From contig JAXHMM010000003.1 in the NCBI GenBank assembly GCA_034521445.1, positions 372,001 through 436,000 of the forward strand: a stretch of DNA of 64,000 nt. Reading direction: 5' to 3'. Origin of the DNA: Balneolaceae bacterium (GTDB lineage: Bacteria; Bacteroidota; Rhodothermia; Balneolales; Balneolaceae). The position numbers and the translations under genes are program-made. Shown in pieces: positions 1-64,000 of the stretch. Every line of letters starts with the position of its first letter. Position 1 is the first letter of the stretch. The notes under the pieces are model-generated. The model was given only the letters and a program-made list of their open reading frames with translations. It was not told where the DNA came from and did not search any database.

Positions 1-158
1 CGGCCTACATTTTCGCCGGGGTGAAACTTGGTGCCGCGCTGGCGCACGATGATGTTGCCGGCGCGAACTACTTCGCCGCCATACTTCTTGACGCCGAGGC
101 GTTTTGAGATGGAGTCGCGTCCGTTCTTTGTAGAACCTTGACCTTTCTTATGTGCCAT
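1..158 (-). CDS. rpmA: 50S ribosomal protein L27 (partial, 3' end outside window)
   Basis: This is a structural protein of the large ribosomal subunit near the peptidyl-transferase centre. The reverse strand reads from an ATG at 156-158 as [16 protein letters not shown], followed by [12 protein letters not shown] and an [14 protein letters not shown] stretch, the classic L27 N-terminus. The gene runs off the left edge after about 52 codons. There is no N-terminal extension before the conserved AHKKG, so the cleaved leader seen in Firmicutes L27 is absent. It lies 21 bp downstream of rplU on the same strand, the near-universal rplU-rpmA operon order. Confidence 0.97.
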
Positions 159-179
159 GGTGTAGAGGGGTTTAGAAAA

Positions 180-806
180 TTACTCTTCCTGCTTGCTTTC
201 CCACGCCCGCTGCACGGTGACGCGGTCTTCGTCCCCGGGTACGAAACCTTCCAGTTCCTCCAGGGGAGTGTTTCGAATGTGGTCGATGGCCTCCTTGGCG
301 TTCATATCGGTGGAAACCTTTGTGGGGGCCTCGCCGCCGGACTTGGCGTCAGCCTTCGGTTTCGACTTGGATTCAGACTTGGCTTCGGACTTCGCCTTGG
401 CCTTCGATTCCGCGGCCTCCTTGCCGGAAGCGCTGTCCGTTTTGGCCTTCTCGTCCTTTTTCGTGGACTTGGCGCTCTTTTTGGCGCCGCCGGAGGAGGA
501 GATGTCGGTGATTTCGAGGCGGGACATGGTCTGGCGGTGGCCCGTCCTCTTCTGGTAGCCCTTGCGGCGTTTTTTCTTGAAGACGATCAGCTTGTCGGCC
601 TTTACGTTGTCCACCAGGTCCGCCGTCACGCTGGCGCCCTCGATCACAGGCTTGCCCACGATCACGCCGCCGTTGTCATCCTTGATCAGCATGACCCGGT
701 CAAAGTTAAGGGTGATGCCGGCTTCGTCGCTCTGTTTGTCTACAAAAATGACATCGCCTTCGGAAACCCGGTACTGATGTCCTCCAATTTCAACTACTGC
801 GTACAT
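180..806 (-). CDS. rplU: 50S ribosomal protein L21 with long charged C-terminal extension
   Basis: This is a large-subunit protein that binds 23S rRNA. I placed the start at the ATG ending at 806, where MYAVVEIGGHQYRVSEGD begins; the open frame extends further upstream but that part looks like untranslated leader. The L21 core fills about residues 1-105, ending near KRRKGYQKRTGHRQ. Residues 105-170 are a Lys/Ala/Ser/Glu-rich low-complexity linker. The last 35 or so residues form a compact acidic segment (EAIDHIRNTPLEELEGF onward). Ordinary L21 is about 100-105 aa, so this 208-aa protein is twice the usual size. It is cotranscribed with rpmA. Confidence 0.95.
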   Translation of the reverse strand: MYAVVEIGGHQYRVSEGDVIFVDKQSDEAGITLNFDRVMLIKDDNGGVIVGKPVIEGASVTADLVDNVKADKLIVFKKKRRKGYQKRTGHRQTMSRLEITDISSSGGAKKSAKSTKKDEKAKTDSASGKEAAESKAKAKSEAKSESKSKPKADAKSGGEAPTKVSTDMNAKEAIDHIRNTPLEELEGFVPGDEDRVTVQRAWESKQEE

Positions 807-922
807 CTGAACTCTTTTTGCTTTTACGGGTGAAAATGCCTTGTTCGGTGTCGTTTCCTGCCTCCGTTCCCTATCGGCCGCCGGTATTCGGCCGGCCTGC
901 GAAACGGCATTATTACAGACTC

Positions 923-954
923 CGAATATAAGCGTTATCCGGCCTAAATGAAAG
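923..954 (-). promoter_or_regulatory. possible rplU promoter
   Basis: On the minus strand a TATATTCG element at 923-930 resembles the Bacteroidota -7 motif (TAnnTTTG) or a sigma70 -10. A weak TTTC lies about 20 bp upstream where -33 would be expected. This would give a 5' leader of roughly 105 nt before rplU, containing a GC-rich inverted repeat around 870-900. Weak motif match only. Confidence 0.22.
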
Positions 955-1025
955 AGGAATTGCACCCCGCATGAAGTGAAGGGTATGGGAAATAGTAAAG
1001 TTGTATCGTGTTTGCACAGGAAGCT

Positions 1026-1057
1026 TTTGGCTACAATTTCAGGTTGATGTATATTTG
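1026..1057 (+). promoter_or_regulatory. Bacteroidota-type promoter for the DUF433/DUF5615 pair
   Basis: TTTG at 1026-1029 and TATATTTG at 1050-1057 are separated by 20 bp, matching the Bacteroidota -33 TTTG / -7 TAnnTTTG consensus. The ATG lies only 4 bp after the -7 element, so transcription would begin at or very near the start codon (leaderless message). No Shine-Dalgarno sequence is visible. Confidence 0.4.
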
Positions 1058-1061
1058 ATAC

Positions 1062-1286
1062 ATGGATTACTCCAAATACATAACTATTGAAGCCGACAAA
1101 CGAGGTGGCAAACCCTGCATCAGGGGTATGCGAATCACTGTTTATGATATTTTGGATTATCTGGCTTCAGGTATGTCCGAGGAAGAAATTCTGGATGATT
1201 TTCCGGAATTAACGACAAACGATATTAAGGCCACATTGGCATTTGCTGCTGACCGGGAACGAAAGTTGACCGAGTATACTGATTGA
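1062..1286 (+). CDS. DUF433 family antitoxin-like protein
   Basis: A 74-aa protein matching the DUF433 pattern: YITIEADKRGGKPCIRG, then MRITVYDILDYLASGMSEEE, then ILDDFPELTTNDIKATLAFA. The family is a small winged-helix-like DNA-binding fold commonly encoded just before a PIN-like DUF5615 protein, and the pair is treated as a type II toxin-antitoxin module. Here the stop codon overlaps the start of the DUF5615 gene, so the two are probably translationally coupled. Predicted role: neutralises the downstream protein and autoregulates the operon. Base composition is clearly more AT-rich than the flanking ribosomal and cyclophilin genes, consistent with horizontal acquisition. Confidence 0.85.
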   Translation: MDYSKYITIEADKRGGKPCIRGMRITVYDILDYLASGMSEEEILDDFPELTTNDIKATLAFAADRERKLTEYTD

Positions 1287-1618
1287 AACTCTTGTTCGAT
1301 CAAAATCTGTCTTACCGTTTGGTGAATTTGCTGGAAGATCTATTTCCAGATTCGTTACATGTTTATCAAGTTGATCTGCAGGAGGCTAGCGATTCTGCAA
1401 TTTGGGAATATGCCAGGGAAAAAGGCTACACCATAATATCGAAAGATATCGATTTTCATCAACGGAGCTTTCTATATGGATCACCTCCTAAAGTGATTTG
1501 GGTAACCTCCGGAAATTCCAGTACCAGCGAAATACACCACCTTATTCGTTCCAATAGCGATAAGATACAGAAGTTCTCACGTGACAGCAGCGGCACGTTT
1601 CTGATCATCGGTAAATAG
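1283..1618 (+). CDS. DUF5615 PIN-like toxin-type protein
   Basis: A 111-aa protein beginning MKLLFDQNLSYRLVNLLEDLF, with the acidic DQN near the N-terminus, a central ISKDIDF motif and a C-terminal SGTFLIIGK. These are hallmarks of the DUF5615 (Mut7-C/PIN-like) family, whose conserved aspartates resemble a PIN nuclease active site. The start is a TTG whose last two bases overlap the upstream TGA. AT-rich like its partner. Expected role: RNase-type toxin of a small toxin-antitoxin operon; substrate unknown. Confidence 0.82.
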   Translation: MKLLFDQNLSYRLVNLLEDLFPDSLHVYQVDLQEASDSAIWEYAREKGYTIISKDIDFHQRSFLYGSPPKVIWVTSGNSSTSEIHHLIRSNSDKIQKFSRDSSGTFLIIGK

Positions 1619-1747
1619 GCAACCGCTGAAGTTCTCCTCAACTAGAAACTGCCCGCTAAAGGCTCTATATTCCTGATTCCCCGTCAGGGGAGCCGGGTCG
1701 CAGCACTTCGGCCCTGCGAGCAATCTAACCCACATTCCACACCGCCC

Positions 1748-1960
1748 ATGTCCCAGGAGAAGAAACTGCCCGACCTGCACACCCAGGCCTTCATGTTCAA
1801 GAACACCAAGCGTTTCCAGCACGACGGGGGACGCGCCTGGATCAAGGATTCCCAGCTTTATGAGGCGCGCAGGGATGCCAACGGCCGTCTCAACACCATC
1901 TCCTCGGAGAAGGATTCCGAGCGGGTGGAACAGGCCGAAGACCATAACCCCGGATTCTAG
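1748..1960 (+). CDS. small hypothetical protein
   Basis: A 70-aa, hydrophilic, charged ORF with no signal peptide or membrane segment. The third codon position is GC-rich like neighbouring genes, and the stop lies only 3 bp before the ATG of the cyclophilin fusion gene, so it looks like the first gene of a two-gene operon. I do not recognise a family. Visible features are a central FKNTKRFQHDGGRAWIKDS stretch and an acidic tail. It is probably cytoplasmic, unlike its exported neighbour. Confidence 0.55.
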   Translation: MSQEKKLPDLHTQAFMFKNTKRFQHDGGRAWIKDSQLYEARRDANGRLNTISSEKDSERVEQAEDHNPGF

Positions 1961-1963
1961 TCC

Positions 1964-4015
1964 ATGAGAAATCTCAAAGTCCTTGCGACGCTGATGGTCA
2001 TTGTGGTGGCCCTGCTGCTCGCCATCGAATTTTACACCACTACCCAGCCCGGCGTCAGCGCCTATCCCATTACCGACGAGCAGATCACCTCGGCCTATCC
2101 CGAACTCTACCGGGGAGTCTTCAACCGCGATGCATCGGCCCTGCAGGCCTTCCTGGCCCACGAAGACTCCACCGTACGCGCCCAGGCCTGGCGCGCCCTG
2201 GCCAATACGCCGGTGGATTCCACCGGATGGCTTGCCGATCGGGTGCTCCGCGAAGACAAACCGAACGCCTGGTTCGCGCTCAGCATGCACGAGCTTCCGG
2301 GACCCCGTCTGCGCGCTCTTGAGCAGGCCTGGGACCAGCGGCCCGGCAGCCGCGAGGGCATCAGCCTGGTGCTGGGCCGGCAGGGCGATGAGGCCTCTCT
2401 CGATTTCATGCTTGACCGCCTGGCCGAGTCCGACTCTTCGGCGTGGGAGGCGGGCTATGCGCTGGGACTCAGCCGACTCCTGACGCGCCATCCCGCCGGC
2501 GAGGCGCAGCAGATCAACGTGCTTCGACAGGCCCTGGACCGCAGCAACCCTGACGTGGTGCGGCGCTACCTCTACGGCTATTACCGGGGTGCCGCCGAAC
2601 CGCTCACCGAGGTCGCCCGCGACAGCCTGCGGCAGTTCTGGGGCAGCTACGGTCTGGGCATGGAGCCGGTGGACCAGTACGCGGTGAAGCTGCTGGGCGA
2701 GGCCGCCTTTCACCAGGTGACGGTCTATTACAACGGCGAGAACGATCTGGAATACCAGGTGCAGCTGGCCTATGAGCTGGCCACGGCCCTGGCCGGCGTT
2801 CCACTCAACGAGCGACACATGCTGGACGCCAGCTTCCTGGTGCGCCACGCCAATCCCTCGGTGCGCGCCCGCGCCCTTCAGAGCCTGCAGGGACGCCTGG
2901 AGACCGGCGACAATCCCTACGGCTACATCTCAGGCGAGCTGCTCGCCACCGAAACCGAGCCCGGCGTCTGGCTGGAGGCCCTGGAACTGGTGCTCGGCGT
3001 GGAGCCCGACCGCCTCTCGGAGTTTCGTGACCGCTTTGACCGAATCCTGGAACGCGAGGCCTACTACCTCCCCAGCGCCCTAAACCTCTTCAGGGCGCAC
3101 CACAACCGGGAGGCCTACCTTAACCGGATCGAGGGACTCATCCAGGGCGGGCCGCGCCTTCGCACCATGTACGCCGTGCAGTCGCTCACCTCCTTCCTGC
3201 AGGATCGCGAGGAACTGGAGCCCGAGCTGCGCGAGCGCCTGCGCAGCCTCACCTTCCGCGCCCTGGAGACGGGCGACCGGGGCACCGCCTACGCCCTGCC
3301 TGGGCTATTCGGGGACCAGCGTCTCTTCGGGACCGATGACTGGTCCCGTATAGGCGATGGACTTTCCGCTTTTCGCCTGCCGGAAGACATCGAGGTCTAC
3401 CAGTCCTTTGCCGGACTGCTGCACGAGCGCTACCGCGAGCAGGCCCGGCCGCTGGTCGACTCCCTCGCCGCACGCGACTACGCCCCGCTGAACCGCTCCC
3501 TGGCGCAGGCGGGCTGGGACGTAAGCGTGCCTGCCGGCTCGGATGCCTCCTTTCGCACACCCGGCTGGGACCGGCTCTGGGAGATGGGACGCCATCCCGT
3601 TTGGACCCTGGAGACCGACAAGGGCACCATCGCCGTGCAGATGGACCTGCTCTCCGCCCCCGCCACCGTCTCGGCCATCGACAGCCTCACCATGTCGGGC
3701 GCCTACGACGGAGTGCCTTTCCACCGCGTGATCCCCAATTTTGTGATCCAGGGAGGTGACATCGAGCGGGCCGACGGTTTCGGGGGACCCGATTTTATCA
3801 TTCCCACTGAGGGTAGCGAACAGGAGTTCAGCCGCGGGTCCGCCGGCATCGCCAGCGCGGGCACCGATACCGAGGGAAGCCAGTACTTCTTCATGCACCA
3901 GTGGAAGCCGCACCTGGACGGCGCCTATACCCGCTTCGGACGTGTAGTGGAGGGGATCAACGTGGTCGACCGCATCACGATGGGCGACACCGTGCGCACG
4001 GCGGGCTGGAGGTAG
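1964..4015 (+). CDS. membrane-anchored HEAT-repeat protein with C-terminal cyclophilin (peptidyl-prolyl isomerase) domain
   Basis: A 683-aa protein. Residues 5-25 form one hydrophobic segment (LATLMVIVVALLLAIEFY), a signal anchor that would place the rest in the periplasm. Residues about 35-520 are alpha-helical and HEAT-like, with repeated patterns such as STVRAQAWRALAN and PSVRARALQSLQG. The last 140 or so residues are a cyclophilin domain: ETDKGTIAVQMD, VPFHRVIPNFVIQGGD, SQYFFMHQ and LDGAYTRFGRVVEG. Cyclophilins interconvert proline peptide bonds; the HEAT part probably binds client proteins. The fusion suggests an envelope folding factor. The gene follows the small 70-aa ORF by 3 bp. The cyclosporin-binding tryptophan of eukaryotic cyclophilins is not obvious. 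Confidence 0.88.
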   Translation: MRNLKVLATLMVIVVALLLAIEFYTTTQPGVSAYPITDEQITSAYPELYRGVFNRDASALQAFLAHEDSTVRAQAWRALANTPVDSTGWLADRVLREDKPNAWFALSMHELPGPRLRALEQAWDQRPGSREGISLVLGRQGDEASLDFMLDRLAESDSSAWEAGYALGLSRLLTRHPAGEAQQINVLRQALDRSNPDVVRRYLYGYYRGAAEPLTEVARDSLRQFWGSYGLGMEPVDQYAVKLLGEAAFHQVTVYYNGENDLEYQVQLAYELATALAGVPLNERHMLDASFLVRHANPSVRARALQSLQGRLETGDNPYGYISGELLATETEPGVWLEALELVLGVEPDRLSEFRDRFDRILEREAYYLPSALNLFRAHHNREAYLNRIEGLIQGGPRLRTMYAVQSLTSFLQDREELEPELRERLRSLTFRALETGDRGTAYALPGLFGDQRLFGTDDWSRIGDGLSAFRLPEDIEVYQSFAGLLHERYREQARPLVDSLAARDYAPLNRSLAQAGWDVSVPAGSDASFRTPGWDRLWEMGRHPVWTLETDKGTIAVQMDLLSAPATVSAIDSLTMSGAYDGVPFHRVIPNFVIQGGDIERADGFGGPDFIIPTEGSEQEFSRGSAGIASAGTDTEGSQYFFMHQWKPHLDGAYTRFGRVVEGINVVDRITMGDTVRTAGWR

Positions 4016-4062
4016 AGGAGGAGGGGGAGGGCGTCGCGCCTGCCTGGAAACTGTTCGTCTGC

Positions 4063-4683
4063 CTAGAATCGCAGGTGGAGCACCTTGGCTTTGTTATCCT
4101 CGGCCTCCGCGTCCAGCGTTACGATCAACAGATTCCCGTAGTCGGATTCCTCGTACTCCTCGAAGCGCTCCTCACCCAGCAGCCCGTTGGCCAGCATCGG
4201 AATGGTGTTGGAGTGGCCCACTACCAATACGGTGCCTCCCTCGGTACGGTCGATCAGCCACTCGGCCAGATTTTCCCTCCTTGGATCGTAGCTCCGTACT
4301 TCCAAGCCCAGCTCTTCCGCCAGGGGCCGGGCGGTCTCCTGGGTGCGGGTGAAGTCGGTGGACCAGATGGCGGTTACGCCGCTATGCGCCAGCATTTCAG
4401 CCAGGCGCTGGGAGCGCTGCACGCCGGCGGGCGCAAGGGCCGGGTCGTTGGCGGGTGCGGTGGCTTTTTCGGCGTGACGCACCAGGATGAAGGTGGTGAT
4501 TTCGGTGGCCTGCTGGGTGGTGGCTGTTTGGGTGGTCGCCGGCAGGCTGGAGCCCGGCAGTGTTGTGGCCTGATGAACCAGGCCGAGGGAGGTGAGCGCC
4601 AGCAGCGCGGCCAACAGCAGGGGCAGGGTACGGATGCGGTGGATCTGGTTCATGGCGGGGGACAGGTTGGGTGTTGATGACAA
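4063..4683 (-). CDS. exported histidine phosphatase superfamily protein (SixA/phosphoglycerate mutase-like)
   Basis: A 206-aa protein with the histidine phosphatase RHG-type motif as LVRHAEKA after an N-terminal hydrophobic segment (LPLLLAALLALTSLGLV). Later conserved elements are STDFTRTQETARPLAEELG and the second catalytic histidine in VLVVGHSNTIPML. The phosphohistidine mechanism is expected. The start may be the distal ATG at 4683 or the ATG at 4653 (MNQIHRIRTLP), which gives a more typical signal peptide. It lies 11 bp downstream of the acyl-CoA dehydrogenase gene on the same strand. The substrate cannot be told from sequence. Confidence 0.85.
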   Translation of the reverse strand: MSSTPNLSPAMNQIHRIRTLPLLLAALLALTSLGLVHQATTLPGSSLPATTQTATTQQATEITTFILVRHAEKATAPANDPALAPAGVQRSQRLAEMLAHSGVTAIWSTDFTRTQETARPLAEELGLEVRSYDPRRENLAEWLIDRTEGGTVLVVGHSNTIPMLANGLLGEERFEEYEESDYGNLLIVTLDAEAEDNKAKVLHLRF

Positions 4684-4694
4684 TGGGAGGTGTT

Positions 4695-5897
4695 TCAGCC
4701 CTTGGGCACGAAGGCCTGGATGTCGGTCAGCTCGCGACCCAGGATCAGCCCGTGGATGTCATAGGTGCCTTCGTAGGTGTTCACCGATTCCAGGTTCATT
4801 ACATGGTGGATGACCCGGTAGTCGCCGGTAATGCCGTTGGCGCCGTGCATGTCGCGGCTGGTGCGCGCGATTTCCAGTGCGGTGCCGCAGTTGTTGCGCT
4901 TGGCCAGGGAGACCATGGAGGGATGCTCGCGTCCCTCGTCCTTGAGCTTGCCCAGCCGCCAGGCGAGCAGCTGCATCTGGGTAATTTCGGTAAGCATGTT
5001 GGCCAGCTTGGTCTGAATAAGCTGCGTGGCGGCCAGGGGCTTGCCGAACTGGGTGCGTTCCATCACATACTGCCGCGCCCGCTGGTAGCAGAACTCGGCG
5101 GCGCCCACGGCGCCCCACACGATGCCGTATCGTGCGCTGTTGAGGCAGGTGAAGGGACCTTTCAGTCCGGTAACGTCGGGGAAAACGTTTTCGTCAGGCA
5201 CGAAGACGTCCTCGAAAACCATCTCCCCGGTTTCGGAGGCGCGCAGGGACATCTTGTACTTGGTGGCCGGGGCGCTGTAGCCCTCCATGTCTTTCTCTAC
5301 CAGGAAGCCCCTGATTTCGCCCTCGTCCTCCTTGTTCTCCTTGGCTTTGGCCCAGACCAATCCCATATCGGCGATGGGGGAGTTGGTGATCCACATCTTG
5401 GCACCGTTCAGGATCCATCCCCTGTCGGTCTTTACCGCAGTGGTTTTCATGGAACCGGGGTCCGAACCGTGGTCCGGTTCGGTCAGCCCGAAACAACCGA
5501 TGATTTCGCCGGAAGCCAGTCGGGGCAGGAAACGCTCCTTTTGCTCCTCGGTACCGAAGACCTCGATGGGATGCATGACCAGGGATGACTGCACCGACAT
5601 GAAGGAGCGGTAGCCCGAATCTACGCGCTCCACCTCGCGGGCGATGAGCCCGTAGGCGGTATGGCTGGCGCCCCCGCCCCCGTACCGGGGATCGATGGCC
5701 GCGCCCAGCAGTCCCAGCTCGCCCATTTCGGTGGCGATCTCCGGGTCGAAATACTCCTCCTGGTTGCCTTTCAGGGCACGGGGCTCCAGTTTGCTCTGGG
5801 CGTAGTCCCGCGCGGTCTCCATGATGAGGCGGTCTTCCTCGCCGAGTTCGGATTCGAAAAGAAAGGCGTCGTCGGGATTGAAGCGGTTGCTTGCCAT
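4695..5897 (-). CDS. acyl-CoA dehydrogenase, glutaryl-CoA dehydrogenase-like
   Basis: A 400-aa flavoprotein of the acyl-CoA dehydrogenase fold. FAD-binding and signature motifs are visible: GCFGLTEPDHGSDPGSMKT, WITNSPIADMGLVWAK, RTQFGKPLAATQLIQ, and the C-terminal VNTYEGTYDIHGLILGRELT, which carries the expected catalytic Glu in YEGT. That last motif and the overall pattern are closest to glutaryl-CoA dehydrogenase, which oxidises and decarboxylates glutaryl-CoA to crotonyl-CoA in lysine/tryptophan breakdown. Electrons would go to the EtfAB pair encoded at 9.5-11.3 kb. The gene begins a short minus-strand operon with the histidine phosphatase. The exact substrate is uncertain. Confidence 0.9.
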   Translation of the reverse strand: MASNRFNPDDAFLFESELGEEDRLIMETARDYAQSKLEPRALKGNQEEYFDPEIATEMGELGLLGAAIDPRYGGGGASHTAYGLIAREVERVDSGYRSFMSVQSSLVMHPIEVFGTEEQKERFLPRLASGEIIGCFGLTEPDHGSDPGSMKTTAVKTDRGWILNGAKMWITNSPIADMGLVWAKAKENKEDEGEIRGFLVEKDMEGYSAPATKYKMSLRASETGEMVFEDVFVPDENVFPDVTGLKGPFTCLNSARYGIVWGAVGAAEFCYQRARQYVMERTQFGKPLAATQLIQTKLANMLTEITQMQLLAWRLGKLKDEGREHPSMVSLAKRNNCGTALEIARTSRDMHGANGITGDYRVIHHVMNLESVNTYEGTYDIHGLILGRELTDIQAFVPKG

Positions 5898-5952
5898 GGT
5901 GTTTGTCGGGTCGGGTCTTTCTGGGGCAGATTAGGCTCTTAAGCGGGAAGGT

Positions 5953-6063
5953 AAGTCACAAAGTCGGAAAGTCATAAAGTCGGAAAGTCTGGAAGTCGGG
6001 AAGTCGGAAAGTCATAAAGTCGGAAAGTCGGAAAGTCACGAAGTCGGGAAGTCGGGAAGTCGG
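5953..6063. repeat. tandem 8-bp repeat array, AAGTCNNN orientation
   Basis: Fourteen near-perfect octamer units, each beginning AAGTC followed by a variable triplet (GGA, ATA, GGG, ACA, ACG, TGG), run without interruption (13 units of 8 bp plus 7 bp). The array lies 55 bp upstream of the acyl-CoA dehydrogenase start at 5897. The same family occurs at four other places in the window. Confidence 0.95.
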
Positions 6064-6528
6064 CGGTGGGTGGGGGGTAGGCCTGTTGGGTCCCAATTTC
6101 GGTCCTCTATTTTTGTGATTTTTTCACAAAAACCAAAGTGCCCACCTCCCTCCGGAGGGCTTAGGAGACGCTGGTGCCCGGCGGTGTTGTGATAAATTCA
6201 CAAATTTCGATCATGGAAATTTGGCTGTTTTGCCCCCACCCCTTACCTAGTCTTCTTCCACCACAAATAGTTCAAACCCATCAAAATCCCGGCACAGAGG
6301 TTTTGATGCCTGTAGACTACCCAAAGAGGCACTTCACAACGTGGGGTGCTTCAGTACAAACCGCGCCGGGTTCGGGTTGCACAGGAATTCCTATCAGTGG
6401 GGACAGGCAGTGAGCTACAGACAGTGAGCTACGGGTAGAGGTTACGGGCTGAAAGCCATCAGGCGGTAGCTGCTGGCAGAAAGGGACAGGCTATAAATAA
6501 CTCAACTTCAGCAAAAAAAAGACCCCCC
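6064..6528. other. non-coding spacer between two inverted octamer arrays
   Basis: There is no convincing gene here. An open frame at 6174-6413 lacks any recognisable motif and has unlike codon use. Local features are the AT-rich inverted repeat at 6110-6132 and a short direct repeat of CAGTGAGCTAC at about 6407-6432. The segment has lower GC than its neighbours and may be a decayed insertion, but no transposase or terminal repeats could be identified. Confidence 0.5.
6110..6132. repeat. AT-rich inverted repeat (possible bidirectional terminator)
   Basis: TTTTTGTGA at 6110-6118 pairs perfectly with TCACAAAAA at 6124-6132 around a 5-nt T loop. It could act as a weak hairpin terminator, but no GC-rich stem is present. 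Confidence 0.35.
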
Positions 6529-6578
6529 GACTTCCAGACTTCACGACTTCCAGACTTATGAGACTTTGAGACTAATCA
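6529..6578. repeat. tandem 8-bp repeat array, GACTTNNN orientation
   Basis: About six units of GACTTNNN (triplets CCA, CAC, CCA, ATG, TGA, then a degenerate GACTAATC). They are in opposite orientation to the array at 5953-6063. The last unit contains the stop codon (TAG on the minus strand, 6572-6574) of the adjacent acyl-CoA dehydrogenase. Confidence 0.88.
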
Positions 6579-7759
6579 ACGCCAAACTCACGGCGCAGCT
6601 CCCGCGCAATGATAATGCGCTGCACCTCGCTGGTGCCCTCGCCGATGGTCATCAGCTTGGCGTCGCGCAGGAAGCGCTCCACGTGGTACTCCTTGATGTA
6701 TCCGTAGCCCCCGTGGATCTGCACGGCCTCGTCGGCGGCCTCCACCGCAAGTTCGGAGGCGAAAAGCTTGCCCATGGAAGCCTCCTTGGTGAAGGACTTG
6801 CCCTGGTCTTTCAGCCAGGCGGCGCGGTGTACCAGGAATCGGGCGGCGTCGATGCGCGTGGCCATGTCGGCCAGCTTGTTTTCGATGGACTGGAAGCGGC
6901 CGATGGCTTTGCCGAACTGCTTGCGCTCGTGGGCGTATTTCATCGACTCCTCCAGGGCGCCGCGGGCGATGCCCACCGATAGGGCGCCTATGCCGATGCG
7001 TCCCCCGTCCAGCACCTGCATGGTGTCCAGAAAACCCTCGCCCTCCCCGCCCAGCAGATTCTCCGCCGGCACCCGGACGTTCTCAAAATGCACTTCGGTG
7101 GTGTCGGAGGAGTTCATGCCCAGTTTCTCCATCTTGCCGCCCGGCTGTACGCCCTCGCGTTCGCGCTCGACGATGAAGGCGCTGATGCCCTTGGAGCGCT
7201 TTTCGGGATCGGTCTTGGCCAGCACCACATAGAGGTCGCCCACCGAACCCTGGGTGATAAAAATCTTCGATCCGTTGATCACCCATTCGTCGCCCTCGCG
7301 CACCGCGGTGGTCTTCATGCCGGAGGCGTCGCTCCCGGAGCCCGGTTCGGTCAGGCACCAGCCCGCCAGCTTCTCGCCGCGCGCCAGGGGCGTCAGGAAG
7401 CGCTTCTTCTGTTCGGGCGTGCCGGCCAGGGCGATGTGCCCGGATCCCAGGGAGGTATGGGAGGCGAGCGTAAGGGCCAGAGAGGCGTCCCATCGGGCGA
7501 TCTCCTCCAGGGCCAGGCAGAAGGTGACGGTGTCCACGCCGCCTCCCCCGTACTTCTCGGGGTGGGGCATGCCCATCAGGTTCTGTTCGGCCAGCATCGT
7601 CACGAGATCGTGGGGAAACTCCTTGGAAGCGTCGCGCTCCTTGACGCCAGGTGCGACGTGGCGCTCCACAAAATCGCGAACGCTGTCGCGTATAAGCTGC
7701 TGGTCTTCGGAAAGGGAGAAACTGAGGGCGGTACGGGAGGAAGTTGACGCTTGGTCCAT
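6572..7759 (-). CDS. acyl-CoA dehydrogenase (short/medium-chain type)
   Basis: A 395-aa FAD enzyme from the chosen ATG at 7757-7759 ([12 protein letters not shown]); the open frame extends 24 codons further but overlaps fixX. Motifs are [66 protein letters not shown] and the catalytic glutamate in [17 protein letters not shown]. It catalyses alpha,beta-dehydrogenation of acyl-CoA, passing electrons to ETF. It is the last gene of the minus-strand operon etfB-etfA-ETF:QO-fixX-acd, so donor, carrier and quinone reductase are encoded together. The stop codon lies inside the octamer array. Confidence 0.93.
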
Positions 7760-7799
7760 GGAAAAAATTAAGGGATTTGAGAAGAGTAGAGGCCGGGTT

Positions 7800-8102
7800 T
7801 CAGCCGTAGTTCCAGGTGACGCCCCGGCCAATTTCGGGATCGGGGTAGTTCCAGCTCACCGCGCCCTGATCGCAGGCGTACATGCAGGTGCCGCACTCGA
7901 TGCAGTCCTCCACCTGGAAATGGACCTGCCCCTCCTCGTCCATCGTGTAGCAGTTGGCCGGGCAGACGTAGGTGGTGCACTTGTGCGGGCAGACCGAGTT
8001 GCAGATGGAGGTGTCCACCTCGATGTGCGGCTTGATCTCGGACTTCGACTGGTTGCGGTAGCTTACCAGTCCCAGTTGTTCGGTGAGTTTAAGCAGTTTC
8101 AT
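7800..8102 (-). CDS. fixX: ferredoxin-like protein FixX, partner of ETF:quinone oxidoreductase
   Basis: A 100-aa ferredoxin-like protein. The C-terminal half shows a [11 protein letters not shown] cluster motif followed by an aromatic tail, and the N-terminal half has [19 protein letters not shown], the arrangement found in FixX and in the C-terminal domain of eukaryotic ETF:ubiquinone oxidoreductase. It carries the Fe-S centre that takes electrons from ETF and passes them to the FAD of the membrane-associated reductase. It is encoded 12 bp downstream of the ETF:QO gene, matching fixCX order. Confidence 0.93.
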
Positions 8103-8114
8103 GGCGGTAAATTC

Positions 8115-9440
8115 TTAGAGTGACTTCGCTCCCCGGATCCCCAGCTTGAACAGGTCCCACCAGGAGGAATGTTCCCGCACGGCGTCGGCCATCATCTTCC
8201 GCGACTTGCGGGTGGGGGAGTTGTCGATGGTGAAAAAGCTGCGCCCGAAGTCGCAGACCAGGTTAGGCACGTCGCTGAACATCTCGGGGGCGTGCAGCAT
8301 GTGTACGGCGTCCTGGAAACTGTTGATGTCTTTCATAACGTAGCTGTCGTCCAGGGCGCTGCGGTAGGCGCTCATGGCCTGCTCGCCGTAATCGTCCTTC
8401 TCCTTGGCCTTCACGATGGTCTCGGCGGCCAGGATGCCTGAGCGCATGGCAAAATCCATGCCCTGGATGGCCTTGCCGGCGTTCAGCAGCAGGTTGGCGG
8501 CCTCCCCGCAGACCAGCAGTCCCCCGGTGTAGAGCTTGCGGGGCATCACGCGCTTGTCGCCCGAGCTCACCACGTGGGCGGAGTACTCCACCACCTCGCC
8601 GCCGCGCAGCATGTCGGCGACGGCGGGATGGGATTTAAAATGGTTCAGTATGTCATAGGGTTTCTGCTCCTTCTCGCGCAGGTCCTTCAGACCCAGCACC
8701 AGTCCCACGCTCACCGTCTCGCGGTTGGTGTAGAGGAAGCCGCCCCCCTCCACGCCGTTGGTGGCGTAGCCCAGGAATTCGTTGGACATGCCGCTGCGTC
8801 CGTTCAGCTGGAAGCGGTCCTCCAGCACCGACTGCTCGAAGCGGATCACCTCCTTGATGCCCGTCAGCATATGGTCAGCCGGCACGTAGTCGTCCTGCAG
8901 GCCCACCTGGCGGGTGAGCAGGTTGTTGACCCCCTCGGCGATGATCACGCTGTCGGCATGGAACTCCTCCTCGCCGGTGCGGATGCCGGTGGCGCGGCCG
9001 CCTTCCATGAGCACCTCGTCCACCTTGATGTTGGTGGCGATGAAGGAGTCCATGGGATGCGCGCTGTCGGCGATGGCCTCCTCCACCTTGCCCGCCAGCC
9101 AGCGGTCGAACTTCGAGCGCAGCACCACCACCCCGGAGTAGGGGGGCTCGTTGAAGTGGGAGGACTTGAAATCCACCGAAAAGGCGGACTCCCCGTCCAT
9201 AAACGTCAGGCGGCGGTGGTTGATGAAGCGCTCCCATCCGCCGTCCTCCTCCTTCCAGTACTCAGGCACCAGCCGGTCCAGGTCGTGTCCCCAGAGCACC
9301 CCGCCGGAGACGTTCTTGGAGCCGGCGAACTCGCCCTTCTCGATGAGAAGGAATTTCATGTCGCTGCGGGCCAGTTCCATGGCGGCGGCCAGTCCGGCCA
9401 CCCCGGCTCCCACGATGATGCAGTCGAATTTTTCGTCCAT
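8115..9440 (-). CDS. fixC: electron transfer flavoprotein:quinone oxidoreductase (FixC-type)
   Basis: A 441-aa FAD protein with the Rossmann GxGxxG near the N-terminus ([20 protein letters not shown]), a GG-doublet region ([18 protein letters not shown]), and [22 protein letters not shown] near residue 310, typical of the ETF-QO/FixC family. It accepts electrons from ETF through FixX and reduces membrane quinone. It is the third gene of the etfBA operon. Prokaryotic ETF-QO of this class lacks the fused 4Fe-4S domain, here provided by the separate FixX just downstream. Confidence 0.93.
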
Positions 9441-9502
9441 GGTCGGATGTCTGGATTAGGCCGGGGCCATGCGCCCGCCGGCCGGAGTGCGGGGGAGGCC
9501 GC

Positions 9503-10477
9503 TCAGCCCCGGATTTTGCGGATCTTCTCGATGAAGGGGGGCAGCACCTCGTAGAGGTCGCCCACGATGCCGTAGTCGGCGATGTCGAAGATGGGGGCGT
9601 CGGGGTCCTTGTTGATGGCCACGATCACCTTGGAGTTGGCCATGCCGGCCACGTGCTGGATGGCGCCCGATATGCCCACAGCGATGTAGAGCTGCGGGGA
9701 GACCACCTTGCCGGTCTGCCCGATCTGCAGGCTGGGATCCATGACGCCCGCCTCGGTGAGGGCCCGGGAGGCCCCGATGCCGGCGTTCAGGGCGGAGGCC
9801 AGCTCCTCGATCAGCTTTTGGCCCTTCTCGTCCTTGGTGCCGCGTCCGGCGGCCACGATGGTTTCGGCCTCGGACAGGTCGACCTTGTCGCCGGAGGCGC
9901 CGATGATTTCGCGCAGCTCGGCGCGCAGCTCCGAGTCGTCGAAGGAGAAGTCCACCGAAACCGTTTCGGCCTCTGCCGGCGACTCCGCCAGATCGTAGGA
10001 GCCGGAGCGCACCGACACCAGGATGGTGTCGCCGGTGGCGACGGTATCGGAGAGGATCTTGGCGGCCATCACGGGACGGCGTGCGGTAACCTCCTCCCCG
10101 TCCAGTTCAAATTCGGAGACGTCGGGCAGCACGGAGGCGCCTGTGGCGGCGGCCAGGGCACCCAGGATGTCCTTGGTGCCTTCCGTGGAGGCGAAGCCGA
10201 AGAGACGGGGCTTGGCCTGTTCCACCACCTTGACCAGGGCCCGCAGGGCGGGCGCGTTAAGGTGCTTCTCGAAAATGGGGTCCTCCACCAGGTAGATTCT
10301 GGAGGCGCCGTATGTGCTTACCTGGTCAGTAAATTGGGAGGCATTCGGGTGAAAAATCACCGCCTCGTTGTCGTGTCCTCCGGCCTCGGCCAGCTCGTTC
10401 ATGCGGGAGAGCACTTCCAGTGAGGCGCGCTTGACCTTGCCGTCGGCAATGGAGATGTGGGTCAGTAGGGAACTCAT
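9503..10477 (-). CDS. etfA: electron transfer flavoprotein alpha subunit
   Basis: A 324-aa protein starting at the ATG ending at 10477 ([19 protein letters not shown]); the longer open frame upstream overlaps the intergenic spacer. The C-terminal FAD domain carries [51 protein letters not shown] and [27 protein letters not shown] fragments, all diagnostic of EtfA. With EtfB it forms the soluble heterodimer that collects electrons from acyl-CoA dehydrogenases, including the two in this window. It sits 49 bp downstream of etfB. Confidence 0.96.
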
Positions 10478-10526
10478 GAATGCGGGTGGTTCGGTTGTCA
10501 GATAATTTCTTGTGCAAGTCGTGGTG

Positions 10527-11297
10527 TCAGAGGACGTTCTCCTCCTCGTCCAGCAGTACGGCCACCTTGCGGGCCAGCTCGTCGGGCTCGCCCTCAAACT
10601 TCTGTCCGGGTTCGCGTCCCGGCTTCTCGCGGTAGCCGGTTACCCGGGTGCGCGGGGTGAGATCCTCCTCGTCCAGTCCAAGGGAAGAAAGCTCGACCGA
10701 TTCCACCGGCTTGCGCTTGGACTGCATGATGCCCTTGAGGCTGGGGATGCGCGGCTCGTTCATGTCGTTGGAGCAGGTCACCAGGCAGGGGGCGGGGAGG
10801 GCGATGATCTCCTGTCCACTGTCGCCCTGGCGGGTGACCACCAGCTTGCCGTCCTCGCTGGCCAGTCCCACTGCGTTGGTGGCGTAGGGAAGGTCCAGCT
10901 TCTGGGCCAGCATGCCGCCCGTCAGTCCTGCGTCTGTGTCCTGGGACTGCTTGCCGCAGGCGATGACGTCGTACTGCTTGTCGGAGAAGTAAGCTGCCAG
11001 GATGTTGGCGTAGGTGGCCGAATCAAAGTCTTCCTCCCCCGTAGTCTCAATGTGAACGGCCTTGTCGGCGCCCATGGCCAGCGCCTTGCGAATGGTTTCG
11101 GAAGCCTTGGCGGGTCCCACGAGCACCACCTCCACTTCGCCGCCGTGCTCTTCGGTGAGCACGAGGGCTTCCTCCACGGCGGAGGCGTCGTAGGCGTTCA
11201 GGATCATGCGGTCGGTGTCCTGGATCAGCTCGCCCTCCTTGATCTGCAGGGGGGCGTCCACGTCGGGCACCATTTTAATGCATACGTAGTACTTCAT
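10527..11297 (-). CDS. etfB: electron transfer flavoprotein beta subunit
   Basis: A 256-aa protein opening MKYYVCIKMVPDVDAPLQI, with LNAYDASAVEEALVL, the KQSQDTDAGLTGGMLAQKL stretch typical of the AMP-binding beta subunit, and LPYATNAVGL. It contains the ETF beta signature near residues 160-185 and pairs with EtfA. First gene of the electron-transfer operon, so the promoter should lie in 11298-11380. Confidence 0.96.
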   Translation of the reverse strand: MKYYVCIKMVPDVDAPLQIKEGELIQDTDRMILNAYDASAVEEALVLTEEHGGEVEVVLVGPAKASETIRKALAMGADKAVHIETTGEEDFDSATYANILAAYFSDKQYDVIACGKQSQDTDAGLTGGMLAQKLDLPYATNAVGLASEDGKLVVTRQGDSGQEIIALPAPCLVTCSNDMNEPRIPSLKGIMQSKRKPVESVELSSLGLDEEDLTPRTRVTGYREKPGREPGQKFEGEPDELARKVAVLLDEEENVL

Positions 11298-11380
11298 GCG
11301 GAAGCTGCTTTATTCGTTGAAATTCTGCTGGCCTGAGGGCGGTCCAATATACAAAGCTCACGAATAAAATGAGAACCCAT

Positions 11381-11429
11381 GGAGGGGCCGATCAGCTATG
11401 CCTCAGGCGGTAAATGCTCCCGTCGAACG
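11381..11429. repeat. 49-bp direct repeat, copy 1 (duplicate of the 3' end of the PQQ-dehydrogenase gene)
   Basis: This segment matches 11968-12016 with only three mismatches. The second copy includes the stop codon and last dozen codons of the sugar dehydrogenase (the sequence encoding FDGSIYRLRH on the minus strand). Copy 1 is therefore a detached fragment of that gene's 3' end. The two copies flank the hig toxin-antitoxin remnant as direct repeats 587 bp apart. Confidence 0.9.
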
Positions 11430-11543
11430 CTCAGGACTTGCGTAAGGATTTCGTCACTCTGGAGACCTATGTATTACATGCGTTATAATAGTTAAGGAAA
11501 AATGAAGTTGCATGATTACCGTTAAAGTATTAAACTTATTGAA

Positions 11544-11640
11544 ATGATCAGAACATTCGGTGACAAAACAACCGAAGACCTGATTTAAATGGATAGACTC
11601 GGACGCCTTCGAGGTATCACTCGTAGATTATCATAAATAA
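11544..11640 (+). pseudogene. higB: higB toxin remnant (internally deleted)
   Basis: Two fragments of a HigB/RelE-type toxin abut. From ATG 11544 the frame reads MIRTFGDKTTEDLI then stop (11586-11588), the typical HigB N-terminus. Two bases later, in another frame, 11590-11640 reads WIDSDAFEVSLVDYHK and stop, the typical HigB C-terminus. The middle 60 or so residues that hold the RNase core are missing, and the junction is out of frame. The remnant ends 13 bp before the higA start, the normal higBA order. The toxin must be inactive. Confidence 0.82.
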
Positions 11641-11653
11641 TGACTTTCCCGCT

Positions 11654-11944
11654 ATGTTACCCAAGAATAGGACAAGCACACATCCCGGTGTCGTTTTATT
11701 TGAAGAATTCCTAAATCCATTGGATATAACACAGCAAAAATTGTCAGATCACCTGGGCATCCCTATACAACGGATTAATGAAATAGTGAACGGTAAGCGC
11801 GGAATTTCCCCGGAAACTGCATGGCTTCTGGCCGGAGCATTCCAAACAACGCCCGAGTTCTGGATGAATCTCCAGGCCAATTACGACCTCACAAAACATC
11901 GTCCGGACAGGGAGATCCAACCATTGGAAAGTCTCGATAACTGA
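11654..11944 (+). CDS. higA: HigA family antitoxin (XRE-type HTH), orphan
   Basis: A 96-aa protein of the HigA/VapI family: RTSTHPGVVLFEEFLNPLDI, a helix-turn-helix around TQQKLSDHLGIPIQRINEIV, NGKRGISPETAWLLAGAF and TTPEFWMNLQANYDL. It appears intact, with normal length and termini. HigA binds and neutralises HigB and represses the operon. Its cognate toxin just upstream is reduced to its two ends, so this is an orphan antitoxin that may still bind DNA or act on a HigB elsewhere. Codon use is AT-rich compared with the flanking genes. Confidence 0.9.
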   Translation: MLPKNRTSTHPGVVLFEEFLNPLDITQQKLSDHLGIPIQRINEIVNGKRGISPETAWLLAGAFQTTPEFWMNLQANYDLTKHRPDREIQPLESLDN

Positions 11945-11967
11945 CGTTCGTGAATTGAACAGTCCGC

Positions 11968-12016
11968 GGAGGGGCCGATCACCTATGCCTCAGGCGGTAA
12001 ATGCTGCCGTCGAAGG
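11968..12016. repeat. 49-bp direct repeat, copy 2
   Basis: Partner of 11381-11429 (three mismatches). This copy is continuous with the intact sugar dehydrogenase gene and is therefore the ancestral one. Confidence 0.9.
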
Positions 12017-13196
12017 CGCAGATGTAGAGCTCGTTGTCGGCGTCCACGCCGAAGGAGGATATGTTGAGGTCGGAATCGATGAGCAGGTGGTTCTCGGGGT
12101 TATCGGAATCAGACAGGTCCAGCGCCCAGATGCGCCCCGAAATAAAATCGGCGTAGATGTAGTATCCCTCCAGGGCCGGTAGATCCTCCCCGCGATAGAC
12201 GTAGCCGCCGGTCACCGAGCCGTTGCCGCCGTTGTGGGCGTACTCCCAGATCGGCGGGGTCAGTCCCGCCTGATCGCAGTTTTGCGAGCCGTAGCAGTGG
12301 TTCCCCTCCATGATGTTCCAGCCGTAGTTCCCGCCGCTTTCGATGAGGTCGATCTCCTCGTAGCGGGACTGTCCCACATCTCCAGCGATGAGGCGCCCCG
12401 TCTCGGCATCAAAGGAAAAGCGCCAGGGATTGCGCAGCCCCCAGGCGTAGATTTCCTCCCGGTAGCCCTGCTCGTTGCCCACGAAGGGATTGCGGGAGGC
12501 GATGGCGTAGTTTCGTCCCTCTTCTGCGCCGTCGACGTCGATGCGCAGGATGCTGCCCAGAAGGGTGGTGCGGTCCTGGCCGTTGCCGCGCGGATCGCCC
12601 CCGGAGCCCCCGTCGCCCAGGGCGATGTAGAGCAAGCCGTCGGGTCCGAAGGTCAGCTGCCCCCCGTTGTGATTACTGAAGGGCTGGGCGTAGGAGAGGA
12701 TTTCCAATTCGCTGGAGGGATTCGCGACGTCCGGGTCGGATGAAACCGTGAACCGGCTGTTGACGCTCCGGGCGGGAGAGGCGGCCGTGTAGTTGACGTA
12801 GAAGTATCCGTTGGAGGTGTAGTCGGGGTGGAAGGCCAGGCCCAGCAGTCCCTCCTCGCCTCCGGAATCGTCCACCTTCCCGCGGAGATCCAGGAACAGC
12901 CGGCTGGAGGAGGTTCCCGGATCGTTTTCAAAGACCCGGATGGTGCCCCTCTGCTCCACCACGAACAGCCTGCCGGAGCCGTCCCCGGCGTCGGTCAGCA
13001 AGACGGGCCGGTTGAAGGAGAGCCCGGGGAAAGCGTTCTCCAGTACGTAGGCATCCGGGTCGAATTCCCCGGGCGGCGGATTGCCGTTGCCGTTGTCGTC
13101 CATGGAGACGCTGTCGCTGCAAGCGGAAAGCAGGAGCAGAAGGCAGGAGAGTAAGGGCAGAGTGAGGCCGCGGAGGTGGTGGACTTGCTCCTTCAT
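11979..13196 (-). CDS. PQQ-dependent sugar dehydrogenase-like lipoprotein (soluble glucose/sorbosone dehydrogenase family)
   Basis: About 405 aa from the ATG at 13194-13196 (an ATG five codons upstream is also possible). The N-terminus is a lipoprotein signal: LPLLSCLLLLLSAC with cysteine after a good lipobox, so the protein is probably membrane-anchored in the periplasm. The body is a six-bladed beta-propeller of the GSDH family: NRPVLLTDAGDGSGRLFVVE, EEGLLGLAFHPDY, FSNHNGGQLTFGPDGLLYIA, LGDGGSGGDPRGNGQD, WGLRNPWRFSFD. Family members oxidise sugars with PQQ. PQQ synthesis genes are not in this window, and some family members lack the cofactor. The 3' end is duplicated at 11381-11429. Confidence 0.87.
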   Translation of the reverse strand: MKEQVHHLRGLTLPLLSCLLLLLSACSDSVSMDDNGNGNPPPGEFDPDAYVLENAFPGLSFNRPVLLTDAGDGSGRLFVVEQRGTIRVFENDPGTSSSRLFLDLRGKVDDSGGEEGLLGLAFHPDYTSNGYFYVNYTAASPARSVNSRFTVSSDPDVANPSSELEILSYAQPFSNHNGGQLTFGPDGLLYIALGDGGSGGDPRGNGQDRTTLLGSILRIDVDGAEEGRNYAIASRNPFVGNEQGYREEIYAWGLRNPWRFSFDAETGRLIAGDVGQSRYEEIDLIESGGNYGWNIMEGNHCYGSQNCDQAGLTPPIWEYAHNGGNGSVTGGYVYRGEDLPALEGYYIYADFISGRIWALDLSDSDNPENHLLIDSDLNISSFGVDADNELYICAFDGSIYRLRHR

Positions 13197-13348
13197 TATT
13201 CGGCCGGACATTTGGGTTACTTGACGGACCTTTCCGTGATCAATGGCTTATTCTTATAACCGGATCCGGTCTGCCAGCATTCGCCCCGCCCGATAGTTCC
13301 ACCGGGTGTTGTTCCTATCTGAGCGCTGGAGACGTGACAGGCATGCCG

Positions 13349-15511
13349 TCACTGGTCGACCGTCACCTGGTCAATCTGGTTGCCGCTGTCGTCTATGACG
13401 CGCATGCGAATCTGGGAACCCTCCACCTCCACCAGGATGAAATGGTGCACCTGGGCGGTTTTGGCGAAATAGGAATAGGGCTCGCTGGGCTCAATGGCCA
13501 CCCCCCAGGCGCCGTCTCCCATATAGGTAATGCCGTCCGAGCTCTGAACGCCTCCCTTAAGGGGCACCGTGCGCTTGTAGTTGTGATTGTGGTTCTCGAA
13601 GGCTACCCGTACCCCGTACTGCTCGAAAAGCGGCACCCAGTGCTGGCGCACCAGCTGATTGGTGATTTCGTCCTGGCGACGGGAGGGATAGGCGCCTACG
13701 TGGTAGAGGGGAAAGAGGTGCCGCCCGTCCTGACGGCTGGCCAGCGCATTCTCCAGCCATGCAGCCTGCTGGCCGTCCGGCGGATTGGTGTGGTTGGAAT
13801 CGAGGAAGATCAGGCTCATATAGTCGCCGAAGTCGAGTACCCCGTAGCCCGGCTGCCCGGGAAAGGCCATAAGGGAGTAGAAGAAGGGCGCAAGGTCAGC
13901 ACGGACTGCGTTGGTCTGCTCATACCCTGGATGTCGCCCCACAAAAGCACCTTTGACTTCGTGGTTGCCAATAGCGGCCAGGTGGGGTATGACGCGGTTC
14001 CCGGCGGTAATCATGTTCTCGCTCCACACCTCCAGGTAGTCGTACCATCGGCCAGCATAGAATGGATTGCCGTTGGCATAGGCCAGGTCGCCGCCCAGCA
14101 TGACGAAGTCGAGATTGTACTGTGCTGCAACCTGGGCTGTCTGACTCATCCATTGGGTGGTGTGCATGACATCCCCTGCGGCCGCAAAACGTATGGTGCG
14201 GCTTTGCTGGGAGGGGAGGGTTCGAAAGGTGTAGACATCACGGCCGGTAAAGCGGAATTCATAGGTGGTGTTGGGAAGTAATCCCGTGATCTCATGTCTC
14301 CGAATGACCCGTTCCGAACCTGGGAAATCGCTTACCTTGCCCTGCACCGTATTCCACTGACTGTCGCCCTTCCGCCTGTACTGCATCCATTGTTCGGCGA
14401 CGTCGTCCGTGTGCCAGTCGATGGTCATGGTGGTGGTGGGGTCACGTTGCCAGGATAACAGAAAGGAATAGGGATCGGAGGGGTTGTCGGTGGTAAAACT
14501 GAAATCGCTGCCATAAGCCGTAGCAACCTCGTTGGTGGCGTAGGCTCTAACGTAATAGGTGGATGCGGGATCCAGGTAGCTCATGGAAACCACGAAGGAT
14601 CCTGTACCTAAACCACTCTGGGAACAGTTATCCGCGAGGGTGGGTCCCGGACTCTTGCTCCAGCATACCCCGCGTTCGGTTACCTCCGCTCCTCCGTCAC
14701 TGACCACGTCGCCCCCGCTTTTCGCAATAAAAGACTGGATGTTGGAAACAAAGGAAGTTTTAACCGTCGGAGGTTTCTCGATGAAGGAAAAGACGGCCGT
14801 AACTGAAAGAGAGTCATCGATGACCAGCGAATCGGGATTGGCGTTGCCCTCCAGGTCGCCTTCCCAGCGGTTGAATTGCCATCCCTTTTCGGGAACTGCC
14901 GTAAGGGTGACGCTGTCAAAATGCTTGTAAATTAACTGGTCGGGCGATCGTTGTATAGTGCCCATTCCTTCAATGGTGGTCGAGAAGGGATACTCCTGCA
15001 ATTCGAAGACGGCAGTGACCGATTGATTATTCACCACTGTCAGGGAAACAGGATTGGTATCACCTTGAAGATCGCCTTCCCAGTGGTCGAAACGCCATCC
15101 TTCATTCGGTGTAGCTGTAAGCTGCACGCGTGTGCCATGTTCGTATGTAGAGTCTCCAGCCACCACCTGCTCATCCACGGTTCCTTCCCCCTGCGTTGCG
15201 ACCTTCAGGGAATAGGTTTTCAGGGCAAAGACTGCGCCTACCTCCATATTGCTGGAGATCTCCACCGCCTGCGGATTGCGAGTTCCCTCCAGATCGCCTT
15301 CCCAGTGATCGAATATGTAATCACCGGAAGGCCTTGCGTGAAACACCAGTTCAATGCCTTCGTCGTATCCGCCGGGCATCGGCTCTACGATGCCGCCCTC
15401 AGCCGGAGTGACGGAGGTATCCAGCGTGTAGACTTCCACCTTGGTACAGGTCAGGAGTCCTGTCAGGAACAATAATAGAAGGGTAATGAAAAGTAAGCGC
15501 TGTGCGTGCAT
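13349..15511 (-). CDS. B-repeat lipoprotein with purple-acid-phosphatase-like metallophosphoesterase domain
   Basis: A 720-aa exported protein. Signal LLFITLLLLFLTGLLTC, with cysteine at the lipobox position. Three InlB-type B-repeats follow (about residues 30-95, 96-170, 171-245), each with the recurring FDHWEGDLEG / ATPNEGWRF / AVF pattern. Next come a fibronectin-like domain (GVCWSKSPGPTLADN, YVRAYATNEVATAYG; about 250-345) and a purple acid phosphatase N-terminal-like domain (to about 440). The C-terminal metallophosphoesterase shows AAAGDVM, MLGGDLAYANGN, AIGNHEVKG, and histidines in FPLYHVGAYP and FENHNHNYKR that would complete the dimetal site. Probably a surface phosphoesterase for phosphate scavenging. 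It shares B-repeats with the protein at 47512-49326. Confidence 0.85.
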   Translation of the reverse strand: MHAQRLLFITLLLLFLTGLLTCTKVEVYTLDTSVTPAEGGIVEPMPGGYDEGIELVFHARPSGDYIFDHWEGDLEGTRNPQAVEISSNMEVGAVFALKTYSLKVATQGEGTVDEQVVAGDSTYEHGTRVQLTATPNEGWRFDHWEGDLQGDTNPVSLTVVNNQSVTAVFELQEYPFSTTIEGMGTIQRSPDQLIYKHFDSVTLTAVPEKGWQFNRWEGDLEGNANPDSLVIDDSLSVTAVFSFIEKPPTVKTSFVSNIQSFIAKSGGDVVSDGGAEVTERGVCWSKSPGPTLADNCSQSGLGTGSFVVSMSYLDPASTYYVRAYATNEVATAYGSDFSFTTDNPSDPYSFLLSWQRDPTTTMTIDWHTDDVAEQWMQYRRKGDSQWNTVQGKVSDFPGSERVIRRHEITGLLPNTTYEFRFTGRDVYTFRTLPSQQSRTIRFAAAGDVMHTTQWMSQTAQVAAQYNLDFVMLGGDLAYANGNPFYAGRWYDYLEVWSENMITAGNRVIPHLAAIGNHEVKGAFVGRHPGYEQTNAVRADLAPFFYSLMAFPGQPGYGVLDFGDYMSLIFLDSNHTNPPDGQQAAWLENALASRQDGRHLFPLYHVGAYPSRRQDEITNQLVRQHWVPLFEQYGVRVAFENHNHNYKRTVPLKGGVQSSDGITYMGDGAWGVAIEPSEPYSYFAKTAQVHHFILVEVEGSQIRMRVIDDSGNQIDQVTVDQ

Positions 15512-15810
15512 GTGGCACCAGACTTGATTGAATGGAGTCGTCAGACTGCCATCAGAAGATGATTTCTCTCCCTCATAGTACGAGTGTCCAAAATGGATGG
15601 CGTACCCGGCAAGTCATCTTCATATACTCTCGCCTTCAAACGGCGGCGTATTTTACAGTGCAAAAATTCAAACTAATTTTAGAAAAATACGCGTAAAAGA
15701 AAAGAAAAGTATTGAAATTCTAATGAGCGACATAGTACAAGCCAATCCTGGCCCGGAAGAGTGCTGCCGGGTCTTAATACCTGTTGGAGGCGTTTGTAAA
15801 CCTGATTTGT
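15512..15810. other. 299-bp intergenic region, no gene seen
   Basis: AT-rich stretch (15650-15730) between a minus-strand gene end (15811) and the start of the next minus-strand gene (15511). It presumably holds the promoter of the metallophosphatase gene. Short open frames lack any recognisable motif. Confidence 0.4.
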
Positions 15811-16722
15811 CTACCGGTTCAACCGCTCGTAGGTGCCCAGGTGCCCAGGGTCGAGTTCGGAAAGCAGCTGGTAGGCTTCCCGGCGCACCTGGGCGCTGCC
15901 GTCCTCGAAGACGGAGGCCAGTTCGCGGTATTTGGCGGTGAAAAAGAGATCGAAGAGCAGGTCGCCCGTGGTGGACGAGCTGTTCTCCTGCAAGGTGCGC
16001 AGGGCCTGCAGGACCGACCGGCGCGCCTCCTCCGGCTCATCCAGGAAGCGGTCGATTCCCAGCCTGTGATAGCGGTAGAGAGCCTCCCGGAAGCTTCGGT
16101 AGGAGGGATTGAGCAGGTTGGTCACGATCTGCGCGCGGTTGCGCTGCGAGCCACTTCGCTCCCAGCCCGGAGAATCGCCCGACTGGGCGAGTGAGACCAG
16201 GTTCTGGGCCTGCGAGTAGTGGTCGCTGCCGCCCAGCTCCTCAAAAGTATCGTAATCGAGTCCCAGCAACAGGTAGGCGTAGAAATCTAGCAGGGTGGTG
16301 AGGGGATCAAAGCGAAGCTCGTCGTGGATCAGTGTACGGTTGGGCATATAGCGGAAGGTCCAGTTCTGGTCGTTGAACAGCAGCACCGTGGTACTCTGCA
16401 GGGAGTTGTAGATGGGGCGCTGGGAGCGGACCACCAGGTTGGCGTCGAAGTTGTAGTCGTTGTCCACGCCCAGCAGGGTGATCTGCAGGGTGACTTCAAT
16501 GCGTTCCCGCGGCTCGTAGTCGGCCGCGATCCAGTCAGTGTCGTTCAGGTATTGCTCAATTTCGGAGGGCAGGTTATCCAGGTAGTCGGTGGAGCCGCTG
16601 GTGATGCTGCTGTAATCCAGGTCTACCGATACCTCCAACTCCTGGCCGGAGGCCTGCTGCGCCGCCGTCAGGTACAGCAGCGGGAGGAAAAGAAGCAGGT
16701 ATTTCAGCTTATTCCACTTCAT
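15811..16722 (-). CDS. PorD-like DUF4835 family protein
   Basis: A 303-aa protein from ATG 16720-16722. The N-terminal signal peptide KYLLLFLPLLYLTAAQQASG precedes QELEVSVDLDYSS, matching the DUF4835 pattern ELxxxVxVNxxxI. The body contains RIEVTLQITLLG, SQRPIYNSLQSTTVLLF, NDQNWTFRY and LDFYAYLLLGLDYDTF, typical of the family. DUF4835 includes PorD, required for gliding or type IX secretion in some Bacteroidota. No other type IX gene is in this window, so its role here is unproven. The start overlaps the DUF2283 gene by 14 bp. Confidence 0.83.
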   Translation of the reverse strand: MKWNKLKYLLLFLPLLYLTAAQQASGQELEVSVDLDYSSITSGSTDYLDNLPSEIEQYLNDTDWIAADYEPRERIEVTLQITLLGVDNDYNFDANLVVRSQRPIYNSLQSTTVLLFNDQNWTFRYMPNRTLIHDELRFDPLTTLLDFYAYLLLGLDYDTFEELGGSDHYSQAQNLVSLAQSGDSPGWERSGSQRNRAQIVTNLLNPSYRSFREALYRYHRLGIDRFLDEPEEARRSVLQALRTLQENSSSTTGDLLFDLFFTAKYRELASVFEDGSAQVRREAYQLLSELDPGHLGTYERLNR

Positions 16723-16903
16723 GAACGAGGGCGGCTGGGTGGTTGATTTTTGTTGATGCTTCCAGAAACTCCATACCCACAATGTAGCCCCGGGTGTCAT
16801 AGTCAAAAATGACACCGGGACGCTGCTCCTCACTTTCTGCGATTTCCTCACCCGAAAAGCGAAGGTAAAGTACGTCGTTATCAGAGTCGAAATTAACCTT
16901 CAT
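16709..16903 (-). CDS. DUF2283 family small protein
   Basis: A 64-aa protein beginning MKVNFDSDNDVLYLRFSG, with a central PGVIFDYDTRGYIVGMEFL, the compact beta-rich pattern of DUF2283. These proteins are often encoded beside DUF4258 proteins in small toxin-antitoxin-like pairs; no DUF4258 gene is seen here. The start is the ATG ending at 16903; the longer open frame upstream has no supporting motif. Its 3' end overlaps the PorD-like gene start by 14 bp, so the two may be translationally coupled. Confidence 0.8.
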   Translation of the reverse strand: MKVNFDSDNDVLYLRFSGEEIAESEEQRPGVIFDYDTRGYIVGMEFLEASTKINHPAALVHEVE

Positions 16904-17030
16904 ACTTGTCAATTTTTGAAGTTTTGTACGCGGTAACGACCAAATTAGGGCTTTTGCAGATGTTAAAAAAACCAAGGTTGTAATGACGAGGCCCTGTGCG
17001 GGTCTACCGTTAACAAAAGAGACCTGAATC

Positions 17031-17882
17031 GTGCATGCCTTACATCCCCATATTTCCTTCCTGCGCATGGCCCTCATCTGGCTGCCGGTATTTCTGCTTG
17101 CGGTTCCGCTTTTCCCGGCGCGGGCCCAGGCCGTGATCGGCGCCCGGCAGGTTGCGCTGGGTGGCGCGGCGAGCGCCCTGCCCGGACAGCGCTGGTCTCC
17201 CTTCTCCAATCCCGCCCTCGCGCCCTCCGACCGTCCTTCCCTGGCCTTTTTTGCCATGCGTTACTACGGTTTTCACGAACTCACCGACGCGGCGGCGGTG
17301 GTGCACCTGCCCACAGGAGCCGGCACCTGGTCGGCCGGCGGGTGGCACTACGGATTTGAACTCTACCGGGAGCTGCAGCTGCGCTTATCCTGGAGCCTGC
17401 GTCTCGGCGCCCTGCACCTGGGGGTGGCGGCAGCCGGCCACCGGGTCTCCCTGGGAGGGGGCTACGGATCGCAGGATGCGTGGAGCCTCGATGCCGGCCT
17501 GGCTGCCGAGCTGGCACCCGGACTGATGCTGGGGGCGCGGGCCGCCAACCTCTCCCGCTCTGCCTGGCGCACCGGGGGAGGGAGCGGCGACCCCCTGCAC
17601 CGCGACCTGGCGGCAGGCGTCTCCTGGCGTATGGCGCCCTCAACCCTGCTGATGATTGACCTGGTCAAGGAGACCCGCGACCCGCCCTTTCTGCGGGGCG
17701 GCCTGGAAGTAACCCTGCTGCCGGGGCTGTACCTCCGCTGCGGGGCCGACGCGCGTTCCGGGTCGCTGTCCGGGGGACTGGCCTACCAGACGCGCCGCTT
17801 CGGCGTCGACCTGGCCATGCAGCGTCACCCGGACCCGTTGCTGGGCCTGAGCCCGGGCATGGACCTTTACCTGCGCTTGTGA
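17031..17882 (+). CDS. exported outer-membrane beta-barrel protein (PorV/PorQ-like)
   Basis: A 283-aa protein with a hydrophobic N-terminal segment (ALIWLPVFLLAVPLFPARAQA). Its start may be the GTG at 17031 or, more signal-peptide-like, the ATG at 17067. The mature region opens VIGARQVALGGAASALPGQRW followed by NPAL, like PorV/UPF0164 barrels, which begin with a Gly-rich GAxxxxMGGAxxA pattern and an NPA motif. Alternating hydrophobic strands continue to the end, finishing with an aromatic/Leu-rich final strand (GMDLYLRL). It probably folds into the outer membrane. It ends 1 bp before the helix-hairpin-helix gene, so the pair is likely cotranscribed. Confidence 0.7.
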   Translation: MHALHPHISFLRMALIWLPVFLLAVPLFPARAQAVIGARQVALGGAASALPGQRWSPFSNPALAPSDRPSLAFFAMRYYGFHELTDAAAVVHLPTGAGTWSAGGWHYGFELYRELQLRLSWSLRLGALHLGVAAAGHRVSLGGGYGSQDAWSLDAGLAAELAPGLMLGARAANLSRSAWRTGGGSGDPLHRDLAAGVSWRMAPSTLLMIDLVKETRDPPFLRGGLEVTLLPGLYLRCGADARSGSLSGGLAYQTRRFGVDLAMQRHPDPLLGLSPGMDLYLRL

Positions 17883-17883
17883 G

Positions 17884-20094
17884 GTGCCCGTGCGACCCGC
17901 TACCATCCTTTCACACCTTGCTTTGATGGCTCTATGGGCCCTGCTGCCTGCCCTGCCGTCGGCAGCCGCCGTCCCTGCCGTCGCGCCCCCGGTGCTCCTG
18001 CAGCATCCCCCTGATACGGTGCAAAGGATCCCGCCCGACCTGCAGGGGCACCTGGAGCAGGCGCTGGGCGAAGAGGAGACGGGGGAGGCGGGCGAGGTCC
18101 TCGCCGAGGCGCTGCAGCGCCTGGTCGAAAACCCCGTGAACCTGAACACGGCCGACCTGTGGACCCTCCTGCAGGTGCCGGGCATGAACCTGCGCCTGGC
18201 CCAGGCGGTGCTCGACCACCGCGCACGATCAAAGCCTTTCGAAACGGTGGATGAGCTTGACGAGGTGTCCGGCATCGGTCCGGTAACGCTTGAGCGCTTC
18301 CGACCTTTCATTACCGTGGGGGAGGGGCCCGATCTTCGCAGGCTGCTGCTGGGCAGTCCACGCTATTGGACCGCCGGCGGACGCCTGGAGATGATCTCCC
18401 GTTACCGGCAGGTGCTGGAACCCAGCGAGGGCTATCTTCGCGCGCCCGGCGAGGGGGGCTACGGAGGCGGACCTGTCCAGCTCTACCAGCGCCTGCGCTA
18501 CGCGGGCGACCATCTGTCGGCCGGCCTGCTGCTGGAAAAGGACCCGGGCGAGCCCCTGCCCGGCGTCGCGGATTTCGACTACCGTTCCTGGCACCTGGGC
18601 GTGCACGATGCGGGCCGGCTCCGGGACCTGGTGGCCGGCGACTACGGACTCTCCTTCGGTCAGGGACTGGTGCTCTGGAACGGGGGACTCTCCCGCAAGG
18701 GCGCCGAGGTGGTGGGGGCGCCGGTGCGCACGGGCGGGGGCATTCGTCCCTACACCTCTTCGGGGGAGGGCGGCGCGATGCGGGGCGCGGCCCTCACCTG
18801 GGGAGGACGCCTGCAGGCCACCGCCTTCTATTCCAGCAGGCGCCATACCGCCTCCGCGCGGGACTCAACGACCGCCGGTCCGCCACAGTCCGCCGGCTAC
18901 CACCGCACGTCCACCGAAAGGGCGAACCGCGGCCGTCTGGGACGGCAGGTCTACGGGGGACGATTGCAGTGGCACGTTCCCGGGGGTATCATGGGCGTTA
19001 CCGTCTATGGACTGCGCTACGACCGGGCGGTAGACCCGGGGGATGCGCCCTGGCAGCGCGACCGTTTCCGGGGCCGTCGGCATGCGGTGGCCGGGCTGGA
19101 CGCCTCCTTTTCTGTAGGACCCGCCCTGCTTTTCGGGGAGGCTGCCCGCAGCGCCAATGGAGGCTGGGGCCTGGCGGCCGGCGTGGAGGGCCGGTTGGAC
19201 GCCGCCACGGAGCTCTCGGCCCTCTACCGCAACTACGACCCCGCCTTTCAGTCGCCCCTGGGCGGGGGCTTCGGGGAGGGATCGGCCTCCCGCAACGAGG
19301 AGGGACTCTACCTGGGACTCTCCCACCGCCCGGCGCGGGGCGTGGAGCTGAGGGGCTACCTCGACCTGTACCGCTTTCCGGCTCCCCGTTTTTCGGTACG
19401 TCGGCCGTCCGGGGGACGCGAGTGGCTGGCGCGCCTGCACTACCGATGGGGAAGCGAAGACGAGATCTATCTGCAGCTTCGCAGCAGCCGAAGCCTCCAG
19501 GAGTATACCGGCGAGGATGCCGCCGGCAGGGAGGTGCGGCTGCCGGGCACCGCCCACCGCGCCACGCTGCGCCTCCACCTGCAGGTGCGCGCCCACCCCG
19601 CCGTGCGCCTGCGCACCCGCTTGGAACTGTCCCATGGCCGCTCCCCGGGAGAAGGTCCCCCGCCCCGCGACCCCGACCTCGGACCCCCCTCCCCCGACTT
19701 ATCGACTTCCAGACTTTCCGACTTCCCGACTTCTGGACTTTATGACTTTATAGACTTAAAAGCGGGCTTTTTGTTATATCAAGATGTGCGCGTGACGCCG
19801 GCGCCGTGGCTGACGCTAGACCTTCGTTATACCCTCTTCGAGGCGCCGGACTGGGAGAACCGCCTCTACCAGTTCGAGAACAACCTGCTCTACGTGCTTT
19901 CCAACCAGCTGCTGTACGGCAGCGGCACGCGCTGGTACCTGCTGGCGCACCTGCGTCCGGCCGCTTTCCTGGACCTCTGGGCGCGGGTGGGGCGCACCGT
20001 CTACGAAGACCGCCGCGAGGTGGGAAGCGGACTCGACCGCATCGCGGGGCCCCGCCGCACCGACCTCGGCGTGCAGCTCAGGCTGAAATTTTGA
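17884..20094 (+). CDS. exported helix-hairpin-helix (ComEA-like) plus beta-barrel protein
   Basis: A 736-aa protein starting with GTG, 1 bp after the preceding stop; a hydrophobic signal (LALMALWALLPALPSAAA) follows. Residues about 80-145 form a tandem helix-hairpin-helix unit: VNLNTADLWTLLQVPGMNLR, then ELDEVSGIGPVTLERFRPF. This is like ComEA, which binds DNA in the envelope. The remaining 590 residues are a barrel-type domain rich in GL/Arg strand patterns, such as YGLSFGQGLVLWNGGL, ending in LGVQLRLKF. Bacteroidota and relatives often have such HhH-barrel fusions of unknown function. Codons 605-626 come from an in-frame octamer repeat array. A DNA-uptake role is possible but unproven. Confidence 0.78.
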   Translation: MPVRPATILSHLALMALWALLPALPSAAAVPAVAPPVLLQHPPDTVQRIPPDLQGHLEQALGEEETGEAGEVLAEALQRLVENPVNLNTADLWTLLQVPGMNLRLAQAVLDHRARSKPFETVDELDEVSGIGPVTLERFRPFITVGEGPDLRRLLLGSPRYWTAGGRLEMISRYRQVLEPSEGYLRAPGEGGYGGGPVQLYQRLRYAGDHLSAGLLLEKDPGEPLPGVADFDYRSWHLGVHDAGRLRDLVAGDYGLSFGQGLVLWNGGLSRKGAEVVGAPVRTGGGIRPYTSSGEGGAMRGAALTWGGRLQATAFYSSRRHTASARDSTTAGPPQSAGYHRTSTERANRGRLGRQVYGGRLQWHVPGGIMGVTVYGLRYDRAVDPGDAPWQRDRFRGRRHAVAGLDASFSVGPALLFGEAARSANGGWGLAAGVEGRLDAATELSALYRNYDPAFQSPLGGGFGEGSASRNEEGLYLGLSHRPARGVELRGYLDLYRFPAPRFSVRRPSGGREWLARLHYRWGSEDEIYLQLRSSRSLQEYTGEDAAGREVRLPGTAHRATLRLHLQVRAHPAVRLRTRLELSHGRSPGEGPPPRDPDLGPPSPDLSTSRLSDFPTSGLYDFIDLKAGFLLYQDVRVTPAPWLTLDLRYTLFEAPDWENRLYQFENNLLYVLSNQLLYGSGTRWYLLAHLRPAAFLDLWARVGRTVYEDRREVGSGLDRIAGPRRTDLGVQLRLKF
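19696..19760. repeat. octamer array translated inside the HhH-barrel gene
   Basis: Eight GACTTNNN units (one is 9 bp) lie entirely within the coding sequence 17884-20094. They encode the Ser/Thr/Asp-rich stretch LSTSRLSDFPTSGLYDFIDL without a stop codon. The flanking sequence is GC-rich, so the array is a clear compositional intrusion. Confidence 0.92.
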
Positions 20095-20145
20095 AATTAG
20101 CCAGAGGGCTGTAAATTATGTTTCCCTTCAAAACCGGCTTATTTC

Positions 20146-21960
20146 ATGGGAATTGACCAACTGATCATATTCGGCGTGCTCTTCCTGGCCTTTGTTGCCA
20201 TGGCGGCGGACCTGTGGAGTCCGGATGCGGTGTTGCTCACCGCCCTGGCCGTGGTGGTGGTGGCCGGGATCATCGAGCTGGAGGAGGCTTTCCTGGGCTT
20301 CGGCAACACCACGCTGCTCGCCCTGGGCTGTCTCTATGTGGTGGCTGCGGCCCTGAGAGACAGCGGCGCGCTCGACCTGGCCAGCGAGTTTATCCTGGGC
20401 CAGAAAACCCGCAACGTGCGCAACATACTGCTGCGTCTCTGTCCCAGCGTCTCCCTCTATTCGGCCTTCCTTAACAATACGCCGGTGGTGGCCATGGGCA
20501 TTCCCGCCATCCGGAGCTGGTCGCTGAAGAACCGCGTGCCGGCCTCCAAGCTGCTCATCCCGCTCTCCTACGCGGCCATCCTGGGCGGGCTCTGCACCCT
20601 CATCGGCACCAGCACCAACCTGATCACCCACGGCCTGCTTCAGAGCCACGGCTACCCCGGATTCACCTTCTTCGAGCTGGCCTGGCTGGGTGTGCCCTGC
20701 GCCGTGGCGGGCCTGATCTACCTGGTACTGGTCTCTCCCAAACTGACGCCGGCCCGCAGGGACATCCGCTACGAGGAGGAGCGCATTCGCGAACTGCTGG
20801 TGGAGCTGGAAGTGACGCCTTCATCGCCCATCATCGGCAAAAAGGTACGGGAGGCGGGGCTGCAGGAGCTGCCCGGCTTCTACCTCTCCCGCATCAACCG
20901 CAACGGGCGGGAGATTGCCCCGGTGCCCGACGATGTGGCGCTGCGAAGCGGGGACCACCTGTTATACGCCGCCAAAGGGGGCATCGCGGCGCAGGTGCCG
21001 GACCTGGGCGGCTATCCGGGTCTTCGCCTGGCCCTGCAGCCGCCGCGGGACATCAACCGGGACGACAAGATCGACCGTGAGCTTCACCAGGTGGTGATCA
21101 AGGAGGGCTCCCGCCTGGCGGGATATACCATCGAGGAGGCCAAGCTGCTGGAACGCTTCGGTGCGGCCGTCACGGGCGTGCGTCGCAGGGGCAAACGGGT
21201 GGAGCAGCCCCTGGGCAAGTTTGAATTGCATCTCGGGGACGTGCTGCTGCTGGATACAGGACGCGGCTTCCGGGGCGCTTACGAGGATACGGAGGATTTC
21301 TTCCTGACGAGCGAGGCGGGCGGAGAGGCCCCGGGAGTGAGCGAAAGCAGGATGGAGCAGCGGCCGGGCGGGAAGGACCTCTACCTGTCGGCCGGAGTGC
21401 TGGCAGGCATCGTGCTGGTGGTCATCCTGGGATGGATGCACATTGCGCTGGCCGGCATTCTGGGCGTAGCCCTGTTGCTGGCCTTCAACGTCATCGAGGC
21501 GGGGGAGGCCAGAAAGTCGGTGGACTGGACCGTGCTTATTGTCATCGGGGCGGCGCTGGGACTCGGAAGGGCCATGGAGGTGAGCGGCGCGGCCGCCCTG
21601 GTCGGGGAGGGACTGGTGCAGCTCACCCTCGACTACGGTCCCTACACCGTCTTTGCCGGCGTGGTGCTTGCCACCGCCGTTACCACCGAAATCATCACCA
21701 ACAACGGGGCCGTGGCGCTGATGTTTCCCGTGGTGCTCTCGCTGTCGGAAATGCAGGGGCTGGACCCGCGCGGGCTGATTATCGCCATGACCCTGGCGGC
21801 CTCCATGTCGCTGCTCACGCCCATCGGCTACCAGACCAACCTGATGGTCTACGGGCCGGGCAACTACCGCTTTACCGACTTTTTCAAGGTGGGCTTCCCC
21901 CTGCAGCTTATCCTCTGGACCGTAATAATTGTGCTCGGTCCCCTTCTCTGGCCCCTCTGA
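20146..21960 (+). CDS. SLC13-family anion transporter with two TrkA-C domains (probable sulfate permease)
   Basis: A 604-aa membrane protein. The N-terminal half has about five transmembrane segments with the SLC13/DASS signature NNTPVVAMGIPAIRSW and GTSTNLITHGLL. Residues about 205-390 are soluble and contain two TrkA-C-like (RCK-C) modules, each ending in a G-D-x-L motif (LRSGDHLLYAAKGG, LHLGDVLLLDTG). The C-terminal half has further membrane segments with the repeat signature TEIITNNGAVALMFP and TPIGYQTNLMVYGPGNYRF. This is the layout of sodium/sulfate permeases (SLT type). It lies directly upstream of cysQ, cysC, cysD and cysN, so sulfate import is the best guess; other dicarboxylate or inorganic anions remain possible. 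Confidence 0.88.
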   Translation: MGIDQLIIFGVLFLAFVAMAADLWSPDAVLLTALAVVVVAGIIELEEAFLGFGNTTLLALGCLYVVAAALRDSGALDLASEFILGQKTRNVRNILLRLCPSVSLYSAFLNNTPVVAMGIPAIRSWSLKNRVPASKLLIPLSYAAILGGLCTLIGTSTNLITHGLLQSHGYPGFTFFELAWLGVPCAVAGLIYLVLVSPKLTPARRDIRYEEERIRELLVELEVTPSSPIIGKKVREAGLQELPGFYLSRINRNGREIAPVPDDVALRSGDHLLYAAKGGIAAQVPDLGGYPGLRLALQPPRDINRDDKIDRELHQVVIKEGSRLAGYTIEEAKLLERFGAAVTGVRRRGKRVEQPLGKFELHLGDVLLLDTGRGFRGAYEDTEDFFLTSEAGGEAPGVSESRMEQRPGGKDLYLSAGVLAGIVLVVILGWMHIALAGILGVALLLAFNVIEAGEARKSVDWTVLIVIGAALGLGRAMEVSGAAALVGEGLVQLTLDYGPYTVFAGVVLATAVTTEIITNNGAVALMFPVVLSLSEMQGLDPRGLIIAMTLAASMSLLTPIGYQTNLMVYGPGNYRFTDFFKVGFPLQLILWTVIIVLGPLLWPL

Positions 21961-22045
21961 GGACCCGTCCCGAACGTATTTCCGGTTTGAATACCGGCGC
22001 CGGAGTCCTATTTTTGGTTCCGAAAATCCGGGTCGCCCGCCAGGG

Positions 22046-22082
22046 CCGACAGGCCGCGCCGGGAGACGCCGCCGTCTGTCGG
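22046..22082 (+). other. possible hairpin in the cysQ leader
   Basis: CCGACAG (22046-22052) pairs with CTGTCGG (22076-22082) over a GC-rich 23-nt loop, in the 184-bp gap between the SLC13 transporter and cysQ. Possible structured leader; no known riboswitch consensus recognised. Confidence 0.25.
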
Positions 22083-22144
22083 TTAGCACGAAAATAAGGC
22101 GCACGGACCGGACGAACACTCACTTCCAGAATCCAACTCGATTT

Positions 22145-22891
22145 ATGCTCGACAGCATCATCTCCGCAGCCCGGGAGGCCGGCGAGGCCATCCTTCAGTA
22201 CTACCAGGGAGAGACCGAAGTGTATACCAAGGAGGACCAGACGCCCCTTACCCAGGCCGACCTGGCCGCCCAGCGCATCATTGTGAAGCGCCTGGAAACC
22301 GTCGACCCCGACACCCCTGTCATCGCCGAGGAGTCGGGCGTGCCCGACTTCGGCGAGCGCAAAGACTGGACCCGCTTCTGGCTGGTGGATCCCCTGGACG
22401 GCACCAAGGAGTTCATCAAAAAGAACGGGGAGTTCACCGTGAACATCGCCCTCATCGAGGAGGGCGTGCCCGTGCTGGGGGTGGTCTACCTGCCCGCCAA
22501 GGAGATTCTCTACTGCGCCACCCGGGAGGAGGGGGCCTGGAAGTCGGAGAAGGGAGGCAGGCGCTACCGCATTCATTCTCAAAAAGCCGATACGAGCAAG
22601 CCTCTCAAGGTGGTGGAGAGCCGCTCCCACCGCTCGGAGGAGCAGGACCACATGCTGGCCGAGCGCGGCATCACCGTGGGCGAATCGGTGGCCGCCGGAA
22701 GCTCCCTCAAGTTCTGCCTGGTAGCCGAGGGGGCGGCGGACATCTACCCGCGCATGGGTCCAACCATGGAATGGGATGTGGCCGCCGGCGACGCGGTCTG
22801 GCGCTGGTCCGCCGACAACGGCCCGCACGACTCCCCCTTCACCTACAACAAACCCGACCTCCGCAACGGACCCTTTATCATAGGCCTTTAG
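22145..22891 (+). CDS. cysQ: 3'(2'),5'-bisphosphate nucleotidase
   Basis: A 248-aa protein from ATG 22145 (the open frame begins earlier, without a motif). Inositol-monophosphatase-fold motifs are EESGVPDFGE, WLVDPLDGTKEFIKKNGEF and EWDVAAGDAVWRW. CysQ hydrolyses PAP (3'-phosphoadenosine 5'-phosphate) to AMP, removing the product of sulfotransferase and PAPS reductase reactions. It is the first of a cysQ-cysC-cysD-cysN run. With no PAPS reductase nearby, PAP would come chiefly from sulfotransferases such as those at 49-53 kb. Confidence 0.93.
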   Translation: MLDSIISAAREAGEAILQYYQGETEVYTKEDQTPLTQADLAAQRIIVKRLETVDPDTPVIAEESGVPDFGERKDWTRFWLVDPLDGTKEFIKKNGEFTVNIALIEEGVPVLGVVYLPAKEILYCATREEGAWKSEKGGRRYRIHSQKADTSKPLKVVESRSHRSEEQDHMLAERGITVGESVAAGSSLKFCLVAEGAADIYPRMGPTMEWDVAAGDAVWRWSADNGPHDSPFTYNKPDLRNGPFIIGL

Positions 22892-22897
22892 ACCACC

Positions 22898-22963
22898 GAC
22901 TTCCCGACTTCAAGACTCTTCGACTTATCAGACTTAACAGACTTTAAGACTTTATGACTTTTA
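22898..22963. repeat. octamer array overlapping the cysC start codon
   Basis: About eight GACTTNNN units (two with an extra base) fill the whole gap between cysQ and cysC. The cysC ATG (22954-22956) spans the junction of the last two units, and codons 2-3 of CysC are repeat-derived. Confidence 0.92.
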
Positions 22964-23469
22964 AACCGACTGTGCTGTGGTTTACCGGCCTCTCCGGCTC
23001 CGGCAAGAGCACCATCTCCGAAGAGGTCTTCCGCATCCTCAAGGAAGAGGGGCACCGCGTGGAGCACCTGGACGGGGACGCCGTGCGGGACATCTTTCCC
23101 AAGACGGGCTTCAGCCGCTCCGAGCGCAACGAGCACATTCGCCGCGTGGGTTTTCTGGCCAGCCGGCTGCAGGCCCACGACGTGACGGTGGTCTGCTCCT
23201 TTATCTCACCCTACCGCGAGTCGAGGGACTTCGTGCGCGACCTCTGCGGGGATTTCACCGAAGTGTGGATCTCCACTCCCCTGGAGGTGTGCGAGGCGCG
23301 CGACGTGAAGGGCCTCTACGAGAAGGCCCGCAAAGGGGAGATAGATAACTTCACCGGAATCTCCGATCCCTACGAGCAGCCCGAAAATCCCGAGCTGGAG
23401 ATCGACACCACCGACATCGACGTGGAGGAGGCCGTGCAGCGGGTGCTCGACTATCTGAAAAACCGATGA
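22954..23469 (+). CDS. cysC: adenylylsulfate kinase (APS kinase)
   Basis: A 171-aa P-loop kinase: VLWFTGLSGSGKSTISEEVF (Walker A), HLDGDAVRDIFPKTGFSRSE and FISPYRESRDFVRDL, with the C-terminal GLYEKARKGEIDNFTGISDPYEQP. It phosphorylates APS at the 3' position to make PAPS, the universal sulfate donor. Length is typical for a stand-alone CysC. The start codon lies inside an octamer array, and no Shine-Dalgarno is visible in the AT-rich repeat. The neighbouring cysD-cysN pair makes its substrate APS. Confidence 0.95.
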   Translation: MTFKPTVLWFTGLSGSGKSTISEEVFRILKEEGHRVEHLDGDAVRDIFPKTGFSRSERNEHIRRVGFLASRLQAHDVTVVCSFISPYRESRDFVRDLCGDFTEVWISTPLEVCEARDVKGLYEKARKGEIDNFTGISDPYEQPENPELEIDTTDIDVEEAVQRVLDYLKNR

Positions 23470-23573
23470 GCAGCAACCGATGAACGGCGGGTATGGCACC
23501 GCAATCCCGCGTGGTCATTGTCGGCAATAATGGTTAGTTTTGTCAGCTTTCTGATTAACACGCCCTAGACGCA

Positions 23574-24479
23574 ATGAAGCAATACACCCTGAGCCATATA
23601 CGGCAGCTGGAAGCCGAGGCCATCTACGTCATGAGAGAAGTGGCCGCGCAGTTCGAGAACCCTGTACTGATGTTCTCGGGCGGCAAGGACTCCATCACCA
23701 TGGCGCGGCTGGCGCGCAAGGCCTTCTGGCCGGCCAAAATTCCTTTCCCCTTTCTGCATGTGGACACCGGACACAACTTCCCGGAAACCATTGAATTCCG
23801 CGACCGGCTCCTGGAGGAGCTGGATGTGGAGCTGATCGTGGCCAGCGTGCAGGAGTCCATCGACCAGGGACGCGTGCAGGAGGAGAACGGTCCCAATGCC
23901 TCCCGCAACAAGCTGCAGACCACCACGCTGCTGGACGCCCTCGAGGAGCACGGCTTCGACGCCGCCTTCGGCGGGGCCCGGCGCGACGAGGAGAAGGCCC
24001 GCGCCAAGGAGCGCTTCTTTTCCCACCGCGACGAATTCGGGCAGTGGGACCCCAAGAACCAGCGTCCCGAGCTGTGGCACCTCTACAACGGCCGCCGCAA
24101 CGGGGGCGAGCACTTCCGCGTCTTCCCTCTGAGCAACTGGACCGAAATGGACGTGTGGCAGTATATCGCGGCCGAGGACCTCGACATTCCCCCCATCTAC
24201 CTCTCCCACGAGCGCGAGGTGGTCGAACGCGAGGGCGTGCTGCTGGCCAAATCGCCCCATATCTCCCTGCTGGACGGGGAGTCCTATGAGACCCGCCAGG
24301 TTCGCTTCCGCACCATCGGCGACATGACCTGCACGGGCGCCTTCGAATCGGAGGCCTCCACCATCACCGAAATCATCGACGAAGTGGCCTCCGCCCGCAT
24401 CACCGAGCGGGGCAACCGGGCGGACGACAAACGCTCGGAGGCGGCCATGGAAGAACGCAAGAAACTGGGATACTTCTGA
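23574..24479 (+). CDS. cysD: sulfate adenylyltransferase subunit 2
   Basis: A 301-aa PP-loop ATPase: the PP motif FSGGKDSITMARLARKA, then FPFLHVDTGHNFPETIEFR, AAFGGARRDEEKARAKERFF and RVFPLSNWTEMDVWQYI. It catalyses sulfate plus ATP to APS plus pyrophosphate, driven by GTP hydrolysis on CysN. The length equals the usual CysD. The stop is separated from cysN by 1 bp, so they are translated together. Confidence 0.97.
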   Translation: MKQYTLSHIRQLEAEAIYVMREVAAQFENPVLMFSGGKDSITMARLARKAFWPAKIPFPFLHVDTGHNFPETIEFRDRLLEELDVELIVASVQESIDQGRVQEENGPNASRNKLQTTTLLDALEEHGFDAAFGGARRDEEKARAKERFFSHRDEFGQWDPKNQRPELWHLYNGRRNGGEHFRVFPLSNWTEMDVWQYIAAEDLDIPPIYLSHEREVVEREGVLLAKSPHISLLDGESYETRQVRFRTIGDMTCTGAFESEASTITEIIDEVASARITERGNRADDKRSEAAMEERKKLGYF

Positions 24480-24480
24480 C

Positions 24481-25758
24481 ATGAGCGCGAGCAGCACCAG
24501 CGATACTTACCTGGACATGGACCTGCTGCGGTTCACCACCGCCGGCAGCGTGGACGACGGCAAGAGCACCCTCATCGGCCGCCTCCTCTACGACTCCAAA
24601 TCGATTTTCGACGACCAGATGGAGGCCATCGAGGAGTCCTCCCGCCGTAAAGGCGATGAGTACACCAACCTGGCGCTGCTTACCGACGGGCTGTCGGCCG
24701 AGCGCGAGCAGGGCATCACCATCGACGTGGCCTACCGCTACTTCTCCACGCCCCGCCGCAAGTTCATCATCGCCGACACGCCTGGACACGTGCAGTACAC
24801 CCGCAACATGGTGACCGGCGCCTCCACGGCCAACCTGGCCATTATATTGGTGGACGCCCGCAACGGGGTGGTGGAGCAGACCTGCCGCCACGCCTTCATC
24901 GCCTCCCTGCTGCAGATCAAGCACATCGTCTTCTGCGTGAACAAGATGGACCTGGTGGACTTCAGCGAGGAGCGTTTCGAGGAGATCAAGGAGCAGTTCA
25001 GAACCTTCAGCTCCAAGCTGGACGTGCCCGACATCCACTACATCCCCATCAGCGCCCTCTACGGCGACAACGTGGTGGATAAGTCCGACAACACCCCCTG
25101 GTACGACGGCGCCACGCTGCTCTATACCCTGGAAAACGTGCAGGTGGACAGCGACTACAACCATGTGGACTGCCGCTTCCCCGTGCAGTGGGTGATCCGG
25201 CCGCAGTCCAACGAACACCCCGACTACCGCGGATACGCCGGCAAGGTGGCCGGCGGGGTCTTCAAGCCGGGCGACGAGGTGATGGCGCTGCCCTCCGGCT
25301 TCACCTCCCATATCCGGGCAGTGGAGACTTTTGAGCGGGAAGAGGAGGAGGTCTACCAGCCCATGTCGGTCTCCATGACCCTGGAGAACGACATCGACGT
25401 GAGCCGGGGCGACATGATCGTCAAGCCCGACAACCAGCCCGAAGTGGGACAGGACATCGATCTTATGGTCTGCTGGCTCAACAAGAAGCCCCTGCAGCCG
25501 GGCGGCAAGTACGCCATCAAGCACACCACGCGTGAGGCGCGCTGCATCATCAAAGAGGTCAAGTACAAGGTGGACATCAACACCCTCCACCGGGTGGAGG
25601 GCGACCGGGAGATCGGCCTCAACGACATCGGACGCATCCGCATCCGCAGCACGCAGCCCCTTTTCTACGACGCCTACAAGCGCAACCGCTCCACCGGCAG
25701 CCTGATCATTATGGACGAGTTCACCAACGAGACGGTGGGCGCAGGCATGATTCTGTAG
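24481..25758 (+). CDS. cysN: sulfate adenylyltransferase subunit 1 (GTPase)
   Basis: A 425-aa translation-factor-type GTPase: G1 GSVDDGKSTLIGRLLYDSK, G2/switch region EREQGITIDVAYRYF, G3 IADTPGHVQYTRNM, G4 VNKMDLVDF. It lacks the C-terminal APS-kinase extension found in NodQ-type fusions, consistent with a separate cysC here. GTP hydrolysis drives APS synthesis by CysD. It ends the PAPS-forming set; the next gene is the first of the glycan export locus. Confidence 0.97.
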   Translation: MSASSTSDTYLDMDLLRFTTAGSVDDGKSTLIGRLLYDSKSIFDDQMEAIEESSRRKGDEYTNLALLTDGLSAEREQGITIDVAYRYFSTPRRKFIIADTPGHVQYTRNMVTGASTANLAIILVDARNGVVEQTCRHAFIASLLQIKHIVFCVNKMDLVDFSEERFEEIKEQFRTFSSKLDVPDIHYIPISALYGDNVVDKSDNTPWYDGATLLYTLENVQVDSDYNHVDCRFPVQWVIRPQSNEHPDYRGYAGKVAGGVFKPGDEVMALPSGFTSHIRAVETFEREEEEVYQPMSVSMTLENDIDVSRGDMIVKPDNQPEVGQDIDLMVCWLNKKPLQPGGKYAIKHTTREARCIIKEVKYKVDINTLHRVEGDREIGLNDIGRIRIRSTQPLFYDAYKRNRSTGSLIIMDEFTNETVGAGMIL

Positions 25759-25959
25759 GTCTTCCGAGGCCCCTGCCGCGGGGCGGGGAGAATTTGCCAT
25801 TAAAAGTCACCCTAATTATCCTTATCATTTTGGCTGCCGCGGGTTGCCCTGCGTCATCCAGATACACGAACGGTAACCGCAATACCCACGAGCCTGAGCG
25901 AGCAGCAACCACATAACAATCCGGAGGCCGGTTCCGACGGGGGGGAGGAGACGCCCCGC

Positions 25960-27093
25960 ATGCCGGAGTACCGGCTCATCCCCGTGGATGAGAAGGACGA
26001 GCAGGATGCCGTCAATATGATAGACCTGCTGCGCTCCTTCCGCGACCACAAAAGCCTGGTAAAACGCATTCTGAGCATCTCGCTTCTGCTGGGCGTTTTC
26101 TTTGCCCTGGTCAGCACCACCGAATTCCAGACCAACGCCGAGCTCATGCCCGAAATGCAGGAGAGTTCCGGCAGCGGGGCGGGCGCGCTGCTGCAACAGT
26201 ACGGGGGGGCGCTGGGTCTGGGCGGCCTGCAGGGCATGGTGTCGCAGGAGGACGAGGGACAGATTCCCCCCGAGGTCTACCCGCGCATCGTGCAGAGTCT
26301 GACCTTCAGCCACAAGTTGCTGAACAGCCGGATCACCTTCGCCGAGCCCGACACCACGCTCCAGCTCTTTGACTATTTTGACCGGTACTATAAGCTCTCC
26401 CCCATGGAATGGATCCTCCGCAACACCGTGGGGGTGCCCGGGCGCATCATGCGGTCGCTCTCCGACCAGCAGCTCCCCAGCCATATACGCGAGCGGCTGG
26501 AGGAAGAGAACCTGGAGCATCTCACCTACGACCAGTACAAGGCGCTGCAGAAAATTCAGGGCCGCGTCTACGTCACCCTGAACCCGGAAACCGGCATTCT
26601 GGTGGTCTCGGCCGAGCTGCCGGATGCGGCGGCCTCCGCCCAGCTCTGCAAGATCGCCATCGAGATGCTTACGGATTATCTGAAGGATTACCGCACCCAG
26701 AAGGCGCGGCAGGACCTGCAGTTTCAAACCGAACAGGTGCGCCTGGCCGAGGAGCGCTTCGACTCCACACAGCAGGCCTGGACCAACTATCTGGACCAGA
26801 ATCTGAATCCCGCTACCAACTCCGCCCAGGCGCGGCAGCAGCGCCTGAGGGCGGAATACGACCTGGCCTACGAGCTCTATACCACCGCCTCCCAGCAACA
26901 GGCTGAAGCCCGCAGGGAACTGCAGGAGCAGACGCCCGTTTTCAAGGTGATCCAGGAGGCCAGCGTGCCGATGGAGCCCAGCAAGCCGCGCAGGGTGCTG
27001 ACCGTGATCACCTTCCTGGTAGTGGGCGCCGTCACCGCCTACCTCTACATCAGCATCCGCCGCATTTACGATGAGATCCGCTCCAAGATGTAG
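25960..27093 (+). CDS. Wzz-like polysaccharide chain-length/co-polymerase protein (copy 1)
   Basis: At least 377 aa from ATG 25960. Two membrane segments, near residues 38-55 (ILSISLLLGVFFALVSTTEF) and 350-372 (VLTVITFLVVGAVTAYLYIS), bracket a large periplasmic domain with coiled-coil character (ARQDLQFQTEQVRLAEERFD), as in Wzz/polysaccharide co-polymerases. A Pro-rich EASVPMEPSKPRR lies just before the second membrane helix, typical of the family. The open frame extends upstream to about 25816. The residues just before the ATG (SLSEQQPHNNP) resemble the N-terminus of copy 2 (39861), which starts with TTG, so a CTG start near 25894 is conceivable. It regulates glycan length or export at the inner membrane. 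Confidence 0.85.
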   Translation: MPEYRLIPVDEKDEQDAVNMIDLLRSFRDHKSLVKRILSISLLLGVFFALVSTTEFQTNAELMPEMQESSGSGAGALLQQYGGALGLGGLQGMVSQEDEGQIPPEVYPRIVQSLTFSHKLLNSRITFAEPDTTLQLFDYFDRYYKLSPMEWILRNTVGVPGRIMRSLSDQQLPSHIRERLEEENLEHLTYDQYKALQKIQGRVYVTLNPETGILVVSAELPDAAASAQLCKIAIEMLTDYLKDYRTQKARQDLQFQTEQVRLAEERFDSTQQAWTNYLDQNLNPATNSAQARQQRLRAEYDLAYELYTTASQQQAEARRELQEQTPVFKVIQEASVPMEPSKPRRVLTVITFLVVGAVTAYLYISIRRIYDEIRSKM

Positions 27094-27177
27094 ACCCCGG
27101 CCCCAGCCGACTGCCCCAGCGGACGTGCCGGGTCCGTACGCCCCCATGTTGAAACGACCGAAATCAAGGAATCCGCA

Positions 27178-28692
27178 TTGAACAGGAAAGGGTTACTGGC
27201 GAAGAACTCGTTGATCAACCTGCTGGGGCAGGGCGTGCCGCTGGTTTTCATCTTCGCAGCCTATCCCTTTATCGTCGATGGACTGGGCGAAGACCGCACC
27301 GGTACCCTTCAGATCATCTGGATGATCATCGGCTATTTCGGGCTGCTGGATATGGGACTGGGCCGCGCCACCACCAAATTCGTGGCCGACATGCAGGCAA
27401 GGGACGAGCAGAATCTCTCTCCCTTTATTCTCACCTCCATCCTGATGCTCTTCGTCGTGGGACTGCTGGGATGCGGGCTCATCTACTGGCTTACGCCCTG
27501 GCTGGTCTACGAGGTGATGAACACGCCCGAAATGCTGCAGGCCGAGACCCAACGGGCTTTCTATACCCTCAGTTTCGCCATCCCCCTGGTGCTGGGCTCC
27601 GTCGGGGCCCGCGGGGCCCTGGAGGCCCAGCAGAGGTTCGGCTTGGTCAACATCATCAAGATACCCGCCGGCATCCTCAACTACCTGGCCCCCCTGCTGG
27701 TGCTGCCTTTCTCCACCGACCTGCAATATGTAGTGGTGGTGCTGGTGACGGGACGGGGACTCACCTTCCTCATCTACAGCTGGTTCTGCCTTTCGGGAGG
27801 GGAGTCCCTCTTTCAACTGGGCAGTTATCCGCTGATCGGCTGGATCAAAAACCTCTTCAGCTACGGGGCCTGGATCACCGTCAGCAACCTCATCAGTCCC
27901 ATCATGGTGTACATGGACCGCTTCATCGTGGCCGCCGTGATCGGCACCACGGCGGTTCTCTACTACGCAACGCCCTACGACGTGGTGACCCGCCTGCTGA
28001 TCATCCCGGGGAGCTTCATGGGGGTGATGTTTCCCGCCTTCAGCGTGGCCTCCCTGGAGGAGAACAGCCGTCCTATGGATCCCCTCTACCGCAAGTCCAT
28101 CCGCTACCTGCTGCTGGCCCTGGTGCCGGCCGTGGTGGGACTGGTGCTGGCCGCCGAGCCGATCTTTTATTACTGGCTGGGCGGGGAGTTTCCGGCGCGC
28201 TCCACCCTGGTGATGCAGCTGCTGGCCGTGGGGGTGCTCATCAACGCCATCGCCATGGTGCCCTACACCGCCCTGCAGGGCATGGGACGCCCCGACGTCA
28301 CCGCCAAACTTCATATGGTGGAGCTGCCGCTCTTTCTGGTCATGGTCTGGTTTTTTATCCACCGATGGGGTATCGAGGGCGTGGCCCTAGCCTGGGTGAT
28401 ACGGGTGGCCTTGGACGCCGGAGGACTGCTCTGGTTTTACCGGCGACTGACGCCCGAGCGCGAACCGGACGAGGTGAACTGGTCCGCCCGCCTGGCGACC
28501 TCCCTGGGCTGCGCGGCCGTCATGGGCGCGGGGTATTTTGCCATCAGCCACCGCCTTCTGCTGATGGCTTTCGCGGCGGCCTGTGCGGCGGGCGTCTTCT
28601 GGCTGATCTGGACGTATGTGTTGCATGACTACGAGAGGAATAAAATATTCCGGCTCTATATTGACGTTAAGCAGAGCCTGAAACGCCGGTGA
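27178..28692 (+). CDS. wzx: Wzx-type lipid-linked oligosaccharide flippase
   Basis: A 504-aa polytopic protein of the MOP superfamily with about 12-14 membrane segments. Opening KNSLINLLGQGVPLVFIFA; IVDGLGEDRTGTLQIIW; DMGLGRATTKFVADMQA, which is typical of RfbX/Wzx flippases. The start is TTG at 27178. It moves lipid-linked repeat units across the inner membrane. The next gene begins within its stop codon (GTGA overlap), so the downstream glycosyltransferase is coupled. Confidence 0.9.
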   Translation: MNRKGLLAKNSLINLLGQGVPLVFIFAAYPFIVDGLGEDRTGTLQIIWMIIGYFGLLDMGLGRATTKFVADMQARDEQNLSPFILTSILMLFVVGLLGCGLIYWLTPWLVYEVMNTPEMLQAETQRAFYTLSFAIPLVLGSVGARGALEAQQRFGLVNIIKIPAGILNYLAPLLVLPFSTDLQYVVVVLVTGRGLTFLIYSWFCLSGGESLFQLGSYPLIGWIKNLFSYGAWITVSNLISPIMVYMDRFIVAAVIGTTAVLYYATPYDVVTRLLIIPGSFMGVMFPAFSVASLEENSRPMDPLYRKSIRYLLLALVPAVVGLVLAAEPIFYYWLGGEFPARSTLVMQLLAVGVLINAIAMVPYTALQGMGRPDVTAKLHMVELPLFLVMVWFFIHRWGIEGVALAWVIRVALDAGGLLWFYRRLTPEREPDEVNWSARLATSLGCAAVMGAGYFAISHRLLLMAFAAACAAGVFWLIWTYVLHDYERNKIFRLYIDVKQSLKRR

Positions 28693-29603
28693 ACCGACCC
28701 GAAATACATATTATCCTGGTCAACTGGAACGGCTGGAGGGACACTCTTGAGTGCATCGCCTCCCTGGAGGAGCTCGACTACCCGAATGCGCGCATTGTGG
28801 TCGTGGACAACGGCTCGACCAACGACTCGGTGCGCCAGCTGCGGAGCCGCTGTCGGGACCATACCCTGCTGGAGAGCGGCCGCAACCTCGGCTTTGCGGG
28901 GGGCACCAACCTGGGCATCCGCCACGCCATGGAGGAAGGGGCCGACTACCTCTGGATCCTCAACAACGACACCGTGGTGGAGTCACAGGCCCTCGACAGG
29001 CTCCTGGAGCGCATGCAGGGGGAGCCCCGCATCGGCATCTGCGGCTCCCGGCTCATATACCTGGACCAGCCCGAGGTGCTGCAGGCCCTGGGCGGAGGCA
29101 CCTACAACCGCTGGCTGGGCATCACCCGGTACGTGGGGGAGGGAGGACCGGCCCGCATGGAGGTGGAGCCGGCCGATATCGAGCGGCAGCTCGACTATAT
29201 TTCAGGGGCCTCCATGCTGGTTTCCCGCCGATTCATCGAGGAGGTGGGACCCATGAACGAGGAGTATTTCCTGTACTACGAGGAGCTGGACTGGATGGAG
29301 CGTGCCGGCGGCCGCTTCGAGCTGGGTTTTGCCCCCCACAGCGTGGTCTACCACAAGGAGGGGGCCTCCATCAAGGCCAACACGCTGCAGCGCAACCGCA
29401 AGAGCAAGAGGGCGGACTACTACCAGCTGCGCAACCGGCTGCTGTTCACCCGCAACTACCACCCCCTGATGCTGCCCACCGTCTACCTGGGACTGCTGGG
29501 CGCCCTGCTGAACCGCATTTTTCGCAAGCAGTGGGACCGCGTGCCCATGATCCTGGGACTTATGGCTGCTGCGGGCGGAAAAGAGGAGAGGTGGCGGCCA
29601 TGA
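28689..29603 (+). CDS. GT2-family glycosyltransferase (rhamnosyltransferase-like)
   Basis: A 304-aa enzyme starting with GTG at 28689, overlapping the flippase stop. GT-A motifs are HIILVNWNGWRDTLECIASL, VVVDNGSTNDS, and the NND substitute for DxD in WILNNDTVVESQAL. The later YEELDWMERAGGRF fits the family's acceptor region. A C-terminal hydrophobic stretch (LMLPTVYLGLLGALLNRIF) may anchor it to the membrane. Many homologues are rhamnosyl- or similar transferases; the sugar cannot be told. Confidence 0.9.
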   Translation: MNRPEIHIILVNWNGWRDTLECIASLEELDYPNARIVVVDNGSTNDSVRQLRSRCRDHTLLESGRNLGFAGGTNLGIRHAMEEGADYLWILNNDTVVESQALDRLLERMQGEPRIGICGSRLIYLDQPEVLQALGGGTYNRWLGITRYVGEGGPARMEVEPADIERQLDYISGASMLVSRRFIEEVGPMNEEYFLYYEELDWMERAGGRFELGFAPHSVVYHKEGASIKANTLQRNRKSKRADYYQLRNRLLFTRNYHPLMLPTVYLGLLGALLNRIFRKQWDRVPMILGLMAAAGGKEERWRP

Positions 29604-30883
29604 GCGTGGAAAAGAAAGTGTTGTTCTGGATCGCTGTCCTGGCCCTGGTGGGCACGGTCACCAACTTCGTCTACTTCAGTCCCCTGCTCACCCTGCTGGT
29701 GCCCCTGGCCCTTTTCACGGCCACGCGCGAGCGGATGGAGCGTCCGGTGGCCTGGCTCTACCTGTACGTGCTTGCGTTCCTGGCGAGCGTGCTCCTCTAC
29801 CATCCCCTCTCCGTGGTGGAGTTCGGCTTCTACCGCAGGGACGGGAATTTCGTCATCTCCTACGCGCCGCTGCTGGTGCTTCCCCTCTTCCGCTTCCATT
29901 TCGACCTGGAGCAGTACTTCCGCCGCTTCTTTCTCTTCGCCCTGGCCATCTACGGCCTGCTTTTCGCCCGCTACCTGGTGGAGGCCTGGCCCTACTACAT
30001 CCTGCAGCTGAACGTCTTCGGGGGACTCTTCTACGCACAGAACGCCGTGGGAGGCTTCCTGGCCATCCTGGGCGCCCTCTCCTTCGCCTACCTCTACCAT
30101 CGCCGGCGCAACCGCGAGCTGCTGGCTTTTTTCATCGTATTCCTGATGCTGCTGGCCACCTATTCGCGCGGGTCCATACTGGGACTGATCTGCGGCATTC
30201 CGGCCTGGTACCTGGCCGACCGGGGTTACTGGAAAAGCCTGGCCGTGATGCTGCTCATTCCCGTGCTCATCACGGCCGCGGTGCTCTCCATCGGCTATCC
30301 CTACTACAAAAGCAACGAGGCGGCGGGCACCCCCTTCGGGGAGGAGATCCTGTATATGGACGCCGACGAGGGCGACGACACCAAGAGCACCAACGTGCTC
30401 CTGCGGGTGTTCTACACCATGCCGCGCGCCTGGTACGCCTTCCAGCACTCCCCGGTGCTGGGCACCGGTGTGGGCTCCTTCGACGACCGTCCCTACCAGT
30501 TTACACAGGTGCTGCCCTACCTGCACTACAACGCCCAGACGCCCAAGCGGCACACCGACAGCCACGCCCACCACTCCTACCTGCATATTCTTGCCGAACA
30601 GGGCATGGTGGGACTGGGCGTGTTCCTGACTTTCTGGGTCTCCCTCTTTTTGTATCTTCTGCGATTCAAGCGGGCCCCGGTGCTGAGGGACTACCTGCTC
30701 ATTGCCTTTTTTGCCATTACCTTTGCCTCCTTCACCGAACACCGTATCACCACCCCCTCCATGATGCTGCCCTTCACCCTTTCGGTGGGGCTGCTGATGG
30801 CCTGGCGGCCCAAAGGCACCAGGTACCGCCTGCAGGTAGACGACCCGGACGAGGTCGCCGGTCCGGGGGAGGCCAACCGTTGA
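29600..30883 (+). CDS. O-antigen ligase/polymerase-like membrane protein (Wzy/WaaL family)
   Basis: A 427-aa protein from ATG 29600, which overlaps the preceding TGA. About ten membrane segments; a large periplasmic loop near residues 240-345 holds the family-typical pattern NVLLRVFYTMPRAWYAFQHS, GTGVGSF and HAHHSYLHILAEQGMVGLG. This H-N/S-x-x-L region is diagnostic for Wzy_C/O-antigen ligases. It would polymerise repeat units or transfer the finished polymer to an acceptor. The frame continues upstream of the ATG only as an out-of-frame shadow of the glycosyltransferase. Confidence 0.85.
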   Translation: MSVEKKVLFWIAVLALVGTVTNFVYFSPLLTLLVPLALFTATRERMERPVAWLYLYVLAFLASVLLYHPLSVVEFGFYRRDGNFVISYAPLLVLPLFRFHFDLEQYFRRFFLFALAIYGLLFARYLVEAWPYYILQLNVFGGLFYAQNAVGGFLAILGALSFAYLYHRRRNRELLAFFIVFLMLLATYSRGSILGLICGIPAWYLADRGYWKSLAVMLLIPVLITAAVLSIGYPYYKSNEAAGTPFGEEILYMDADEGDDTKSTNVLLRVFYTMPRAWYAFQHSPVLGTGVGSFDDRPYQFTQVLPYLHYNAQTPKRHTDSHAHHSYLHILAEQGMVGLGVFLTFWVSLFLYLLRFKRAPVLRDYLLIAFFAITFASFTEHRITTPSMMLPFTLSVGLLMAWRPKGTRYRLQVDDPDEVAGPGEANR

Positions 30884-31932
30884 ACAGGAACTTCATGCTG
30901 GCCATTAACGGACATTTCAAGGGTCAGCCGGTTACCGGCGTGCAGCGTTATGCGCGCGAGGTTACCGGCCGGTTCAAGCGGATGGGACAGGAGTTCCAGT
31001 GGGTGGATCCCCCGCCGGGCCTGGAATCCGACGCCCTGCGGCAGCTCTGGATGCAGCTGAGGATGCCGGCCAGGGTGCCCGGGGGCGCCCTGCTCTGGTC
31101 GCCCACCAACAGCGGACCCGTCTTTCATGCCCGCCAGGTGGTCACCCTCCACGACCTGGCGGACCAGCTCCACCCGGAGTGGTTCAGCCGGCGCTACAGC
31201 GCCTGGCGCTCCATGATCCTTCCTCCGCTGCTGCGGAGGGTGCGCGGGATTATTACCATATCGGACTACTCCCGCCGCACCATACTGGAGCGCTATCCCT
31301 TTACGGAAGGCAAAATCGAGGTCATCTACAACGGGGTGGACAGCCGCCATTTCCGGCGCAGGGACGAGGAGGAGGTCGGGCGGATGAGGCGGAAGCTGGG
31401 TCTCTCGAAGCGGTACCTGGTCACGGTGGGATCTCTCGACCCCCGCAAAAACCTCAACCGCCTGCTGGATGCCTGGCACCGCCTGCCCGCCCGCATCCGG
31501 GAGGAGTACGAGCTGGTCATCGCCGGCGCTTCGTCGGATAAGTTTTCGTTCAGTCTGGATCGCGATCCCGGAGAAAGGGTTCGTTTTACCGGTTACGTCG
31601 ATTACGACGACCTTCCGGCGCTCTACAGCGGCGCCTCCCTTTTTGTCTATCCTTCGCTCTTCGAGGGCTTCGGCCTGCCCGTCCTGGAAGCCATGGCCTG
31701 CGGCACCCCGGTGCTCACCTCCGATACCACGGCCCTCGGGGAGCTGGCCGGCGACAAGGCGGTGACCGTCGACCCGCAGCATGCCGGGCAGCTGGGCGAC
31801 GAGATGCTGCGGCTCCTGGAAGCGCCCGGGCGCCGAAGGGAACTGGGGGAGAAGGGGGTCGCCTACGCCTCAGGCTTTACGTGGGACGAGACCGCACGGA
31901 AAACCCTGGACTTCCTGGACTCTTGCACTTGA
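30880..31932 (+). CDS. GT4-family glycosyltransferase
   Basis: A 350-aa GT-B enzyme with TTG start at 30880, overlapping the previous TGA. N-terminal GQPVTGVQRYAREV matches the mannosyltransferase-like group that senses an acceptor lipid. The donor domain shows VGSLDPRKNLNRLLDAWHRL, and the E-x7-E motif lies in PSLFEGFGLPVLEAMACGTP. It is followed by TLDFLDSCT at the end. It uses a nucleotide sugar to extend the lipid-linked glycan. Confidence 0.9.
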   Translation: MNRNFMLAINGHFKGQPVTGVQRYAREVTGRFKRMGQEFQWVDPPPGLESDALRQLWMQLRMPARVPGGALLWSPTNSGPVFHARQVVTLHDLADQLHPEWFSRRYSAWRSMILPPLLRRVRGIITISDYSRRTILERYPFTEGKIEVIYNGVDSRHFRRRDEEEVGRMRRKLGLSKRYLVTVGSLDPRKNLNRLLDAWHRLPARIREEYELVIAGASSDKFSFSLDRDPGERVRFTGYVDYDDLPALYSGASLFVYPSLFEGFGLPVLEAMACGTPVLTSDTTALGELAGDKAVTVDPQHAGQLGDEMLRLLEAPGRRRELGEKGVAYASGFTWDETARKTLDFLDSCT

Positions 31933-31958
31933 GGAGGGGATAGTCTTACCTTAAGCGC

Positions 31959-32948
31959 ATGCAGTGCAGAATATGCGAGCGACAGACAACCGGGGACTTC
32001 CGGGTCAGGGAGATGATGTTCGGCAGCCGTGAGCCCTTCGACTATGTCCGCTGCACAGGCTGCGGCTGCGTGCAGCTTGCTAATATACCGGACGACCTCT
32101 CGGCGTACTATCCCCCCGACTACTACGCGCACCGTCGCGAGGAGGGGGAATCGCTGCTTAAATCGCTGCTGACCGAACGCCGCAACCGCTATGCGCTGTG
32201 GGGGGATTCTCTCCCAGGGAAATGGCTCTACCGGCGCTACCCCAACGTGCCGTTGCGGTCGCTCTCCCTGCTTCCGCTCGACCTCGACACCCGCATTCTG
32301 GACGTGGGCTGCGGGCGGGGTGATCTGCTCCGGGAGCTGCACGAGCTGGGTTTCCGCAATCTGCTGGGCGTGGATCCCTTCAACCCCGAGCCCATCCGGT
32401 ACGAAAACGGCCTGACCATTCGCAACGGGGAGCTGGAGGAGGTGGAAGGGGACTGGGACCTCATCATGATGCATCACGCCTTCGAGCATGTACCCGATCC
32501 CCGGGAGGTGCTCTACCGCATACAGCAGCTGCTCGCCCCGGGCGGCTGGTGCCTCATTCGCATCCCCATGAGCTCTTCCTATGCCTTCGAACACTTCGGG
32601 GAACAGTGGGTGCAGTGGGACGCTCCCCGGCACTGTTACCTGCATACGCCGGAAAGCATGAAGGTTCTCGCCCGGCAAAGCGGCCTCCACCTGCAGGGCG
32701 TCTCCTACGACTCCACGGCCTTCCAGTTCTGGGGCAGCCTGCAGTACGAGCAGGACATCCCGCTGAACGACGAGCGCTCCCACGCGGTGAATCCCGGCAA
32801 CTCCATGTTCAGCCGCCGGCAGATCGAGACGTTCTCCCGCCGGGCCGACGCCCTGAACCGCATCGGCCGCGGAGACCAGGCCGTTTTCCTGCTGGGAAGG
32901 CAGCCTGCGCCCTACAGCACCCCGGAAGATATACCCACCCACTCTTGA
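31959..32948 (+). CDS. SAM-dependent methyltransferase with N-terminal zinc-ribbon
   Basis: A 329-aa protein. The N-terminus has a four-cysteine zinc-binding pattern CRIC (residues 3-6) and CTGCGC (near 35), as in methyltransf_13-type proteins of sugar clusters. The SAM-binding fold carries ILDVGCGRGDLLRELHELG and LLGVDPF, with LIMMHHAFEHVPDPREVL. Members methylate sugars or form other small modifications on glycans. Its stop overlaps the TTG start of the next glycosyltransferase. Confidence 0.87.
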   Translation: MQCRICERQTTGDFRVREMMFGSREPFDYVRCTGCGCVQLANIPDDLSAYYPPDYYAHRREEGESLLKSLLTERRNRYALWGDSLPGKWLYRRYPNVPLRSLSLLPLDLDTRILDVGCGRGDLLRELHELGFRNLLGVDPFNPEPIRYENGLTIRNGELEEVEGDWDLIMMHHAFEHVPDPREVLYRIQQLLAPGGWCLIRIPMSSSYAFEHFGEQWVQWDAPRHCYLHTPESMKVLARQSGLHLQGVSYDSTAFQFWGSLQYEQDIPLNDERSHAVNPGNSMFSRRQIETFSRRADALNRIGRGDQAVFLLGRQPAPYSTPEDIPTHS

Positions 32949-34054
32949 ATATCGCGCTTCTACATCACTGGCTGGTAAGCATGCGGGGCGGGGAAAAGGT
33001 GCTCGAGCAGTTCTGCCGGCTGATGCCGGATGCCGAGATCCACACGCTGGTGCGGAGCCGGGAGGAGGGGGCGCTGAGCGAAACCATCCGGCGCCACCCC
33101 ATCCGCACCACCCTGCTGGACCGCCTTCCCGGTTCGGAGCGTTACTACCCCTCCCTGCTGCCGCTCTATCCCTGGTTTCTGCAGAACCACCCGGTGGAGG
33201 CCGATTTCATCCTCTCCAGCGACGCCGGCATGGTCAAGGGCATGCCGCACGACCCCGGGGTTCCGCACGTATGCTACTGCCACTCCCCGCCCCGCTACCT
33301 GTACGACATGCAGGAGGACTACCTGGAAGGCCTCTCTTCCTGGAAGAGGCCGCTCTTCCGCGCGTGGGTGCCCCGGCTGCGCCGGTTCGACCGGGAAACG
33401 GCGGGGACGGTCGATCGCTTCATCGCCAACTCCGCCTTCGTGCGCGATCGCATTCGCAGGATCTACGACCGCGATGCGCAGGTGATCCATCCGCCGGTGG
33501 ACCTCTCCCGCTTTCGGGCCGACCGGCCGGCGGGGGACTACTACCTGATCGTCTCGGCCCTGGTGTCCTACAAGAAGGTGGAACTGGCCGTGCGCGCCTT
33601 TACCATGATGGACAAGCCCCTGGTGGTCTGCGGAGAGGGACCCGAGAAGGAGCGCCTGCAAAAGCTGGCCGGCCCTTCGGTGACGGTCACCGGCGCGCAG
33701 ACCGCCGCGCAGATTCGCGCGCGCTTCGAGGGCTGCCGCGCCTTCGTCTTCCCGGGCGTGGAGGATTTCGGCATCACCCCGCTGGAGGCGCAGGCCTCCG
33801 GCCGGCCGGTGATCGCCTACGGGGAGGGGGGCGCCCTGGAGACCGTGGTGGAGGGGAAGACCGGCCTCTTTTTTGACGAACAGTCGCCCGGCAGCCTGGC
33901 CGATGCGGTCCGCCGTTTCGAGGCCGACGAGGCGCGGTATACCCCCGGGGCCTGCAGGTCCAATGCCGAACGGTTCGGCGAAGGCCGGTTCCGTGAAGAG
34001 ATAAAAGACTTTTTGGTGTCCCATTATCCCTCCTATTTTAGAGGCTTTTGGTAA
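32945..34054 (+). CDS. GT4-family glycosyltransferase (WcaI/mannosyl-type)
   Basis: A 369-aa GT-B enzyme starting TTG at 32945 (NIALLHHWLVSMRGGEKVLE), overlapping the methyltransferase stop. It shows CYCHSPPRYLYDMQEDYL and SSDAGMVKGMPH in the acceptor domain. The donor domain has YYLIVSALVSYKKVELAVRA, VVCGEGPEKERLQKLAG and the E-x7-E motif in EDFGITPLEAQASGRPVIAY. The HH/RGGEK start pattern is common in GT4 transferases of capsule clusters. The longer upstream frame is a shadow of the methyltransferase gene. Confidence 0.9.
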   Translation: MNIALLHHWLVSMRGGEKVLEQFCRLMPDAEIHTLVRSREEGALSETIRRHPIRTTLLDRLPGSERYYPSLLPLYPWFLQNHPVEADFILSSDAGMVKGMPHDPGVPHVCYCHSPPRYLYDMQEDYLEGLSSWKRPLFRAWVPRLRRFDRETAGTVDRFIANSAFVRDRIRRIYDRDAQVIHPPVDLSRFRADRPAGDYYLIVSALVSYKKVELAVRAFTMMDKPLVVCGEGPEKERLQKLAGPSVTVTGAQTAAQIRARFEGCRAFVFPGVEDFGITPLEAQASGRPVIAYGEGGALETVVEGKTGLFFDEQSPGSLADAVRRFEADEARYTPGACRSNAERFGEGRFREEIKDFLVSHYPSYFRGFW

Positions 34055-34069
34055 ATCGAGTGATACGGC

Positions 34070-35083
34070 ATGCAAGCAGCTATGAAAACAGCCATTATTA
34101 CCGGGGGATCCGGCTTTGTTGGATCTCATCTGATACGCCATCTCCAACGCGAGGGACGCTACGACCGCATCGTCAATACCGACCGTTCGGGCTTGGCGCC
34201 CGATGAGATCCCGCGGGAGGCGGAGCTGGCCCACCTGAAATGGGATGTGCGGCGAAAGGCCGATGCGGAGGTGTTCCGGGAGCTGGGGTGCGGCGAGCAG
34301 ACCCATATCTACAACCTGGCGGCCATATGCCGCATCCCGGGATACCCCCATGAGGATTACTACCGGACCAATATTCTCGGGGCGGAGAACGTCTGCCGGC
34401 TGGCGGACGAACTTGGCTGCCGCACCATGCTGTTCACCAGCTCGGTGTCGGTCTACGGGGGTTCCGAGGAGCTGAAAACCGAAGAGAGCGTGCCCCAGCC
34501 GGCCGATCCCTACGGCATTTCCAAGCTGGTGGCAGAGTATATCCACCGCGGCTGGCGCGAGTCCGGCGAGGGGCGCCGGCTGGTCATCCTGCGGCCCGGT
34601 ATTATTTTTGGCTCGGGCGAACAGGCGAATTTCACGCGCCTGTACGATGCGCTGAAAAAGGGCTACTTTTTCTACCCGGGCCGGCGGGACACCCGAAAGG
34701 CCTGCGCCTACGTCAAGGATGTGGCCCGGGCGTTAGACTGGTTCGCCCGGCATGGGGATGAATTCGAGCTGTACAACCTGGCCTACGAGCAGGCGCCCGC
34801 CATCGAGGAAATCTGCGGGGTGATCGCCTCGGAGACCGACGCCGGGAGGGCCCGCCTGCGTATTCCGGCTCCCCTGCTGCTGGGGGCAGCCTATCTTATT
34901 CATGCGGCCGCCCGTCTCACGGGATTATCGTTCAAGGGCATTCATCCCGACAGGGTCCGCAAGGTGATGGTGTCCACCCATATATCGGGGGAGAAGCTGG
35001 CGAACAGTGGATTCGGTCTGAAGTACAGTCTGAAGGAGGGGGTGAGGGACTGGTTCGACGAGAGCGGGCGGTCTCTGCATTGA
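34070..35083 (+). CDS. NAD-dependent sugar epimerase/dehydratase (extended SDR)
   Basis: A 337-aa enzyme; start either ATG 34070 or ATG 34082 (MKTAIITGGSGFVGSHL). Rossmann motif GGSGFVGSH near the N-terminus; catalytic triad residues in LFTSSVSVYGGSEEL (Ser) and YGISKLVAEY (Tyr-x3-Lys). It acts on a nucleotide sugar, by epimerisation, dehydration or reduction. No closer assignment is safe. It lies between the glycosyltransferases and the initiating sugar transferase, so it likely makes a precursor for this polymer. Confidence 0.86.
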   Translation: MQAAMKTAIITGGSGFVGSHLIRHLQREGRYDRIVNTDRSGLAPDEIPREAELAHLKWDVRRKADAEVFRELGCGEQTHIYNLAAICRIPGYPHEDYYRTNILGAENVCRLADELGCRTMLFTSSVSVYGGSEELKTEESVPQPADPYGISKLVAEYIHRGWRESGEGRRLVILRPGIIFGSGEQANFTRLYDALKKGYFFYPGRRDTRKACAYVKDVARALDWFARHGDEFELYNLAYEQAPAIEEICGVIASETDAGRARLRIPAPLLLGAAYLIHAAARLTGLSFKGIHPDRVRKVMVSTHISGEKLANSGFGLKYSLKEGVRDWFDESGRSLH

Positions 35084-35254
35084 GGGGAACATCGGCGGGA
35101 GCCTGCCGTTACAGGGGTTGGGAGGGGAATGGAGGCTCGCGAAGAGGCGTGCCATTATTTTTTTAGTTTGAGGAAATAATGATATCTTTGGGCTTTTGGA
35201 AGACGAGGGCCCGGAAGCCATCCCCTTTGTTCTACCTTTATACAGACGACCGAC

Positions 35255-36016
35255 ATGAGCTATGAGAGCGATCCTATAATGTCCGAAGAGCAGGTTGAAG
35301 AGAATACTCTGACGGTACGGCAGAGTATCGTACGGGAGATGTCCGAGAACGGCCAGGCCGAGGAGGTCCGGAGCAACGGCTACAACTATTCCCGTTTCAA
35401 GTCGATCTCGCAGCGGACCCGGTTCAGCAAGCGGGTCATCGATCTCTCTATCGGAACCCTCGCCCTGGTGGCCTTCCTGATAAGCTATCCGGTGATCGGT
35501 CTGCTGATCAAGCTGAACTCGCGCGGCCCCGTGCTCTTCAAGCAGCGGCGGACCGGAAGGAACGGCCACACCTTCACCTGTTACAAGTACCGGACCATGC
35601 ACAAGCTGGATCTGCATCGCATCGACGGCAAGCCGGTCATCACCAAGAAGGGGGACAAGCGAATTTTCGGTTTCGGGAAACTGCTGCGCCTTACCAACCT
35701 GGACGAGCTGCCCCAGGTCCTGAACGTGCTGAAAGGGGATATGAGCCTGATCGGTCCCCGTCCCTATCCCCTCGAGGAGTGCGCACACTGGAATAATACC
35801 TTTGAGGATTTCTACTACCGCTATGCCGTCAAGCCCGGCATTACCGGACTGGCGCAGGTCAACGGCTACCGCGGCGGGACCCTCGACAGGAAACATATGA
35901 GGCGTCGCTTGGACTACGACCTGATCTATGTGCGCAGGCAGAGCCTCTGGCTGGACCTGCAAATATTGGGCCGTACGGTTTTCAAGATGATCAACCTCGA
36001 TACCGACGCCCACTGA
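35255..36016 (+). CDS. initiating sugar-phosphate transferase (bacterial sugar transferase family)
   Basis: A 253-aa monotopic phosphoglycosyltransferase. After a 55-residue charged N-terminus comes [20 protein letters not shown] (re-entrant membrane helix), then [37 protein letters not shown] and [16 protein letters not shown]. These are the signatures of WbaP/PglC-type enzymes that transfer a sugar-1-phosphate to undecaprenyl phosphate, the first step of the repeat unit. It lacks the large N-terminal membrane domain of WbaP. A 171-bp gap upstream holds a possible promoter. Confidence 0.9.
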
Positions 36017-36064
36017 GCCCCTTTCCTCTCTCTCCCGGGCCGGCCGGGCCCTCCGGCCTCAGCC

Positions 36065-37885
36065 TCAGAACAGATACCGTAGCCTGAGCCGGTAATGTAC
36101 GTTGAGAAAATCGTCCTCGTAACTGCGATTTAAATAGCCGCCTACCCAGGTGCCGTAGTCGTAGCGCCCGTAGTTGAGCTGGTAGTTCCATTTCATCTCT
36201 CCCTCCAGCAAAAGCGGCCCGTACCGGTAGGTGCCGTTCAGTCCTATGTTAAATTTCACCTGGTGGTGGAACTGATCCTTGAAGCCTCCCTCGGGGAAAT
36301 TGCGCTGGTAGAATTCGTAGTGGAACTGGTCGTTTTCGACCACCCGCTGGAGAAAGAATCCCGCTTTTCCCCGTTCGAACCATGCCTCCACGCCCACATA
36401 CTGGCTGGTCGACCCGGGTCCAATAGCCGCCCCCAGCACCTGTCCCCGGTTGGTATGGCCCTGTTTGACCTTTTTGTGGGTGTAGGCGTAGGACTGGGGA
36501 CGCACCTCGTCGATATTGCCGGGCAGCAGGGAGTTGAACTCCGCATGTACCCGTACGAAATCAGCCCACGAGGGCTCGAAAAGTTTCTGAACGCCCACCG
36601 TCCAGGCCCGCGCGTGCTGAGGCTGGGTGATCAGATCGCGCAGGTTCCAGTTATGGTCCTCCTTGTAGAATTCGCCGTAGACTTCGGCATTGCTTTCCGG
36701 AAAGACCCAGCGAAACCACACGGAGGCGAGTCCGTTGACATGCTGATGGTAGCTTTCGTCCCTCGATCCCTCGTAGGCCTCCAGCCGGGGCCGAGGGAAG
36801 CGTTTGAAAATGGCCGTGTAGTCGCTCCATCCCAGCGGGCCGTCGCCCGCAATGCCGAGCCGCTCGGAGGGCCGGTACTGGTGGATCACGCGGGAGAGTC
36901 CCAGGGTGAGGTTGGGAACGAAGGAGGGCGTCCACGCCACGTTGAGCCCGTTCATGAAGCGTCCCGCGAGCAGCAGGCCTTCGCGCTCGTAGCGGTTGAG
37001 TTCGTTGGGCGCTCCCTCAAGATTAAGATCGAAGTAGTCGGAATCCTGCGGCCTGGCCAGGATCCACCGGAAGTCCAGGCTGCCCGCATTCCAGGGAAGG
37101 GGGAGAGGCTCGCGGGTCCCCAGGAAGGCGTGCCTGAGTCCCGGCGCGTTGTTGCTCATCACAAGCGGGTAGTTCACCGCCGGTCCCCACCAGAGCGGTT
37201 CGTTGCTCACGCCCAGCTCCAGCTGCCGGTAGTGCACCCTGAGGGAGGTCTCCCCCAGGTCCCACGTGGAAAAGGGATCGGGTCCGAAGCGGAACGGCCG
37301 GTCAATGCGTTCGGCAAGGGTGTCCTCCTGCAGGAAGCCCTCCGCCACGTAGCGGATGCGCCCGTCGGGATATTCCGGTATGAAGCGGGGCGGGGGGAAG
37401 TCGCGGTTCTGCTGATAGGCGTAGTGGGGACGGAAGGTGAGGGTGAACCAGTCGGAGGTCAGCCAGACTCCTCCCCGCACCTCCGTATTGTGTCCCACCC
37501 CGTACCAGGCCGCCCCGTTGTTTTCTCCGTGCGGCAGGTGGGTATTGTAGGTGTTGGTCAGCACCGGTTCGTAGACGCCCAGGGTGACCTCTCCCAGGAC
37601 CCCGCTCCGGATGGTATGCGTGGGGGTCTCCATGGCGTCGTTCCACCACGACCCGCCCTCGTATCCCTCCCTTTCAAGCAGCTCCAGCCAGCTGTGCCGC
37701 CACAGGGGGCGGTTGGTGTGGGAGGTGGTCAGGGCCGAATCGGACAGAAGCTGGTGGAGGCGGAACAGCTCCCCGCGCAGGTCGCCCACCGGAATGGGCT
37801 GTCCCCGCACCTCCGGCGGACCGGCCGCCAGCAGCAGCAAGAGCGGGAACAACACTTTCACGATATGGGAGGCGCAGGATCTCAT
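36065..37885 (-). CDS. Wzi-like capsule assembly outer-membrane protein (copy 1)
   Basis: A 606-aa exported protein (signal KVLFPLLLLLAAGPPEVRGQ) of the capsule-assembly Wzi family. The motif LWWGPAVNYPLVMSNNAPG, the NNGAAWYGVG region and repeated aromatic strands indicate a beta-barrel outer-membrane protein. Wzi binds the polymer at the cell surface. The end is a short barrel terminal strand. It overlaps by 4 bp with a second Wzi-like gene on the same strand, so the two form a tandem pair. Confidence 0.87.
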   Translation of the reverse strand: MRSCASHIVKVLFPLLLLLAAGPPEVRGQPIPVGDLRGELFRLHQLLSDSALTTSHTNRPLWRHSWLELLEREGYEGGSWWNDAMETPTHTIRSGVLGEVTLGVYEPVLTNTYNTHLPHGENNGAAWYGVGHNTEVRGGVWLTSDWFTLTFRPHYAYQQNRDFPPPRFIPEYPDGRIRYVAEGFLQEDTLAERIDRPFRFGPDPFSTWDLGETSLRVHYRQLELGVSNEPLWWGPAVNYPLVMSNNAPGLRHAFLGTREPLPLPWNAGSLDFRWILARPQDSDYFDLNLEGAPNELNRYEREGLLLAGRFMNGLNVAWTPSFVPNLTLGLSRVIHQYRPSERLGIAGDGPLGWSDYTAIFKRFPRPRLEAYEGSRDESYHQHVNGLASVWFRWVFPESNAEVYGEFYKEDHNWNLRDLITQPQHARAWTVGVQKLFEPSWADFVRVHAEFNSLLPGNIDEVRPQSYAYTHKKVKQGHTNRGQVLGAAIGPGSTSQYVGVEAWFERGKAGFFLQRVVENDQFHYEFYQRNFPEGGFKDQFHHQVKFNIGLNGTYRYGPLLLEGEMKWNYQLNYGRYDYGTWVGGYLNRSYEDDFLNVHYRLRLRYLF

Positions 37886-39609
37886 TGGAAGAGGTAGCGA
37901 ACTTCAAGTTGAAAGTGCCAGTTGACGATGTCGGTCCCTTCGAAACGCTCGAAATCGGTGTCCAGCTCCCCGTAGCCGAAACGCCCGTAGTTGAAATGCT
38001 TGTTCCACACGAGCTGCCCGCCCAGCAGGAAGTCGCCCAGCCGGTAGTGCCCCTTCATGCCCACCCGGAGCTGGACCCAGTTGCGCCAGATGTCCTTGTA
38101 GCCGGTGCCGCCGCCCGGCTCGTCGTAGAATTCGTAGTGAAAGAAGTCGTTGTGCTCCACACGCTGCAGGAAGAAGCCCGCCATGCCCGCGGGCGTATAG
38201 GCGTCCACCCCCAGGTACTGGCTCCCGGATCCCGGACCGATGGCGGCGCCCAGCACCTCCCCGCGGTGGGTGTGGCCCTGGCGTATGGGGGTGTGGGTAT
38301 AGTAGAACTGCTGGGGACGAACCTCATCGACCCGCCCGGGCACCAGGGAGTTGATCTCCGCCGTCAGGCTGAAGAAGTCGATGCCGGACCGGCCGGAGGG
38401 AAGGACCTTTCTCATGCCCACCGTATAGGCGCGGTTGTTGTGCGGCTCCATCAGGAAATCCCGAAGGTCCCAGTTGGTATCTTCCCTCATGTATTCGGCG
38501 TAGAATTCGGCGCCGCTTTCGCGGAAGATCCACCGCAGGAAGAGGGAGGCCAGCTGGTTCGATTCGACGTTGTCGGCCCGCACGTCCTCGCCCCCCAGAA
38601 TACGTTCCCGGTTTTCGATCTGAAAGGGCAGCACGGCCTCGAAGTAGTCGGAGAAGCGCAGGCCGCTTTCCGGGATATGCCGGTAGTAGAGGCGCGAGAA
38701 GCCCACCGAGAGGCCCGGCGCGAAAGAAGGAGACCAGGCCGCATGGACCCCGTTCAGAAATCGGTCGCCCCCCGTGGCGCTCCTTTGGTGGTAATCCGAA
38801 TCCCGGGGCCACGCCCCCATCAGGCGGAATTCGACATCGCCCAGCCCCAGGGGAAGGGCGAGCGGCGAGCGGGTCCCCAAAAAGAGCTGGGGCAGGGAGG
38901 CGGCGTTGTTGCTCATGATCAGCGGATAACGCACGGCGGGTCCCCACCAGAGCGATTCCTTGCCGTAGCCTATTTCCATCTGCCGGTAATGAAGGCGAAG
39001 AGAGGTCTCTCCCCAGTCAAGGGTGGCAAAGGGTTCGGGTCCGAAGCGGAAAGGCATGTCGATGTCGGGGATCTGGGCCCGGTAGATGGGCCGGCCGTCT
39101 TCGTCATTCGGGATAAAGCGGGGGACGCGGAAATCGCTGTTGCCCTGCCAGGCCAGGTGGGGACGCAGGGTAATCGTGAGCCAGTCGGAGGTGATCCAGG
39201 CTCCGCCCTGCAGCTCCAGGGTGAGTCCCCTGCCGTACCAGGCCGCCCCGTTGTTCTCCCCCTGCGGCAGGGCGGAGTTGGCGGTCTGACGGTAGATGGG
39301 ATCCCACAAACCGGCCGAGAAATTCAGCGGCCCCTCCCGCTGCGGCGTTGCGAGGGGCTGCGCCCACCAGGAGTCTCCGTAGCCCTGCAGGCTGTCGAGG
39401 GCCGTGCGGTAGGTGCCCATCCAGAGGGGGCGGTCGGTGAAGGAGACCGAGGCGGGGGAGCCGGTGAGAAGCTGCACCAGGCGGAACTGCTCCTCGCGAA
39501 GATCGCCCACCGGCACGGGCTGGGACCGCAGTTCGCCGGCCGGCAGCAGCGTTAGCAGCAGGACGGCCGGCAGGCCAATCAGGGAGAACAGGCGCTTGGC
39601 TGCAGACAT
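37882..39609 (-). CDS. Wzi-like capsule assembly outer-membrane protein (copy 2)
   Basis: A 575-aa exported protein starting at the ATG ending 39609 (MSAAKRLFSLIGLPAVLLLT); the upstream open frame has no support. It shares with copy 1 the LWWGPAVRYPLIMSNNAASL motif, the DLREEQFRL opening and the RGEVLGAAIGPGSGSQY stretch. The two probably arose by duplication. It is transcribed divergently from the Wzz-like gene at 39861, so regulatory sites for both should lie in 39610-39860. Confidence 0.87.
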   Translation of the reverse strand: MSAAKRLFSLIGLPAVLLLTLLPAGELRSQPVPVGDLREEQFRLVQLLTGSPASVSFTDRPLWMGTYRTALDSLQGYGDSWWAQPLATPQREGPLNFSAGLWDPIYRQTANSALPQGENNGAAWYGRGLTLELQGGAWITSDWLTITLRPHLAWQGNSDFRVPRFIPNDEDGRPIYRAQIPDIDMPFRFGPEPFATLDWGETSLRLHYRQMEIGYGKESLWWGPAVRYPLIMSNNAASLPQLFLGTRSPLALPLGLGDVEFRLMGAWPRDSDYHQRSATGGDRFLNGVHAAWSPSFAPGLSVGFSRLYYRHIPESGLRFSDYFEAVLPFQIENRERILGGEDVRADNVESNQLASLFLRWIFRESGAEFYAEYMREDTNWDLRDFLMEPHNNRAYTVGMRKVLPSGRSGIDFFSLTAEINSLVPGRVDEVRPQQFYYTHTPIRQGHTHRGEVLGAAIGPGSGSQYLGVDAYTPAGMAGFFLQRVEHNDFFHYEFYDEPGGGTGYKDIWRNWVQLRVGMKGHYRLGDFLLGGQLVWNKHFNYGRFGYGELDTDFERFEGTDIVNWHFQLEVRYLFQ

Positions 39610-39860
39610 GGTTTGCAAGGTACGGGTATGGATTGAACAGGGGCTGTCTCTGGTGCAAAAATGTAACGGTTCGGGGCTACAATTGCTATCGTAAATGGCG
39701 GACAGGCGTGTCCTGGGCCGCCGCGCGGAAGCCTCAAAAGACGGACGGGAACGCCAATTTGCTCTTTCTACACTCTCCAAAAATCCGTATCATGAGCGGC
39801 TGATTGGCAGGGAGCCGGTGACGCCGCCCGCCCTTATTTTCCACGACATCCGTACGCATT

Positions 39861-41069
39861 TTGAGCCAGGAAGAACAACCGCATCCCACACACTACCATC
39901 CCGCCCGGGAGGGAGGGGGGCAGGAGGTCTCCTCCGGCACCTACCAGCCTGCGGCTGCACCGGATGAAGGGGGCATACGTCCCATGGAGATCATGCTCTT
40001 CTTCTGGACCGAGCGGTTCATCATCGGACTGTTTCTGGGATTTTTCCTGGTGGGGGGCTTCGTCTACGCCTCCCTGAGTACCGAGGAGTATTCCGCCAAG
40101 ACGACGCTGCTTCCAGAAGGAGGCGGGACCCAAGGCATGGGGCAGAATCTGCTGCGCCAGTACGGCGGACTGCTGGGCATCAACATGCAGGGTACCCAGG
40201 GAGGCGAATTCCTGCCCACCAACATCTACCCCGACATCCTGCAAAGCGTGCCCTACCAGGTGGAGCTGATGAGCACCCCCATCTATTTTGAAAAGCAGGA
40301 CACCACCGTGACGCCCCACACCTGGTTTCGCGAACTTCAGCCTCCCGACAGGCTGGCCATGCTTCGGCGCTACACCCTCGGTCTCCCCTGGACCGTCTGG
40401 GGATGGATACGCGGAGGAGGCGGGGGAGGGGGCGCAACGCCCGAACCCGTCGCCACCCGGGTGAATCCCGACTCGGTGCTCGACGTATCGGGCACGCAGA
40501 TGGCCACCATCGGGCAGCTGCGCGGCCGCATCAGCATCATGCAGACCGACAACGGACTCATTCAGTTTACCGCTGAACTTCCCGATCCCCAGGCCGCCGC
40601 CGAGCTGGGCAACGTGGGCATCGAGCTGCTCAAGAAGTACGTCAGCGAGTACCGCACCGAAAAAGCGCAGCAGGATCTTGAGTTTGTACAACAGCAGTAC
40701 CAGCAGGCCCGGGAGCGCTTCCAGCAGGCGCAGATCGATCTGGCGGAGTTTCGCGACAGCAACCTCAATCCCGCCACCAACCGGGCCACCGTCAGGGAGC
40801 AGGTGCTGCAGTCGGAGTTTGACCTCGCCTCCAGCGTCTACAACTCCCTGGCCCAGAACCTGGAGCAGGCCAAACTGCGGGTGCAGGAAGAAACCCCGGT
40901 GTTCACCACCGTGGAGCCCCTGCTGGTGCCGCGCGGACCCAGTTCGCCCAACACCAAGCTGATCCTGGTCATATCCGCCTTTCTCGGGGTTATGGGCGGG
41001 GTGATCTTTGTCCTGCTGCGCAGGCAGTGGACGGAATTCCGGCAGATACTGCGCAGCCAGGTCTCCTGA
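39861..41069 (+). CDS. Wzz-like polysaccharide chain-length/co-polymerase protein (copy 2)
   Basis: A 402-aa protein starting TTG at 39861 (SQEEQPHPTHYHPARE). Hydrophobic helix near residues 52-70 (FIIGLFLGFFLVGGFVYASL); periplasmic body with coiled coil (QQDLEFVQQQYQQARERFQQ); Pro-rich PLLVPRGPSSPNTKL before the last membrane helix LILVISAFLGVMGGVIFVLL. It resembles copy 1 at 25960 in layout, including the Asn-rich NLNPATN motif found in both. A Gly-rich loop (GGGGGGGA) is unusual. It likely partners the downstream export machinery. Confidence 0.86.
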   Translation: MSQEEQPHPTHYHPAREGGGQEVSSGTYQPAAAPDEGGIRPMEIMLFFWTERFIIGLFLGFFLVGGFVYASLSTEEYSAKTTLLPEGGGTQGMGQNLLRQYGGLLGINMQGTQGGEFLPTNIYPDILQSVPYQVELMSTPIYFEKQDTTVTPHTWFRELQPPDRLAMLRRYTLGLPWTVWGWIRGGGGGGGATPEPVATRVNPDSVLDVSGTQMATIGQLRGRISIMQTDNGLIQFTAELPDPQAAAELGNVGIELLKKYVSEYRTEKAQQDLEFVQQQYQQARERFQQAQIDLAEFRDSNLNPATNRATVREQVLQSEFDLASSVYNSLAQNLEQAKLRVQEETPVFTTVEPLLVPRGPSSPNTKLILVISAFLGVMGGVIFVLLRRQWTEFRQILRSQVS

Positions 41070-41094
41070 CCATGTGCATTTCAACCGAGCAACT

Positions 41095-42052
41095 ATGAAC
41101 AAATCGGACAGCATCTACATCGCCGGCCACCGCGGCATGGTGGGATCGGCCGTCCGGCGCCGCCTGGAGAGCGAGGGCTACACCAACCTGATCCTGCGCA
41201 GCAGTTCGGAGCTCGATTTGAGAGACCAGGCTGCGGTGCGTGATTTTTTCGCCTCCGAGCAACCCCGCGTGGTGATCGATGCGGCGGCGCGCGTGGGCGG
41301 CATCCTGGCCAACGACCGGTATCCCTGGCAGTTCCTCTACGACAACCTGCAGATTCAGAACAACCTTATCGCCGCGGCCCACGAGCAGGAGGCCGAGCGC
41401 TTTATCTTCCTGGGCAGCTCCTGCATCTATCCCCGGAATACCGACCAGCCCATGCGCGAAGACGCCCTGCTGACCGGTCCCCTGGAGTCCACCAACCAGT
41501 GGTACGCCGTGGCCAAGATCGCCGGCGTCAAAATGGTCGAGGCCCTGCGCCGGCAGTACGGCCGCCGCTACGTCTCGCTCATGCCCACCAACCTCTACGG
41601 GCCCCGGGACAACTTCGACCTGGAGACCTCCCACGTGCTGCCCGCGCTCATCCGCAAATTCCACGAGGCCGCCCGGGATGACCACCGCCCGGTGACGCTC
41701 TGGGGCAGCGGCACGCCCAGGCGGGAGTTCCTGCATGTGGACGACGTGGCCGACGCCGTCCTTTTTGTGCTGCGGACGCGAGATGGAGCACGACCTCTAC
41801 AACGTGGGCACCGGCAAAGACCTGAGCATCAGGGAGCTGGCGGCTCTCATCCAGCGCATTACGGGACACGAGGGTGAGATTGAATGGGACCGCTCCAAGC
41901 CCGACGGCACGCCCCGCAAGCTGATGGACGTGAGCCGCATGCACGAGGCGGGCTGGGAGCACAGCATCGGGCTGGAGGAGGGCATACGGCAGACCTACGA
42001 GTGGTTCCGGAATCATATGAACGAAATCAAGGAAGTGGAGATCGAATCGTGA
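41095..42052 (+). CDS. fcl: GDP-L-fucose synthase (frameshifted)
   Basis: Together the two reading frames encode a full-length GDP-L-fucose synthase of about 318 aa. Frame 1 (from ATG 41095) gives [17 protein letters not shown], the NAD(P)-binding motif, and [20 protein letters not shown] with Tyr-x3-Lys. Near 41775-41795 the frame changes by one base to [20 protein letters not shown] and continues to TAG/TGA at 42052 ([19 protein letters not shown]). One inserted base, or a consensus error, explains it. The enzyme epimerises and reduces GDP-4-keto-6-deoxymannose. It overlaps gmd by 4 bp. Confidence 0.85.
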
Positions 42053-43104
42053 GCGCAAAGAACAAGGTTGCGCTGGTAACGGGCATTACGGGGCAGGACG
42101 GCTCCTACCTGGCCGAGCTGCTATTGGACAAGGGCTACGAGGTGCACGGCATCAAGCGCCGCGCCAGCCTCTTCAACACCGACCGGGTGGATCACCTCTA
42201 CCACGACCCCCATTTCAAGGGTTTGCCCTTCTACCTGCACTACGGCGACATGACCGACGCCACCAACCTCATCCGGATCATCCAGGAGACCCAGCCCGAC
42301 GAGATCTACAACCTGGCGGCCCAGAGCCACGTGCAGGTCTCCTTCGAGGCGCCCGAGTACACGACCGACGTGGACGCCATGGGCACGCTCCGCCTGCTGG
42401 AGGCCGTCCGCATCCTGGGCATGGAGGAGAAGACCCGCATCTACCAGGCCTCCACCTCCGAGCTCTACGGCAAGATACAGGAGACGCCCCAGTCGGAGAC
42501 CACCCCCTTCTATCCCCGCTCACCCTACGGGGCCGCCAAGCTCTACGCCTACTGGATCACCGTCAACTACCGGGAGGCCTACGGCATGTACGCCGTCAAC
42601 GGCATTCTCTTCAACCACGAATCCCCCCGCCGGGGCGAGACCTTCGTGACGCGCAAGATCACCCGCGCGGCCGTTCGCATCGCCGCCGGCCGCCAGAAAA
42701 AGCTCTTCCTGGGCAACCTGGACGCCCGGCGGGACTGGGGACACGCCCGTGACTACGTGCGGGGCATGTGGCTTATGCTGCAGCAGGAGGAGCCGGATGA
42801 TTTTGTGCTGGCCACGGGAAAAACCACCACCGTTCGCGACTTCTGCCGCATGGCCTTCCAGGCGGCGGGCATCGAACTGCAGTGGGAGGGCGAGGGGCAG
42901 CAGGAGGTCGGGCGGCACGCCGGAAACGGGGAGGTGCTGGTGGAGGTGGACCCGCAGTATTTCCGTCCCACCGAAGTGGACCTGCTGATCGGCGACGCCT
43001 CCAAGGCGGCCGAGCAGCTGGGATGGGAACCCGAGTACACCATCGACGCTCTCATTGAAGAAATGGTTGAAATGGACCGCAAGGCCATGGAGGAGAACCA
43101 ATAG
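42049..43104 (+). CDS. gmd: GDP-mannose 4,6-dehydratase
   Basis: A 351-aa extended SDR starting with GTG at 42049, overlapping the fcl stop (GTGA). Motifs are [76 protein letters not shown], and [19 protein letters not shown], all typical of GMD. It converts GDP-mannose to GDP-4-keto-6-deoxymannose, which Fcl turns into GDP-L-fucose. The order fcl-gmd makes a complete fucose-donor pathway from GDP-mannose. Confidence 0.95.
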
Positions 43105-43142
43105 TTTAAATATTATTGGAAGTAATCATTTAATAAACGGAC

Positions 43143-44948
43143 ATGCTTGACTCCCTGAAAAAGATCTACACGCTCTTCCTGAGCAGGTACCGCATGAAGC
43201 TGGCCATCCTCTTCGGGATGATGCTGATGGCCTCCGTGCTTGAAATCATGGGCATCGGCATGATACCGGCCTTCGTCATTGTGGTGACCGAGGATCCCTC
43301 CACCGTGCTGGGATACCCTGTGATCGGCGATTGGCTGCGCTACTTCGGCATCACCACCTCCCGGGAGATGATCATCTCGGGCGCGCTCACCCTCATCGGC
43401 GTCTTCGTGGTCAAGAATCTCTACCTCAGCTTCTTTCTCTACCTCAAGAAGCGCTTCATCGCCAACCGCGGGGTCTACCTGCAGGACCGTCTTTTCCGGG
43501 CCTACATGACGGCGCCCTACTCCTTCTACACCAACAGGAACTCCGCGGAACTGCTGCGCAACATCACCAACGAAGTGCAGCGCATCGTCACCGGCACCAT
43601 GATGCCCTTCATGGAGCTCTCCCTTAATTTCTGTATGACTCTCTTCATCATCGCCTCCCTCATGTACGTCGATCCCGTTATCACGGTGGCCGCCATCGTG
43701 GTGATGGGCGGGGGAGGCTATGCCTTCCTGAAGTTCACCCAGCGAAAGACCGACGAGTACGGCAAGAAGGACCGCGACGCGCGCGGGGAGATGAACAAGG
43801 CGGTCATACAGGGACTGGGCGGCTTCAAGGAGGCGCGTATACTGAACCGCGAGAAGATGTTCCTGAACCATTACCGCGAATATGCCGAGGTCAGCAAACG
43901 GGCCAACATCTTCAAGTACGTGATCAACAACCTTCCCAACCCCATCATAGAGACCATCGCGGTAACCGGCATCCTGATGATCGTATTCATCCGTGTGCTG
44001 GAGGGCAGCGACTTCAATACCATTGTTCCCATCCTGGTCTTCTTCGGGGCCGCTACCGTGCGCCTCATGCCCATTCTCAAGCAGGTGATCTCGAAGGTGA
44101 CCGACCTTCGCTACAACGTGCATTCGGTCTACGCCATCTACGACGACCTGATGCTGCTGGAGAACGAATACAAGGATTTCCGCAAGCAGGTGCTGCGCAA
44201 CCGTGAAAGGATGCACCTGAAGGATGAAATCCGTCTCGAAAAGGTCAGCTACAGCTACGAGGGATCGGAGGAGCAGGCCGTCAGGAACGCCACCTTCTCT
44301 ATCAAGAAAGGCAGTGCCGTAGCCTTTGCCGGCGCCACCGGGGCGGGCAAGACCACCATGGTGGACGTGATCCTGGGACTGCTGCAGCCGCAGGAAGGCC
44401 GCATCACGGTGGACGGGATGAACATCCATGACAACATCCGCGGCTGGCAGCAGAACGTGGGCTACATCCCGCAGTCCATCTACCTGCTGGACGAATCCAT
44501 CCGACGCAACATCGCCTTCGGCATCCCCGACGAGGAGATCGACGAAGAGAGCGTATGGGAGGCCATCCGCGCGGCCCAGCTCGAGGAGATGATCGGCCGC
44601 CTGCCCAAGGGCCTCGATACGGTGGTCGGGGAGCGCGGCGTGCGGCTCAGCGGGGGACAGCAGCAGCGCATCGGTATCGCCCGAGCCCTCTATTCCAATC
44701 CCGCGCTGCTGGTCATGGACGAGGCCACCTCCTCACTGGACAACCTCACCGAGAAATACGTCATCGACGCCATCGAGCGGCTCAAGGGCGACCGCACCAT
44801 CATCATGATCGCCCACCGCCTCACCACGGTCAAGAACTGCGACACCATCTTCATGATGAAGGAGGGCGAGATCGTCGACCGGGGCACCTACCATGAGCTC
44901 CTGGAAGACAGCAAGGACTTCCGGAGGATGAGCCTGGTCGAGGATTAG
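43143..44948 (+). CDS. ABC transporter, permease-ATPase fusion (PglK/MsbA-like flippase)
   Basis: A 601-aa half transporter. Residues 1-330 form about six membrane helices; the C-terminal ATPase has GATGAGKTTMVDVIL (Walker A), LSGGQQQRIGIARAL (signature), ALLVMDEATSSLDN (Walker B) and IMIAHRLTT (H-loop). The arrangement and the IRRNIAFGIPDEEI stretch resemble PglK/WlaB, ABC flippases of lipid-linked oligosaccharides. Either it flips a different glycan from Wzx or exports a lipid. It begins the run gene-MBOAT-SGNH (6 bp then 3 bp gaps). Confidence 0.9.
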   Translation: MLDSLKKIYTLFLSRYRMKLAILFGMMLMASVLEIMGIGMIPAFVIVVTEDPSTVLGYPVIGDWLRYFGITTSREMIISGALTLIGVFVVKNLYLSFFLYLKKRFIANRGVYLQDRLFRAYMTAPYSFYTNRNSAELLRNITNEVQRIVTGTMMPFMELSLNFCMTLFIIASLMYVDPVITVAAIVVMGGGGYAFLKFTQRKTDEYGKKDRDARGEMNKAVIQGLGGFKEARILNREKMFLNHYREYAEVSKRANIFKYVINNLPNPIIETIAVTGILMIVFIRVLEGSDFNTIVPILVFFGAATVRLMPILKQVISKVTDLRYNVHSVYAIYDDLMLLENEYKDFRKQVLRNRERMHLKDEIRLEKVSYSYEGSEEQAVRNATFSIKKGSAVAFAGATGAGKTTMVDVILGLLQPQEGRITVDGMNIHDNIRGWQQNVGYIPQSIYLLDESIRRNIAFGIPDEEIDEESVWEAIRAAQLEEMIGRLPKGLDTVVGERGVRLSGGQQQRIGIARALYSNPALLVMDEATSSLDNLTEKYVIDAIERLKGDRTIIMIAHRLTTVKNCDTIFMMKEGEIVDRGTYHELLEDSKDFRRMSLVED

Positions 44949-44954
44949 GTACCC

Positions 44955-46406
44955 ATGCTCTTCAACTCCCTCGATTTCGCGGTCTTTCTTCCCCTTGTAT
45001 TTCTTCTCTACTGGTTCGTCTTCCACCGCTCGGTACGCCTGCGCAACGCCTTCCTTATTGCGGCCAGCTACTTCTTCTACGGATGGTGGGACTGGCGCTT
45101 TCTCTTTCTCATCGTTTTCAGCACAGCGGTGGACTACCTGGTGGCGCTCCGCCTGGGCCGGGAGGAGGCGCCCGCCCGCCGCAAGGCCCTGCTCTGGACC
45201 AGCGTGGCCGTGAATATCGGCTTCCTGGGCTTTTTCAAATACTACAACTTCTTCGCCGAAAATTTCGTGGCCGCCTTCACCTTCTTCGGCGCGTCTTTCA
45301 GCCCGGCCACCCTCCACGTGGTGCTGCCGGTGGGCATCAGCTTCTACACCTTCCAGACGCTCAGCTACACCATCGACGTCTACAAGGGCAAGCTGGAGCC
45401 CTCCCGCGACCCGGTGGCCTACGCCGCCTTCGTCAGTTTCTTTCCCCAGCTGGTGGCCGGTCCCATCGAACGCGCCACCAACCTGCTGCCGCAGTTCATG
45501 AAAGCGCGCAGCTTCCATTACGGCAAGGCCGTGGACGGCCTGCGGCAGATGCTCTGGGGCTTCTTCCAGAAGGTGGTGATCGCCGACAACTGCGCGGTCT
45601 ATGTGAACGAAATCTTCGCGCGTTCGGGCGAGCTCCCCGGAAGCACGCTGGTCCTGGGCGCCGTGCTCTTCGCCTTTCAGATCTACGGCGACTTCGCCGG
45701 CTACTCCAACATCGCCATCGGCACGGCGCGCCTCTTCGGCTTCGACCTGATGCAGAACTTCGCCTTTCCCTATTTCTCCCGCGACATCGCGGAGTTCTGG
45801 CGGCGCTGGCACATCTCCCTCTCCACCTGGTTCCGCGACTATCTCTACATCCCCCTGGGCGGCAGCCGGGTGGGCGACTGGAAGAAGATCCGCAACACCT
45901 TCGTTATTTTTGTGGTGAGCGGTTTCTGGCACGGGGCGGCGTGGACCTTCATCGCCTGGGGATTCCTGAACGCCCTCTATTTCCTGCCCCTTTTCCTGGC
46001 CGAAAAGAACCGTAAATACCTGGACGTGGCGGGCCGGGGACGCCTGCTGCCCGGCCTTCGCGAAGCCGGGTCCATGGCGGCCACCTTCGGACTGACGGTC
46101 TTCGGCTGGATCTTTTTCCGTGCAGAGAGCCTCTCCCACGCCTTCAGTTACATAGGCAACATCTTCTCGGCCACGCTCTTTACCATGCCCGGTATCGCCA
46201 TGGGACAGATCTCGATGGGGGTGGTAGCCGCGCTGATCGCCTTCATGCTTTCGGTGGAGTGGATGGCCCGGGGTGACCGTCACGGGCTGGAAACGGTGGC
46301 CGCCGGCTGGCGCCGGCCCCTGCGATGGGCCTTCTACTACGCCATCCTGATCCTGATCATCCGGTATGCGGGTCCCCAGCAGGAATTTATCTATTTTCAG
46401 TTTTAG
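44955..46406 (+). CDS. MBOAT-family O-acyltransferase (AlgI-like)
   Basis: A 483-aa membrane protein with ten or so helices. MBOAT signatures: FQTLSYTIDVYKGKLEPSRD, WHISLSTWFRDYLYIPLGGS, and the catalytic histidine in FVVSGFWHGAAWTFIAWG. AlgI and relatives move acetyl groups across the membrane for O-acetylation of glycans (alginate, capsule, LPS). It lies 6 bp after the ABC transporter and 3 bp before a periplasmic SGNH-type protein, the usual two-gene acetylation arrangement. Confidence 0.92.
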   Translation: MLFNSLDFAVFLPLVFLLYWFVFHRSVRLRNAFLIAASYFFYGWWDWRFLFLIVFSTAVDYLVALRLGREEAPARRKALLWTSVAVNIGFLGFFKYYNFFAENFVAAFTFFGASFSPATLHVVLPVGISFYTFQTLSYTIDVYKGKLEPSRDPVAYAAFVSFFPQLVAGPIERATNLLPQFMKARSFHYGKAVDGLRQMLWGFFQKVVIADNCAVYVNEIFARSGELPGSTLVLGAVLFAFQIYGDFAGYSNIAIGTARLFGFDLMQNFAFPYFSRDIAEFWRRWHISLSTWFRDYLYIPLGGSRVGDWKKIRNTFVIFVVSGFWHGAAWTFIAWGFLNALYFLPLFLAEKNRKYLDVAGRGRLLPGLREAGSMAATFGLTVFGWIFFRAESLSHAFSYIGNIFSATLFTMPGIAMGQISMGVVAALIAFMLSVEWMARGDRHGLETVAAGWRRPLRWAFYYAILILIIRYAGPQQEFIYFQF

Positions 46407-46409
46407 CAT

Positions 46410-47483
46410 GTGATTACACCCCAAGGCATGAAACGCTTTTTCAAAAACACGCTTTTTTTCCTGCTGCTCTGCCTGGCGGGCAGCCTGCTGGCGCTCCAGC
46501 TTCTGCCCGACTATTACGGGAATCCCCTCTACAGCGACAAGCTGGAGGAGGCGAGGGAGCTGGCCGAAGCGGGCGAGGTCAACACCCTCTTTTACGGCTC
46601 GAGCCGGTTCTACCGCCATATCGACCCGCGGGTGACCGACAGCCTGCTGGCCGGTGAGGGTATGTCCAGTTATAACCTGGGAGCCACCAGCCTGCTGAAC
46701 CCCCAGTCGTACGTCCTCTACGAAGAGTTCCTGCGCGGGGAGAGGCCGGAGGTGGACTACGTCTTCCTGGAAATGAGCGGCTTTCGGCAGATCAAGCCGG
46801 GCAACATTCCCACGCCCATGAACTACCACTACCTCGACCCATGGTCGCTGGCCTACATCGCCCGGTACATGAAGGAGTCGCCGCGTCCCCTGGATGTGGG
46901 GGGGCGCATCTTATTGGAATACCTGGCTTCCTACGCCTATAAGATTCTCTATGCGGTTCCCGACCTGGTGGAAGCGCTGACGGGGGAGCGTGCGATCTCC
47001 GAGGCCGTGACCAGGGGCAGCCGGGGCTACTACTCCCTGGATGCCGAGTACCGGGCGGTGGAATCGGATTCCGATCCGGTGGCGCTTCGCCGCCGGCAGT
47101 TTCTGGATGATTCCACCGTGGTGGATCTCTACGCCTCCGCCTCCCGGCGGGCCTACGGGGAGGAGGGGGAACGGGCGCGGATAAACAGGGTACACCTGCA
47201 GCGCCTGCGCAGCCTCCTGGAGCTTTCCCGCAGCAGGGGCGTGGAGCTCTACTTTGTGATCTCGCCCCGCATGGCGCGCTACGACCGCATCCTGGCGGTT
47301 CGCGATTCCCTGCCGGAGGAGCGGGTGATCGACCTGGGCAGCATCGTGCGGTACCCCGGCTTCTACAGCCTGGAGCACACCTTCGACGCCAACCACCTGA
47401 ACGAGAAGGGGGCGTGGCATTTCAGCCGCGTGCTGGCCGAAGAGATACGGGAAAAGCTGAGTGGAGAGGCAGGGGCCCGGTAG
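46410..47483 (+). CDS. periplasmic SGNH-hydrolase-like protein, acyltransferase partner of MBOAT
   Basis: A 357-aa protein starting GTG 46410, or ATG 46428 (MKRFFKNTLFFLLLCLAG), which gives a cleaner signal anchor. SGNH-type features are LFYGSSRFYRHIDP near residue 55 (Gly-Ser-Ser) and DANHLNEKGAWHFSRVLAEE (Asp-x2-His) near the C-terminus. Such proteins take acetyl groups delivered by MBOAT and transfer them to the glycan (AlgJ/AlgX role). It ends the ABC-MBOAT-SGNH operon and converges on the B-repeat lipoprotein gene. Confidence 0.78.
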   Translation: MITPQGMKRFFKNTLFFLLLCLAGSLLALQLLPDYYGNPLYSDKLEEARELAEAGEVNTLFYGSSRFYRHIDPRVTDSLLAGEGMSSYNLGATSLLNPQSYVLYEEFLRGERPEVDYVFLEMSGFRQIKPGNIPTPMNYHYLDPWSLAYIARYMKESPRPLDVGGRILLEYLASYAYKILYAVPDLVEALTGERAISEAVTRGSRGYYSLDAEYRAVESDSDPVALRRRQFLDDSTVVDLYASASRRAYGEEGERARINRVHLQRLRSLLELSRSRGVELYFVISPRMARYDRILAVRDSLPEERVIDLGSIVRYPGFYSLEHTFDANHLNEKGAWHFSRVLAEEIREKLSGEAGAR

Positions 47484-47511
47484 CGGCTGTTTCCGGCAGG
47501 GCGTCAATCTG

Positions 47512-49326
47512 TCAGAGGCTCAGTAGAAACATCAGGGCCTTGTAATAGACGGTACCCATGACCTGGAAGCCCTCCTCGTTCAGGTGTACCCCGTCTCCGC
47601 TCAGGTGGTCGTCCACGTTCAACTCGGCATACACGTCGGCCAGGATAATATTATCGCCGTCCTGCTGCCGCTGGTTCACGTGGCTGCGGAGGGCCTCATT
47701 GTAGTCGGCAATATGCTCCGCCCGGTCGCGCTCATCCATGGAGGGATCACCTACTATTTTGGAGGTGGCCGGGGGGATGGTGGCCGCCACCACGTAGGTG
47801 TGGGAAGGAGTGTTATCAAGAATCTTCTGCACGAGCTCGTTCCAGCGGTCGGCCATGGACTGCGCGGTCTCGTTATAGCCCCATACGATGTCGTTGGTGC
47901 CCACCATGAGATTCACGTAGCGGGGGTTGTGGCGGCCCAGCACGCCCACGATCTTGTCCGATATGCCCTTGATGGTAATGCCCGGAACCCCCTCGTGGTC
48001 GGTGTCGGGAATGGAAATGTTCTTTTTGGGACGGTCCTGGTCGCCCACGAAATCCACCCGGTAGCCGTCCCCGGTCAGCAGATTCCACAGCCGCTCCCGT
48101 GAGCCGGGGTCGTGGGTAAGGCTGTTGCCGAGGGGCATGATCACAAACAAGCGCTGGAAGGTGGCGTGCACGGTCTTCTGGCCGTCCATGGTCAGGGTGA
48201 CGGTGTTGGCGGTGCCCGATTGGGCTCCCCCCCATTTTACAAATTCGAAGTGGTCGTCCGCCGAGGCGCTCAATTTCACCTTGGTACCGTGCTCGTACTG
48301 CTCCTGGTCGGGCTCGCGGGTCACCTCGCCCTCACCGGTGACATTCACCGTCAGGGGGTAGGTCTTGATGGTAAAGGCCGCCTTGATCTGCTTCGATCCG
48401 TCCATGACCACCGTGGCCGGATTCGCGGTTCCCTCGAAATCGCCGGTCCATTCGGTGAACTTGTACCCCACGTTGGGCTTGGCTTCGATCTCCACCTCGG
48501 TGCCGTGCTCGTACTCCTCGAGGTCGGGCGATCTCGACACGCTTCCCGGTCCGTCGGCCTGCAGGCTGAGTTCGTAGGTGTTGATGGCGAAGTGTGCGTT
48601 CACCTGGCGGGGCCCCTTTACGGTGATGCGCGCGGGATTTTCGCTTCCCTCCAGGTCCCCGCTCCACTCCACGAAGTGGTGTCCCTCGTCGGGCTGAGCG
48701 GTAAGCTCCACCAGCGAGCCCCAGTCGTAGGTGGTGCTGTCGGCGGCCACCACCTGCTGGCTGACGGAGCCGTTGCCCTCGCTGTTTACCACCAGGTCGA
48801 AACGGTCGATCTCGAAGACGGCGGTAATCTTCTTGGGACCCTGCATCTGCACCTGGACGGTGTCCTGGGTCGACTGCAGGTCGCCGGTCCACTCCACGAA
48901 ATGCCAGCCCTCGGCCGGCACGGCGGCCAGCTCAACAACGGTGCCGTGCCGGTAGTCGTCGGCGGCCACCACCTGCTGGGTCACGCCGCCCTCGCCGACG
49001 GTATCCACGTCCAGCTCATACTCTTTCAGCTGGAATTCGGCCATAAGCGAGTAGTCGCGGTCCACCTTGAATTCCAGGGGATTGGTACTGTCGGTCCGGT
49101 CGCCGCTCCAGCGGACGAAGCGGTAGCCTTCCGAGGGAACGGCCTGCAGCCGCAGGGTGCGGCCCTCCTCCACGGTGCTGTCCGCCGGCGAGACCGTTCC
49201 GCCCCCCGGAGGGTCGGGCGTGGCTTCCACCTCGTAGAGGGTGGGCGTGCGGTCGCAGGAGGCCATCAGGGCCCCTGCGGCCAGCAGGATCAACCAAAGC
49301 GTGCGGCGCATGGACAAGAGATTCAC
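47512..49326 (-). CDS. lipoprotein with five B-repeats and C-terminal SGNH/GDSL hydrolase domain
   Basis: A 604-aa exported lipoprotein: signal RTLWLILLAAGALMASC gives a lipid-modified cysteine. Five tandem B-repeats of about 70-75 aa fill residues 30-390, each with an FVEWTGDLEG-like core, an EHGT segment and a final FxxxY transition; spacing is regular. The C-terminal domain (about 395-604) is a GDSL/SGNH hydrolase: IMPLGNSLTHDPGSRERLW, MVGTNDIVWG and DDHLSGDGVHLNEEGFQVMG. It probably acts on ester bonds, for example deacetylating a surface glycan, at the cell surface. It uses the same B-repeat family as the metallophosphatase at 13349-15511. Confidence 0.87.
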   Translation of the reverse strand: MNLLSMRRTLWLILLAAGALMASCDRTPTLYEVEATPDPPGGGTVSPADSTVEEGRTLRLQAVPSEGYRFVRWSGDRTDSTNPLEFKVDRDYSLMAEFQLKEYELDVDTVGEGGVTQQVVAADDYRHGTVVELAAVPAEGWHFVEWTGDLQSTQDTVQVQMQGPKKITAVFEIDRFDLVVNSEGNGSVSQQVVAADSTTYDWGSLVELTAQPDEGHHFVEWSGDLEGSENPARITVKGPRQVNAHFAINTYELSLQADGPGSVSRSPDLEEYEHGTEVEIEAKPNVGYKFTEWTGDFEGTANPATVVMDGSKQIKAAFTIKTYPLTVNVTGEGEVTREPDQEQYEHGTKVKLSASADDHFEFVKWGGAQSGTANTVTLTMDGQKTVHATFQRLFVIMPLGNSLTHDPGSRERLWNLLTGDGYRVDFVGDQDRPKKNISIPDTDHEGVPGITIKGISDKIVGVLGRHNPRYVNLMVGTNDIVWGYNETAQSMADRWNELVQKILDNTPSHTYVVAATIPPATSKIVGDPSMDERDRAEHIADYNEALRSHVNQRQQDGDNIILADVYAELNVDDHLSGDGVHLNEEGFQVMGTVYYKALMFLLSL

Positions 49327-49383
49327 GGTGCGATTCGAAAAAGGAATATGTTAGAAAAAAATGATTTCAGAGTAAAACCCGTC

Positions 49384-50181
49384 TTAAATTTCCCAGTGCT
49401 CCCGCACCTGTCGGATGGTCTCTTCCGGGTAGAAATGCCGAAAATAGCGCGATCCGGCCATGCGGTCAAGGTAGGCCTCCGGCAACTTTACCCGCTCGCG
49501 GAAGTCGCGGTAGGTATGGGCATAGACCTTGTTGCGTCCCACATTGGCGTTCACGAGTTCAAATGCCGAAAGTCCGGTGAAGGTTCCGATAATTTTCTCT
49601 TTTTGGGGGTCGGGCAGGTCGTGGTGCAGGATGAGAAGCTCCACGCCGCGTCCGTTTTCGAGCACCCGCCAGCCCTTATCCCTCGGAAAGGGGTGGGCAT
49701 AGACGTCGATGCCGAAATGCTTTTCCATCTTGTCGAAGAAGATCAGGGGAATCCGGTGCGGGTAGTTTTCCAGGAAAAGCGTGCGAAGCTCCTCCAGGCT
49801 GAAGGTATGTTCCCGGTAGGGCACCCCGGTGTCGCGCTCGAAATTATGGAAGAAGGCCGACACGTTCCGGCCCACGGGCTCGCGGACGGGGGAGATGATT
49901 TTGAGAGGCCTTTTCTCTGCTTTATGGTACCAGCGGTGCAGCTTTCGCACCCACAGGTTGGGATGGCCCGCACGGAAGCTGTGGTCGTGCACGACAATGC
50001 CGGGGTAGCTTTCATACAGGGAGTTGTAAATAGAGCTGGAGGCCACCTTGCCCATCTGGAAAACAAAAACCGGCACATGGGGGTCCCAGCCGCGCCGGAG
50101 CTTAAAAAAACGCCCGGCCGCCAGGAGGGGATCCAGGTGGTACCGTATACGCTGCCGCCATTCCTCCGGTATCATGATCAT
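49384..50181 (-). CDS. sulfotransferase-like / capsular polysaccharide synthesis protein
   Basis: A 265-aa protein with a PAPS-binding P-loop-like segment VFVFQMGKVASSSIYNSL near residue 40, then IISPVREPVGRNVSAFFHNF, the 3'-phosphate-binding type motif (R-x7-S). This resembles carbohydrate sulfotransferases and the putative capsular polysaccharide synthesis (NKWYS) family. It would transfer sulfate from PAPS, made by cysDNC, to a sugar hydroxyl. Its ATG overlaps the stop of the GT29-like gene (4 bp), so the two are coupled and probably act on the same sugar. Confidence 0.72.
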   Translation of the reverse strand: MIMIPEEWRQRIRYHLDPLLAAGRFFKLRRGWDPHVPVFVFQMGKVASSSIYNSLYESYPGIVVHDHSFRAGHPNLWVRKLHRWYHKAEKRPLKIISPVREPVGRNVSAFFHNFERDTGVPYREHTFSLEELRTLFLENYPHRIPLIFFDKMEKHFGIDVYAHPFPRDKGWRVLENGRGVELLILHHDLPDPQKEKIIGTFTGLSAFELVNANVGRNKVYAHTYRDFRERVKLPEAYLDRMAGSRYFRHFYPEETIRQVREHWEI

Positions 50182-51458
50182 CTTCCCGCGTAAAATGTTT
50201 CCAGGCCGGAGAGGTAGTCCTCTTCGTCCATGTCCAGCACCCTCCCGCAGGCGGGGTCCGCTTCAATGAGGCCCGAATTCCTGAAATTTCTCATGGTCCC
50301 TAACTGGCTCAGGCAGTCGTGCACGGCCAGCGACCGGAGATGGTTTTCGTTGCGGTGATCGTGTGCAAGGAAATAGTTGTCGTGATGTCTCCTGCTGTCA
50401 TAATAGAAATTCATGTGGAATATCTTCAGGCGGGCAGGCCGGTGGAGCAGCAGATCGGCGATGGAGAGCTGTCCCAGGTTGGGAAATCCGCTGAAGTAGA
50501 ACAGGCGTGCCATGGGATTCTGCACGTTCTCCCTGTCCTGCAGGTGTGCCGAAAGGTCGTCATGCCTGCAGCGAAAGAGGGCATGGTCGAGCTCGTCGAG
50601 GACGTCCCACGCCTCCTCCCGCTTCAAATAGTCCAGGAAACCGCGGTTGTAGTAGGAGACGTCGGTCCGGGATCCGTAGACGGCGGGGTCTCCCGCCCCG
50701 GAGCGCCTTCCGTAGTTCATGCGGACCACCACGTCGAAGGAATCGATGAGCGGTCCCATCTGCTCCTCCGAGGCAGCGGGCCCCGCCACGGCCACGGAAC
50801 GTCCCTCCAGGTAGCGCCGGAAGGGGACATGATAGCCGGGCAGCGTTTCCGCCAGGGAAACCGCCTCCTCCAGGTTGCCGTCGCTGAGATGCAGGTAGAC
50901 CCGGTACTGGGTGCGCACGTTCTGTGGCATACGTACCAGCTCTTCCAGCCGGTCAAGCTCCCTGCGGGCCCGTTCAAGGCGTCCTGCGTCCACCAGTGCG
51001 CGAAATGCGCATTCCACCTGTTCGGGGGTGGCTTTTTCGGAAGAGGCTGTTGCCACCGCGGACTGCCGGGCATGACGTCGGAGGATGCCGGCGGTTTGGA
51101 GCAGCCCGCTGCGGAAACAGGCCTGGTAGAGCTGCAGCCATTGGCCGGCCGGCAGCAGGGCGGGAGAGAGTTCCCCGGCGAGGGACCGCAGCGTCCCGTC
51201 CTGCCGGGTGCCGGCGGCTTCCTCCAAGAGCCGATGCAGGAAGTTATCCGGCAGCGACGACAGGAATGCCATGCCGGAGAGCTGCTCCAGGGCCTCATCA
51301 AGGGTGCCGTCCCGGTACAGGCGCCGTGCCTCCTCAAACTGCCGCATGCTGCGGTCGGAGAGGGTGGCGGGTGACTCGTATTCGGTACGCAGCGTCGTCA
51401 CGGGAAGAAGGTAGCTGAACATGCGGCGCAGCTTTCGCAGCCAGTTCGATAGATTCAT
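50178..51458 (-). CDS. GT29-like (sialyltransferase-fold) glycosyltransferase with N-terminal helical domain
   Basis: A 426-aa protein. Residues 1-215 are alpha-helical and TPR-like (SDRSMRQFEEARRLYRDGTL). From about 215 it reads SVAVAGPAASEEQMGPLIDS, FDVVVRMNYGRR, then DPAVYGSRTDVSYYNRGF, a match to the L-type motif (G-P/N-x-S ... D-x-x-D-V-V-x-R-x-N) of GT29 sialyltransferases and bacterial relatives. GT29 enzymes use CMP-sialic acids. Two CMP-nonulosonic acid synthetases lie nearby (51678 and 55689), so transfer of a nonulosonic acid is the likely role. It overlaps the sulfotransferase-like gene by 4 bp. Confidence 0.68.
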   Translation of the reverse strand: MNLSNWLRKLRRMFSYLLPVTTLRTEYESPATLSDRSMRQFEEARRLYRDGTLDEALEQLSGMAFLSSLPDNFLHRLLEEAAGTRQDGTLRSLAGELSPALLPAGQWLQLYQACFRSGLLQTAGILRRHARQSAVATASSEKATPEQVECAFRALVDAGRLERARRELDRLEELVRMPQNVRTQYRVYLHLSDGNLEEAVSLAETLPGYHVPFRRYLEGRSVAVAGPAASEEQMGPLIDSFDVVVRMNYGRRSGAGDPAVYGSRTDVSYYNRGFLDYLKREEAWDVLDELDHALFRCRHDDLSAHLQDRENVQNPMARLFYFSGFPNLGQLSIADLLLHRPARLKIFHMNFYYDSRRHHDNYFLAHDHRNENHLRSLAVHDCLSQLGTMRNFRNSGLIEADPACGRVLDMDEEDYLSGLETFYAGR

Positions 51459-51677
51459 GCCAATGGCTCCGGTGGTCGTCTTCTCAAGGGGTTGAAAAAT
51501 ATCTTCTTTTATAATGGATGGCCGAAAGCTTACGCATAATTGTGCGAAATGTACACACCCAACCCGGATGGAATTCTATCCATTCCGGAATAGACCGGGC
51601 CGGGCTTGCACAAGGGGGGGGATCATGGGATATTGGGACGGCAACCACGCCTTTATCACTGCAAAGGACGAACAACG

Positions 51678-52382
51678 ATGCGATACCTGGCCGTCATACC
51701 CGCACGGGGCGGGTCCAAAGGCATACCACGCAAGAACATCAGGCCCCTGCTCGGCAAGCCCCTTATCGGCTATACTCTGGAGGCGGCCCGCGAGGTGTTC
51801 CGGGACGGGGAGATCTGTCTCTCGACCGACGATCCCGAAATACGGGATTACGCCGAAAGCCGGGGCCTGGACGTTCCTTTTCTGCGGCCCGACCGGCTCG
51901 CCACCGATTCCGCCGGAAGCCGGGAGGTGCTGCTGCACGCGCTGGACCACTACCGTGAAAGGGGGGAGGAACCGGAATGCCTGGTCATGCTTCAGCCCAC
52001 GTCGCCCCTGCGGCAGGCCCGGCACATCCGGGAAGCGATGGACTGCTGGGATCCGGAACTGGATATGGTCGTCTCGGTGAAGGAGACGGACGCCAACCCC
52101 TATTACGTGCTCTACGAAGAGAACGAGAAGGGTTACCTGGAGCCCTCCAAGGAAGGCCGATTCGAGCGGCGGCAGGACTGCCCCCCGGTCTGGCAATGGA
52201 ACGGGGCGATTTACGTCATCAACCCGCAATCCCTGCGCGAGGGACACCACCACCGTTTCCGGAAGATCAAAAAATATGTCATGGACCGCATCTCTTCGGT
52301 GGATATCGACAGCATGGCCGACTGGCATGTGGCGGAAACCTTTCTGAGGATGCGGGGAGCGGAAGAGCAGAAGAAAAAATAG
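51678..52382 (+). CDS. neuA: CMP-N-acylneuraminate cytidylyltransferase (NeuA-type)
   Basis: A 234-aa enzyme from ATG 51678. Signature AVIPARGGSKGIPRKNIRPL, LSTDDPEIRDYAESRGLD, LVMLQPTSPLRQARHIREAM and VWQWNGAIYVINP are diagnostic of CMP-sialic acid synthetases. It couples CTP to a nonulosonic acid. It is transcribed divergently from the GT29-like gene and precedes a minus-strand sulfotransferase. A second family member (PseF-like) is at 55689-56393, so the organism may activate two nonulosonic acids. Confidence 0.92.
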   Translation: MRYLAVIPARGGSKGIPRKNIRPLLGKPLIGYTLEAAREVFRDGEICLSTDDPEIRDYAESRGLDVPFLRPDRLATDSAGSREVLLHALDHYRERGEEPECLVMLQPTSPLRQARHIREAMDCWDPELDMVVSVKETDANPYYVLYEENEKGYLEPSKEGRFERRQDCPPVWQWNGAIYVINPQSLREGHHHRFRKIKKYVMDRISSVDIDSMADWHVAETFLRMRGAEEQKKK

Positions 52383-52415
52383 TCAGGGGAGGCCGCCCCA
52401 CGCGCCGCGGAGGTT

Positions 52416-53345
52416 CTACTCGACGGAAAAACCGAGAAAATCCTCGTCGTAGCAGCCCAGCATGCGGGCTTTTTCCCGGAGCTCGTCGATCTGACGCTCG
52501 TTGAACAGCTCCCTGCCCCTGCCGCTGACCCCCCGGGAGAAGTTGATGCCCCCCTTTTCGGCAATACGTTCGGAAAAGTCCCGCACGCGGCGTTCCGATA
52601 CCTCCACCCCCAGTTCACGGGCCACCCGGCGCACCAAGGCCACCTCGTCCTGCTGGATTTCCTCGTAGGAAATAAAGATGGGGCGCAGGTCCGCATCACC
52701 CCGGAGGTCGTTCCATCCCACGTAGAAATTGATGTAGTTGTGGGCGAACAGATCGGAGACCACGTCCAGCTGGTATTCCCCCGACCCCCGGAGAAAACGC
52801 TCCAGGCCATCATCGGAGAGTATTTTGGGCGCCCGCTGGTCCCTCACCAGCATATCCCGCCGGCTGACCAGCGCGTCCAGCAGGTTGCGCGTCTGGATCA
52901 GCGGGCGCAGCCGCAGGGTGCGGATCAGCTTGAGGACCGTCGCTTTGGCCGTCGCGTGGCAATGCGAAATGGTGTTGCGTCCGGTGAAGCCTGCGGCAAG
53001 CAGCCTGGGAAAGTAGATGTCCCCGCCACCGCGGTCGAATCCGATCTGATGGTTCTTGAAATCGAGGGTCAGTGACAGCAGCTGCACCATGTGCAGGCCC
53101 GCCGACTTGGGCTGGGCGCAGTGCAGCACATGGAGGTTGCCGCTCTCCGACGGCTGGGTGATTTCCCCCTTCATCACCGCTTCCAGTACGGGGCGGCGTT
53201 TCGATTCGGGGACCGCAAGGTCGAGGGACCAGTCCCGCCCGGTCAGCTGGGGACCCCGGCGGTGTTTGGCCCAGAGATGGTAATAGAGAAGCTGCAGCGG
53301 ACGGACCAACGCCCCGGGCAGCAGCGATTTGATGCGGTCTTTCAT
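52416..53345 (-). CDS. sulfotransferase family protein
   Basis: A 309-aa protein starting at the ATG ending 53345. P-loop-like LHCAQPKSAGLHMVQLLSLT near residue 80 corresponds to the 5'-phosphosulfate loop, and LIQTRNLLDALVSRRDML corresponds to the 3'-phosphate motif. A later FISYEEIQQDEVALVRRVAR fits the sulfotransferase core. It would use PAPS to sulfate a glycan. Divergent from pseB with a 127-bp shared regulatory region. Confidence 0.74.
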   Translation of the reverse strand: MKDRIKSLLPGALVRPLQLLYYHLWAKHRRGPQLTGRDWSLDLAVPESKRRPVLEAVMKGEITQPSESGNLHVLHCAQPKSAGLHMVQLLSLTLDFKNHQIGFDRGGGDIYFPRLLAAGFTGRNTISHCHATAKATVLKLIRTLRLRPLIQTRNLLDALVSRRDMLVRDQRAPKILSDDGLERFLRGSGEYQLDVVSDLFAHNYINFYVGWNDLRGDADLRPIFISYEEIQQDEVALVRRVARELGVEVSERRVRDFSERIAEKGGINFSRGVSGRGRELFNERQIDELREKARMLGCYDEDFLGFSVE

Positions 53346-53407
53346 GAGTGAAAAATGTAGTACTTTATACCGGTAACAGCAACGCCGGCGGGATGGCGAC
53401 CCGGCGA

Positions 53408-53436
53408 TTGATAAACGCACGATTTTTAGCTAACAT
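53408..53436 (+). promoter_or_regulatory. sigma70-like promoter for pseB
   Basis: TTGATA at 53408-53413 and TAACAT at 53431-53436 are separated by 17 bp, 36 bp upstream of the pseB ATG. Plausible start of the nonulosonic acid operon. Confidence 0.35.
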
Positions 53437-53472
53437 GGTGCCGCTTGAGAGCGTGCACTTTCAACAGAAATT

Positions 53473-54489
53473 ATGCTGAACAACAAATCGGTACTGGTCA
53501 CGGGCGGTACCGGCTCCTTCGGGCAGGCTTTTACGCGCGCTGTGCTGGAGCGCTGGCCCGACATCGAACGCCTGGTGATCTTTTCCCGGGACGAGCAGAA
53601 GCAGTTCCGGATGGAGCAGGAATTTCCCAAGAGCAAATATCCCGCCATACGCTATTTTATCGGGGATGTGAGGGATCGCGACCGGCTCAAGCGGGCCATG
53701 AAGGGCATCGAGTACGTGGTGCATGCCGCGGCCATGAAGCACGTGCCCATCTCCGAGTATAACCCCATGGAGTGCATCAAGACCAACATCCTGGGGGCCG
53801 AAAACCTGATCTCGGTCTGCCTGGAGACGGACGTGGAGAAGGTGGTGGCCCTCTCCACCGACAAGGCGGCCGCCCCCATCAACCTCTACGGCGCCACCAA
53901 GCTGGCCTCCGACAAGCTTTTCATCGCCGGTAACAACATCAAGGGGTGGAATCCCATCACCTTTTCGGTGGTGCGCTACGGCAACGTGATGGGCTCGAAC
54001 GGCTCGGTCATTCCCTTCTTTCTGAAAAAGCGCTCCGAGGGCGTGCTGCCCGTTACCGACACGGAGATGACCCGCTTCAACATTACGCTGGACGAGGCGG
54101 TGGAGATGGTGCTGAATGCCCTCGACAAGGCCTGGGGCGGGGAGCTTTTTGTACCCAAAATTCCCTCCTACCGCATAACAGACCTGGCGGAGGCTATCGG
54201 ACCCGATTGCGAGATCGAGGTGGTGGGGAGGCGGCCCGGCGAAAAGATCCACGAGGCGATGATCACCGAGGCCGACTCCTACTACACGTGGGACCTGGGC
54301 GACTACTACGCCATCCTGCCGCCCACGCCCAACAAGTGGACGGTGGAGGAGTTCGAGGAGCATTTCAAGGCGAAAAAGGTGCCCCGGGGCTTCCGCTACA
54401 ACTCGGGAGAAAACGACGAGTGGCTCAGCGTGGAGCAGCTGCGCCGGATGATCCGCGAGCACGTAGATCCCACCTTCGAAGTCGACTGA
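53473..54489 (+). CDS. pseB: UDP-N-acetylglucosamine 4,6-dehydratase (inverting), PseB
   Basis: A 338-aa SDR enzyme: VLVTGGTGSFGQAFTRAVLE, SRDEQKQFRMEQEF, HAAAMKHVPISEYNPMECIK, ALSTDKAAAPINLYGATKLA and VVRYGNVMGSNGSVIPFFLK, all PseB hallmarks. It removes water from UDP-GlcNAc with C5 inversion, giving the L-altro 4-keto intermediate of pseudaminic acid synthesis. First gene of the nonulosonic acid operon, 27 bp before pseC. Confidence 0.95.
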   Translation: MLNNKSVLVTGGTGSFGQAFTRAVLERWPDIERLVIFSRDEQKQFRMEQEFPKSKYPAIRYFIGDVRDRDRLKRAMKGIEYVVHAAAMKHVPISEYNPMECIKTNILGAENLISVCLETDVEKVVALSTDKAAAPINLYGATKLASDKLFIAGNNIKGWNPITFSVVRYGNVMGSNGSVIPFFLKKRSEGVLPVTDTEMTRFNITLDEAVEMVLNALDKAWGGELFVPKIPSYRITDLAEAIGPDCEIEVVGRRPGEKIHEAMITEADSYYTWDLGDYYAILPPTPNKWTVEEFEEHFKAKKVPRGFRYNSGENDEWLSVEQLRRMIREHVDPTFEVD

Positions 54490-54516
54490 GAGCAGACAAC
54501 CGCCAACCGAAGAGTC

Positions 54517-55692
54517 ATGAACATGGACACGCCCATACCCTATGGCAGGCAATCCATCGACGAGGAGGATATACGGGCGGTGACCGAGGTGCTGCGCAGC
54601 AACTACCTCACCCAGGGTCCCCGCATCCCGGCCTTTGAAGAGGAATTCGCCGGCTACATAGGCTGCGAGCACGCCGTGGCCGTGGCCAACGGCACCGCCG
54701 CCCTCCACCTGGGCGTGCTGGCGCTGGGCCTGCAACCGGGCCAGAAGGTCATCACCACGCCCCTCACCTTCGCCGCCTCCGCCAACTGTGTGCGCTATGC
54801 CGGGGGACTGGTAGATTTTGTGGATATCGACCCGCATACCTGGCTGATGGACCTGGACGCCCTGGAGCGCAAGCTGGAGAAGGCCCCGGAAGGCACCTAC
54901 GCCGGGGTGATACCGGTGGACTTCACCGGGCTGGCCGTCGACACCGAAGGCCTGCGCGAACTGGCCGACCGGCACGGGCTCTGGATACTGGAGGACGCCT
55001 GCCACGCTCCCGGCGGTTCCTTTCTCAACTCCCAGGGCGAGACGGTGCGCTGCGGGGACGGCCGCTACGCCGACGCCGCCATCTTCTCCTTTCACCCGGT
55101 CAAGCATATTGCGGCGGGGGAGGGGGGCATGGTCACCACCAACGACCCCGGCGTGAAGGAGCGCCTGGAGCTGCTGCGCACCCACGGCATCACCAAGGAC
55201 CCCGAACGCCTCCGCGAGAACCACGGCGGCTGGTACTACGAGATGCAGGAGCTGGGGTACAACTTCCGGCTGACCGACATGCAGTGCGCGCTGGGACGCT
55301 CCCAGCTGCGCCGTGCCGACGAGCGCCTGGAGCGCCGCCGCCGCATCGCCGCCCGCTACGACGAGGCCTTCGCCGGGCACCCGTCCATCACCCGCCAGGC
55401 GGTCGACCCGGAGACCCGCGACCGGCACCACGCCTGGCACCTCTACGTGATCGGCGTGCCGGAGCGCAAAAAACTATACGACCGCCTGCACGAACAGCAG
55501 ATCCTCTGCCAGGTGCACTACATCCCGGTGCACCTGCAACCCTACTATCGCGACCGGGGCTGGGAAAAAGGAGATTTCCCCCGGACCGAAGCCTACTACG
55601 AGCGCTGCCTCAGCCTCCCCATGTATCCCACGCTGAGCGACGAGCAGCAGGAATATGTCATCCGCAACGTTTTAAAAGCACTCGACTCATGA
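54517..55692 (+). CDS. pseC: UDP-4-amino-4,6-dideoxy-N-acetyl-L-altrosamine transaminase, PseC
   Basis: A 391-aa PLP-dependent aminotransferase of the DegT/DnrJ family: VTEVLRSNYLTQGPRIPAFE, HAVAVANGTAALHLGVLALG, LEDACHAPGGSF and the PLP lysine in FSFHPVKHIAAGEGGMVTTN, plus YNFRLTDMQCALGRSQL. It aminates the PseB product at C-4. It overlaps the CMP-synthetase gene by 4 bp (ATGA). Order pseB-pseC-pseF matches known pseudaminic acid clusters. Confidence 0.94.
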   Translation: MNMDTPIPYGRQSIDEEDIRAVTEVLRSNYLTQGPRIPAFEEEFAGYIGCEHAVAVANGTAALHLGVLALGLQPGQKVITTPLTFAASANCVRYAGGLVDFVDIDPHTWLMDLDALERKLEKAPEGTYAGVIPVDFTGLAVDTEGLRELADRHGLWILEDACHAPGGSFLNSQGETVRCGDGRYADAAIFSFHPVKHIAAGEGGMVTTNDPGVKERLELLRTHGITKDPERLRENHGGWYYEMQELGYNFRLTDMQCALGRSQLRRADERLERRRRIAARYDEAFAGHPSITRQAVDPETRDRHHAWHLYVIGVPERKKLYDRLHEQQILCQVHYIPVHLQPYYRDRGWEKGDFPRTEAYYERCLSLPMYPTLSDEQQEYVIRNVLKALDS

Positions 55693-56393
55693 ATCGCATC
55701 GCCGTTATCCCCGCCCGCGGGGGCAGCAAGCGCATCCCGCGAAAGAACATCAGGGAATTCTGCGGGCGCCCCCTCATCGGATGGTCCATCGAGGCGGCCC
55801 TCGACTCGGGGCTGTTCGACAGGATCATCGTCTCGACGGACGACGAGGAGATCGCCGAAGTGGCCCGCTCCGAGGGGGCCGAGGTGCCCTTTATGCGTCC
55901 CGACCGCCTGGCCGACGACTACACCGGCACGGGACCGGTGATCCGCCACGCTGTGGAGTGGGTGCTGGAACACGGCGAACGCCCCGATTATATATGTACC
56001 ATCTACGCCACCGCTCCCTTCGTACGGGCCGAAGACCTCAAAGAGGGGCTCGCGAAGCTCAGGGAGGCCGACGACGCCCACAAGTCCTTCTCCGTCACCT
56101 CCTTTCCCTTTCCCATCCAGCGCGCCATTCGCATCACCGGGGAGGGACGCGTGGAGATGTTCCAGCCCGAGCACGAGAAGACCCGCTCGCAGGACCTGGA
56201 GGAGGCCTACCACGACGCGGGGCAGTTCTACTGGAGTACCCTGGAGGGGGTGTTGGAGGACGTGCCCACCTTTTCCCACGCCAGCGTGCCCGTCATCCTG
56301 CCGCGGCATCGGGTGCAGGATATTGATACGCCGGAAGACTGGAAGAGTGCTGAAAGACTCTTTCGAGTCTTTCAGCACTCTTCCAAGTCTTAA
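55689..56393 (+). CDS. pseF: CMP-nonulosonic acid synthetase (PseF-type)
   Basis: A 234-aa cytidylyltransferase starting ATG 55689, overlapping the pseC stop: VIPARGGSKRIPRKNIREFC, STDDEEIAEVARSEGAEVPF, ICTIYATAPFVRAEDLKEGL and FYWSTLEGVLEDVPTF. It activates the finished nonulosonic acid with CTP. The usual family end (DTPEDWKSAE) is followed by a non-family tail, LFRVFQHSSKS, which comes from a perfect 20-bp inverted repeat and the first octamer unit; its stop codon lies in the octamer array. Confidence 0.9.
   Translation: MNRIAVIPARGGSKRIPRKNIREFCGRPLIGWSIEAALDSGLFDRIIVSTDDEEIAEVARSEGAEVPFMRPDRLADDYTGTGPVIRHAVEWVLEHGERPDYICTIYATAPFVRAEDLKEGLAKLREADDAHKSFSVTSFPFPIQRAIRITGEGRVEMFQPEHEKTRSQDLEEAYHDAGQFYWSTLEGVLEDVPTFSHASVPVILPRHRVQDIDTPEDWKSAERLFRVFQHSSKS
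56341..56384. repeat. perfect 20-bp inverted repeat inside the pseF 3' end
   Basis: 56341-56360 is the exact reverse complement of 56365-56384, with a 4-nt loop (TTTC). It is translated as the last residues of the CMP synthetase. The hairpin has no following T-tract, so it is not a standard intrinsic terminator. Confidence 0.9.
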
Positions 56394-56441
56394 AGTCTAA
56401 TAAGTCTTAAAGTCGGAAAGTCAGAAAGTCTTGAAGTCGGA
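56385..56441. repeat. octamer array at the pseF/ATP-grasp junction
   Basis: Seven AAGTCNNN units (one is 9 bp) contain the pseF stop (56391-56393). The final A of the last unit is the first base of the ATP-grasp gene's ATG (56441). Confidence 0.92.
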
Positions 56442-57772
56442 TGTCGTACAAGTATAATCCACGTGGGGAGGGGAAGTCGGACGGGCGGTGGCTTATCGTC
56501 ATCGGGGGCAGCGATTCGCAGTTTCCCTACATCGGCAGCGCCCGCGACCTGGGCCTGAACACCCTGGTCTTTGACCGGGATCCCGCGGCCGTCGGGGGAG
56601 AAATTGCCCACCACCACGAAGTGTGCAGCACGCACGACGCCGGGGAGATCCTGCGCCGCTGCGAGGAGCTGCTGGATCCCGGACAGGTGGCCGGCTGCAT
56701 GACCTCCTCCTCGCACCAGAAGGCCCTGGCGTCCACTGCCGCGGTGGTGGAACACTACGGGCTGCGGGGCATCAGCCGGGAGACGGTGCGGCGGACCACC
56801 GACAAGGACCTCTGGAAGGAGTTGCTCCGGGATGCTGACATCCCCACGCCCCGCTGGGAACGGGTGGAGCGGGGCGGCGAGCTCGGTAAACTGCTGGACC
56901 AGGAAGAAGCCCTGATCCTGAAACCCGCTTCGGGCGGCGTGGGCTCCGCCGGCGTAAGCCTGGTGCGGAAAGGGGACCCGGAGGCGGAGAGGCTGCTGTG
57001 GGAGGCCTGCGAGGCCTCCTCCGACCACAGCGCCCTGGCCGAAAGGTGGGTGGAGGGGCCCGAATACTCGGTGGACGGCTACGTGAGCCGGGGCAACTGC
57101 CGCGTGGCCGGCATCAGCCGCAAGTACGTGCGGGGAGCCGACGAGAACTTTGTCATCGAGGGCTACGCCATGGGAGCGCTGGACCGCGACACGGAGCGCC
57201 TCCTGAAGAAAACGGCCGTGCGCGTTTGCCGCGCCCTGGAGATCGACCACAGTTTTTTCAGCCTGGACGTGAAGGTGTCCGGCCATACCGCCTGGGTGGT
57301 GGACCTGGGTCCCCTGCTGGACGCCAAGATGGACCGCCTGCTCTGGTATGCCGGGCGCAGCGTGTACGAGCTGGGGGTGCGGCTGGCCCTTCGCGGAGAG
57401 CATGAATGGCCGGTGGAGGACGGGGACGCTCCTCCCTTCAATGGCTTCGACCGCCCGGAGGCGTGGAGCAAGGTGGCGATGCCCTCGCCGCAGACCCTCT
57501 CCTTCAGCGGGGGAAAAGCGCTCCGTTTCCTCTACGCCGAACGGGAAGGCAAGCTGCGGGACGACGGCCCCCTCAGCTTCCTAAAAAAAGTGGACAGCGT
57601 CCACGAACTGCCCTTTACCTTTGAGCTGGAGAAAGAAGAAGGCGAAACGGTCCGCCCCCCGCGCTCCGTGGCCGATACCGTGGGCTGGCTCATGCACCAC
57701 AGCGTGCCGGCCGAAAAGGTGTGGGCGCGCATACAGGCCATCGACGCGGAAGAGCTCTTCAGCGTCCTCTAG
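56441..57772 (+). CDS. ATP-grasp ligase-like protein 1
   Basis: A 443-aa protein. Pre-ATP-grasp domain: WLIVIGGSDSQFPYIGSARD, then GLNTLVFDRDPAAVGGE. ATP-binding region: ISRETVRRTTDKDLWKELLR, the lysine/glycine loop ALILKPASGGVGSAGVSLV, and FFSLDVKVSG with WVVDLGPLLDAKMD. In standard ATP-grasp enzymes this last site is E-x-N-x-R, supplying magnesium ligands; here it reads D-L-G-P-L-L-D-A-K. ATP-grasp enzymes join a carboxylate to an amine or other nucleophile through an acyl-phosphate. It sits inside the nonulosonic acid operon and is unusual there. It starts in the octamer array. Confidence 0.8.
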   Translation: MSYKYNPRGEGKSDGRWLIVIGGSDSQFPYIGSARDLGLNTLVFDRDPAAVGGEIAHHHEVCSTHDAGEILRRCEELLDPGQVAGCMTSSSHQKALASTAAVVEHYGLRGISRETVRRTTDKDLWKELLRDADIPTPRWERVERGGELGKLLDQEEALILKPASGGVGSAGVSLVRKGDPEAERLLWEACEASSDHSALAERWVEGPEYSVDGYVSRGNCRVAGISRKYVRGADENFVIEGYAMGALDRDTERLLKKTAVRVCRALEIDHSFFSLDVKVSGHTAWVVDLGPLLDAKMDRLLWYAGRSVYELGVRLALRGEHEWPVEDGDAPPFNGFDRPEAWSKVAMPSPQTLSFSGGKALRFLYAEREGKLRDDGPLSFLKKVDSVHELPFTFELEKEEGETVRPPRSVADTVGWLMHHSVPAEKVWARIQAIDAEELFSVL

Positions 57773-57792
57773 TCCCCTTCAGGTTCAACGAC

Positions 57793-59004
57793 ATGGACCC
57801 CGAAGCCTTTCTGAAAACGATTTTCACCCGCTCCCTGGAGCGCATGGAGCCGGGCGCGCGCACCCTGTCCTGGCTGGAGCGCCACGGGAAGGAGAAGAAC
57901 GCCCTGCCGGAAGGCCGTCCCGTCTGGATGCTGGCCGCCGGCAAGGCGGCCCTCCCCATGTCGGCCGCCGCCGCGGAATGGCTGGGCGGGCGCCTGCAGG
58001 GAGGGCTGGTGGCCTGCCCGCGCGGGAAAGAGGGTAGGTCCGGGCCGAAGGTGAACCAGGACCTGGACTACGTGGAGGCCGCCCACCCGCTGCCCGACGA
58101 GGGCAGCCTGGAGGCGGGAGGCCGGGCGGTGGAGCTGGTGAAAGGCATTCCCCGGGAGGGGGTGCTGCTGGCCCTCATCTCCGGGGGCGCCTCCTCGCTG
58201 CTCTGCCTGCCGGAGGGGGAGGTGAGCCTGGATGACCTGCGCGGCGCCTACAAGAAATTGCTGGCGTCGGGCGAGGATATTGCCGCGGTCAACGCCGCGC
58301 GCAAGCGCATGTCGGCCATCAAAGGCGGCAGGCTGCTGCGGCACCTGCGGCCGGAGGCCGGACTGCTCAACCTGGTGGTATCGGACGTGCCCGGCGACGA
58401 CCCCGCGCTGGTGGGCAGCGGACCCACGGTGCCCCCGGAAATAACGGAGCAGAGGCGCCCCCACCGCACCGAGGTGATCGCCTCCGCCGCGCAGCTGGCC
58501 CGGGAGGCGGCGCGGGTGGCCTCCGGGCAGGGTGTGACGGCGCGGGTGGAATCGCCCGCCTACAGCGGCAGGGTGGAAGAGCTGGCGCCCCGCATGGCCT
58601 CCCGGCTGGAGGCGTGCCGCAATGGGGGGGAGACCGGCCTGCTGATCTGGTACGGGGAGAGCACGGTGAAGGTGACCGGGGAGGGACGCGGGGGACGAAA
58701 CCAGGAGCTGGCCCTGCGGGCGGCCCTGGAAGTGGAAGGCTGGGAGGGCGTCTGCTGGCTGAGCGCGGACACCGACGGCATCGACGGACCCACCGACGCG
58801 GCGGGGGCGGTGGCGAGCGCACAGACGGCCGCCCGGGCGCGCCGCGGGGGACTGGACCCGCTCGACTTCCTGGCGCGCAACGACGCCTACCGTTTTCACG
58901 AGCGCATGGGCACCCTGCTCAGGACCGGCCCGACAGGCAATAACCTGATGGACCTGCAGCTGGTCTGGACCGGGTGCCAGGAGCCGCCAGATGTTCGCTT
59001 TTAA
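57793..59004 (+). CDS. glycerate 2-kinase family protein (GckA, MOFRL-domain)
   Basis: A 403-aa protein starting ATG 57793. N-terminal DUF4147-type segment with MLAAGKAALPMSAAAAEW and LALISGGASSLLCLPEGEV. C-terminal MOFRL domain with GGRNQELALRAALEVEGW and LSADTDGIDGPTDAAGAVAS, the family signature. Known members phosphorylate glycerate to 2-phosphoglycerate. Its place between an ATP-grasp ligase and a transketolase in a sugar-acid cluster suggests a related hydroxy-acid or aldonate is the substrate; this is inference. Confidence 0.88.
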   Translation: MDPEAFLKTIFTRSLERMEPGARTLSWLERHGKEKNALPEGRPVWMLAAGKAALPMSAAAAEWLGGRLQGGLVACPRGKEGRSGPKVNQDLDYVEAAHPLPDEGSLEAGGRAVELVKGIPREGVLLALISGGASSLLCLPEGEVSLDDLRGAYKKLLASGEDIAAVNAARKRMSAIKGGRLLRHLRPEAGLLNLVVSDVPGDDPALVGSGPTVPPEITEQRRPHRTEVIASAAQLAREAARVASGQGVTARVESPAYSGRVEELAPRMASRLEACRNGGETGLLIWYGESTVKVTGEGRGGRNQELALRAALEVEGWEGVCWLSADTDGIDGPTDAAGAVASAQTAARARRGGLDPLDFLARNDAYRFHERMGTLLRTGPTGNNLMDLQLVWTGCQEPPDVRF

Positions 59005-59059
59005 GCCTATCCCTTTGTATGTTTGGCTTCAAATTTGAACGGAAGAAAAACCCCCTGAA

Positions 59060-59935
59060 ATGACCACCGATAACCTGGAAACAAGCAGGGAGTTCGCCCG
59101 GCAGATCCGCCGCGACGCCCTCGCCCTGCTCTACCACGCGGGCTCCGGCCATCCGGGCGGATCCCTCTCCTCGGCCGACCTCGTGGCCTGGCTCTGGCAG
59201 AACGAACTGCATTACCGCGCCGGCGAGTGGGAGCGGGAGGACCGCAACCGGCTGGTGCTCTCCAAAGGGCACTGCGTGCCCATCATCTACGCCGCCGCAG
59301 GCAACAGCGGACTCATCGACCCCTCCGAGGCGGCGGACCTGCGCCACATCGGCACCCGCCTGCAGGGACACGCCCACGTGGGCGACACCCCCTGGGTGGA
59401 GACCAGCACCGGATCGCTGGGACAGGGTTTTTCGGTGAGTATCGGCATGGCGATGGGACTCCGTCACCGCGGCATAGGCTCGCGCGTCTACGCCATCGTG
59501 GGCGACGGGGAGATGCAGGAGGGGGAGATCTGGGAGGGCGCCATGTGCGCCGCCCACCACGGGCTGGACAACCTGACGGCCATCCTGGACTACAACAAGA
59601 TGCAGAGCGACGACCTGAACGAAAACATCATGGGCATAGCACCCATCGTCGACAAGTGGCGCTCCTTCAACTGGGAGGTGCAGGAGATCGACGGGCACGA
59701 CATGGAGCAGATCGCCTCCGCCGTCGCAAAGGCCAAAGAGGTCAAGGGACGTCCCCAGATGATCGTCGCCCACACCATCAAGGGCAAGGGCGTCTCCTAC
59801 ATGGAGGGCGTGCCCACCTGGCACGGCAGCGCCAAGATCAAAAAAGACGAGTTTATCACGGCGCTCGAGGAACTTGGCATCACCAACGAAGACATGAAAC
59901 CCTATCTGAATGGCACATTCTGGAACGGACAGTAA
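59060..59935 (+). CDS. transketolase-like, N-terminal subunit
   Basis: A 291-aa protein equal to the N-terminal (thiamine diphosphate-binding) part of transketolase: LLYHAGSGHPGGSLSSADLV, SKGHCVPIIYAAAGNSGLID, the cofactor motif VGDGEMQEGEIWEGAM and LDYNKMQSDDLNE, then HTIKGKGVSYMEG. The C-terminal half is encoded separately downstream (59910), the arrangement of the split family such as AptAB. It transfers two-carbon units between sugars. A 26-bp overlap couples translation of the two subunits. Confidence 0.92.
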   Translation: MTTDNLETSREFARQIRRDALALLYHAGSGHPGGSLSSADLVAWLWQNELHYRAGEWEREDRNRLVLSKGHCVPIIYAAAGNSGLIDPSEAADLRHIGTRLQGHAHVGDTPWVETSTGSLGQGFSVSIGMAMGLRHRGIGSRVYAIVGDGEMQEGEIWEGAMCAAHHGLDNLTAILDYNKMQSDDLNENIMGIAPIVDKWRSFNWEVQEIDGHDMEQIASAVAKAKEVKGRPQMIVAHTIKGKGVSYMEGVPTWHGSAKIKKDEFITALEELGITNEDMKPYLNGTFWNGQ

Positions 59936-60905
59936 AACCAAAACCAAGCAGGACGAACCGGTACTGATCGGCAAGGCGGGGGACTCCCTCCGCGAGGCCT
60001 TCGGCAAGGCGCTGGTGAAATACGCGGACGAATTTCCCGAGATGGTGGTGCTCGACGCCGACATCGCGGGGGGCACCGGCACCCACCACTTCCAGGAGGC
60101 CCGCCCGGACCGTTTTTTCCAGTTCGGCATCGCCGAGCAGAACATGATGGCCACCGCCGGCGGCATGGCCGGGGTGGGACTCCTTCCCGTGGTGACCACC
60201 TTCGCCGTCTTCTGCCTGCGCGCCATCGAACAGGCCCGCCTCTCCATCGCCTACTCGGAACGCAACGTCAAGATTGTGGCTTCGCACCCGGGGCTGGATG
60301 TGGGACCCGACGGCGGTTCGGCGCAGGCGCTGGAAGACCTGGCCGCCTACCGCGCCATCCCCACCATGACGGTCATCTCGCCCTGCGACCCCCTGGAGGT
60401 GGAGCTGGCCACCCGCGCCATCCTGGCCTTCGACGGGCCGGTCTACATGCGCAGCGGGCGCAGCCCGGCGCGGCGCATCCTGGACGAATCCTACGAATTT
60501 GAAATCGGCAAGGGACGCATCCTGCGCGACGGCTCCGACGTAACCCTCATCGGCTGCGGGGTGGAGACCGCCCGGGCCCTGGACGCCGCCGAAATCCTCG
60601 AGGGCGAGGGCGTCTCCGCACGCGTGGTGAATATGTCCACCATCAAGCCCATCGACCACGAGCTGGTGAAGCGCTGCGCCGAGGAGACGGGCGCCATCGT
60701 GACCGCAGAGGACCATAATGTGTACGGGGGACTGGGCAGCGCCGTGGCGGAGGCGGTGGCGCAGCACGCGCCCTGTCCCATGGAACTGGTGGGCGTACAG
60801 GACGTCTTCGGCGAATCGGGCGACCCCGAGGAGCTGGCCGAACACTACGGCCTCACCGGTCCCCACATCGCAGAAGCCGCGCGCAAGGTCATCCGCCGCA
60901 AGTAA
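59910..60905 (+). CDS. transketolase-like, C-terminal subunit
   Basis: A 331-aa protein starting ATG 59910, inside the end of the N-terminal subunit gene. Pyrimidine-binding domain: SLREAFGKALVKYADEFPEM, FFQFGIAEQNMMATAGGMAG (catalytic Glu), SHPGLDVGPDGGSAQALEDL, YRAIPTMTVISPCDPLEVEL and VYMRSGRSPARRILDE. With the N-terminal subunit it forms the active TPP enzyme. The gene is followed by an SDR whose start lies 30 bp downstream. Confidence 0.92.
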   Translation: MAHSGTDSKTKTKQDEPVLIGKAGDSLREAFGKALVKYADEFPEMVVLDADIAGGTGTHHFQEARPDRFFQFGIAEQNMMATAGGMAGVGLLPVVTTFAVFCLRAIEQARLSIAYSERNVKIVASHPGLDVGPDGGSAQALEDLAAYRAIPTMTVISPCDPLEVELATRAILAFDGPVYMRSGRSPARRILDESYEFEIGKGRILRDGSDVTLIGCGVETARALDAAEILEGEGVSARVVNMSTIKPIDHELVKRCAEETGAIVTAEDHNVYGGLGSAVAEAVAQHAPCPMELVGVQDVFGESGDPEELAEHYGLTGPHIAEAARKVIRRK

Positions 60906-60935
60906 TTTCATTAACGCTTCAATTCCAACGTATTC

Positions 60936-61708
60936 ATGATGCAGTTAGAGGACAAGATCGCATTCGTTACCGGCGGAAGCCGCGGCATAGGAAAAGCCAT
61001 CGCCCTGGAAATGGCCCGCGAGGGCGCCCGGGTGGCCTTTACCTACGTAGCCAACGAGGAGGCGGCCGAAGAGACCGCCGATCTCATCACCCAAGAGACC
61101 GGCAGCAAGCCGCTGGTACTACAGATGGAGGTGCGCGACCGCGCCTCCGTGCAGGAGGCCTTGCAGGCCTGCGTGGAGCACTTCGGGGGACTTCACGTGC
61201 TGGTGAACAACGCCGGCGTTAACAACCCGACGGACTTCGGCACAGGTGACCGACGAGGAGTGACCGGGACGAGGTGCTGGACGTAAACCTCAAGGGCCCG
61301 ATTGGTCTGCTCCCAGGAGGCGCTGCCGCACATGGCCGACAGCGGGGGAGGCAGCATCGCCATGATCGGCTCGGTGAGCGGGCAGTACCGGGGGGCCGCG
61401 CACCAGCGCGCTGCGCCGCCGGAGCAAGGCGGGGCTCATCTCGGCCTCGGGAACAGTGGTGGCGCGTTCTCGGCGCGCACCAGTACCGACGTCGCGCTGC
61501 AACACCCTCGGCCGCCGGACTCATCCAGTCCGAAATGGCCGCCGAAGGCATGAAGTCGGCCGCCGTGCAGCAGGCCGCCGAGGATATCGTCCTCAGCCGC
61601 CTGGGCACTCCCGAAGAGGTGGCCCAGACCGCCGTCTATCTCGCCTCCGACGCCTCCAGCTACATTACCGCCCAGACCGTCAACGTAAACGGCGGACTCT
61701 ATTTCTAG
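60936..61708 (+). CDS. short-chain dehydrogenase/reductase (FabG/PtmA-like), frame-disrupted
   Basis: The first 230 bp read cleanly: FVTGGSRGIGKAIALEMARE (NAD(P) motif), ending LHVLVNNAGVNNPTDF (NNAG motif). After about 61230 the frame shifts several times, but fragments restore the family: DVNLKGP, GGSIAMIGSVSGQYRG, GLIQSEMAAEGMKSAA and a C-terminal DASSYITAQTVNVNGGLYF. Total length would be about 255 aa. The dense shifts begin here and continue to the window end, so sequence error is more likely than decay. SDRs of this type reduce a keto group, plausibly on a nonulosonic acid precursor. Confidence 0.78.
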
Positions 61709-61712
61709 CGCG

Positions 61713-62976
61713 ATGAAAAAGGCCATTCTTTTGTAGGAGGTCCAGCGGGACCCTCCCCGGCATACGCACGGCCCGCGAGATGGGACTTCATACGGTGGTC
61801 AGCGACTACAATCCGGAGAGCGGTGGGATATCGAGGCGGCGGATGACAGCCTGCTGGCCCAGCTGGTTATACGATGTGGAGGAGACCGTGGAGGCCGCCC
61901 GGCGCTACCACCGGGAGGTGCATCCCCTCCATGGGGTCACCGCCATGGCCACCGACGCGCCGCTGACCGTGGCCCGCGTGGCGGAGGATCTCGGCCTGCC
62001 AGGTACCGCTGCGCGGTCGAGATCGCCCGCTTGGCGACCGACAAGCTGGCCATGAAAAACTTCTTCCAGGGGAGCGCGATATTCCGATCCCCGCCTATCA
62101 TCCCGTCGAGAGCGCGGCGGACCTGGAGAGCATGGCCGGCCGGGGAGTACGGCTCCCCGCTCGATTGTCGAACCGGGGTGGACAAACCGGGGCGCGCGGG
62201 GCGTGCTGCGGCTGGCGCCGGAGATCGACCTGGAGTGGGCGTTCCGGCACGCCCTCGACCACTCGCCCTCCGGGCAGGTAATGGCCGAGGAATTCCTGGA
62301 AGGTCCCCAGCTGGCGCGGAGACCCTCGTGGTAGAAGGGGAGGCCCACACGCCGGCATATCGGACCGCAACTACGAATTTCTGGAAAAACTAGCCCCCAC
62401 ATCATCGAAAACGGGGGCGACCTTCCCAGTTTCCTGCCGGAGGAGAGATCACCCGTGCGCGAGAGCTGCTGGCGGACCTCCACATCCGGAAACTGGACAT
62501 TGAAACCGGGGTCGTCAAGGGGGACCTGCGTCTTCTGGGGGGTACCCTATATCATCGAGCTGGCCCTTCGGCATGTCGCGAGGGCTTTTTCGCCGCGCCC
62601 ACGAAATGCCCCTGAACACCGGGGTGGATTTCGTGAAGCCAGGCCCTGCGCACCGCCCTGGGCCTGGATGTTCCGACCGGGAACCTGGAGCCCGAAATGA
62701 CCAGGCCGCGAAACGTGTGTCAGCGCTACTTTGTTCCCGACCCGGGCGTGATCCGCGAGATACGCGTGCCCGACTGGGTGAGGCAGGATCCCGGGGTCGC
62801 CCTGCTTGTCTTCTGGATGAAGGAGGGCGACCGCATCGAATCTCCCACGCATCACGTTGCACGACCCGGGCTGGTGATAGTGACGGGCGACAGCAGGCAG
62901 GAGGCCCGGGAACGGGCCGGACGGGTGATCGAGGCTGTCGACTCTGTACTCTCGAAGAACACGCAACGCCGTGACC
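61713..62976 (+). CDS. ATP-grasp ligase-like protein 2, frame-disrupted
   Basis: Starting from ATG 61713 (MKKAILF) the sequence reads, across several frames, as an ATP-grasp enzyme: GIRTAREMGLHTVVSDYNPES, GVTAMATDAPLTVARVAEDL, GLPG...ATDKLAMKNFF, an ATP loop near 62170-62210 (VDNRGARGVLRLAPEI after correction), GQVMAEEFLEGPQL and the standard IELALR magnesium site. The C-terminal part RPRNVCQRYFVPDPGVIREI reads cleanly in frame from 62697. About 410 aa once indels are repaired. Unlike ATP-grasp 1 it keeps the usual E-x-(x)-x-R pattern. It probably joins a carboxylate to a sugar amine. Confidence 0.7.
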
Positions 62977-63842
62977 AGATTTGTCGCCGAAGTTTCCTCC
63001 AACCACAACGCTGACCTCGAGCGCTGCAAGGCCTTCGTGCGCCGGTCGGCCGATATGGGTTGGGCGACGCCGGTGAAGTTTCAAGCTCTTCCAGGTCGAC
63101 CGTCTCTTCGCACCCGAAATCCTGGAACGTGCCGAAGGTGGTGGCGAGCCGGGAAGAGTGGGAGCTGCCGGAAGCGTGGTTTCCCCGAGCTGGCTGAAAC
63201 CAGCCGGGAGGCGGGCGTAGAGATGGGCTGCACGCCCTTCCACCTGGAGGCGGTCGATTTCCTGGAACCCTACGTCGACTTTTTCAAGATCGCCTCCTAC
63301 GAGCTGCTCTGGGACGACCTGCTGGCCCGCTGCGCATCGACCGGCCTGCCGGTCATCCTCTCCACCGGGCATGGCCGTTCTCGAGGAGATCGCCCATGCC
63401 GTGGAGGTGCTCGTCTCCAGCGGCTGCGAGGAGCCCGAGCTGCTTCACTGCACCTCCGCCTATCCCCACTCTCCCTACCGGGAGGCGAACCTGGCGGCCA
63501 TCGCCACCCTCCGTGAACGGACCGGCTGCCGGATCGGCTGGTCGGACCATACCGTGGAACCGGCCGTGATCTACCGCGCCGTGCATCGCTGGAAGGCCGG
63601 CACCGTGGAAGCTCACCTGGACCTGGAGGGGGAGGGGGCCGAATACGGCGGGGACACTGCTGGCTGCCTGAGGAGATGGCGCCGGTCATCCGCAACATCC
63701 GCAAGGGTGGGAGGACCGAACGGAGAAAGGGGAGAAGCAGCCGGTCCCTGCCGGAGAGCCGGATGGCCCCTGGCGGACGGATCCGAGCGACGGGCTGCGC
63801 CCCTTCAAGTCGGTGCGAGAGGAATGGAAAAGAGAAAGTTAG
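62971..63842 (+). CDS. N-acetylneuraminate/pseudaminate synthase family (NeuB/PseI-like), frame-disrupted
   Basis: From GTG 62971 the sequence reads TRFVAEVSSNHNADLERCKA, the NeuB opening (AEIGxNHxG-like). It continues with GVEMGCTPFHLEAVDFLEPY, VDFFKIASYELLWDDLLARC, LPVILSTG, and, in other frames, HCTSAYPHSPYREANLAAIA and RIGWSDHT, the canonical family run. The reading frame shifts repeatedly, as elsewhere after 61.2 kb. The end is TAG near 63840-63842. The enzyme condenses phosphoenolpyruvate with a 6-carbon aminosugar to form a nonulosonic acid. Whether Neu, Pse or another product cannot be told. Confidence 0.78.
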
Positions 63843-63862
63843 CGGAGCGTTCGAGAGGCCAC

Positions 63863-64000
63863 ATGGCTATAAAGGTACTCATAGTCACCCAGGCGGGACC
63901 CGAGATCGGGCTGGAGCATCTGCACCCGCTCGCTGGGGCCGCGCCGCGCCTGCGCGAGCGGGGGAGCGGAGGTGCGTCTTCTCCTGTTCGGTTCCCCCGT
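63863..64000 (+). CDS. PseG-like nucleotide-sugar hydrolase (partial, frame-disrupted)
   Basis: The start MAIKVLIVTQAGPEIGLEHL matches the PseG N-terminus, where the GxGH-L-x-R-x-L-x-L-A pattern is expected; after correcting indels it reads as GLGHL-R-LGLA-LRERGAEVRLLLFG-P. PseG removes UDP from the aminosugar before condensation by PseI. The gene continues past the right edge. The identification rests on about 45 residues with errors. Confidence 0.5.
   Translation, partial: MAIKVLIVTQAGPEIGLEHLHPLAGAAPRLRERGSGGASSPVRFPR

Follow-up and report, generated by a model that had tools for sequence, protein, structure and literature searches.

The HigBA type II toxin-antitoxin (TA) modules combine a HigB toxin (PF05015) with a HigA antitoxin (TIGR02607), and antitoxins standing without a toxin have also been described. 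Orphan antitoxins amount to 2253 occurrences in the Klebsiella pneumoniae complex (PMC7192599), and no orphan antitoxin is commoner than HigA-1 in the marine MAGs of the MEER set (PMC12654330). Degraded pairs, anti-addiction and regulatory re-use have all been proposed for such antitoxins (PMC7192599; PMC7354431). The locus studied here lies in a 64,000-nt stretch of a Balneolaceae contig (the window). It resembles HigBA modules in its toxin-antitoxin order, in the gap of 13 nt between the stop of the toxin relic and higA, in the family of its antitoxin, in the two remaining ends of HigB and in an upstream element common to the family, and differs from them in that HigB is destroyed and no addiction pair is left. 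Like the reported orphan antitoxins (PMC7192599, PMC12654330), it has a full-length antitoxin without a usable toxin, and those reports include degraded TA loci among the proposed sources; unlike them, it still shows the two ends of the toxin and the ancestral element upstream in readable form. The locus is a fresh example of the already known one-sided decay of TA modules.

Table 1. Features of the higBA relic locus and its flanks (window coordinates).
Feature	Position	Strand	Description
Flanking host ORF, putative electron-transfer flavoprotein (ETF) beta-subunit gene	10527..11297	-	ORF
Left copy of 54-bp direct repeat	11381..11434		Stray duplicate of the adjacent GSDH gene's 3' end
Promoter/operator-like element	11507..11532	+	GTTGCATGATTACCGTTAAAGTATTA; relatives GTTGCATGGATACCGTTAATCCATTA; PWM score 28.1 bits
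higB relic, N-terminal piece	11544..11588	+	14 codons, then frameshift stop; peptide MIRTFGDKTTEDLI*; original start kept
higB relic, C-terminal piece	11584..11640	+	18 codons and stop; peptide FKWIDSDAFEVSLVDYHK*; other frame, without start codon
higA, HigA-family antitoxin	11654..11944	+	One open frame, 96 aa, intact
Right copy of 54-bp direct repeat	11968..12021		GSDH 3' end and 11 bp past the stop
GSDH, glucose/sorbosone dehydrogenase family (PF07995), flanking host gene	11979..13211	-	ORF, Pfam

Read directly, the leftovers of higB are two plus-strand pieces in different frames, 5' of an intact higA and overlapping each other (Table 1). An HMM made from 30 intact HigB homologues matches both pieces collinearly on this strand, directly upstream of higA, at model positions 1-13 (E 0.8) and 80-96 (E 3e-3). 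A separate, genome-wide search with a HigB of the family matched nothing but the relic (E 0.0027). Intact HigBs of the family are PF05015 proteins of 92-97 aa that start with MIKSFGDKATSDLF, to be compared with MIRTFGDKTTEDLI at the N-terminus of the relic, and residues 1-14 and 80-97 are still present here, split over two frames. No intact PF05015 toxin lies beside higA, so that the locus does not qualify as a functional higBA type II TA system; it has instead an intact antitoxin, a relic in the place of the toxin and a partner found nowhere else in the genome, as an orphan antitoxin derived from a degraded TA locus should. The first-pass annotation had described a gutted toxin with both ends left, which the sequence and the HMM matches bear out. 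Its estimate of 12-14 codons for the N-terminus agrees with the 14 that we read, and its 16 codons for the C-terminus become 18.

Relative to intact HigBs, 197 nt are missing in 20 of 21 comparisons, and the one remaining comparison gives 185 nt with a relative that has an indel of its own. The missing part corresponds to model positions of about 14-79, the toxin core. The length is not a multiple of three, confirming the earlier statement that the deletion takes the RNase core and shifts the frame. With codons of about 14-79 lost and the reading frame altered by this deletion of about 197 nt, the locus can no longer yield a toxin. Ambiguity of the surrounding sequence (GATTTAAATGG) prevents the breakpoint from being assigned to an exact base; up to about four matching bases are possible around it, which would be consistent with a deletion by short homology.

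Comparison with intact relatives had been proposed as a way of dating the deletion. The amino-acid identity of the relic to intact HigBs averages 61%, the same as for higA (60%). Its divergence at codon positions 1, 2 and 3 is 0.31, 0.21 and 0.52, compared with 0.25, 0.16 and 0.53 at these codons in diverged pairs of intact HigBs and 0.30, 0.21 and 0.50 for L031. A relic long free of selection would be expected to diverge equally at the three positions, so that the unequal, coding-like pattern favours a recent deletion. Set against the divergence from the relatives, all of which belong to other genera, the deletion therefore appears recent, although 30 codons with saturated synonymous sites make this a weak test. 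Since a recent deletion is favoured, the intact higA needs no special explanation, and its survival is no proof of a new role at this locus.

The antitoxin itself is full length, as first annotated. Its product scores 95.3 bits against TIGR02607, the curated HigA model (cut-off 47.7), carries a PF01381 HTH_3 domain and has HigA entries among its Protein Data Bank matches. It is free of nonsense and frameshift changes and keeps 39 of the 43 columns that are invariant in the other homologues, a state that is also compatible with selection for a current role. A scan of GTDB with this HigA, from which its own genome was possibly left out, returned 80 loci in many phyla with a best identity of 69%.

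We searched the genome (3.2 Mb in 18 contigs, 97.8% complete) for a second toxin, a check suggested with the original annotation. PF05015 had no match across the genome, and neither PF05015 nor the family HigB at E values up to 10 recovered a further resident HigB, only the relic being matched. The loss of addiction at the locus is thus well supported, with the toxin core gone and no HigB found in a 97.8%-complete genome, whereas the idea that HigA guards against other resident HigB copies is not sustained. A second HigA-family protein is encoded on contig 5 (L163:8426-8728) and scores 109 bits against TIGR02607, with no HigB beside it; two ORFs 200 bp downstream of it are presumably an AbiE-like pair. 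Contig 6 carries a chromosomal integron (L162, G000 C6:700000-717500; integrase at 14792-15754) with a cassette-like series of small TA-like pairs that includes four ParE-family toxins above the cut-off, and further pairs in this array resemble the PIN and Doc families. The orphan HigA as partner of a resident ParE was considered and ruled out: all four strong ParE toxins lie beside small antitoxin-like ORFs of their own.

Upstream of the relic, the window retains an element that 19 intact relatives share as a stretch of 26-27 bp located 35-36 nt before higB; in the window it lies 37 nt ahead of the relic start. The relatives' form, GTTGCATGGATACCGTTAATCCATTA, holds an inverted repeat, most commonly ATGGAT-accgtta-ATCCAT, and the window copy, GTTGCATGATTACCGTTAAAGTATTA, has changes in the arms of this repeat. 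The runner-up site in the window, on either strand, scores only -6.4 with the same PWM. Autorepression by HigA through this element is plausible from its sequence. No second copy was found in the genome within 3 mismatches, and a HigA regulon gained no support, as the genome offers no operator-like site besides HigA's own; nothing in the sequence appears to point to other targets. The element is also absent from the five other orphan HigA loci found among relatives, where the best scores range from -5.7 to -20.6.

The flanks of the locus suggest how it came to lie where it does. It is bordered by a GSDH gene on one side and, on the other, by an ORF whose product we take from its sequence to be an electron-transfer flavoprotein beta-subunit. 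The two 54-bp repeat copies are 93% identical without gaps (E 9e-19), and the genome contains their sequence nowhere else, which suggests an insertion with target duplication. The direct repeats are host derived; an empty site in a close relative was not seen among the loci read, and an ETF-type gene next to a GSDH homologue was found in none of them (a GSDH homologue is present in 28 genomes). For restriction-modification genes of Helicobacter pylori, insertion with long target duplication has been described (Nobusato et al. 2000, as cited in PMC1643837). Compared with that case, the window locus is alike in that a small selfish-type pair lies between repeats of a host gene end, and differs in being a TA rather than a restriction-modification pair and in having a repeat of only 54 bp; we propose that it may be an insertion of this kind. 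One relative may offer a parallel to this flanking repeat: at L012 (G015 C2), an intact higBA is enclosed by perfect repeats of 59 bp of host sequence, and farther upstream there is a third copy.

Some relatives carry their higBA in integron contexts, the distance to the integrase being about 270 bp in G076 and about 10 kb in G053, and attC-like sequences are visible by eye around several other relatives' pairs. The window locus is homologous to such integron-borne cassettes and has the same leader, and a GTTAT lies 25 nt before this leader where the presumed cassette boundary of the relatives is at 24 nt, which is weak evidence of a shared boundary. It differs in lying on contig 3, apart from the integron of its genome on contig 6, and in having no attC-like site by eye after higA; the locus accordingly lacks the place in an array and, judged by eye, the adjacent attC that an integron gene cassette would have.

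With its relic, intact higA, retained upstream element and flanking repeat, and with no HigB elsewhere in the genome, the locus is probably a decaying type II higBA module. A higBA pair of the kind that this bacterial family has in integron contexts would have arrived between the ETF-type gene and the GSDH gene, and its insertion would have duplicated 54 bp of the 3' end of GSDH at the opposite border. The toxin would have been destroyed afterwards by the loss of about 197 nt, perhaps between short matching stretches within higB. With higA and the upstream element surviving, HigA is probably still made and would repress its own short transcript, presumably having nothing to neutralise and no present role. 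Decay passes through an antitoxin-only state because the loss of a toxin is tolerated while the loss of the antitoxin beside a live toxin is harmful.

Comparison with 97 relatives, none of them from the genus of the window, places this state in context. Whereas higA adjoins all 36 intact higB genes, intact higB is found at only 22 of 28 close full-length higA genes, so that six of the 28 close HigA homologues, the window locus included, lack an intact HigB. Only part of the higB 3' end is left at L017, L024 and L027, and no higB relic was seen at L018 and L026. On the HigA tree the six orphans require 6 changes (bootstrap range 5-6, with weak branch support), and the six losses of HigB are apparently separate events. 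The higB fragments without higA are all partial, some of them at contig ends. Among the 80 loci from other phyla, which have not been individually curated, there are more cases in which an open higA has a broken higB, or none, upstream of it; this set was gathered by HigA and is blind to toxin-only loci. In these family numbers antitoxin-only loci are common and toxin-only loci were not seen among the 97 relatives, and the window locus offers a clear snapshot of one-sided addiction-module decay in which the upstream element and the two ends of the toxin remain legible. At one orphan locus (L027, G084 C326), the C-terminal part of HigB lies just 3' of a ParE-like ORF with higA intact, as though recombination had fused two TA modules.

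Could HigA instead have been retained for a use that needs no toxin, either neutralising HigB from an incoming cassette or plasmid (anti-addiction) or regulating transcription? Its intact frame and retained upstream element would agree with such a use. The host possesses an integron of its own, and relatives across genera carry HigBs 90-99% identical to one query; these are possible targets of an anti-addiction HigA, and protection of the window's host against incoming HigB cassettes is possible. If a toxinless HigA were protective, such hosts would no longer be held by higBA borne on cassettes. A toxinless HigA is also kept beside urocanase in G060 and G066 with a dN/dS of about 0.09. Several observations tell against this use in the window and leave it unlikely: the deletion looks recent; the genome has neither a second operator-like site nor a resident HigB; the five orphans without the upstream element share no architecture that would indicate one new role; and the window HigA (L001) has the longest terminal branch in the HigA tree (0.70; median 0.03), though this tree is without same-genus sequences. 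The first-pass interpretation had also offered HigA as a new regulator, which finds no footing at this locus, where the sole operator-like site is its own and the deletion appears too young to allow a measurement of selection on the orphan. Of that interpretation as a whole, the loss of addiction stands, and the guard against resident HigB and the new regulator gain no support here.

An assembly artefact, in which the true higB is intact and about 197 nt were dropped during assembly, is very improbable. The locus is known from a single assembly, as this would require, but the junction has no long repeat liable to collapse, it lies well within a 656-kb contig, and the same kind of state recurs in six of the 28 homologues, in independent genomes. 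The likelihood is slighter still that the relic peptide or the DYH-containing tail is active, or that the relic acts as a leader setting HigA translation. The 14-codon ORF retains the original start, and the tail ahead of higA is also kept by L017, L024 and L027; against this, the tail has no in-frame start codon, model positions of about 14-79 are gone, and retention of the tail is explicable by its position beside higA alone.

Among relatives, a toxinless HigA may have acquired a role. L018 and L026 are the same locus in two sister species of one genus (G060 and G066), with common neighbours on either side. The two proteins are 77% identical, and their dN/dS of about 0.09, calculated with synonymous sites near saturation, indicates purifying selection; they evolve faster than the adjoining urocanase (95% identical). 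In the stretches examined, one of them truncated, the other genomes of this genus have urocanase but no HigA. From this sequence record a toxinless HigA can be maintained and probably has a role in this one lineage, a conclusion that does not extend to the window copy. The general idea of another role in the earlier interpretation gains support from G060 and G066, and their HigA may be a local regulator. That HigA in this group regularly becomes a stand-alone immunity to incoming higBA integron cassettes, or a regulator of its neighbours, seems doubtful. In both species HigA and urocanase are divergently oriented and separated by about 260 bp (L198/L199). The orphan L024 compared with intact L013 and L014 gives a dN/dS of 0.04-0.06, and its divergence may be mostly older than its deletion.

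Follow-up and report, generated by a model that had tools for sequence, protein, structure and literature searches.

The window, by which we mean the whole analysed stretch of 64,000 nucleotides of Balneolaceae DNA, contains two adjoining genes on the minus strand, one encoding a GT29-like transferase candidate and the other a protein of the NKWYS family (PF10364). The pair and its immediate neighbours are the following:

47512..49326, minus strand: GDSL/SGNH-hydrolase protein with five InlB-type repeats and a lipobox-like start
49384..50181, minus strand: NKWYS (PF10364) sulfotransferase candidate, 265 aa
50173..50181, minus strand: ATGA overlap and alternative start, read from the sequence
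50178..51458, minus strand: GT29-like nonulosonyltransferase candidate, 426 aa
51678..52382, plus strand: CMP-nonulosonate-type cytidylyltransferase, PseF-like, divergent from the GT29-like gene
52416..53420, minus strand: second, divergent sulfotransferase candidate with a weak, sub-cut-off Sulfotransfer_1 match

The upstream, GT29-like ORF ends in TGA and shares the 4 bp ATGA with the first ATG of the NKWYS ORF, in agreement with the original prediction of a 4-bp overlap on the minus strand. However, a second in-frame ATG stands two codons downstream of the first, with GGGAAG six bases before it, and may be the true NKWYS start, in which case a 2-bp gap follows the GT29-like stop and there is no overlap. 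The earlier description of the two genes as fused in translation was too strong: nothing at the junction points to a fused product, and the two ORFs encode separate proteins, the translation of which may be coupled. Homologues support both reading frames, so that neither is a chance ORF. The CMP-nonulosonic acid synthetase that had been placed beside the pair is indeed there, as the cytidylyltransferase at 51678-52382 (PF02348, E = 1.6e-21), the match of which to the PseF model (E = 2e-44, 151.9 bits) lies below the cut-off of 205.7. Past the GT29-like gene, this cytidylyltransferase is followed by the second sulfotransferase candidate (homologues in 2 of 395 genomes, its own counted, a number too small to build on) and then by pseB, pseC and pseF. 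A gap of 57 bp separates the NKWYS gene from the GDSL/SGNH-hydrolase gene downstream of it, which has the same orientation, and the two are probably in one operon. None of the three proteins submitted to PADLOC had a match.

The GT29-like protein consists of a helical, TPR-like N-terminus (approximately residues 35-205) and a GT29-type catalytic domain (approximately 210-420). Compared alone with PF00777, it scores 13.8 bits (E = 0.039) and does not reach the gathering score of 23. Matches to the protein were found in 3 of the 296 genomes of the same phylum, its own included, and an independent search with the PF00777 model gave sub-cut-off matches in 2 of the 296, both at foreign loci already found with the protein, and none elsewhere. 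As a single query, it had no match in the close-relative scan of genome contigs, and none by tblastn against phages and plasmids; phmmer of the GT29-like or the NKWYS protein against the PDB yielded nothing significant. With the domain alignment (A2) as the query and one genome per species, we identified 36 GT29-like loci. The window protein was aligned with 28 of these 36 (L026 as two segments) and two viral loci, giving 32 rows. PF00777 recognises 29 of them at E <= 0.1, the best value being 3.8e-13. Three residues, R246, G262 and H380, are invariant across this alignment, and in all 32 rows H380 aligns with the VS-motif His of canonical GT29 members. The VS motif, of the form His-x4-Glu, reads HDCLSQ in the window protein, with Gln where the VS-motif Glu is expected. 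Another stretch, HDHRNE, was dropped as a candidate VS motif, the invariant aligned His being H380 (HDCLSQ). By eye we also spotted a P-N-x-G stretch resembling sialylmotif S, which MAFFT sets one column off and which we therefore left out of the motif tests.

Searches with profiles link the protein to GT29 more strongly than its own sequence does. The wider family profile, with canonical members included (A3), finds ST3Gal-I at E = 1.1e-8 with the VS-type HD aligned, whereas GT42 appears in the family profile search at E = 0.55 or worse. A profile of 16 rows from the clade of the window protein (A7) matches GT29 structures over motif L at 5e-4 to 6e-3, and reaches ST3Gal-I at 5.3e-4 over sialylmotif L. 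For the AlphaFold (AF2) model, which is confident (pLDDT 86.2, pTM 0.86), the top VIA structural match is 2wml (Z = 13.2, rmsd 3.0 Å, 179 aligned); GT29 entries occupy rows 1-13 of the VIA ranking, followed by the GT42 Cst enzymes at Z of about 10-11.6 (first GT42, Z = 11.6). Foldseek likewise places a GT29 enzyme, ST8SiaIII, first, although its E value of 1.3e-3 is modest. Structurally, the model is therefore closest to GT29 enzymes, and the GT29-like call of the original prediction is supported by the fold (Z = 13.2), the profile match to ST3Gal-I and the motif residues R246, G262 and H380. The GT29 sialyltransferases (ST3Gal-I, 2wml/2wnb; ST8SiaIII, 5bo6-5bo9; ST6Gal1) have the fold, the sialylmotif L region and the VS His in common with the window protein, which differs from them in being bacterial, in its TPR-like N-terminus, in the Gln replacing the VS Glu, and in its sub-gathering Pfam score. 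GT42 (CstI/CstII) has the same fold but a lower score (Z of about 10-11.6) and a weaker profile likeness than GT29.

In the tree, the window protein falls within an 18-row clade (support 99/97), most rows of which have an extended N-terminus and which includes Elusimicrobiota, Verrucomicrobiota, Pseudomonadota, Myxococcota, Chlorobiota and Actinomycetota. Its closest relatives are from metagenome-assembled Elusimicrobia and Opitutales bacteria, with a top identity of 36%. Bacterial GT29-like proteins are already known: 23 are reported in PMC5811610, described as having neither the transmembrane domain nor the disulfide cysteines of the eukaryotic enzymes. They share the GT29 motifs, and the window protein may be set apart from them by its place in the 18-row clade with mostly extended N-termini. 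Its assignment to the GT29 type, as a member of a divergent bacterial clade, is well supported. The Pfam score below threshold, the replaced VS Glu and the helical-repeat N-terminus would also fit a protein that has lost catalysis and acts as a scaffold together with its TPR-like part. We consider this very improbable, given that the VS His, the Arg and Gly of motif L and the P-N-x-G stretch resembling motif S are retained, and that the same Gln occurs in three homologues (L024, L025 and L032), all uninterrupted ORFs, of which L032 lies in a nonulosonate cluster.

The NKWYS protein matches PF10364 above its gathering cut-off (E = 3.4e-16, 59.9 bits vs. 25.1), a family that Pfam names "putative capsular polysaccharide synthesis", with no activity stated. 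It was found in 4 of the 296 genomes of the same phylum, its own included, and in three plasmid records (tblastn); tblastn against phages and the single-protein viral scan gave no match. The protein contains MGKVAS at residues 43-48 and REPVGRNVS at residues 100-108, and its relatives retain a loop of the MGKV[GA]S type and a motif of the R[DEN]P...S type, which we take to be the 5'-PSB-like and 3'-PB-like elements, respectively, of PAPS sulfotransferases. Alignment scans returned 5 and 16 loci, partly overlapping, which served mainly to deepen the alignment for fold prediction and to count motifs. K45 is invariant in alignments A4 (8 of 8 rows) and A5 (9 of 9) and is conserved in at least 90% of the 14 rows of A6 (Arg in L069); R100 is invariant in all three, and S108 is invariant in A4 and A5 and conserved in at least 90% of rows in A6. 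The family profile matches heparan sulfate 3-O-sulfotransferase 3 (3-OST-3) over the 3'-PB region at E = 0.031.

For the AF2 model of the NKWYS protein (pLDDT 80.0, pTM 0.77), the two structure searches gave different results. Among the best 50 Foldseek matches there is no sulfotransferase (best E = 0.1), whereas in a second look with VIA, rows 1-49 of the best 50 are sulfotransferase-fold entries, among which we count retinol dehydratase 1x8j, and the first other fold appears at Z = 6.4. The top VIA match is the heparan 3-O-sulfotransferase 3bd9 (Z = 10.0, rmsd 3.6, 176 aligned), and the heparan sulfate 3-O-sulfotransferases 3bd9, 1t8t and 3uan are among the best matches (Z = 9.7-10.0), although identity to them is 10-12% and the NKWYS protein is bacterial. 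Because the best 50 Foldseek matches contain no sulfotransferase, the fold assignment rests on the second aligner and the motifs. Taken together, the predicted PAPS-sulfotransferase fold (VIA Z = 10.0) and the motif residues K45, R100 and S108 agree with the earlier sulfotransferase-like call, and the NKWYS protein is well supported as a candidate PAPS sulfotransferase.

A set of genes for sulfate activation and PAP recycling lies in the same window, next to a transporter gene:

20146-21960: CitMHS/sulfate-symporter-type transporter
21929..22891, plus strand: cysQ, 3'(2'),5'-bisphosphate nucleotidase (PAP recycling)
22954..23469, plus strand: cysC, adenylyl-sulfate kinase (makes PAPS)
23574..24479, plus strand: cysD, sulfate adenylyltransferase small subunit
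24481..25758, plus strand: cysN, sulfate adenylyltransferase large subunit

We found no PAPS reductase in the genome, its single PF01507 match being cysD, and no NIR_SIR match indicative of a sulfite reductase, which the same search detected in 11 of 14 control genomes. As the genome is 97.83% complete, the PAPS is probably used for sulfation, and these gene contents suggest that the PAPS of the locus serves sulfation rather than sulfur assimilation. There are five Sulfotransfer_1 matches elsewhere in the genome, and several sulfotransferases may share the PAPS of the locus.

To the other side of the pair lie genes for nonulosonate synthesis:

53473..54489, plus strand: pseB, UDP-GlcNAc 4,6-dehydratase (inverting), 499 bits vs. 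the NCBIfam cut-off of 407.75
54517..55692, plus strand: pseC aminotransferase, 480.3 bits vs. the NCBIfam cut-off of 423.5
55686..56393, plus strand: pseF, pseudaminic acid cytidylyltransferase, 335.9 bits vs. the NCBIfam cut-off of 205.7
62971..63631, plus strand: NeuB/PseI-type synthase, split over two reading frames

Thus, PseB, PseC and PseF of the pseudaminic acid pathway score above their cut-offs and the PseI-type gene is split; PseH was not seen, in the course of searches not dedicated to it. Since the split synthase is the only NeuB-type synthase gene found in the genome, the nonulosonate pathway may be interrupted, or this gene may be misassembled. Splits of this kind, which may be assembly indels or true breaks, lie at about 41.8 kb in fcl, at about 61.27 kb in an SDR gene and at about 63.37 kb in the PseI-type gene. 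Near the GT29-like gene, a gene of the CMP-ulosonate-synthetase type is present in 17 of the 36 homologous loci and NeuB-type genes in 5 of the 36, vs. 0 of 20 control stretches in both cases, the controls being 20-kb stretches from three genomes of the phylum of the window, unmatched to the 36 loci, several of which are shortened by contig ends. Among loci L024-L039, which hold the clade of the window protein, 12 of 16 have such a synthetase gene. Some of the synthetase matches, that of L035 among them, may represent SpsF-type relatives and not NeuA. In L025 the synthetase and GT29-like genes overlap by 4 bp, and in L041 the synthetase gene is the one directly downstream. Ten synthetases from nine loci were scanned, and all have PseF as their best-scoring cytidylyltransferase model, with 1 of the 10 passing the cut-off. 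In L032, from Chlorobiaceae, pseB and pseC directly follow the GT29-like gene and neuA/neuB/neuC-type genes precede it; a search of the window plus 14 kb detected no relative of the L032 genes of the PseG, NeuC or FemAB type.

Both of the CTP_transf_3 genes found in the genome lie in this cluster, and this, together with the synthetase enrichment, makes a CMP-nonulosonate the likely donor of the GT29-like enzyme. Kdo transfer was set aside, as these two PseF-type genes are the only CTP_transf_3 genes detected, although a further one could lie in the 2% of the genome missing from the assembly. A CMP-sugar other than pseudaminic acid, for instance of the legionaminic or Kdn type and supplied by the PseF-like cytidylyltransferase, is conceivable, though we lean against it. 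The adjoining cytidylyltransferase scores under the PseF cut-off, the homologues in L029, L032 and L042 are accompanied by NeuA/NeuB/NeuC-type genes, and in L025 the cytidylyltransferase is fused to a KdsC/KDN-9-phosphatase-like domain; on the other hand, the one scanned NCBIfam match of the single NeuB-type synthase in the genome is PseI, and the window plus 14 kb contains no NeuC match.

The window further contains genes for a polymer-assembly pathway and for additional sugars and modifications:

27178..28692, plus strand: Wzx-type polysaccharide flippase
28751..30883, plus strand: Wzy_C polymerase/ligase-type protein, the listed ORF overlapping the preceding GT2 gene
41008..43104, plus strand: GDP-fucose genes fcl (C-terminal part in another frame) and gmd
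44955..47483, plus strand: MBOAT O-acyltransferase and the following gene (46410-47483, no Pfam match)

The true start of the Wzy_C protein is probably further in than that of the listed ORF, and O-acylation of the polymer by the MBOAT gene and the gene at 46410-47483 is possible. A Wzz-type protein, glycosyltransferases, a methyltransferase, a sugar transferase and an ABC transporter are also encoded. That the window is the setting of a sulfated, nonulosonate-containing polysaccharide of the Wzx/Wzy type is well supported. The synechan xss locus of the cyanobacterium Synechocystis, which makes a sulfated polymer, also combines a Wzx/Wzy exopolysaccharide with sulfotransferases, although rhamnose, mannose, galactose and glucose are the sugars reported for it; its authors searched with PF00685, PF03567 and PF13469 and not PF10364 (PMC8205485). 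Nonulosonic acids and sulfate groups are described together in sludge polymers (PMC10483923), and pseudaminic acid in marine bacterial polysaccharides (PMC7281560). The open-licence literature searched yielded no mention of NKWYS or PF10364, and titles and abstract openings in the open-licence subset reported no structure of a sulfated bacterial nonulosonic acid.

From the computed folds, motifs and neighbouring pathways, and the absence of detectable reductive PAPS use, we infer a Wzx/Wzy locus with its own sulfate donor, in which the GT29-like enzyme adds a nonulosonic acid and the NKWYS enzyme sulfates the same repeat unit, a reading that we regard as probable. In this scheme, the GT29-like enzyme, acting in the cytoplasm, would move the nonulosonic acid from its CMP form, made by one or both of the neighbouring cytidylyltransferases, to a lipid-linked repeat unit. 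The NKWYS enzyme, expressed together with it, would then place sulfate from PAPS on a hydroxyl of the same lipid-linked repeat unit before export, with PAPS supplied by the products of cysC, cysD and cysN and PAP removed by that of cysQ. The donor would be the CMP-nonulosonate discussed above, and both enzymes would act on one repeat unit, one sugar of which would bear the sulfate.

The identity of that sugar is where the readings diverge. The original prediction assigned the sulfate to the nonulosonic acid or its acceptor, which is possible and rests on the adjacency of the two genes in one genome. The nonulosonate setting (PseB, PseC and PseF) and sulfation at the locus (the cysQ-cysC-cysD-cysN genes) are supported, but with phmmer and one profile round none of the 36 other GT29-like loci yielded an NKWYS gene, and genes of this family also occur near fucose genes. 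A regular-expression search for sulfotransferase motifs in the same 36 loci returned only L044, with two chance-looking ORFs; as it missed the second sulfotransferase candidate of the window, this test is weak. Accordingly, the NKWYS enzyme could sulfate another sugar, most likely fucose, the adjacency reflecting only a shared, large polysaccharide locus; we consider this plausible, though less likely than not. Besides the lack of the pair in all 36 other loci, it is in line with the presence of gmd and fcl in the window and with part of the six genome or plasmid loci at which we looked at NKWYS neighbourhoods: in Thalassovita, the NKWYS gene lies between gmd and the GDP-L-fucose synthase gene, with a small hypothetical gene separating it from gmd, and the Methylosinus copy is also near gmd. 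Against fucose, the NKWYS gene of the window abuts the GT29-like gene while gmd and fcl lie about 6 kb off on the opposite strand, and in L012, within this sample of 6 loci, there is no gmd/fcl match near the NKWYS gene. The NKWYS homologue of L012 comes after cysC, cysD and cysN, no more than about 1 kb away, and an NKWYS gene was also seen near an annotated adenylyl-sulfate kinase gene in Methylosinus (L062).

By analogy with the vertebrate sialate 8-O-sulfotransferases, the NKWYS enzyme might alternatively sulfate the nonulosonic acid itself after its transfer, which we judge somewhat unlikely. The ATGA-linked gene pair would fit such a role, as would the two sulfotransferase candidates that flank the GT29-like gene and the second cytidylyltransferase, and in vertebrates sialic acid is known to be sulfated after its transfer (PMC9304399); the sialate O-sulfotransferases WSCD1 and WSCD2, which are eukaryotic, would be functional analogues if the nonulosonic acid is sulfated. 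The pairing is not conserved, however, and none of the sequence features tested identifies the acceptor. It is unlikely, in our estimate, that the pair as a whole does in a bacterium what sialate sulfation does in vertebrates, with a divergent GT29-type enzyme placing a pseudaminic-type acid in the exopolysaccharide and the NKWYS enzyme sulfating that acid.

The locus offers testable functions for two poorly described bacterial families. The GT29-like clade spans at least six phyla, mostly has long N-termini, and often occurs with CMP-ulosonate synthetases, and PF10364, the public name of which carries no activity, looks like a family of PAPS sulfotransferases. Should the sulfate sit on the nonulosonic acid, the locus would provide bacteria with a route to sulfated sugars of the sialic acid type, which are best known from animals.

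Only two CTP_transf_3 genes were found in the whole of genome G000, which carries the window (51678-52382 and 55686-56393); both are PseF-type and no separate KdsB was found in this genome, and the cell may therefore lack Kdo. The sole NeuB/PseI-type synthase detected in the same genome lies at 62971-63631, where its coding sequence is spread over two reading frames, a split that reflects an indel in the assembly or else a genuine interruption. Frame breaks are recurrent in the window, since the fcl gene (41008-42052) and an SDR-type gene (60936-61708) also continue in another frame.

Further features of the window are:

56441-60905, ATP-grasp protein, glycerate-2-kinase-like protein and transketolase in two ORFs, inside the pseudaminic cluster
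47512-49326, the gene immediately downstream of the GT29-like/NKWYS pair, for a GDSL/SGNH hydrolase that begins with a lipobox-like stretch and carries five InlB-type repeats
20146-25758, transporter and cysQ-cysC-cysD-cysN, adjoining exopolysaccharide genes

Among the GT29-like homologues, a single ORF of about 2,000 residues in Rhabdochromatium (L026:119-6091) contains two GT29-like domains and additional domains, and single ORFs at loci L040 and L046 join a GT29-like domain with a methyltransferase domain. NKWYS-family genes are borne by viral-collection contigs L063-L083; on L067 the gene is surrounded by phage-like genes, and L066 has two transketolase-half-like ORFs near its NKWYS gene, as the pseudaminic cluster of the window has a transketolase in two ORFs.

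Neither PAPS reductase nor sulfite reductase was detectable in genome G000, in which the transporter and cysQ-cysC-cysD-cysN genes are probably a dedicated sulfation supply.
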